Source: Gracilariopsis chorda
Lineage: Eukaryota > Rhodophyta > Florideophyceae > Gracilariales > Gracilariaceae
Direction: 5' to 3'
DNA length: 36,306 nucleotides
NCBI GenBank assembly: GCA_003194525.1
Contig: NBIV01000410.1
Span: 1 to 36,306 of the forward strand
Shown here piece after piece: positions 1 through 36,306 of the stretch. The position numbers were made by a program, and so were the translations under genes. How positions within the stretch are numbered: position 1 is the stretch's first letter; every line of letters begins with the position of its first letter. The notes under the pieces were generated by a model. That model saw only the letters and a list, made by a program, of their open reading frames with translations. It was not told the origin of the DNA and ran no database searches.

Positions 1-214
1 TACACGACCGCCAACACCCAACGCGTGCACACTGACCACGCCTGGCGCAGTTGTCCGTGCGGTTCCACCGCCCTCGCCCGACGTCTCCTGACCGACCGCT
101 TCGGATCCTTGAGCCCATCCTCCGTCCGGGCTTCCTAGGAAACTACACCCACCAATCGCTGAAGCCTCGGCCGACCGGTTGGCACCTTTTATTTAAGCAC
201 TACGCTTCCCCACA
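1..214 (+). repeat. E1 5' LTR, 3' part
   Basis: These 214 bp align without gaps to 10375-10588, with two mismatches. The LTR ends in CTTCCCCACA; the CCACA end matches the TGTGG start of the 3' LTR as a short terminal inverted repeat. The rest of this LTR is outside the window. Confidence 0.95.
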
Positions 215-215
215 T

Positions 216-233
216 TGGTCTCCCGACCTAGAA
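216..233 (+). other. E1 primer-binding site (conserved leader hairpin)
   Basis: TGGTCTCCCGACCTAGAA begins one base after the LTR, where a minus-strand primer site is expected. Near-identical sequences follow the 5' LTRs of E2 and E4. GGTC and GACC can pair around a TCCC loop. I could not assign a tRNA. Confidence 0.75.
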
Positions 234-293
234 AACCAATACGGGCCGAAATGGAATCCAGGCTACCGAAGCCTCCCAGTCAGAAGGGCTCTG

Positions 294-2249
294 ATGGCCA
301 CAAACCAGCCAAGCCCGCTACCTAGTCTCAAGCCGCATCGGCGGCGGCTTCAGACACCGCCTCGGTTACAAACCGAAGCACCCGGAGTGCGTCAGCACTC
401 CTACAACCAGCCACGGAAAACCCCCGAGGCCTTGCTGCGCTCCAGCCGAGGCGCGTCAGCTCCCTCGGTACCGCACGGACAGCCGGCACCTCAGGCACCA
501 GCCCAACCACCAGGCACGGGCGTTCCTTCGCGATCAAGACCGATCGGATATGATGGATCCGATGACTTGTGGGACCGTATACGGACAAACATTTCTGTAT
601 TCGTCCGCACGGAACTCGAGATTCGAGTACCCGTGGCGGTCGAAGAATATCTGGCTGATCGGATACCTCAGATTATGGAGCAGCAGGAGTCTGATATCGT
701 CCGCACGGTTACTAGGGAGTTCGTGACACGCTTGAAGCCAAGCGTCAACCTCGTGGGCGTTCCACCTGGTCGGGCACAACGCCGCTGCCGGGACCCACAA
801 GATCCCCAGGCACTCCCAAAGTACGTTTCAAACCGTACGGGCTTCGCACCAGACCCACAGACCGGTACAGGAAATACCGGACGGGAGCGATCGAGATGCT
901 CCCCGATTGGCTAATATACCTGCCGGCGCATCCCCAGTCAACCAGGACCGGGTGCAGATCCCACGACAGTAGCTCCGAGGAATGGGAGCTCAGTTCGCGA
1001 CAAGCGCGACTCGTCGGGGGAAGTCTCCCAACTCGGGCCACAAGAAACGCGGCGGGAAGAAAAGGTCCCGCCGTGGGAAACGTAGAGACCGTTTCGGACT
1101 CAGACACACGACCGCTCGGACTTTCCAGAGTCAGAAGAAGAGTTCAACCAGTCGACTCAGAGGCGAGTGATGACTCGCGTGATTTGCGTGCGGTACCGTT
1201 CGGGCAAGAGGTCGCTCAAGCGACTCAGGCCGTGAATGACCTGTTCAAAAAGGCGGTAGACTACAGGTCCTACCCACCTATTGAAGAAGTCCGCTCGGTA
1301 CGACTCTAAAGTGGCCAGATATATGGCGCTACCACAAGAAGCTGGATATTCAGCTTAAGGGTAACCCGTTCCTCCGGATCGGACCCTATCGCCGGTACTG
1401 GGCTTCTTACAGCGGTTCAAGACCGCCATGTGACCACAACGGGATCACAGAGGGCGCAGCTCTCTGGTGCTTCCAGTTCTATCTGACCGGATCGGCCCAC
1501 TCACTGGTACACTCCCGCATCACGGGGAGACGAACGCTGTGGACGTCCGAAGCCGGGAAACCTTACGGACATACTCCGAAGTGGTCAACTTCCTGTTGAC
1601 CACATATGCGACCGACGAGGTTATCGCAGATGCATACGCGGATGTGACCAAACTACCGGCCAGTCCGTTGGCATGTACGAAACGGAATTCGCTCAGAAGC
1701 TCTGGGACAAAGCCCTCCGTTGCGGAAACGTGTTCTCGGACAGACGTTTGAAGTCCGTCTTTGTGGAGAACTTGCTGCCCGCTATACGGTCCAAGGTCAG
1801 AAATCATCTCACAAGTCACCCGCACATCGGCCTGAATGCCCTCGCCCGATATGCGGAATCGTATGGCGACACGCACCGTGCCGCCAGACGGCAGGCGACC
1901 CGCACGGATTCTCTGCCAACTCATCGGAAAGGGCACACGCTCGAAGGTGATGAGTTTGGACACCGACTCGGACGAATACGAGTCCGCACTTGGTGATGGA
2001 CAAGTGTTCGCCATTGGGAATGGCAACACCTTACCATCCCTCCGACGGCACCACCACCACACGTCGCACTCGTCCCGAGCGGTCCAGTTCACCGCCCCTC
2101 CACGGGGAGCGGCCCCCACATCCGCACGATTAATGGACAAGCCGTGCCGGATCTGTCTGTCCCGGGATCCGGACTGTTGCCAGATGCTACCACCGGCCGT
2201 TCGTGCGGCTTTACTGGCCGCACGGGAAGTGAACTTCAAACCGCCGTAA
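294..2249 (+). pseudogene. E1 gag, frameshifted
   Basis: Gag would form the particle that packages element RNA. ATG 294 opens a frame running to 914. The protein then continues in other frames: 896-1309, pieces through about 1500, 1467-1751, 1673-1996 and 1836-2249. The capsid-like parts are recognised by alignment to E4 Gag: an N-D/E-L-F-x-K segment near 1240, a CDHNGITEGAALWCFQF-like block near 1430-1480, LRTYSEVVNFLL near 1560 and LLPAIRSKVRNHL near 1770. A cysteine cluster (CRICLSRDPDCC, near 2145) sits where the nucleocapsid zinc-binding region is expected but is not a canonical CCHC knuckle. At least five indels break the frame, so no full-length Gag can be made from this copy by normal translation. 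Confidence 0.8.
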
Positions 2250-2599
2250 GGAGGAGGGGTTCTATAATTTCCCTCGAAACTCGCACGGCACTGCACCCAA
2301 CAACGGACCCGGACGGAGATACCAAGGGCCCCGCCAGGGCTTTCCGCAAGCCCAAACGGACCCCCCTCACCGCTCGGAACAGACAAACGCACCGGTCCAC
2401 CTGGTGGAAGCCGATTCACCATCCGCTCTGGAAAACTACCCGGAGGGTGCATAGAGGCGAGCCACCCCCCGAGGCAACAAAGCCTCACCCACGGAAAACC
2501 GCGCGGTCTTATGAAGAACCCGATTCGGAACCGCACGATCCCACGGAAGCAACCCATACGGACGAAGATCTCAACCCTGGGAACATGCAAACCGACCCG

Positions 2600-3362
2600 G
2601 TAATGCTCTTTAATCGAGCGCATTACAAATTCCGTTTCTCGGTCGGTCTGGATTCCCAAGTCCAGATACCGTCCACTGGTGTCCTTGACACCGGCGGCCG
2701 GGCCCAACTTGGTCCATGTGAATTCGCTTCCGCCCGGATGGCAATCGAAACTGCTTACTCGAGACCCCCCGAACATTACGGATGCGTCCCGTAACCGTAT
2801 GCGGACTTTGGGTGTCATCCGCCTTTTTATCCGAATCGGTAACCTTGGTGTGTGGGACCACTTCTTAGTCTCAACAAACCTGGCCACCCCGTGCTTGCTC
2901 GGTACTACTTTTTATCGACAAGCATGTGACGGCTATCTATCCACAACGGAAACAGGTTGCTTTTCACCACTCCCAACCGGTCGCACTCCTGAGCGCGTCT
3001 ATGCGCGCCCAAAGTATGACCGTACAGGAATCGCTTCCCACGACGGACAACTCGACATCGAATAAGATTCGTGTCGCCCGGGCGGTTAATATAACCGCCA
3101 ATGACCCAAGCGGAGGTGCAGGTTACCGCTGACGTTGGAGACTTTCGTTCCTCCAACTGAACCCGAACACGGTAAAGAAGCGCCTCATGCTCATGGCCAA
3201 GGCGTCATGGAACTTATCCCGAAACGGTCTTTCCGGGTCCTAGTTTCCAAACTTTGGGAACAGCCCGATACATCTGGCCAAGAACACCATAGTCGGTCTT
3301 GCCATGCCCGCAGCGGTTGCCTTAATTTCACCGTCTCCATTCGTCGGGGACGACGAATCTAA
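2600..3362 (+). pseudogene. E1 retropepsin-like protease region, frameshifted
   Basis: An aspartic protease would cleave the Gag-Pol polyprotein. The active-site triplet DTG is at 2687-2695 (context VLDTGG), but the frame shifts immediately after it. The rest of the domain lies in the frame 2679-3065 (GPNLVHVNSLPPGW, then a hydrophobic VIRLFIRIGN strand and the flap-side CLLGTTF), and another shift moves the following segment into 2926-3132. The parallel protease of E4 (VLDTGASPNMVHSKVLPLGW) supports the assignment. An in-frame TAA at 3360-3362 precedes the open RT frame. The region is inactive as written. Confidence 0.78.
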
Positions 3363-3419
3363 GGAGGGGGCCCCAACACTCCAAAAGACAACCAGAACGG
3401 ACAGGAACTACAGACCGAA

Positions 3420-6400
3420 GTGGTTGACCAGGACGGATGGAAGCAGAAAGTCCGCATCGGCGATGAATATGAGTCCGAACGGGAACGAATCACCGACTTT
3501 CTGCAACCATTCTCGGATATGTGGGATGGACACTTGGGAGCAATCTCAATTGCCAAACACCGCATCCATCTGGAAGATGACTCAAAGCCAATCTTCCAGA
3601 TGCCTTACCGAGCGGTACAGAAGAGACGTGACCTGGAAAGGGAAGAGGTCACGAAGCAACTCCGTGCGGGTGTGATAGAACCGTCGTCCGCAGAATGGGC
3701 CAGTCCGGTCGTATTTGCACCAAAGAAGGACGGCACTCTACGCTTTTGCGTAGACTACCGTCGCCTCAACGCAATGACCGTACGGGATACTTATCCGATA
3801 CCCAGAATGGATGAGTGCATTGACTCACTGGGCGATGCAGTGGTGTTTACCACGCTAGATGCCAATAGCGGTTATTGGCAGTGCGAGTTAGATGAGTCCG
3901 ATCGGGATAAAACGACATTCACCTCCCACATGGGATTGTTCCGCTATGTTCGAATGCCGTTCGGTCTCAAAAACGCACCTGCTACGTTCCAGAGAGCGCT
4001 GGACATCATCCTCTCACGGGTCAAGTGGAAAGTCGCGCTAGTATATCTAGACGATGTCATAATATACTCCCGATCGGTCCAAGAGCATTTTGGGCATGTA
4101 CAGACCGTACTGGAACTCCTTCGTTTGGCTGGCATCACTCTACGCCTGGAGAAGTGCTTCTTCTTCCATCAGGCGGTCGACTATCTCGGCCATGTGATCC
4201 GTCCAGGCAGGCTACAAGTGTCTGGCAATACTTGCGACGCTTTGCGGCAGGCGAAACCCCCTACCAACCAGACGGAACTCTGCTCGTTCGTTGGCCTATG
4301 CAACGTATTCCGTCGCTTTGTAGAGGGATTTGCTCGCATCGCCAGCCCGCTCAACCGGAAACTGGAGAAAGACCAGCCCTTTGAGTTTGAGACACTGAAC
4401 GATGCGGAATATGAGGCGTTTGACGATCTGCGCCAAGGTCTCATACGCCCGCCAATCCTGGCCCTCCCCCGAAACGGATACAAGTACGTCCTGGACACAG
4501 ACGCTTGTAACACCCAGGTCAGATGCTGTCTCCTCCAGGAGCAACCTGAAGGTGATCTGCGACCGATCGGTTACTGGAGTCGGTCATTAAGCAAAACCGA
4601 ACGGAAATACTCAACAACCGAACGGGAATGCTTGGCCGTAGTCTGGGCCATCTTGCATCTGCGACCGTACCTGGAAGGCACGCGTTTCACTCTCCGAACG
4701 GACCATCACTCATTAAGGTGGATCCTCAATTTAGCCGATGCGTCCGGACGGTTAGCGAGGTGGAGACTCCGCCTCATGGAGTACGACTTCGACGTCGTAC
4801 ACCGCCCGGGAGTAAAACACCAAGCAGCCGACGCCCTTTCCAGGATTCGTACGGACGGTGAGGATACAGAAGCACTGGAGGACGGGGTCCCGTGTCTGTT
4901 ACTCGGAAGCGAGCCCGAAGCGGAAGAAACGCCAACAGTGACCACGGTTTGTTATGACGGTATAGAAGAAACCGTCATGATTGATTGGCCGTGGGAAGGA
5001 CCACTTGGACTGAGGCTACCCACGGTGCTCGAGGTGAACACCGAAATGAAGGACGTCAGTCCGATATCGGTGGAAGAGTTCCTGCAGGAGCAGGAGAAGG
5101 ACCCCCTCTGCCTGTCCGCACGGGAGAAAGTAGGAGACGGGAAAAGTCTCTTTGACGTGAACCGAAACGGGATATTGGTAAGGAAGGCACCGCTCGATGG
5201 GGCCCTCCAATGGTACGTACCGGAGACTCTGCAAGCGAGACTCCTGTACTTGTCCCATTACTCCAGGTACGCCGGTCATCCGGGTGCTACAAAGATGTAT
5301 AACACCCTCCGGCGGCACTACTATTGGCCCGGGATGGCCAACGACATTTTCCAAACCGTACGGGATTGTCGCACATGCGTCTCCAGTCGAGGGAGTCGCG
5401 AGCGACATCATAAGCTCCTGAAGCTTTTCCCAGCTGCGGGTCCACTGGAATTCGTCGCGATGGACATTCTCGGCCCATTTACGAAGTCCGCCAAGGGTCA
5501 CCAATATGTCTTGGTAATCACTGATCGGTTCACCAAGTTCTGCCGCGCGATCCCATTGAGGTCAACTACGGCGTCTGCCGTAGCCCAGGCTTTCCTGGAG
5601 AACTGGGTCTACCCGTACGGGATCCCGATATATGTACTAACCGATAACGGAACCCAATTCGTCTCGAAGTTCTTCGAAGCGGTGTGCAGTATGCTTGGCG
5701 TCAAACATATAACCGCTACGGCCTATCACCCCCAAACTAATGGGCAGGCCGAACGGTTAAACAAGACCCTCGTGGAGCGCCTCCGCCACTACGTGGCCGA
5801 GCACCAGACCGCATGGCACGAGTACGTGCAGCCGCTGACCTATGCATACAATATGCAGGTCCACCGCACTACGGGTACCACCCCGTTTGATCTCGTGCTA
5901 ACACGGCATCCGCCCGGCGTACAGGTGGAGACGTCACCCACGACGATCCCCGATGACGGTCCTGACACCGCATCACCCGCGCAGGTGAAGCGATACATCC
6001 TGGCCCGCCTTCGGGACGCTTTAGCATCCGCACGGACACGGACGACTCAGGCCCAGCGCCAGTATAAGCTGGACTTTGACAGATCCGTACGGACTCTCCC
6101 CCGGTTCAAGCCAGGCGACGAGGTTTACGTGGACCGACCGGAATGGATGCCGACAGCCCCACAGGCGGACGTCGACGAATACAACCGCAACTACCGGAAA
6201 TTGCTTCCGAAAACGACGGGACCGTTCCGCGTCGTAACCGCCACGGAGGATACCGTCGTCATTGACGAAGACGGCGTTGAAAACCGCGTCAGCATCGACG
6301 GTATCACTCGGGCGCCACGGCGCACCACCCGCACGGACTCCTCCCGATCGGCGCAACCCCAGACGACAGCCACACCGGACACAGACCCAACGGGCCCCTC

Positions 6401-6647
6401 CGCCCACCAAACGGTCTCCCCTTCGACCCCGTTTGACGAACGACCACGTGAAGCGGTCGTAGACCGAATAGTCGGACATGAGGAAACCACAAACGGGATG
6501 AGGTACCGAGTTCGGTGGTTCGGGTACCCACCCGAGGATGATACGCTCGAGCCCGCCGGTAATATCCCACAACACTTCGTTGCACGTTACTGGCGTCGTT
6601 GCCGCCGTTCACGCCGACAACCTGCACCTCGCACACCAACACCGTGA
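3420..6647 (+). CDS. pol: E1 Pol: RT, RNase H, integrase, chromodomain (intact)
   Basis: Enzymatic polyprotein that copies element RNA into DNA and inserts it into chromosomes. The frame is open from 3363; GTG 3420 is not a convincing start, and the product is probably released from a Gag-Pol precursor. Counting from 3420: reverse transcriptase about 60-265 with the catalytic YLDD at 209-212; RNase H about 355-475 with DTDA (D359), TEREC (E401/E403), TDHH (D428) and ADALSR (D471); integrase zinc finger H613, H620, C650, C653; integrase core D682, D742, E778, i.e. D,D-35-E spacing; post-integrase GPFRVV segment near 934; chromodomain about 1011-1060 (VDRIVGHEE...VRWFGY...DDTLEP). All catalytic residues looked for are present. 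The chromodomain keeps only the central W of the usual aromatic cage. The contrast with the broken gag-protease upstream is striking. Confidence 0.95.
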   Translation: MVDQDGWKQKVRIGDEYESERERITDFLQPFSDMWDGHLGAISIAKHRIHLEDDSKPIFQMPYRAVQKRRDLEREEVTKQLRAGVIEPSSAEWASPVVFAPKKDGTLRFCVDYRRLNAMTVRDTYPIPRMDECIDSLGDAVVFTTLDANSGYWQCELDESDRDKTTFTSHMGLFRYVRMPFGLKNAPATFQRALDIILSRVKWKVALVYLDDVIIYSRSVQEHFGHVQTVLELLRLAGITLRLEKCFFFHQAVDYLGHVIRPGRLQVSGNTCDALRQAKPPTNQTELCSFVGLCNVFRRFVEGFARIASPLNRKLEKDQPFEFETLNDAEYEAFDDLRQGLIRPPILALPRNGYKYVLDTDACNTQVRCCLLQEQPEGDLRPIGYWSRSLSKTERKYSTTERECLAVVWAILHLRPYLEGTRFTLRTDHHSLRWILNLADASGRLARWRLRLMEYDFDVVHRPGVKHQAADALSRIRTDGEDTEALEDGVPCLLLGSEPEAEETPTVTTVCYDGIEETVMIDWPWEGPLGLRLPTVLEVNTEMKDVSPISVEEFLQEQEKDPLCLSAREKVGDGKSLFDVNRNGILVRKAPLDGALQWYVPETLQARLLYLSHYSRYAGHPGATKMYNTLRRHYYWPGMANDIFQTVRDCRTCVSSRGSRERHHKLLKLFPAAGPLEFVAMDILGPFTKSAKGHQYVLVITDRFTKFCRAIPLRSTTASAVAQAFLENWVYPYGIPIYVLTDNGTQFVSKFFEAVCSMLGVKHITATAYHPQTNGQAERLNKTLVERLRHYVAEHQTAWHEYVQPLTYAYNMQVHRTTGTTPFDLVLTRHPPGVQVETSPTTIPDDGPDTASPAQVKRYILARLRDALASARTRTTQAQRQYKLDFDRSVRTLPRFKPGDEVYVDRPEWMPTAPQADVDEYNRNYRKLLPKTTGPFRVVTATEDTVVIDEDGVENRVSIDGITRAPRRTTRTDSSRSAQPQTTATPDTDPTGPSAHQTVSPSTPFDERPREAVVDRIVGHEETTNGMRYRVRWFGYPPEDDTLEPAGNIPQHFVARYWRRCRRSRRQPAPRTPTP

Positions 6648-6869
6648 CTGATCACGCGAACCGTCACAACCCCTGCACGCTATTGGCTAATATTTTCGAT
6701 GCCATCCGTGCACCGTTATTTGCGGACAACCAAGGCTGGCATTCCGCCGCCAGCCAAAATTTTCGTAATATGATTGGCCGGTCTTTCCGCCACCAGCGAA
6801 TGACCTCAACACGGCGACCTCCTCATCCGCCTCCCACACCTCATCACCCGATACGGAGTATCTCAACCT

Positions 6870-6887
6870 AAGAGGGGAGGGGGGGGG
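6870..6887 (+). other. Internal purine tract in E1
   Basis: An 18-nt all-purine run (A-rich start, then G4, A, G9-type core) lies between pol and the antisense ORF, 3.1 kb before the 3' LTR. It resembles a polypurine tract but no LTR follows it. It may be a second (central) plus-strand primer or the relic of an ancestral 3' tract; both are inference. Confidence 0.4.
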
Positions 6888-6940
6888 TAATAACAGATAA
6901 GGATAAGCCTAGAAAGAATAACACACAACCAAGCACACAC

Positions 6941-6946
6941 TTTATT
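6941..6946 (-). terminator. Polyadenylation signal of the E1 antisense ORF
   Basis: On the minus strand, AATAAA starts 27 bases after the antisense stop codon and is followed by a GU-rich stretch (GTGTGTGCTTGGTTGTGTG). Hexamer plus GU-rich element is the classic eukaryotic cleavage/polyadenylation layout, and the orientation fits only the antisense gene. Confidence 0.7.
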
Positions 6947-6972
6947 GAGATGAAGTAAGACCGCGAGGAACC

Positions 6973-9282
6973 CTAACGACCGCGACCACGGCCACGACCA
7001 GGAGTCTGGGCACGGGCAGACCGCCTCGGAATCGGAGGCAAGCTCCCCTCCCTCGACGAGGCAGACCAAACCGTGGCGGGCTTGGAAACGACGACCCTCC
7101 GCGGACCGCTGGGAGGACCGGAAGCCGGCGCCTGAGGCATTGGCTCATCCTCATAAAGGTCAACCACTTCGTTCGCCACCGCGGGAGCGACAGCGGATGG
7201 AGCCCCCCGACCGCCATGGGACTCCTTATATAGGTCCGTGATGGCCTGGGAAGCGATACGCTCACCCTCCATCCGCAAGGTCAAATCGTCCAACGTGGGA
7301 GCCTCTCCGGTAGGAGAACCCGCAGTACCCTCCGGACGGGCAAGGGCAACAGCAACGGCCAACGTGGCCGGATTGTTCGAGGCCATTTCGGGATCGTAGG
7401 CTTCAGCTTCCATAAGGAGGTGGCCATACAGTTCCAACGACCGAACCGAGTGGACGCGGATACTCTCCAGGAGACGCATCTGCTCCTCAGCAGTCCGCCT
7501 CATCATCTGACCGCCGGTGTGAACGCGACGAATCCAAGTACGGGCAGACAGGACAGCAGCTTCAACCGATTCGGGCTTACTCTCCCCGAAGCTCTCGCAC
7601 ACAGTGCATAGGGCATCGAAAGCCTCTTCAATGGCGGGCGTGAGCCACGGCTCATCGGTCTGCGAGCCCCTCTCCACCCGCTGACGGATTGGAGCGGGCA
7701 CGGACGGTGTCGTCGGATAAGGAACCGAACGGAAGCCGGTGGAACCCAGCGGAGCAACAGGAACCGATGTCGGAGGAGGCGCCTGGCCAATGGCCACCGG
7801 GCCGCGTGATATCAGCTTGGGGGCAGCACGGAAGTCCGACTCCAGATAACCGCTCGGGAAGTAGTTGCTGACTGTAACCTCCTTCCACTCGGGGCGACGA
7901 CCGGCCGGAAGCTCCTGCCGGGAAATGGGCCCACTGTTCCCGCTCGCGGGCATGGTGGGGAACTCCCCAGTGAAGAAGTCATACCACAGAAAGCCCGGGG
8001 TACTGGACCAGTCGGTTTCCACCGACAGACGCAACGCACGCTCCGCACCGGCCGTAGGGATCCGAGAGCCACGCAGGATGTTCTGTAACCCCATGCCGCG
8101 GATCAAGTCCACAAGGCCGAGCGGCAGTGGTAGCAGACGGCCATAATGTGGGCCTTCATCCATCTCGTATAACCGATCATCCCGGTCACGGGTGTATACG
8201 GACACGCCGTTAATCGCAGCCTGAAGGAAGGCCATGAAAGAGAACAGCGCCCACTCCGCGTATACTATCTGGAAGATGCGATCCGAAAACGGTCCAGAAT
8301 TCAACACCTCGGTGGTGTGATACACCAATATCGGAGGAGTCGGGACCGACAGGTTGCGACTTACATCGTAGTCCTTCCAGCCCGTCGGGATAGGCATGTA
8401 CGCACCAATTCGGTCGCTAGGTGCCAGGTCATGGAACTCGACATTGTGCCAGCAGTAGAAGTACCCCAGCGATGACCGAATACGGGCTTCCGTGGCGGCG
8501 TTGTCACCCCAGAGGGAGCGACGCAGCCAATACAGTTCGTCAAAAGGGGGCTCAAACATAATGAGCTCCAACAGGTTGTGGCGCCCGGACGCTGGAAAGT
8601 AGGGGTCATCCTGCATCCGCTTCAACAGACGCTGGAGACGCAACTGGTAGTCCACTTCCTCCGGGCAACGGACAAACGGCATATCGCATCGCCCGAAAGT
8701 CCGAGAAGGGTAAACACCGCACGGGATTGGCAGATGGGCCCAAAGGGCCCTCCAAGCTTCTTCGTCAGTCCGCTTCGGATTACGAACGCTTAGCTCCGCA
8801 TTGGTCCGGACGGATGGAATCCGACCAAACCGAACAGCGTCGAGATATTGCGTAGCGAGGCGCTGATACTCCAGCACGGACAGCGGAGGCTCGCGGTCCT
8901 GACGGTTTGGACGGTAATCGCGCTGAGCCCGATGGTCGAGATGCTGACCGGGAAGAGGAAGCGTGCGCGCAACAACTGGCATATTACCCGAAGATGGACC
9001 AGCCGCATGGGCATAAGGATCAATAGGGGGAGGCATGGCGGATGGCAGGGCAAGGGGAGGTGCGCACGCTGTTGGTTCGGAGTCGGTGGTGACTGGGGAA
9101 GGAACCATGGCGGGTATAAGTAGCGGGAGAAGCTGGCGAGGCGCTAGGGAGGAACTCACCAAAAGGAAGGAAGAAGGATACCCGAACGGACGGCGAGCGA
9201 ATGCATACCCAGGCAACGACCGCCACGGCGCGGTTATAAACGCCCGTACGGACAATAACCGGGCTAATGCAGCCCCGCCCAT
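6973..9282 (-). CDS. E1 antisense ORF (aORF1), 769 aa, novel family
   Basis: Intact ORF opposite to gag-pol, between pol and the 3' LTR. I recognise no characterised domain. Possible starts are ATG 9282 and ATG 9108 (MVPSPVTTDS); a TATA-like TTTATAA at 9240-9234 on the minus strand would favour 9108. From the N-terminus: a Pro/Ala-rich low-complexity segment (PPPIDPYAHAAGPSSG), a conserved core including GYFYCWHNVEFHDLAPSDRI, YMPIPTGW, PPILVYHTTEVL, YAEWALFSFMAFLQ and GFLWYDFFTGEFP, a Pro-rich linker, a helical segment rich in Glu/Arg/Leu, an acidic patch (VVDLYEDEP) and a basic tail ending RGRGRGR. The core aligns with decayed ORFs in the same antisense position in E3 (10610-12318) and E2 (17540-19418). 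Retention of 769 codons argues for function. An RNA-binding or particle-associated role is only a guess. Confidence 0.85.
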   Translation of the reverse strand: MGGAALARLLSVRAFITAPWRSLPGYAFARRPFGYPSSFLLVSSSLAPRQLLPLLIPAMVPSPVTTDSEPTACAPPLALPSAMPPPIDPYAHAAGPSSGNMPVVARTLPLPGQHLDHRAQRDYRPNRQDREPPLSVLEYQRLATQYLDAVRFGRIPSVRTNAELSVRNPKRTDEEAWRALWAHLPIPCGVYPSRTFGRCDMPFVRCPEEVDYQLRLQRLLKRMQDDPYFPASGRHNLLELIMFEPPFDELYWLRRSLWGDNAATEARIRSSLGYFYCWHNVEFHDLAPSDRIGAYMPIPTGWKDYDVSRNLSVPTPPILVYHTTEVLNSGPFSDRIFQIVYAEWALFSFMAFLQAAINGVSVYTRDRDDRLYEMDEGPHYGRLLPLPLGLVDLIRGMGLQNILRGSRIPTAGAERALRLSVETDWSSTPGFLWYDFFTGEFPTMPASGNSGPISRQELPAGRRPEWKEVTVSNYFPSGYLESDFRAAPKLISRGPVAIGQAPPPTSVPVAPLGSTGFRSVPYPTTPSVPAPIRQRVERGSQTDEPWLTPAIEEAFDALCTVCESFGESKPESVEAAVLSARTWIRRVHTGGQMMRRTAEEQMRLLESIRVHSVRSLELYGHLLMEAEAYDPEMASNNPATLAVAVALARPEGTAGSPTGEAPTLDDLTLRMEGERIASQAITDLYKESHGGRGAPSAVAPAVANEVVDLYEDEPMPQAPASGPPSGPRRVVVSKPATVWSASSREGSLPPIPRRSARAQTPGRGRGRGR
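9234..9240 (-). promoter_or_regulatory. TATA-like box for aORF1
   Basis: Minus-strand TTTATAA lies about 125 bases before ATG 9108. If it is a real TATA box, transcription would start near 9205 and ATG 9282 would be excluded. The call rests on sequence similarity alone. Confidence 0.35.
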
Positions 9283-9967
9283 GTCACCTCGGGACCCTCA
9301 TAGGACGTGTACCAGGACGCCCCCTTGGCTACGGTATGCACCATCCCCCTCCAGCCGCCACGTACCCCCGGTACCTCTGTCCACGCCGGGCAGTAAGTGG
9401 ACGTTGGGACTGTCGGAACACTGCGCCGTCACAACCGCTTGAAAGGTAATGGCTCATACCGACGGGAACACGACGCCCGCCCTGGAACCCGACCGCTCTC
9501 CGATCTCCGCCCACCTCGCAACCGGCCAAAGGCCTCAAGACCAAGACCGTTCGGGAGAAACGGACATATTCCCCCCCCCGGCCTGGGCAGGCCACTTCGG
9601 TGCGCCCACGCCTATCGCGCGTGGCTCGGCGCCTGGGCATGCTGTGCTGTTCCTACACGGCGATGCTACCCCCTGAAGTGTGCGGTGTATTCCGCTATTG
9701 GGAGAAGGGGGCGCGAACCGCTTGATGGAAAGGGCGGGGCGTTCCGCTATTCGGTCTGATGGCGCGCCACTCGCCAATGGATTTCGGCATTCAACCGAAC
9801 GGTCGACGAAGGCGTACCCAAGTGTCTGAGCGCGCAGGTGGCATTTGGCCACCGCGGTCAGACATATCGTAGGGTGCGCCGAGTGCGTACCGTCTGACCA
9901 AATTGCACTTACCTCCGCCATCGCGACCGACCGGACATGGGCGCGCTACGAGGACGTGGCGCGAACT
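9283..9967. other. E1 region between aORF1 and 3' LTR, no gene seen
   Basis: About 685 bp with only short, unsupported ORFs. It must hold any promoter elements of the antisense ORF that lie upstream of ATG 9282. The short word TTCCGCTATT occurs twice (near 9690 and 9752), and its inverse GGAATAGCGG occurs at the very start of the 3' LTR (9984). Confidence 0.5.
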
Positions 9968-9980
9968 AAGAAGGGAGGTA
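9968..9980 (+). other. E1 polypurine tract
   Basis: AAGAAGGGAGGTA directly precedes the TGTGG start of the 3' LTR. Matching tracts ending GGATA precede the 3' LTRs of E2 and E3. It would prime plus-strand DNA synthesis. Confidence 0.75.
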
Positions 9981-10178
9981 TGTGGAATAGCGGACGTGCA
10001 GGTAAGGTGGGGAATGCGAGTAACCGAGCGGATGACAGACCGGGAATTGGACAGGTTGTACACGTGCGTGCTTGTGCACATGATCAGAACGCGTACCGAG
10101 ATTTTCCGTGCGGTACACTAATTTTTAGTATTTATAGCTAGGGTAGTATTAGTGACCCATGTGCGGCCGACGGGCCTG

Positions 10179-10211
10179 CACCTCGAGGCCCATTACAGTG
10201 CCCTCGAGGTG
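10179..10211 (+). promoter_or_regulatory. Inverted repeat in E1 LTR U3
   Basis: Perfect 10-bp inverted repeat with a 13-bp spacer; each arm contains CTCGAG. It lies 20 bp upstream of the TATA-like sequence of the LTR, a position suited to a dimeric transcription factor site. The role is inferred. Confidence 0.45.
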
Positions 10212-10230
10212 AGCCACTAGGGCTTGGGCT

Positions 10231-10240
10231 AGTATATAGG
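10231..10240 (+). promoter_or_regulatory. TATA-like box in E1 LTR
   Basis: AGTATATAGG, 250 bp into the LTR, is the best candidate promoter core for genomic RNA of E1. A second AT-rich candidate (TATTTATAG) is near 10129. Confidence 0.45.
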
Positions 10241-10609
10241 TACCACTACGGTCACTACCCCTTTTCGAGTAAAGCCAGACGTTCCTTGACCAAGTCTACG
10301 AGCACCTACTTCTAGTTCGCGATACAGACGGCGCACTAGGTAGCGCAGCTAGTCTGACCGGACACCACTAGTGGTACACGACCGCCAACACCCAACGCGT
10401 GCACACTGACCACGCCTGGCGCAGTTGTCCGTGCGGTTCCACCGCCCTCGCCCGACGTCTCCTGACCGACCGCTTCGGATCCTTGAGCCCATCCTCCGTC
10501 CGGGCTTCCTAGGAAACTACACCCACCAACCGCTGAAGCCTCGGCCGACCGGTTGGCACCTTTCATTTAAGCACTACGCTTCCCCACAAGCAGCAAGCTC
10601 CATACTACA

Positions 10610-12318
10610 CTACACTAACTGGCATAGCCAGGGAAGGAACACCAGGAAACTGGACAAAAGGGGCTCACTCTTCGCCGTCACCCCGCTGGGGATAGAAGGT
10701 CCGGCACTTGCCGCCAAAGGGTCCGCAGCCGGCTCGGCTGGAGACAACCCCTCTGGGAAAGCTTCCGTGCTAGCGCCGGTTTCCTCTACGTCCATCTCCC
10801 CGGGTTCTTCCGGTTCGTTATCGACCATTGGGTCATCCCCGCCGTATGTGCGGTAGTAGTTGTCAGAATCGACGTACCCCACCGGGTGGTCTTCCGGCAC
10901 ATGCCAGGGCGTATCGCGAAGCTCGCGCGCCTCCTCGGAGGAAATTTCCCGGAACTCCCAGGGGTCGAAGTAGATAAAATCCCCCGCAAGGGCGGTGTTT
11001 CTACCCAGTCCCGGACCACCGGTGTTACCGCTGCCGCCATCCGGAGGACCGCTTTGCTCCAGCGGGACCTCACTCCAGCTAACGCTGTCGATGTACCCAA
11101 GTAATTGGAGAACCTCTTCATTGTTGGCTTGGCCCCCAAGGGGGATGCGAAGATCCAAATTGCGGATCGTTGCCCGCACACGCAGTGGGAGGAACCAGAG
11201 ACGAAACTGGTCGTACGCCTCGTTGAGGATATAAGCCGCAGCGCGGGCCGCCCACTCCCTAACCACTACGGACCACAGCCCCGACCGGGGATCCTGCATG
11301 AGCAGCAAACCACGGTACGTAAGTACCGGCGGGAGTTCTATGTAGCACCCCCAGCAGGCTTCATGGAAGCGCCACCACTCGGGGATTGCTACATACCGAC
11401 CTAGTCGGTGAGATGGCGCAATCCGCTCTATCTCCACATTCTGATACGGGATGAAATACCCGAATCGGGATCGCCAACGCTGCCCATAGCGGATGAATTT
11501 CTGGAGGACGTTTGACCGGTATTACCGGGAAAGATAGCGGAACTCCACCCGAATAATCGGTAGCTCCCAACAAAGGGCTTCTTGCCGCGCTGCGGGGAAA
11601 TTCTTCCAAGCGAGGGTCTCGAGGCAGGACAGGTTGTCGCCGTACCCAATCTACCCGCGAGTGCGGCAGTGGCTAACGTCGAAGCCAAACTCCGGTGGGA
11701 CCGGTACATCGAATGGAGCCCGGCTCTCTCGTTCGCATGCCATGCGCGTCAACGCGGTCTGCGCCGCAGCGACGGTCTCGCCCGAATTCCTTCGGAGGTG
11801 GTGACGAAGAATCACAATCCGGTGACGCCAATCCCACGATGTGGTGACTGCTCTGGGCAGATCCCCGGAAGGGTGTCTGAACCATCCGCATAAGCGGTGA
11901 CCAATCCCTAATTGAGGACAGCGACCGGGTGAAACCAAGGGGCAAGGCGCAGGCGCGACGCGTGATTCCGATTCATCGGGCTGAGCCCCACCAGGGTGTT
12001 GTAGGTTGGCCAGTTGAACGCCGGAGCGGTTCCGGAGGACCCCACCGAAGGTGGTAGTGCGAAGGGGTGGTCGGCTGTAGCAGCCATATTCCCCGGTTGT
12101 ACCGGATGTCGATCGCCCTGAGGCAGGGGAACTGACCGGAAACCGGTGGTGTATCGCCCGAGAGGCCTCGGAGGTTGACTGTTGTTGTTGATGTTGTTGT
12201 CATTGTTCATTTCTCCCTTTTCGAGGGTGGCTTTTGTTGTTGTTTGTGCGATCGATAACTCTGGTGCAGAGGGATTTACCGGAGAACCGGAGACAGAGCA
12301 CGCGCTTTTATCACCCAT
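10610..12318 (-). pseudogene. E3 antisense ORF (aORF3), frameshifted
   Basis: Member of the same unrecognised family as aORF1. The C-terminal 275 codons are open (11437-10610) and contain RLGRYVAIPEWW, CYIELPPVLTYRG, LWSVVVREWAARAA, YDQFRLWFLPL, LDLRIPLGGQ, GDFIYFDPWEFRE and the acidic HPVGYVDSD...DDPMVDNEPEEP tail. The N-terminal part (12318-11908) is Asn/Pro/Gln-rich (NNDNNINNNSQPP), encoded by a GTT-type microsatellite near 12180-12240. The middle, 11440-11940, is spread over several frames (e.g. HRIVILRHHL and FGFDVSHCRTR, which align with E2). At least two frameshifts. Start could be ATG 12318 or the ATG at about 12210 (MNNDNN). Confidence 0.75.
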
Positions 12319-12362
12319 TTTTGTCTGGGAATCCTCCGCGTCTGCGGTCGTTTTCCCGTCTT

Positions 12363-12374
12363 AGGGGGGGGATA
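12363..12374 (+). other. E3 polypurine tract
   Basis: AGGGGGGGGATA immediately before the TGAAG start of the LTR. The GGATA end matches the tract of E2. Confidence 0.7.
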
Positions 12375-13205
12375 TGAAGTGCAACGCCCTCAGGGAGGGA
12401 TTCCTGGTACTTGATCGTTTTCCCAATATTATCGGTTATGTAGTGTGTATATGAACTACGCCCCACAATGGTGGGTATGGACACGTGGGACACGGTTTTG
12501 GGTCAATTGGCGGTTGGCCACAGTAGTGGATGTTGCCAGGAAATGTGGAGTATTTTAGTTAATTTTATTTATTATTTTCACACCCATTTCTGGGAAGCTA
12601 GTACTTAGTGCGACGGCGCACTGCCGTCGCACCAGTAAACCTTCCCCAACAAGGGACCCCAACCTGGAGAGTTGGCTCTAGTTGTTACCGCTTGCGTGCG
12701 TGCTCTACTCCTCCTTGGAGGGAAACGCCGTAAACCACGGGCCATCTAACCCCTTGCACATCTAAAGAGGCCCATCCTTGGGAGTATAGTTGTTCCAATC
12801 ACATTGGTGTTTCGCCCTGTATAGGGAGTCCTGTCCACCGGCATTGCCGTGTTTGTTCGTCGCTCTTGCGACACACCCTCGCCCACTTTTCCTCCTTTCC
12901 CTTCACTCTCCTCCTTTCCCCCTTTCGGGGTAGTACATCCCGCTACCCGCGGCCCTCCTGTGTGCACCCACTCACACTTCCCCACTCACGTGGAAACATA
13001 CCTCTACTGAGGATCACACCCCGCTCACGCGGATACCGATTCTTCGCCTTCACCTCCGTGCGCAAGTCGCGACAGGTGTCCCTCCTCTTACAAACCGGCT
13101 TCGCCGTGACACCTTTGGGAGGGCTCTACCCAACTGGGTTCACCTCGTGAGAGGAAGATCCCGAACGTCTTTCGGTGTTTTTCCCCTTTGGGGCATTGCA
13201 CCACA
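12375..13205 (+). repeat. E3 3' LTR (copy A, ~831 bp)
   Basis: Begins TGAAGTGCAACGCCC and ends GGGGCATTGCACCACA, with inverted terminal similarity. It aligns along its length with 16417-17196: shared landmarks include CTCAGGGAGGGATTC, GGACACGTGGGACACGG, GGTTGGCCACAGTAGTGG, TTTCTGGGA, ACCAGTAAA-CTTCCCC and GGGTTCTACCCAACTGGG. Overall divergence is moderate, with indels. Confidence 0.8.
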
Positions 13206-13234
13206 CATTTGGCTCCTCGGGCTGCGTCCCGCGC

Positions 13235-14424
13235 TCACTGCTCAGAAGATATATACGTGTTTGAGATTTGATTCCTTCCCATTGTGCGCGTCCTAAAGTT
13301 AAGTAAACGTACGGCCAGTTCAATTATGATAGCTCTTCTGTTGGAATCCGTTGATAAGGTTGACTTAAGGTGACCAAATGGATCTTTGATAGCACCTATA
13401 CCTCATTCAGCACTCTGCCGTTCACTTTGCATAATTCGTTGCATAATAAGGTCTATGGCAGCCAGTGTTTCCGATTCAGGAATGTCGCGCGTTTCGTTCG
13501 TTTTCCTTGCTCTAATAATCTTTCCATTAGTGCATTTCGTGTTGTTTAGAAAAGCGGAATCACCTAGTATAGCCATCCCTGGAGGTTTCATAGTGCCTGA
13601 ACGTTTAGGGTAGTACAGAACACAAAGTCCAGCAAGCCTTGTGTCGTGCCAGCTCCCCGGGAAGTTTATGGCGGCGTGTATTATCTCTCCATGAAAGTTA
13701 AACACAAAAAGATTAGTAACCTCTACTTGTTGCGTGTATCTTTCGTAGTACGCATTCTGTAAATGACGATCTCCATATTCCTGGCACTTGAAACGGCCTC
13801 CGTCTGTCACAGCAAAAACGCCTTCAAGGAGCGGACCAAAGTGTCTGTTGTTCTCCAAAGTGCCGCAGATTTTTTCTGTTCGTCAAAGGACGGCCAGCGC
13901 ACACCAAACGGGTCTTGTGTGTCTGCTTTTGTTGCTTTAAGAAGCACATGTAGGGCGTAATCCAGCCAGACCCCTAGTTGTGATGGAACTACACCAAAGA
14001 AAGGGCAGAGTTGATATGCTTTAGATGAGGATTTCAAGTAGTACAATGCCATTCCCGATAAATCTACGCTCTGTAATAAGGGGTTCCTTCCTTGCGATGA
14101 ATGCATCCTTGGATGCGGACTATTGAATGTGGATTGTGTGCGCGCATTGGAGAAAAGTGGAAGCATATCGTTGAGTAAAAGACTTTTGGTAAAGTTGGTT
14201 GTTATGATAAAATCTTGGTCAGTGCCATGGAGGAGAATTTGCTGCCATGGTGTTGGTTGATGAATGTATCTGGGATGTAGGAGGCCACGACGGGTGTGGT
14301 AAGCCGAATGGTGAGAACGCCTTGCCCATTTTCGGCGTTTGGCTAATATGTGTGAACACGCAAGTATCGTTGAATAGGCGACAACACAAGCCGAAACAGC
14401 AGCTTTGTGGATTCTCGAGACCAT
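13235..14424 (-). pseudogene. PIF/Harbinger-type DDE transposase, broken
   Basis: DDE-superfamily endonuclease (Pfam DDE_Tnp_4-like) that would cut and move a DNA transposon. ATG 14424 opens the N-terminal half, which contains LLHGTDQDFIITTNFTKS, a helical GMALYYLKSSSKAYQL segment and GVRWPSFDEQKKSA. A one-base frameshift near 13860 moves the catalytic half into the frame from 13858: FAVTDGG (first Asp), NAYYERYTQQVEVTNLFVF, NFPGSWHDTRLA (GSWHD), LGDSAF (second Asp) and QSERQSAE. The Trp codon expected after SAE is a TGA stop (near 13403). Beyond it the frame continues GIGAIKDPFGH to LLNFRTRTMG and ends at TGA 13237-13235. So: two disabling lesions and an otherwise recognisable full-length gene. 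TIRs were not found. Similar transposases are known from oomycetes and fungi. Confidence 0.85.
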
Positions 14425-14461
14425 TCGGAGCGGTCTTACGGTCGGACGAGGTTTGGCGGAC

Positions 14462-14512
14462 GATTTGGCGATCAGAATGGACTCTCGGAGGGTCCATTCT
14501 GATCGCCAAATC
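14462..14512. repeat. Perfect 21-bp inverted repeat (hairpin)
   Basis: Arms 14462-14482 and 14492-14512 are exact reverse complements (each contains GGCGATCAGAATGG or its complement) around a 9-nt loop, TCTCGGAGG, which can extend the stem by up to three more pairs. It lies 38 bp upstream of the transposase ATG. Confidence 0.9.
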
Positions 14513-14599
14513 TGGCGTGCAGCCGACCAAATTGGTGGGCACTTGGCCTTTATTTATTGGCTTACATTTGACCACAAGGCCAACTGGCGATTTCTGCAG

Positions 14600-15010
14600 G
14601 CACCCACTAAAGACAATGATTGTCTGTCTGTCTGACTGTGTGTTGCTCTACGGCCAGTCATTGGCTGGAAAATCAGCAAACAGGCCGCCAAGTGGAAACG
14701 AGTAACTTTATGCGCTCCAAGGGGCATCTTGCGCCGCACAATGCGACACGTTTCCACCTGGCGCCCTTTGCACGCCAGAGCAGCCTAGCCGTTTGACTAA
14801 AGTAGCCCACCCGTTATACTACAGTAACCGAGCCGTTGCACTGCAGTGCACATGAACGTTTTAATTACCATTTTTCAATGGACATGTGCACCGATGTCAT
14901 TCCACCCTACAATAACCATGGTCATGCAAACCAATGAAATTCTACGGCACAAAAAACTGTGCTATGCCATTTGCGCGCTGAGCGCTCCCGTTCTCTTTCG
15001 CTGTGATTAA
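14600..15010. repeat. Dispersed repeat R3, copy 1
   Basis: Starts in a (TCTG)n microsatellite and aligns with 28005-28380. Shared landmarks: TTTATGCGCTCCA, GTTTCCACCTGGCGCC, AAAG(T/C)AGCCCACCC, GCAGTGCACATGAACGTT and GAGCGCTC-CGTTCTC. No coding potential or tRNA-like promoter boxes were recognised; the class is unknown. Confidence 0.65.
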
Positions 15011-15881
15011 CGTACTAACTTTAATTTGCGCAACACGGGTATACCCGTATTTACTTGCCGACATGGCTACACTCCCCTGCACCAAAACATTAGCACGACG
15101 TGCTGCGATGACATGACCCTCCACACAACAATGCTGTACGCCACGATGATATGCGCTAAAATGTTGCACGCTATGTTTTCACCTCGCTCAGGCATTCCAG
15201 CTTACTGCATAGCAGTAGTACCCCCTTACACCTTACACGACAATACACGCAACGTATGTATGCACAGAAATGCTTTGCGAGACACTTTCATAGGCAAAAA
15301 TGAAAAATTTCAAAACCTCTTCTCTTTTCTACGTAGTAACGCTCTTAAGGTTCCTCATTAGAGCACTACACAGCTTGAACAGTCTTCTTAGTCTGCTAGC
15401 AGAAAACATTGGGTAGAAAGAACAACATTGTAATACATCTTCGTTCATAGCACGCTATTGCCATAAAAAGCTCTACAAACTGCATTCAGCGGCGCTAAGG
15501 TGCCATTCACGCCAATATTAAACGCAAAGAAGGTAGAATATTTTTAATGTGGGCTCGAAACCACCACATGCAGAGCTAGTCATTCTTATAACAGCGTCTA
15601 CGGAATGCATGCCACAGCGATGGTGTACTTGGCACGCGGGAATGAAAAAATCACATTCAGAGAACTCTATGGCCAATTTGCACGTTCATGTCTTGCACGA
15701 AAGAGCAGAAAGCAGATGGTCTATATACACGCTTGTCATGTTTGCTTTTACGCTAAATTAGACCTTCGATTGAGCTTGTGTTCACCAATGATGCTACAGT
15801 GAACGAAGTAACCCGAACGCTTGCGTAGAAGCACGCACAAGAGCCTTTCGTCTCATATAATAAAAATTAGGTTTGTTTGTC
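15011..15881. other. AT-rich region with no recognised feature
   Basis: About 870 bp, with short ORFs only (longest about 110 codons, unsupported). It is host sequence or an unrecognised repeat. Its right edge GTTTGTC abuts the 3' LTR of E2. Confidence 0.5.
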
Positions 15882-17361
15882 TGTGGTTCAAAACGTTGCG
15901 AAGAGAGAGACACAAGAAGGCGTTCGGATCCTCTTCTGTACACGGTAGCAACAGTAAACAGAGCCACTTGCGGTGCGTGCAATAGTCGGGTGTACGTCCG
16001 AGGCTCACGGTCACGACGGACGTGCAGGTGTACGGTATAGACGGAAAGAAAGCCCCAGTCAAGGGACAAAGAAATAGGGAATCACCGGCGAACAGGGGGT
16101 GCTGCCTGTATCAGGGGAAATATAAAAGGTATAGTAGAATAAGCACAGCGGATGGTAACGCGACGCGGAATGCGGTTCAAGATGCCACAAGGTGGAGTAA
16201 CTTGTCCTCCCCCAGGCTTTGGCTCTCCGATGGATCTTTCCAAATACTAGGGGTTCCTAAGTCAGAGCAGAACACTTTGTTGTTCTGTTTACCTTCCCGC
16301 AGTGAGGTCCCGGTCACATTCTAAGTATAGTCGGCGCCGGCCTTCTGTCGGGCAGCTTAATTAAATTAGATAAATAGAATATAGCTATTCCTAATTACAC
16401 GCGTGACAAGTGTGCCTGAAGTGAAATGCCCTCAGGGAGGGATTCTTGGTACTTGGCTGATTGTCCGAATGTTTCGGTAATGTAGTCATTGCGTGAACTA
16501 CGACCACATATACTGGATTGGACACGTGGGACACGGAAGAGTCAATTGTCGGTTGGCCACAGTAGTGGGCATGATCCACCAAAGTGGAGTAATTTATTTT
16601 TTTTTACACCCATTTCTGGGATGGTTAGTACCTAGTGCGCCGGCGGGTTGCCGTTGCACCAGTAAAACTTCCCCAAAAAGGAATCCCAACCTGGGGAATT
16701 GGTCTAGACCTCACCGCCTTCGCGTGTTCTCTACTCCTGTTTGCAGGGAAGCACCGACGCATACGGGAAGTCTGACCCCCTTGCCTATCTAAAGGACGCG
16801 AGTATTCGGATTATTACTACAACTGTCTTGGTGTTCGCCTTGTATAAGGTTTATTTGCCAGCATTGCCATTAGTCTTCGTCGCGACACTCGTAACTCAGC
16901 TCCCCCTTATTTTCACTTCATAGGGTGGCTTTCCCGCTACCCACAGTTCGTTTTCGCACTTGCCACTAACGTCGAAATTTCACCTCTCTAGAGGACGACC
17001 TCCCCCATACACCGCTCCTGCGGATACCCGATTCTTACCTCAACCTCCCTGCGCAAGTCATGACGGGTGGGCTCGGCCTTACAACCCGACATATTCGTGC
17101 CACTTCTGGGAGGGTTCTACCCAACTGGGCTCACCTCTAACAAGGAAAGATCCCGAACGTCTTTCGATGCAATCCCGCTTCCGGGCATTTCACTACGTGC
17201 CAAAGTGACAAGTAAACTAATGTCCATTAAAATGTGCAGGTAGCCTCGGCGTTGGGTAATTGACCTCCGATTCATATATCGGGCACGTCCGCCGCAATGC
17301 AGTAACGCTGCATATATGAGTTGCAAGGTGCGATAAACCTCCGCGAACGCGTTGCACTACA
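15882..17361 (-). repeat. E2 3' LTR, split by a solo LTR
   Basis: 15882-16416 plus 17202-17361 align to 27310-28004 and sum to 695 bp, exactly the length of the other copy. Plus-strand start TGTGGTTCAA and end GCACTACA. The alignment continues straight across the inserted 16417-17201, proving the later insertion. Confidence 0.9.
16417..17196 (+). mobile_element. Solo LTR of the E3 family (copy B, 780 bp)
   Basis: Related along its length to LTR A (12375-13205). Ends TGAAGTGAAATGCCC / GGGCATTTCACTAC give an 11-bp inverted terminal match. The 5-bp target duplication GTGCC is at 16412-16416 and 17197-17201; the intact E2 LTR has a single GTACC at this place. There is no internal region, so it arose by LTR-LTR recombination. 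Confidence 0.88.
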
Positions 17362-17375
17362 TATCCCGCTCCTTA
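17362..17375 (-). other. E2 polypurine tract
   Basis: On the minus strand AAGGAGCGGGATA runs directly into the TGTAGTGCA start of the E2 3' LTR. It matches the E1 and E3 tracts in place and in its GGNTA end. Confidence 0.65.
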
Positions 17376-17420
17376 GGCGCAAAAGCGTCCCCGTGAGCGA
17401 CGATCACCACCACAAGGGGG

Positions 17421-17430
17421 CCTATTTAAG
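17421..17430 (+). promoter_or_regulatory. TATA-like box upstream of aORF2
   Basis: CCTATTTAAG lies about 150 bp before the first ATG (17582) of the E2 antisense ORF, similar to the spacing of the candidate box of E1. Weak evidence, based on sequence and position only. Confidence 0.35.
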
Positions 17431-17539
17431 CATCTCCTCGGCATAGCTGATCCTGGCACGTCTTCTCACGGCCAGAACCAGGCCTTTTCCTCGCAACGCG
17501 ATTACATCTTCGCCTTCAGCGCACATTATCTCGATTTCT

Positions 17540-19418
17540 TTGACGTCATCTTCTGCTTCTCCTCTGATTCCTCATGTGACTATGAATTCGAGAAACCTGA
17601 CCAGCCAACCGCAAGGCGGAGCTTCAAAAGTTTCGAATCCATCAGCAGCTGCGAACAACCTTGGACCTCAACATGCGATGCAGTGGAATCCTCTGCAATT
17701 CGTAGGCGGCTTTAACACAGCTCCTCCACCTCCAGCGAGTTATCCTCCAGCGACTGCTGTGTGGTATTCACCGAACTACCAGCCTGCCCAGCAGATGTAT
17801 CAAGCTGCAATGCAGCCTCAACAAGCGAGTCCACCGGCGTGGCAATGGCCCTCTCAACATATGATGCCAAGAAACCTCCTACATGAACCTTGGGCCTCTT
17901 ACGAAGAGTTAGAAGCGGTCGATCTCCGACAGAACGCAGTACTGTAACTACGGGCTCCTTGGCTTCACCCTCACGGGTCCGCCTCCAGATGATAATCGAA
18001 TCAAATGCCGATGGCGTGGGCCGGTTACAGGGTTAGTTGCAGGTCTATATGACTTCAATATTTGACTGTACACACCGGATTGCCGTTCCTTCTCACGCCA
18101 TTATCTACTATCGTGGTGAAAGCGACGCGAACGCGCGAGCAGCCCTCATCATGGTGGCGCATCAGCGGTTATACCGAATTTATTCAGATAGTCCAATTCT
18201 GACTAACTTCCGTTTCGACGTGGCCTTTTACCGAACACTCCGGGAGATCCAATATGGAAAGAACCTCGCACGTCTCGCAAATACTGTTGAACAGTACCAG
18301 GGTACTCCCGTGCACAACAATCTATTGTGTTGGACGCGTCCGCTATTGCCGGCCGAATTTTGATATCTTTCACGTGAGTCACGGTCCTTATCTGTTCAAA
18401 GAGTGATTCGTTTCGAACGACGAAGCCGCTTCCGTTGACGATATCTTATATATTTTCAGAGCACTGAAGCGAATAGAATTTGCCCTCCCCACATGCGTGG
18501 GAGATATGTCCCGATCCCGTTTGTGTGGGCTTCCACCGAAGTCTGCCGTGGGTGCTATGTGGAACTCCCACCTTGTATCACATGCGTGGGTAGTCGTCTT
18601 TTGAGCAACCCGTTCACGGGATGGTGGTCGGTTGTGAACACGGATTGGGTGCGCGAGCGGCGGTATATTTCCTCCAAGAGGTTTACGACCAGTATCTTCA
18701 TTGGTATATCTCACCAACACTTCATCGTGGCATCCGATCCCTTGATCTCATAATCCCGCTCGGTGGCAATAGAAACTTCTCAGCGGTGGTGAGCCACCTC
18801 AATTTTATCGACCACACCGATTGGAATATAGTGCCGGTGGACTGGGCTGCTCGCAACGATGATGTGGACACAAGTGACCGATCACCCGGAAGAAGGGCTC
18901 CCATAGTGGGTGATTTCATCTATTAAGATCCGTGGACGCGGGTGAGAGTTACTCCGGACTAGGCCTTAGTCCTCCGCGACGCAGAAAAAATCATCGTGTC
19001 CAGACATCCAACTGGATTTATCGTCACCGACGAGTTCTTCCACGCAGACGATGCGCAAGATCCAATGCTGCATGAAGCTCCTGATGAGGATTATGGAACG
19101 GCGCTTATGGCGATTGAAGAGCCGGTTAACCAGAGAGCAGGGCAATCGGGACCAGTAACTTCGGCACCGCCAACGATTGTCCCTTCGATATCAGTTGCTC
19201 CTCTGGTTGTGCCGGTTCCTGTTCCGTCCAAATCGATTGCGTCAGCCACATCCGTGATGAATGATGCCCAGCGTGCCGCTGTGATCTCTCAGTTCCTTCA
19301 GGAGGCTGGCTTATCTGACATATTGTCGAGTGACGTCGCAAAAATGCAAGGTGCGCTCAAAGCGATAGTGGGCCAGAACGATGGAAACCAACCGGGTTCC
19401 AGTGGACCTTCCTCCTGA
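17540..19418 (+). pseudogene. E2 antisense ORF (aORF2), frameshifted
   Basis: Third member of the family, opposite to E2 gag-pol. The first true ATG is 17582. The N-terminal frame (to 17947) is Pro/Gln/Tyr-rich low complexity (APPPPASYPPATAVWYSPNY, then QQMYQAAMQPQQ). The core continues in other frames: HRIAVPSHAIIYYRG and FRFDVAFYRTL (18037-18363), GRYVPIPFVW, CYVELPPCIT and GWWSVVNTDWV (18493-18753), YFLQEVYDQYLHW, LDLIIPLGGN and IVGDFIY (18621-18926, ended by TAA), then HPTGFIVTDEFF with an acidic DAQDPMLHEAPDED tail and a helical C-terminus to TGA 19418. Block order is the same as in aORF3. At least two frameshifts and one in-frame stop. Confidence 0.78.
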
Positions 19419-19798
19419 GGATAAAGAGGGTTGTTAGGTTACCAATTAGCTTGGCTGCTGTGAGCCCGAGTAGCTGATAGTAAAATATTAATGAAATTCC
19501 TGGAAACTTCGTTTCTCTGATATTTTTCTTCTTCTCCTCCCTTTCGGGTATTCAATATATATAGTATGCCTCTTCCATTTCTCTTCCAACGATTCTTCTT
19601 TCCTTCTTCAAGTCTTCGCTTCTTCCTTCCATTCTAGGGCTTCCTTTTTCTTCTTCTTCTCAACTACAGTAGTGGGCTCTTCGATCGCCATCTTGATTGT
19701 GACCGGACCGTCATGGCGTGAGGTTACCCTACGAGGGTGTAATCAATGTTACGGGGCAGAGCTCATTGAACATGACGATGGTACCGCACGATAACAGA
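19419..19798. other. E2 spacer between antisense ORF and chromodomain
   Basis: Equivalent of 6648-6972 in E1. It is strongly pyrimidine-rich on the plus strand, i.e. purine-rich in the E2 sense: runs at 19523-19545 and 19641-19661, with further CTTCTTCC-type sequence between. No gene seen. Confidence 0.55.
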
Positions 19799-21415
19799 TC
19801 AAGGGAGATGTTCAACTGCTTCATCCGTGTCCATCGATGGTGGAAAGCCGTACCAACGGATATGGTATTGTATGAAACCCTCGGGGTGGTAACTTTGTCC
19901 CACGATGTGGTCAATAACAAACTCCTGTGGATAAACTTCCTGCGTCGCAGTGTCTTCAGACGTCCGGTTCACCGATAAAGGCGACGGCTGCGCCAGTGGT
20001 GTAACCACCTGGCGGGTTAATCCTAACGTCTGGGACGGATTCAACGAACTCTGATGAGTACCTGTTACCTTCTCCATCAGGAGCCACCGAGATTCCTCCA
20101 GTGCGAGGGGCCGAGATTCCGTGGATTGACAGGGTCCCTGCTCGCGGGCTGTGACGGTTCAAACCCGGGAGGCCGATCGGTTGTACCGAGGTCACGTGCT
20201 GGGGACAACGGCGCGTCCACGGAGGTGGTGCCAACAATGCGCACTGGCGGAAACGAACCTCCACCAGTGTAGGCACGTGGCACGTCGCATGCACTGGTGC
20301 GCGACAGTGCTCCTGCAGTTACAGCATCAATTACTCTAGGCAGGGCTGTAATCGAACTTCCACTATCCATCTCCTGGTGTCCCTGGCCTTCTTGACGGGC
20401 ATCGTGTGCATCTCCCACGCTAAGTGGTGATGGTAGACCAAAATGACCCATCTCGGGGCGAATATGTTTTACTTTATAGTGTGCCTTGTAATTCGAAGAA
20501 CTGTTGCTGATTAGACCGGGATCTCCCGTGACTGTTTTAGAAGGCGCAGCGAGCAGCGACAACCAGCCGACGTCAGTGACGGTGTGGTCTGTGGACGACA
20601 CAGTATCCAGGTTAACTAATCTAGACTTAACCAGGGCTTCTGTGTCTGCTATCACCTGTCAGTCCGCGATGTGCTTGCCCAGTTCCGACTGCCTCGAGGA
20701 AGTTTTGCGGGAGCGATCACCAATTGGCGACACTTCCTTGACGGCATGAGATAATTCATCAGTCTGAAGTGCGTGGTTCTCATCTGATGAGCGCAAGACA
20801 TCCTTACTAACAGGGCTACTATCCCCCACAACGGGTGTACTATCAGTTTCAGCGCTAGCACGCGCATTCGGTGTTGCGGTGCCGACAATCGGAGAAATCT
20901 CGGCTCAGCCGACTTGTGTATTCCCAAGGAGCTGTTCCACTTTCTAAATCCGTGTATTACTAGCGCTAGGCAACGGTCGTGACAGCGGTAAAATTTCCTC
21001 GCCAGAGCGGGCAGTCTCCTCCTTCTCCTTAGCTGGAGAGAAATCGGGAGCCAAAAGTAAGTCCGGGGGCGGATTAACAGGCGGAAAAGAGCGAGTATGA
21101 ACCAACTGGTTCGTAACCGAAGAATGGGTTGAAGAAAACGACGGTATGTCGTTAAGTCCTCGCCGAAGGATCTGTATCCCTGTAGGAGTGATGCCAATAT
21201 CTTCTGTGAGGTTTTGTCGACCACAGTATCATCCGTTCCAATATGGGAAGGCAGTGCCTCCGTATGTAGTGTAGCGCCTTGAACCACTCGATATCGAGAA
21301 AAGCGTTCGTGATTGTGATCAACTTCCAGGACCACTGTGCTCTTTTCGACGTTGACGACCTTATAAGGGCCATCCGCGATGGGTAAAAGTTTGTGACGTT
21401 TCTCCTTCTCGACAC
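19799..21415 (-). pseudogene. E2 integrase C-terminal region and chromodomain, decayed
   Basis: The segment read from 21415 downwards contains the post-integrase module (DGPYKVVN-like, then TVVLEVDHNHERFSRYRVVQG). The chromodomain lies at 20077-19799: EFVIDHIVGQSYHPEGF, then YHIRWYGFPPSMDTDEA. It resembles the E1 chromodomain, including loss of the aromatic residue expected near DT-EP. The linker between is spread over frames with several stops. Chromodomains of this kind direct integration to marked chromatin in known chromoviruses; this copy cannot act. Confidence 0.7.
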
Positions 21416-21772
21416 TGTCGTATTCTTTCCTTACGAAGACTAGTTGTCAGTTCTCAAGATATGGAAGAGAACGGCGAATCTGAGCATCGAAATTCCGCTT
21501 ATCATCGTTTTGTGCCTTCGCCATAGATGAATTAGCGAACGGTACAATCGTAGTTAGCCAATTCTTCCATTTGGTGTAGTGATCCGTTGCGGACGGCACC
21601 TTATCCAATGTAGGTTAAGAATCGACCACTACCGGTGGTGGTGAACGTGAGAGAACCACTTCAAATGGATATAAACCAGTAACTCTGTGGACTTGCGTAT
21701 TATACGCATACATAATTGTATCTGTGAAAAGATCCCAAGTCCTTGGATGTTCAACCGTATAAGCACGGAGTG

Positions 21773-22555
21773 CTAATAAAAGTGTAGGGTAAAACCGTTC
21801 AACCTTTCCATTAAATTGGGGTGATAGGTTGTTGTAAACAAATTATTCACATCGAGTATCCAACAAACGTCTTGAAAGAAGCGAGCCACAAATTGTGGTA
21901 CCTTATGGGAGAGGAGATTCACCGGCGGGCCGTAAACCAAGACCGAGTCAAGGACAAAAGCTTCCGCTACACTGCGAGCGGTAATCTTCTTCAACGAAAC
22001 TCTCCGGACTAATTTAGAGAACCTATCCGTAATCATGAGCAAATACTTATGCCCACGGGAATTCCGGAGGAACTCACCGAGAACATCGATAGACACAAAT
22101 TACAAAGGAGCCCGTGCCGGGAACAAAGTCAGTTTCTTCGCATGGCGACGAAACTTAACTCGTTTGCCAGTACAGTGCATACAACTTTTCATCAGTGCAT
22201 AACAATCAATTGCTAATGCAGGCCAGTCTAAATCCAGACGAGTTGTCGTGTAAAGCTTCCTAGGCCCAAGATGAGCCGACATCTTCGAGTGATGGGATAG
22301 ATGTAGGACTCGCGACTGAAGCGAATGAGGTACCACGATCTGTTGGTTAGGACGGAGTGTTCTGACCAGGTATCCCTGTGAATTCACTCCAAATGGGATA
22401 TCAGCACTGCCATTAATCGTGGTGCGTATCTTCGTACAAAACAGATCTCCGAAGTGTTTGCGAATCAGTTCGTTGGGGGTACTCAGAATAAACGATCCCG
22501 ACTCCGGGTCTTGTCCGTTCGAAACGAGTAGGTCATCACAGACATCGTTTGACAC
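21773..22555 (-). pseudogene. E2 integrase, decayed
   Basis: 22555-22100 holds the zinc-binding domain (HLSHHSKMSAHLG, then YALMKSCMHC, H-H-C-C). A stop at 22097-22099 separates it, in the same frame, from the catalytic core 22096-21773: SIDVLGEFL (first Asp), YLLMITDRFSKLVR, VNLLSHKVPQFVARFF and ERLN (Glu). The second catalytic Asp, normally in a TDNG/SDNG motif, is replaced by His. Inactive. Confidence 0.8.
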
Positions 22556-24070
22556 CCGATCCCAGTCTTGGTCATCCTCTTGAAGGAGAAAGCAGGGAAT
22601 CTCGTCGTTTTATTCATCGACGGGGAGTGCTTCACCGTCCGTTCCTAAACAAGATAATGCATCCGCTTGAGCGTTGAGATTACCTTTCTTTTAGGTCACT
22701 TCGTACTCAAACTCGGCAAGCCAAATCCTCCAACGCATTACACGTCCAGAAGCTTCGTTTATCAACATCAACCAACGTAAGGAAGAATGATCCGTGTTGA
22801 GGGTAAAGTGGGTGCCCATAGGATATAGCCGCAATGTCTTCAATGCTCATACCATGACAAGAAATTCCTGCTCTGATACAGAATAGTTCCTTTCATTACG
22901 TTGAGCGTTCTTGACCAGTATCCAATTGCCTTTCGTTCCCCATCGAGTGTAGTTCGAAACAACGCACAACTAACTTGGTAAGCACTAGAATCCATATCTA
23001 CGGTGAATGGTAGACCCTTTTGGGGTAACCATAATATCAGGGCAGAAGTAACTGCATCTTTGAGAGAATCAAAGGCTTCTGCTTGAGCGGGTGTAGGGGG
23101 ATCCAGTTTTGGTGACTGTCCTTAATTCAGAAGATCTTTGAGCGGTCCAGTGATCCTGGCGAAGGCGAAAATGAAGCATCGGTAGACGTTGCAAAGTCGT
23201 AGGAAGGAGCGGAGCTCAGTCTGCGTGTTTGGGTGCTTAGCCTCCCTGAGCAACTTTAGAAAAGCCTCTTCGATCAAGAGCCGTCCTGGACAGATAACAT
23301 GCCCAAGATACTTGACCTAGTCGGTAAATAATTCACACTTCCTTAACTCAAGGTAATTCCCGCCTCACGTAACGCTGGCATGATCTCTCGAAGGTCTTCG
23401 AGGTGATCATCCAGATTACTGGAGAAGATAATGATATCGCCAAGATAGACGAGACAACTTCGCCATTTGAAACGGGGGAGTAGGATATCCAACCCACAAT
23501 GAAATGTAGCAGGGGCATTCGTTAATCCGAACGGCATACGCTTAAAGCGGCAAAGCCCAGAATGGCATACAAATGCGGTCTTATCACGTTCTTCCGGTCG
23601 AAGGGGTGCTTGCCAGTAACAAGTTCGCATCCAATGTGAAAAACACTGTTGCCTCACCAAGAGAGTTAATTTACGCGTCCATACGAGGTATCGGATACAA
23701 ATCTTTGATGGTAACGGCATTGAGGCGTCGTTAATCGATACAAAACGCCAGGAACCGTCTAGTTTCGCAGACCGTACGACTGGAGATGCCCAAGGGGATT
23801 GAGCAGGCTCCATCACGCCTGCGTGGAGCATCTTATCTACTTGAAATTGTTCCTCCTCCCGTGCTGTTCGGCCTGCTCGTCACAGGTTCTGAGCAATCAG
23901 CCACTCGCCAGGCACGAGGTCAATACAGTGTTCTGTGGTTCAGATCTCTCCAAGAAAGCCATCTCACATAGGTGTGAACGCACCTAACATGCCACGCAGT
24001 TTCATGCGGTGCTCATCCAGAACATGTCCGAGATTCAACTCTTCCAACTCCTTAACAGGGTCCAGCTTAT
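22556..24070 (-). pseudogene. E2 reverse transcriptase and RNase H, decayed
   Basis: RT core is open at 23831-23343: GVMEPAQSPWASPVV, the first catalytic Asp region is disturbed, RMPFGLTNAPATFH, and the catalytic box reads YLGD instead of YLDD. RNase H follows in broken frames: TLNTDHSSLRWLM and ASGRVMRWRIWLAEFEYEV near 22690-22810, and AQADALSCL near 22655. Loss of a catalytic Asp plus frameshifts means no activity. Confidence 0.8.
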
Positions 24071-24072
24071 CA

Positions 24073-24897
24073 TTATTGGTAGTAACGGGTCTTCATTTCC
24101 GAATCGTTCGTGTTGTTCAACTGTTGCGAAACAAAGTCACCACTCTCCCCCTCCTTAGGCTGAGGAGCGTCTTCCGCGGTCAGAGTGAGTCCAAGTATTT
24201 CATTGGCTGACACTTTGGTGGGTATCAAAGCCGTTGGGTACGGTACCACGGTTCCAACAACTTGGTTCTTCGCCAGATACTGGGCCTGTTTGCCAAGATT
24301 GGCAATCAAGAACTGTAAAGGGTGTTCATTCGATATTTGAACTACATCATTCGCTAGGGCGAGCTGATACTTCTCATACAATGAGTTCTGAGGTTGAACA
24401 TTTCGTAACCCTCAGATAGCGGCTGTGACATCGATCATTACTTGGGATTCAGGAGGAATAGCGACGGGTCGTGGGACGCGAAGCTTCTGCAACTTCTTTG
24501 GAGGTGCGGAATCCTGCAACGGAGCTGGTACATGACCCAAATATGAAGAAGCCCTACGCAGGGAGCGACGTACAATCGGTACGGTGGAACCATCTTCCAT
24601 TTCGACCTCCCGCAACCGCTGCCGAATCGAATTGACAAATCGATCACAGAAGTCACGACCCAAGATAACGGGAGCGGAAAGCATTTTGCAAACGGAAAAT
24701 TCCAGCTGTACAACGCAGTTTCCAATTCTCACAACGAGTGAAACGATACCTGCCGTCTTCAACGGGTTATTGTTAGCGTTGGCAATGTCGATAGTCGGTC
24801 CTTCATGAACTTGAGCACGGATTTTTGGTGGTAACAACGATTCAATAATGAAATTCGGGCCTCCACCTGTATCCGAGATGGAGAGATGATGCACCAT
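24073..24897 (-). pseudogene. E2 aspartic protease region
   Basis: Frame 24897-24412 carries the retropepsin signature SDTGGGPNFI, a hydrophobic IVSLVVRIGN strand and VILGRDFCDRFV (the second conserved hydrophobic-hydrophobic-G). An in-frame TGA near 24412 splits it from the linker continuing at 24381-24073. Would process Gag-Pol. Confidence 0.78.
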
Positions 24898-25412
24898 ATA
24901 GTGGGTCGAATGGCCAAGGTCAGCAAAGAATTTTTAATATCTCTTGGCCATAACCATGAATCTATCCGGGATCCGGTTGTTCCTGAACCGTATACACGGG
25001 CAACGCATCACACCAATGGTGGTCGAATCCGCGTCTGTGTTGGCCATTTCCTTTGAAAGGATAGTGACCGAAGAGCGAGGCTTCGATGCCTCGAGCGCCT
25101 TAGGTCTCAACTCGGGCACCTATGAAACTAAGACTCCCCCACTCAGTTTCCCTGAGCGGCTTCCCTTATGGGGGCCACATTCTGTGCCAGCGGTGGCTGT
25201 GGGTCAACCAGAACATCGAGTCCACTTGAAACAGCGATATTGGGAAGCGGATTGTGAACTTGTGGCACAGCCGGTATGGACCCGTGAGCGGAATTCTAAA
25301 GAGACAAATCCGCTTTAGCGCGAAGATACGAAGATCTCGGAACTGATGCCTTCTCTTCGGGATTCAATGCTTCATAACGAACCACGATAGTAGGCGTCTC
25401 TCTCAGCTTGAG
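24898..25412. other. E2 gag-protease junction, degenerate
   Basis: About 515 bp between the CCHC knuckle and the protease, with multiple stops in all minus frames. Presumably linker; no domain recognised. Confidence 0.45.
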
Positions 25413-27161
25413 ACCACAGTGCGGAGAAGTATGTCCATGTTCATAGCAAATATGACATATCAACTTCCGAATGAGTTTGGCCTTCTGCGCATTGTCCTAG
25501 AACTCTGCCGCAGTGCGTGTATCGACCCAACCAGGCCTCTGGGAACGGAACCCAGCGGCATGGTGAACTTGTGGGGCTCGAACGCGAGGACAGTCTGCAT
25601 AAAGCAGTTGGTTATCCTCCCTCTGCGAGGCGTCTGTCAATGGAAACTCCGTAGTCGGGACGGATGCCAGATCCTCATGAGCGAGGTGCAAATTATCCAC
25701 CTCGGTGCGGACGTAGTCCTGGTGCATCATGAGAATCGATGACGGGACGGCCTCCACTTGGAGTGCTCTAGACTTCCCCCGTCTACCGTAACGTGCGCGC
25801 ATAGCGTCACCTTCAGCTTTTGCGTATTGGACCAGCTCCAAGTAGGTAGCCTTCCGCTTATCTTCGTGGTGTTGCGCAACAAGATTGCGTATGGAGTCGT
25901 GAAATCTATCTCAAAGCATAGTACAACGCTCGAACGACGAGTAAACATTACCACGACGGTGGAAAGCCTTGGTCTGTAGCACTGAGTAGTCGTTTCCCGT
26001 TTCTTTCTGGCGCTGCTTAGTGTCCCGTAGTGCAAGGGTACCCTCATGAATGTCATTCTCTGTCGCATATGAGCGAAGTAGTTATTGAACTGCTTTAGGT
26101 CAACAAGCGACGCCTCTTTCAGAGGGACTTGACGATCCTATGACAAAGTGGAACTGATCTTCAGCGACTCCCCGTAAAAAATACGGCAAGGCAACGAACG
26201 CCTGTCCCTCATTCATGCCAATGATATCTGCTTCTGCTACAAAGCGTGCAAGAAAATCCAAGACAAGGATAAGGTCTTCTCCAGTAAAGACCTGGTTCCG
26301 AAATGAAAGAGCCATGCTCTTGATGCAGTCCTTCACCTGGTTCGTACCACGGGGTGTCCGATCCAAAGAAGAATCTTCCCAGTGGTAGTACCGATAGGAT
26401 AAAAGCTCCGTATACAAGGGGTTCGTAGGCCATAGCTCATTCAAACCGGTTTAGTGCCTGCCCTTACAACGGAATTGAATCACACCGTAGCTGTCCTTAG
26501 ACGGATGCGCGCCGGCCAGGGGGTTAGAACGATCCGATGAACCGGACGAATCAGATTCGTAATCCCAATCATTCTCCCGCTTGGTATAATTCTTTCCACG
26601 GTTCTTTACACATCCCTGATGGGAAACTTCAGCCTTTGAACCAAGGCCAGTCCCTCCATCAAGGATGGTACTCTCCAACGTCTCGATCCGAGCCAATTCG
26701 CGGTTAAACCTCGAGTCGATCCCCTTCACTATATCAGTGTATCCACTTAAAACCACTGAAAGAGAGTTAACATCAGTTCGTAAAACACTAATGTCTTCGG
26801 ATACACCACCGACGAGTTCGGTATCAAATATCATACGGAGCGTATTCACTTCACTGACAAAGGCAGCATGAGAGCTTGGTAGGACAGACATTTGAGATTC
26901 TAAGTGACGAAATTCTGCTTCCGTCTCGACAGCGAGTGCATCACTATCCAAAGTTGTGGTCAGAGAGACCTCCTTAGTAACAGTAGAAGGCACAGCAACT
27001 GGGAGAGCTGACGGCTTAGCAACTTGTTCCCGATCTTCGGCCTTTCTTCCGGCAACCCACTGCTTACCAGGGGCTGAAGGCGGGCGCGGCGGTAAATCTC
27101 CCCCCACCCACCTTGGTCGTGAGTTGCTGCAAGTCTGGGCCGGCTTCCTTCCAGAACCCAT
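25413..27161 (-). pseudogene. E2 gag with CCHC knuckle, decayed
   Basis: Probable start ATG 27161 (MGSGRKPAQTC). The N-terminal part runs to an in-frame TAA at 26453-26451 and shows a long heptad-like helical stretch, then a basic/Ser-rich segment. After the stop the same frame continues with the capsid (FTGEDLILVLDFLARF, MNEGQAFVALPYFLRG) to 26100. A frameshift leads to MELVQYAKAEGDAMRARYG (25841). A canonical zinc knuckle CHICYEHGHTSPHC (C-X2-C-X4-H-X4-C) lies at 25457-25416. Gag would package element RNA; this copy is broken by at least one stop and one frameshift. Confidence 0.8.
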
Positions 27162-27288
27162 CCCAACTGCGAAAGAACAATCTCGAATCGAGAACGACAA
27201 ATAAAGACAAAACCAAAAACAATCCAACAAGGGAGCGACAAATCGTATAGACGAAAAGCGATCCAGAAAACCTGAGTCTCGTGCCACA

Positions 27289-27306
27289 TTCTAGGTTGGA
27301 AGACCA
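27289..27306 (-). other. E2 primer-binding site
   Basis: Minus-strand TGGTCTTCCAACCTAGAA, three bases after the E2 5' LTR. It differs from the E1 and E4 sites only in the central TYCYR portion. Confidence 0.72.
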
Positions 27307-27309
27307 GTT

Positions 27310-28004
27310 ATTGGTGCAATACCCTGCGAAGGGAAAGACACAAGAAGGTGTTCAGATCCTTCTCTGTAAAGGGTAGCAATAGTAAACAGAGCCCCCGGCG
27401 GTGGGCGCGCTAGTCTGGTGTATGTCCGAGGCTCACCGTCCCGATGGGTGTGCAGGCTTACGGTATAGCCGGAAAGAAAGCGTGAGACAAGGGAGAAAGA
27501 AATAGGGAATCACAGGCGAACATAAAGGTCCTGCCTGTATCAGGGGAAAAATAGAAGATATAGTAGAACACGCACAGCGGATGGTAACTTGATGCGAAAT
27601 ACGGTTCGGGATGCCACTAGGTGGAGTAACTAGTCCCACACCAGGCGTTGGCTCTCCAATGAAGTTTACCAATTACCAGGGTTTCCTGAGTCAGAGCCAA
27701 ACACTCGGTTGTCGTGTTTACCTTCTCGCAGTGGTGTCCCGGTCACCTCCTAAGAATAGTCGGCTCCCACCCTATGTCGGGCAGCTATATTAAATTAGAT
27801 AAATAGAATATAGGTATTCCTACTACACGCGTGCTAAGTGTACCAAAGTGACAAGTAAACTAATGTCCATTAAAATGTGCAGGTAACCTCGGCGTCGAGT
27901 AATTGACTTCCGATTCATATATCGTGCACGTCCGCTGCGATGCTGTAACTCTACGTATATGAGTGTCAAGGTGCGATAAACCTCTGCAAATGTGATGCAC
28001 TACA
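27310..28004 (-). repeat. E2 5' LTR (695 bp)
   Basis: Intact partner of the split LTR at 15882-17361, the same length once the insertion is removed. On the minus strand it starts TGTAGTGCATC; its 3' end (ATTGCACCAAT) has lost the canonical CA. Confidence 0.88.
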
Positions 28005-28380
28005 GTGTCTGTGTGTCTGTGTGTTTGCCAACGGCCACTTACGGGCTGGAAAACTGGCAACATGGCTGGCAAGTAGAAACATGGCATTTTATGCGCTCCA
28101 TAAGGCATCTTGAATCGGATAATGCGACAGGTTTCCACCTGGCGCCTACCTGGCGTTCTTTGTACGCCACAGTAGTCTAGCTGTTTCACTAAAGCAGCCC
28201 ACCCATTACACCACAGTAACCAAGGCGTTGCAGCGCAGTGCACATGAACGTTCTAACTAATATTTTTCAACCGTCATGTGCACCATTGGCATTGCATGCC
28301 ATACAAAAGCGTGCAATGAACTCTCCCCTTGAGCGCTCGCGTTCTCCTTCGCTTCAGCTAACCTATGGGTTTAGGTTCTA
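28005..28380. repeat. Dispersed repeat R3, copy 2
   Basis: Begins in a GTGTCTGTGTG microsatellite and aligns with 14600-15010 in the same orientation, with a deletion near 28290-28330. E2 appears to have inserted at the microsatellite edge of this copy. Confidence 0.65.
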
Positions 28381-28992
28381 GCACTCTAGGCGAGTCAGGA
28401 CGACTGAAAAAGATACGCTGGTGGTACTGGTGGGATCTGCTAAGTGTAGGTTTCTCTCCGAATAACGCGTTCGCCATCCAGATTTAATTAGTTTGGCAAC
28501 TATTTCTGGGTGGCGTTCACGTGAGGTACAATAATTCCCTACAAAACGTGCTTTGCATGGACGTAGTAGCCCTTACAAAGTCTAGAAAGGGGCATACAGA
28601 GTACAAGTCGAGCAAAAGTGACTCTGTCTGGATCTAACGAACTTTTGAAGGGAAACGGTTTTCGGACTAAATTACGCCCAGCACAAAGTTGCTGAGCAAA
28701 TTTGGGATTGCAAATCTCGCAGTCTTAAAAAACTCCCTAGACACGGCTCCTTGCTTACTCTGTAGGGGTTAGTCCTCAATGTAGGCGGTTTGTTTGGTTT
28801 CAAGATATATTCCTTCGTTGCAAAGATCCAAAACTTCGGTGCCAGGTGCATAAAAGAGTTCGGCAGCCCGTAGCACATTTGCTTTCGACCACATCCTTTC
28901 TTCTTTTTTTCTCTTCTTTTACTTGCTTTTTCTCTCTTTGGAGTTTTATCTCTTTTTCGGTGTGCTTAAGTTTTTCTAGAACTCCCCCAGCT
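28381..28992. other. No recognised gene; possible Helitron leader
   Basis: About 610 bp. The last part (28880-28975) is pyrimidine-rich on the plus strand and leads into the Helitron coding remnant, so it may be its promoter/5' leader. Nothing else recognised. Confidence 0.4.
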
Positions 28993-31570
28993 CAGCTTTC
29001 TGCTTTATACGATGGTACACGTGAACAAAACCGTCAACATACTGCAGCAAGAGATCAAGCAGAGTGTACTGAGCAACAGGCAGAGAGGAGACGTCGCAAT
29101 AAAGAGCGAGCCGAGGAACAGAGAGCGAATGAAACTGAAGAACAGCGTGAAGCACGAGGAGCAGCTGATAGGGAACTTTCAACTAGAAGAAAAGCTGGGC
29201 AGTCGGCAGAGAATACTTATTACAAACTTGAGACTAACTGCATAGCCACTGCTTCGGCACGAGCTCAGAGACCCCGGCTCACCGCTCAGACCGTCAAGTA
29301 GGTGATCGGTTTGCTCTACATGCTGCACGTTCACAGAATGATCCTTGTACTCAACATGATCGGCATGTTTCCAATCAAAGATCCATGGAAGAATCGCAAG
29401 ATGCAGGGGAAGAAACTGATAGGACACCGGGTCTTCAATTACAGCGTGAGAGGCCAAATATCGTTCGGCGACTGTTTGAATCGGATAATGTCGCCGAGAG
29501 CAGCTACATGGACTTTGGTCTTATGAATGTAGAGTGCTCTTTCTGCCAGGTGCTGCACTTAAAAGAAGAAAGTGTTGTGAGCGGCTCCAGCTCGCATCCT
29601 CTTTTCTCGAAGTGCTGTGCAAAAGAGCATCTCAGCTTTCCGGCTCTTTTGAAGCCTGCACCTCTTCTTCTTCAACTTTACACTGCGACTGGGCCCCGAG
29701 AGAACCACTTTTGTGCTGAGATCCGTGCCTACAACACAGTTCTGTCTAAGGCTTCCGTCAAGTCCAACTGAGTGAAGCGTGCTTTAAGAGACTTTACCTT
29801 CAATGATACGGTCACCATGCAGGGACCGATCTGTCACTACGTGAGTCCGCTCATTCCTGCTCAGGGTTTCCAGCCTGCATTTCTGTCTGTGTAAATCCAC
29901 GACACCGACTATAACGCGCAATGTGCGCCGAGAGCCGAGATAATGCCCCGTTTCCAACTGGAACTGCTGTCTGAGTTGGAAATCATGTTAAAAACGTCGA
30001 ACCAATACTTGAAAACATTCCGCAGCTTGCGTGAGTGGGGTAGTACCGATACGCCAGTGATTTCATATCAGATGGTGATTCATGGTGATAGACGGCCGCT
30101 TCGCGAGCATATTAGCCACTACAACGGGCCCGAGGCATTGCAAATTGCTTTCCTCATTGCAGGGAATGAGGACGGCGAGATTGGGACGCATGATATTGTT
30201 GTTCGTAGGCGTGGAGATCTGAGAGTGTAAATGATGATGAGCTGCTGGACACTATCCGTGTCACTCACATATTGTACGATCCCTTCAGCTCGGTTTTTTG
30301 TTCCCAGGTGGTCAGGACGGATGATATCTAGAGAAGAGGTATTGCCCACACAACCGGCTCGCAAGAGAAAAAGGTGACTCCGCTAATGTATTATTCGTAG
30401 CACGTTTTCAAGAGAATGACCGAGTTCAGTACGGTTCTACGCGGCAAGCGGCTCTTCCAGCAGTACATAGTCGACCAGTTCTGCAAGAGTGAGCCGCAGC
30501 GTTTGTCGTACTTGGGGAATAATCAGGAGAGACGTCGAGCTGCGGACTGCACATCATTGCGGGAGAGCCTGGGCCTCTCTCTGCTGGGCGGGGATGAGGC
30601 AGATGCTGTTTCCACTGGCCGACTGTTCATGTTGTCCTCCACATGTGTTGGAGGTGACCGATACCTGAGACAGCGAATGCACGACCTTATCGTCATATCC
30701 AACACGATTGGGCACCCCGATATCTTTCTCACGATGACGTGCAATCTGAGCTGGCCCGAGATCACCAGGGCGCTGTTTGATGTTCAGCGTGCTCCCGATT
30801 GACTCGATCTTTGTGCTCTAGTCTTTCATCTCACGATGAAAGCTTTGATGTCGTTCGTCATTGATGAACAGTTTTCTGGAGCCGTTTTCGCTCAGGTGCG
30901 AGTGGTTTAGTTTGAAAAGCGAAACCCAATGCACGTGCACGTCACCTTTTTCTTCAATGAGGATGCAAAGCAGCAGCTCCAAGACCATCCACACATTGAC
31001 GAGCTCATCCCGGTTGAGATTCTTCCTTCCTCCGACGCCCCCTTACAAGAGTTGGTGCTCAAGCACATGAATCACACTCCGCGAGGTGCAGGCAGCCAGT
31101 CAGCGCCATAAATGCGTGAGCTGAGATGCTTGAAGTGCTTCCCGAAGCAATTTCACTCCAAATTCGCGCAGCTTGAGAACGAGTACTACATCAGCTAGAG
31201 ACGACGCGCTTCTTCCGAGGGCGGGGTGTCTGTACAGCGAATCTGCAGGGTCAGGCGTCGACAGTGCGTAGTGACGTTGGACAATCCGTGCGTAGTTCCA
31301 CATTGTCCAGAGCTTCTCCGCCGGTTTGAGTGCCACATCAACGTTGAGAGGTGCGTATCGTGACTTGGCGGTATCAAGTACCTCTTTAAGTATGTGTGCA
31401 ATGGTTCTGACAGAGCCACCACGGAGATTGTAGATGAGAACGGACGCCATGATAAGATCCAGAACTTCCAGGACGCATGGTATGTGTCAGCGTCCGAGGC
31501 AGTGCGGCGGATGCTTGCCTTCGACATTGTAGTATCCGGAGTTTTTTTTTCGCGCCGACGCGGTTTCAAA
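28993..31570 (+). pseudogene. Helitron Rep/helicase N-terminal part, decayed and truncated
   Basis: Rolling-circle transposase remnant. Parts in order: charged N-terminus (RRRRNKERAEEQRANETEEQ), zinc-finger-like CSFCQVLHL...KCCAKEHL with IRAYNTVLSKASV (29385-29771), ISYQMVIHGDRRPLREHISHYNG (29943-30230), then the Helitron_like_N domain FQQYIVDQFCKSEPQRL, GRLFMLSSTCVGGDRYL and PDIFLTMTCNLSWPEI (30416-30802). The Rep HUH motif survives as MHVHV near 30929, followed by HIDELIPVEILP and VLKHMNHTPRG (to 31111) and GIKYLFKYVCNGSDRATTEI to MLAFDI (about 31370-31540). Multiple stops and at least two frame changes. The helicase half is missing; sequence similarity ends near 31570. Confidence 0.85.
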
Positions 31571-31894
31571 GCTAACTATTAAGACTCTTCTCATATGTGG
31601 AAAGTATATGGAACCAAAGCAGCCGAAGACATTTGAGCAGGGACGCCGCTGTACACGTTGCCGACCTGAGGCTATTCTGGCGGTTGGTTTGCCGCGGCGC
31701 TTGCACCAAGCTATCGGCATACTTCTTTATTTATTCATGTATATTTATAAAGCTATTCTAGAGGCGCCTGGCCGCTGGCTATACATAGCCAATGCCGGCA
31801 GGTGAGCGCACAGTAAAGAAAAGACATGCTTTGACAACCACTTTAGTTCTTAGACTCGTGAGCCTTAACTGGACCTTTGGACTACCTACAACTT
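31571..31894. other. No gene; imperfect hairpin
   Basis: Contains GGCTAT-AC-ATAGCC at 31777-31790 inside a larger imperfect palindrome (about 31763-31800). It could be a Helitron 3' hairpin, but no CTRR end was identified. Otherwise nothing recognised. Confidence 0.35.
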
Positions 31895-32418
31895 TGTAGG
31901 AGAATGACCATTGGGCAGGTCCAGTGGTGAAGTAACCATGGGGCTGGGCTGGCAGAGGTCAGAACATTGCTGGCCAAAATATTCTACGTGGCCAAGCTGG
32001 GTGCCTATGCAGGAGATACGAGGGGACAGTGCGAGTGCCAAGGCACTGTGGCCATAGGTTTTATTATGTAGCTAATTTTATGTAATTTGTTAGGATAGTG
32101 TCTGGAGGTCCGAGCGCCTCGCCAGCCATATAGGTTGGCTCAAGTGAAGCGATCTCTGAGTGTAAAGACAAGCACCCTAACCGTCTTCTTGCCGCCATAT
32201 GCAGCCAGTAGGACTCCAAAGGCCTCCAAGCCATCGCTATCATTCTCCCGACCTGTAGGGACTTGAGATAGTGCCCGCCCATTGCGCCTCGCTGCCAATT
32301 GGTGGCCGCGTCACTAATAGACCCAGTAGATTGTCACCCCAGTGGTTGGCTCTCTGCCGCTACTAACCCCTAGTAGACTGCTACCCCAGCTGACCAAAGG
32401 TCGTAGTATTCTGCTACA
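31895..32418 (+). repeat. E4 5' LTR (~524 bp)
   Basis: TGTAGGAGAATGACC start pairs with the GTATTCTGCTACA end as a terminal inverted repeat, and the end is two bases before the primer-binding site. Two imperfect direct repeats of about 27-29 bp (CTAATAGACCCAGTAG... at 32314 and CTAACCCCTAGTAG... at 32362) lie near the 3' end. The start is inferred from the inverted repeat, since no second LTR copy is in the window. Confidence 0.65.
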
Positions 32419-32420
32419 AC

Positions 32421-32438
32421 TGGTCTCCTGACCTAGAA
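32421..32438 (+). other. E4 primer-binding site
   Basis: TGGTCTCCTGACCTAGAA, two bases after the LTR; one mismatch to E1. GGTC/GACC can pair around TCCT. Confidence 0.75.
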
Positions 32439-32544
32439 GCCTACAGGAATAGCCGTTTGGACCTTAAGGAAAGAAGCTTACGCATAGGACTTCTACCATT
32501 GGTCTGTTAGTCGACGCAACTGGCTCAAAAGCAACACCAACCGT

Positions 32545-34593
32545 ATGGATAACCAACAACCCAACCCAAGGAACGAAGACCAACAAGGAACCCCGGGTGT
32601 AGCTACACCTCCTGCAGTCGCGGTAACCCCATTGACCGGCGAAGCGGACAATAATAGTGACCGTAGGAGTACCCGCAGCCGCTCCGGTGGACGTGTTATA
32701 GACCCCGTGGACAATCCTGAAAGGATAACCAGAGATTCGCCATTGGTCGTTCGCCTCCGCGAGAGGATGGATCAGCTAAATCTTCCACAAGGCCCAAGGA
32801 ATGATGCAGAACAGCCTCAGGACTTAGCCGCTACCGTAACCACCTCCCGGATGGTGGACGATGTCGCCGCTCTCCTATGACCGCAACTCCGCTCTTGGTG
32901 CGAAACCCAAGTGGAGCAGTTCCTTAGGGACCAGCTGGATAGAGTATGACGGGAGCATCTCTCCTCTTTGGCAGACCAACTGGTTCCTCAGGTTATGCAA
33001 TCAGATGTCCCCGTGGAGTCCATTGCCACGACCATCCAAAGGGAAATCACCCGCCAGGCAGGCACATTTCACAGCCCTCGGGCTGTTTCTCAAAGCTTAC
33101 CATTGGATGTCCATCGGTCAACACACACAGCACCTCAGGGAGCAGCTATAGAAGTAGCCCCTCGCCTGGGTACAGCACAGGAAAGCCCATTGGGTTATAT
33201 ACCGCCTGGAGAAGAGAGACTTCAGAGGCAAGGCGGCCGTGCTGGAGATAAGACCAATGGACAACACGGCGTTCGGTACGCCGACGAGTACCTCGAGGAC
33301 GCTGAAGAGCTCGCCCAAAAGGACTTCGTAGATACCGAGACCCATAGGATGAAGAGACGCAGCCGAAGACGTAAGTCGAGGACGAACCATCGGAAGAGGC
33401 ACCACTCGGACTCGACCGATGACCATTCGGACTCGTCAGACTCTTCCGATACCGATACGGATGAGGCGGATGTTTGGCGCCTCAAACCATTGGTCACGAC
33501 TAATGAGCTTTTCAGGAAGGTCTTAGACGTGAACACGTACCGTGTGATGAATCGGTCCACGCGGTACACCTCTTCGGTGGCCAAGAAGATTGCAAGGTGG
33601 GCGAAGAGAATGCAACTGACCGTCCCGGACAAGTTTTCTGGGAAGGATCCCATTACATTCCTTAGGTTCTTGAGCTCGTTCCAAGTGGGCTGTGACCAGA
33701 ATGGTTTCCATGAAGGAATGGCGCTTTATTGCTTCCAGTTTTTCATAAGTGGACAAGGGAAGGACCAAGTGGTTGCCAAGATCTCCGGCTCTGCCAACCC
33801 CATTGATGCCCGAGATCGGGAGCTTCTAAGGACCTATCCAGAGGTTTTTCATTACCTGTTGGAAACGTATGTGACTGATGACCACATAATGGACGCCTAT
33901 CAGGACGTAATTGGATACCACTAGAGTTCCAGCATGTCCGAAACGGACTACGCCGACCAACTTTGGACTAGAGCCTGCAAGTGCTGGATTGTGTTCTCCA
34001 AAGGTTGGCTGAAGCGACATTTTATCGCGAGATTGCTCCCTGCGATACGGACTCATGTCCGAAACCACCACACTGCCCATCCAGACTTGACGCTGCGTCA
34101 ACTGGTGACGTACGCCAAAGGATACGGTAATACCTATAGGACTTCCCTTCGAACGGGTGACGCTGATTCTCGGGGTCGCGCAAGACCCCTGACCAGAGGA
34201 GTGAAGGCCCACATGGTAGAGTCCCCGTCGGAGTCGGACTCGGCCTTTGGACATTAAGACACCGCAGATGCTCTTGCGGTGAGCTTCTCCTCAGCTCCGT
34301 CAGGAGCACCATCGGCCTTTTCGTCAGGAATGACCACCCCATTGGCCCCGGCGACACCCCGTTATTCTCCGATTTCCCCCAGGAAGGACGTCATTACGAA
34401 TTCCAATCAGGCCTGCTATAGTTGTCTTTCTACGGCCCGGCCGTATGACTGCATTACGTATATGCCTGAGGACATCCGCAAGGGAATTATGGCGCGAAGG
34501 AGGAGAACTATCAGGTGCACCGAGCCGAGGGTTACTTCCGTAGGACCTTCCCTCCGAGGACCACTGGAGTGCCAGGGAGCTCAAAGTATGTGA
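32545..34593 (+). pseudogene. E4 gag, interrupted by in-frame stops
   Basis: ATG 32545 (MDNQQPNPRN). One frame carries the protein throughout, interrupted by TGA 32878, TGA 32947, TAG 33922 and TAA 34255. Segments: Asn/Gln/Pro-rich N-terminus, basic RRSRRRKSRTNHRKRHH followed by a Ser/Asp repeat (33350-33470), capsid-like FSGKDPITFLRFLSSFQV, MALYCFQFFISGQGKD, LRTYPEVFHYLLETYV and LLPAIRTHVRNHH, and a cysteine region CYSCLSTARPYDC (near 34417) equivalent to CRICLSRDPDCC of E1. The frame changes near 34515. Confidence 0.82.
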
Positions 34594-35681
34594 CTCCCTT
34601 GACTACACCGGTGAAGAAACCTGAGGTCAACATGGTTGAAGACCCAAGGGATAGCGTCGAATACCTGGACGGACAAGGCGATCTTGCGGTACCCACGCCG
34701 CAGGAAAACGACCAGAGGGACTCATAGAGGCGTATTGTCCCTCTTATAAACTGCCGCCTCAAACCATCAGACTGGCAGACCACAGGAGCTGAGAAGAGAA
34801 AGAAACCAGAGGACGAAATGACAGGGGTCTCGAGTCGGGTGTATGCTGTGGACCAATGGGAAGACCTGGAGGACGCCGTTTGTGTCCTGAAGAAGGATAA
34901 CTACACGGTAGAGGGAACCTTGGGACTACAGGCCAATACCAAAAGCACGTTTACGGCCGTATTGGATACTGGAGCAAGCCCCAATATGGTACATTCGAAG
35001 GTCTTACCATTGGGATGGGAAAGGATGATACAGGAAAAGAAGTCACCGAAGGTAACGTACGCATCACGTCGGCCGATGGACATTGGCGGAATACTTCCGC
35101 TTTACGTCCAATTGGGTCACCTGAAGGTTAAGACTTGGTTTCTCCTATGTCCGACCCTGGGGGCAGAAGGGACCCTAGGGACGAGCTTTATTGATAGATA
35201 TGTAAAGGCAATCTATCCTGGCCAAAAGAGGGTCACTTTCCATCGAAAACCACCATTGGCGATTGTCGGCTCGCGCCCTGGACCCAAGGCTGCCCCAGCT
35301 AAGGTCAAGTTTCCTACGAGGACCGTGTCCAACAAGGTCAGATTGGCAAAAGCGATAGTCATACCGCCTATGACCCAGGTAGCCGCTGCAGCGGTATGCA
35401 AGTCCTCAGGTCTGGTTTTGTTGCAAAACCATCCCAAATTGGTAACGAAACACCTTTTCCTCATGGCCAGTTGAGTAATGAATGTGGTACCCAACTGGCC
35501 CTTTGCGGTCACGATGAGCAACTTCCGTGACAAGCCTACAAGGCTACCCAAGGGTGCAGTGGTGGGGGTATCTATGCCTGCTCCAGTGGCCATTATGGAG
35601 ATTGATGCGGAGAAGTTGCTCCCTGGGGGTGAACCACTGGCCAATTGGGAAAAACGACATCAACCTTGGCAATGTCTTTGA
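34515..35681 (+). pseudogene. E4 aspartic protease region
   Basis: The frame is shifted relative to gag. TAG 34725 separates a short N-terminal part from 34818-35474, which contains VLDTGASPNMVHSKVLPLGW (active-site DTG), LPLYVQLGHLKVKTWFL and LGTSFIDRYVKAIYPG. TGA 35472 precedes a continuation in the same frame (35478-35681, VVPNWPFAVTMSNFRDKPTRLP). The domain itself is unbroken between the stops. Confidence 0.8.
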
Positions 35682-36306
35682 ACCATATAGGAAACAAGTC
35701 ATTGATCTCCTCAAGGACTTCGCTAGCATGTGGAGTGGAAAGCTGGGCGAGATCGATGGCAAAAGGCATCAAATTGACCTTAAGGACGAGGCCACGCCCC
35801 GATATCAGCATCCATATCGGACTGGCCTAAGAGAACGAGAGGTAGTAGCCAAGGAGGTTGAGAAAATGTAGTCCGCTGGGGTCATTGAGCGTGCACCATC
35901 CACTGAGGCCGAATGGGCTAGCCCTTTTGTCCTATTGGCCAAGAAGGACGGAACCGTACGGTTTTGTATTGATTACTGCAAACTAAATACGGTGGCCAAG
36001 AGGGATACTTATCCTATCCCCCAGATGGACGACTGCTTAGATTTCCTTGGGGACGCGCAAATTTTCACAACGTTGGATGCCAATTGTGGGTATTGGCAGG
36101 TTCCCATGGACGACAAGGCAAAGTCACTGACTACCTTCACGACCCACGAGGGATTATTCCGATTTACACGGATGCCCTTTGGTCTTATGAATGCGCCAGC
36201 TACTCTCCAGTGGGCCATGGACATCATTTTGTCCAGGGTCAAATGGAAGTTCGCATTGGTCTACCTGGATGACGTGATCATCTTTTCCAGGTCCATTAGG
36301 GAACAC
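35641..36306 (+). pseudogene. E4 reverse transcriptase, 5' part, runs off window
   Basis: The frame continues from the protease after a shift near an A5 run (about 35649). Shows IGKNDINLGNVFEPYRKQ, HPYRTGLREREVVAKEVEKM, TAG 35869, SAGVIERAPSTEAEWASP, KKDGTVRFCIDY, FTTLDANCGYWQVPMDD, RMPFGLMNAPATLQ and the catalytic YLDD near 36263. Clearly homologous to the E1 RT. One in-frame stop disables it; the rest of pol is beyond the window. Confidence 0.85.

What the first reader, a model, noticed from the sequence alone, without database searches (positions are those of the whole stretch)
6973..19418. New family of antisense genes carried between pol and 3' LTR by three divergent Gypsy elements
Seen: E1 (9282-6973), E3 (12318-10610) and E2 (17540-19418) each carry an ORF opposite to gag-pol, between pol and the 3' LTR. 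The proteins share ordered blocks: (R/K)xGxYxxIP, LPP(V/C)(L/I)T, W(S)VVxxxW, (V/A)YDQ(F/Y)xxW, LDLxIPLGG, GDFIYxDPW and HPxG(F/Y)...DDPM-type acidic tail. E1 is more distant but keeps the order (GYFYCW..VEFHDLAP, YMPIP, PPILVY, EWA). All begin with a Pro/Gln/Asn-rich low-complexity segment. LTRs of the three are unrelated, so the gene was retained across long divergence. Known: antisense ORFs occur in some plant Tat/Ogre/Grande elements; I do not recognise this family among them. Inference: a conserved accessory function, perhaps nucleoprotein-like, envelope-like or anti-silencing.
Basis: partly seen in the sequence, partly recalled or inferred. Interest (0 to 1): 0.9.

Follow-up and report, generated by a model that had tools for sequence, protein, structure and literature searches.

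The report
Antisense accessory gene in seaweed retrotransposons
Many copies of a virus-like mobile element in the genome of a red seaweed carry an extra gene written backwards behind their replication genes; its protein matched no known family in our searches, so what it does for the element is an open and testable question.

Summary
Confirmed, and larger than reported. The window is a contig of Gracilariopsis chorda, a red alga. E1 carries an unbroken 769-aa frame opposite to pol, between pol and a 608-bp 3' LTR. E3 and E2 carry homologous, frame-broken versions: E1/E3-type E=2e-12, E2/E3-type 9e-22; profiles of the two deep groups E=3.9e-13 over 245 columns. The family fills at least 352 loci (capped lists); 78 of 130 E3-type rows have a frame of 600 aa or more without a stop in the match. 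Of E2- and P0007-type rows with a top-scoring reverse transcriptase row within 8 kb, 48 of 51 have it on the opposite strand, 3' of the gene (43 distinct RT rows). Shared variants of E3-type copies favour synonymous changes in this frame (47 of 88, 0.30 expected, p=2e-6); E1-type copies show this only weakly. A relative exists in Gracilaria domingensis. No library matched above cut-off; no usable fold. Antisense genes at this place are known in plant Retand/Grande and fungal Boty elements; this protein lacks the Retand domain. Function is inferred: probably an accessory, nucleic-acid-associated or regulatory protein.

The parts
1..214 (+). E1 5' LTR, cut by the contig start (last 214 bp of a 608-bp LTR)
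   Evidence: Matches 10375-10588 at 99%; the full 608-bp LTR is seen in the C555 copy
3363..6647 (+). E1 pol: RT, RNase H, integrase, C-terminal chromodomain
   Evidence: Pfam RVT_1 2.6e-30, RT_RNaseH, Integrase_H2C2, rve, Chromo 5.6e-9
6973..9282 (-). E1 antisense gene, unbroken, 769 aa; the true start may be Met59 (aligned with Met of two other types)
   Evidence: no Pfam family reported; alignment
9981..10588 (+). E1 3' LTR, TGTGG...CACA, 608 bp
   Evidence: 97.7% to the 5' LTR of the C555 copy
10610..12318 (-). E3 antisense gene, broken (open pieces 12360-11908 and 11521-10610)
   Evidence: about 89% to longer frames elsewhere
12375..13146 (+). E3 3' LTR (start TGAAGTG after a G-run; end not settled)
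   Evidence: Similar to the flanks of the 26 E3-type loci listed out of 27 given; families D7, D8
17540..19418 (+). E2 antisense gene, broken
   Evidence: open pieces; homology
20077..24933 (-). E2 pol region, broken (RT piece 23346-23879, integrase zinc piece 22103-22609)
   Evidence: Pfam RVT_1 2.5e-13, Integrase_H2C2 4.7e-8
15884..17361 (-). E2 3' LTR, interrupted by a solo LTR at 16417-17196
   Evidence: families D1, D3, D4
27312..28004 (-). E2 5' LTR (at least this stretch), 83-88% to the 3' copy

Best explanation
A red algal lineage of Ty3/Gypsy elements is ambisense: gag-pol is read from the 5' LTR, and a third gene is read on the other strand from the 3' LTR end towards pol. (1) That the gene is real and conserved is shown, and that it is kept by selection is shown for E3-type copies (about 0.97). 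(2) That its transcript starts in or beside the 3' LTR, read backwards, is inferred from the frame opening within 60 nt of the LTR start in 18 of 18 unbroken E3-type copies (about 0.7; no RNA data seen; in E1 the frame starts 0.7 kb from the LTR, and an inner start codon could be used). (3) That the protein acts in trans as an accessory, nucleic-acid- or chromatin-associated factor of the element's life cycle (RNA packaging, nuclear entry or transcription control), not as an envelope or a mere antisense RNA, is inference (about 0.4): disordered-looking Pro-rich start, conserved core, and a tail that is RG-rich in two types of group B and, in most of group A, acidic plus a short conserved motif.
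For: Position and strand: 25 of 30 E1-type and 27 of 30 E3-type loci have pol on the opposite strand at the 3' side (the 30 best of each search); E2-type 22 of 24 and P0007-type 26 of 27 rows with an RT row within 8 kb, all 48 at 3.6-4.5 kb (five elements are in both lists); 43 of 150 top RT rows have such a gene 3-5 kb downstream, a lower bound. Coding: dN/dS; in E3-type copies the antisense frame has the best synonymous excess of six frames: 128 of 313 variants, 0.29 expected, p=3e-6, and 47 of 88 shared variants, 0.30 expected, p=2e-6. Depth: profile comparison E=3.9e-13 over 245 columns; the Gracilaria domingensis relative falls in a group A clade with support 99/100. Frame start beside the LTR. 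RG tails in P0001 and L061.
Confidence: 0.5

Rival explanations
1. The working product is the antisense RNA: convergent transcripts overlap pol and the 3' LTR and form double-stranded RNA that tunes silencing; the protein is incidental.
For: The two genes of E1 end tail to tail about 325 bp apart, so read-through would overlap; PMC7264820 (parts 1 and 2 read) raises this for plants.
Against: Protein-level conservation between groups 24% identical and synonymous excess in one frame of E3-type copies point to selection on the protein.
Confidence: 0.1
2. An envelope-like protein for cell-to-cell transfer.
For: It sits where env lies in retroviruses and where Env-like ORFs lie in plant elements (PMC7264820). 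The best 19-residue hydropathy windows of E1 (1.58), L064 (1.45) and L039 (0.95) fall in the same core block (EWA), and L061 reaches 1.71 elsewhere.
Against: Antisense; three of four values are below the usual 1.6 cut-off (recalled) and no stretch above it is shared; no envelope family in Pfam. Hydropathy is a crude test.
Confidence: 0.05
3. A suppressor of host silencing (small-RNA or chromatin), diverging fast under an arms race.
For: RT is 62-64% identical between E1 and one E3-type and one E2-type element, while the antisense proteins E1/E3-type are 30% identical over 166 aa: fast change, as expected of a counter-defence protein.
Against: Gag-like structural proteins also change fast (recalled); no homology to a known suppressor; no functional data.
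Confidence: 0.25
4. A host gene captured once by a retrotransposon, or a domesticated gene, with no role in transposition.
For: A copy is annotated as a host gene, BWQ96_03215 in G. chorda.
Against: It sits beside pol at a near-fixed distance in many copies of divergent elements. Loci without a pol match (7 of 60) were not studied further, so a host copy is not excluded.
Confidence: 0.1

Closest known systems
Plant Retand/Ogre (Tat) antisense ORFs with the Transposase_28 domain (PF04195)
   Same: Antisense, between pol and 3' LTR, conserved in most copies, function unknown (PMC11963269, passages and Discussion read)
   Different: No Transposase_28 match reported for five proteins at a limit of E=10, though HMMER's filters drop most matches above 0.1; Retand is called a non-chromovirus lineage there, whereas E1's pol and E3-type flanks show a chromodomain; host is a red alga
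Maize Grande gene23
   Same: Antisense gene before the 3' LTR; own promoter and nuclear product reported (as told in PMC7264820; original paper not seen)
   Different: Its sequence was not at hand to compare; plant host
Boty brtn (Botrytis, Sclerotinia)
   Same: Antisense gene between pol and 3' LTR outside plants (as told in PMC7264820; cited in PMC8365987; Zhao 2011 not seen)
   Different: Homology not testable here; fungal host
HTLV antisense gene (HBZ; the name and its bZIP domain are recalled)
   Same: Antisense gene with a promoter in the 3' LTR (as told in PMC7264820)
   Different: No bZIP or other known domain above cut-off here

Membership tests
Antisense additional ORF of LTR retrotransposons (aORF-3R) | Lies between pol and 3' LTR | tested here: met
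   E1; E3-type copies; E2. Not tested for the other types
Antisense additional ORF of LTR retrotransposons (aORF-3R) | Opposite strand to gag-pol | tested here: met
   52 of 60 loci: 7 without a pol match, 1 same strand; 48 of 51 RT neighbours of E2- and P0007-type rows; 0 of 6 for the three other row sets, whose RTs seem not to be listed
Antisense additional ORF of LTR retrotransposons (aORF-3R) | Present in most copies with conservation like other element proteins | tested here: inconclusive
   43 of 150 top RT rows paired, lists capped; conserved but faster than RT
Retand-type antisense protein | Transposase_28 domain PF04195 | tested here: not met
   No match reported for 5 proteins at a limit of E=10 or 5 more at E=1
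Retand-type antisense protein | Host element is not a chromovirus | tested here: inconclusive
   Chromodomain after integrase in E1, 5.6e-9, and in E3-type flanks; no RT tree was made to place the lineage
Boty brtn | Sequence homology to BRTN | not testable with these tools
   BRTN sequence not held; no paper text with it seen
Env-like ORF | Transmembrane segment and sense orientation | tested here: not met
   Antisense; no hydropathy peak over 1.6 shared by four types
HBZ-like antisense factor | bZIP domain (recalled) | tested here: not met
   No such Pfam match
HBZ-like antisense factor | Antisense promoter in 3' LTR | not tested
   Only the closeness of frame and LTR is seen

The most novel reading that the evidence does not exclude
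Red algal Ty3/Gypsy elements are true ambisense retroelements: nearly every lineage depends on an antisense-encoded third protein, older than the split of Gracilaria and Gracilariopsis, that is a structural or regulatory ribonucleoprotein factor with a fold of its own.
Probability: 0.25. Interest if true: 0.8.

Novelty: new variant of a known kind. Interest (0 to 1): 0.6.

Why it matters
Antisense genes before the 3' LTR are reported in plant and fungal Gypsy elements, with function unknown (PMC7264820). A family with no detected relation to the Retand protein, at 352 or more loci of several divergent types in one 91-Mb red algal genome, would suggest that such genes were acquired more than once, and gives much material to ask why. 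It also indicates that some 'hypothetical proteins' in public red algal annotations (BWQ96_03215, perhaps FGB62_50g12) are retrotransposon genes.

Tried and rejected
Host first guessed to be a fungus (0 matches of an rRNA pattern); the 5.8S/18S sequence (judged from memory) and seven phycobilisome linker rows pointed to a red alga. One linker's best whole-length single-stretch solved match is 5y6p LR3 (467 bits; that 5y6p is from the red alga Griffithsia is recalled), while 8imn CpcN scores higher by five repeated stretches. A contig as long as that of P0004 (445,473) settled G. chorda.

Rows dropped before counts: 10 of 64 rows (second fragments of a locus); only 19 rows in the second set (18's 82 plus one); only 11's 130. 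Loci are the 30 best of each search, not random; L016 and L019 are one element, L001 and L031 are the window itself. Frame tests used 27 E3-type and 10 E1-type loci; dN/dS used eight E1-type frames, pairs with ten or fewer differences not printed, and the 18 of 27 E3-type loci with frames of 600 aa or more. My first count of 86 frames did not look at stops; the recount gives 78.

Novelty in print: ten paper searches; listings only, except PMC7264820 (parts 1 and 2 of 3, passages), PMC11963269 (passages, Discussion), and passages of PMC5408684, PMC8365987, PMC5970526, PMC2864245, PMC12477816. Nothing I saw describes such a gene in red algae; the G. chorda genome paper (recalled) did not appear in these listings.
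Full report
Where the window comes from. It is contig C410 of a 91.3-Mb genome in 1081 contigs. Seven phycobilisome linker rows on its contigs point to a red alga; the best whole-length single-stretch solved relative of one is 5y6p LR3 (red algal by recall). The annotated G. chorda protein BWQ96_03215 (P0004) matches C30 at 100% over residues 1-491, and C30 has exactly the contig length listed for P0004, 445,473. The host is therefore Gracilariopsis chorda (Rhodophyta, Florideophyceae).

What is in the window. E1 runs from the contig start to 10588: LTR end, a gag region (by eye; its frames have no Pfam match), pol at 3363-6647 with RT, RNase H, integrase and chromodomain, then a frame of 769 aa on the other strand (9282-6973), then a 608-bp 3' LTR at 9981-10588. 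E3's antisense gene lies beyond it, broken, against an LTR starting at 12375. E2, on the minus strand, has a broken antisense gene at 17540-19418, broken pol at 20077-24933, and LTRs 83-88% alike, so an old insertion.

Is it chance? No. A frame this long is outside 300 shuffles (maximum 326 codons, observed 774). The three genes are homologous: E1/E3-type 2e-12, E2/E3-type 9e-22, E1/E2 7e-6. One E2 piece (18594-18923) shows no similarity to E1 (306 of 1000 shuffles score as well), so E1 and E2 are linked by the middle block and through E3. Profile comparison of group A (P0003-P0007, L039) with group B (P0001, P0002, L061, L064, L066) gives 97.9% probability, E=3.9e-13, over 245 columns.

How many, and where? 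Capped, overlapping searches list 64 rows of E1-type, 130 of E3-type, 150 of E2-type, 68 of P0007-type and 82 for P0004. Merging 402 rows of the first four lists gives 352 loci. Of the 130 E3-type rows, 86 are listed with a frame of at least 600 aa, 78 of these without a stop in the match. In 1.5-kb flanks, pol lies on the opposite strand at the gene's 3' side in 25 of 30 E1-type and 27 of 30 E3-type loci; seven loci show no pol match (L015 lies at a contig start; L031-L033 are E3 copies beside an E1 copy) and one, L025, shows pol on the same strand. Against the 150 best RT rows: 24 of 150 E2-type rows have an RT within 8 kb, 22 as expected, two on the same strand beyond 7 kb; 27 of 68 P0007-type rows do, 26 as expected at 3.8-4.1 kb, one on the 5' side. 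For E1-type 3 of 54 rows, for the 11 E3-type rows given 2, and for the 19 rows of the P0004 set 1 have such a neighbour, none as expected; the RTs of these types seem not to be among those 150. In all, 43 of the 150 RT rows have the gene 3-5 kb downstream; at least 12 more lie too near a contig start to be tested.

Selection. Among open frames, dN/dS is 0.34-0.86 (E1-type, eight frames) and on average 0.40 (18 E3-type frames); other types 0.59-0.86; the window's E3 against L039 0.49. Copies decay neutrally after insertion, so these are diluted values. In E3-type loci 128 of 313 variants are synonymous in the antisense frame (0.29 expected, p=3e-6), and 47 of the 88 shared by two or more copies (0.30 expected, p=2e-6), best of six frames; the mirror frame, whose third positions coincide, shows 42 of 88. 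For E1-type the signal is weak (20 of 40 shared variants, p=0.02, mirror frame 19 of 40; no excess over all 462, p=0.2).

Evolution. The tree splits into two groups along one branch with full support (P0007 and L061 are long branches, and the program warns of them). The G. domingensis protein (P0006) lies in a clade with L039, P0004 and P0003 (99/100) whose inner order is open, so types may have diverged around or before the split of the two genera, or moved between them. RT is 62-64% identical between E1 and two other elements, the antisense protein 30% over 166 aa: it changes much faster than RT.

The protein. By eye: a Pro-rich start, a core of about 250-300 residues, then a tail: RG-rich in E1 and L061; in most of group A acidic with a short FLR..GL motif, also found in E2. 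No family above cut-off in Pfam, PHROGs, NCBIfam or PADLOC, and no PDB relative (best E=0.21). No hydropathy peak over 1.6 shared by four types. Two structure predictions failed as whole models; the better-scoring part of the second is mostly helical and found no match.

How it may work. In 18 of 18 unbroken E3-type copies the LTR start lies within 60 nt upstream of the antisense frame, so its promoter probably lies in the LTR, unless an inner start is used (inference). Of the possible roles, an accessory nucleic-acid-associated or regulatory protein fits best; an anti-silencing role is the main rival. Neither is shown.

What is known. Antisense ORFs at this place are reviewed for plants and fungal Boty in PMC7264820 (parts 1-2 read) and surveyed for Retand in PMC11963269 (passages and Discussion read); functions are unknown there too. 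The present family shows no Retand domain, and E1 and the E3-type elements carry a chromodomain. I saw no report of it in ten searches of one open-access library (listed under Tried and rejected), which is not proof of absence.

Noticed in passing
16417-17196: A solo LTR similar (73-75% in two blocks) to E3's LTR sits inside E2's 3' LTR, with GTGCC on both sides, like a 5-bp target duplication.
   Followed up: partly
13403-14553 (-): Remains of a DNA transposon: DDE_Tnp_4 match 1.6e-10 at 13406-13882; a second open piece at 13810-14553 has no family match.
   Followed up: partly
32950-35474 (+): By eye, gag-like and protease-like frames (a DTGA motif) of a further Gypsy element near the window's end; no Pfam match.
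   Followed up: no
window 6976-11521; C211:135198-139707; C541:1-3474: The same E1-beside-E3 arrangement recurs in C211 with equal spacing and in C541 within 1 bp, so these contigs may be duplicated or uncollapsed copies of one locus.
   Followed up: no
1520-2911 (-): A 463-codon open frame antisense to E1's gag region; not studied, may be mechanical.
   Followed up: no
C30:292265-293737: The public gene model BWQ96_03215 seems to place an intron in what is one open frame in related copies (frames of 643-682 aa); it is annotated as a host hypothetical protein.
   Followed up: partly
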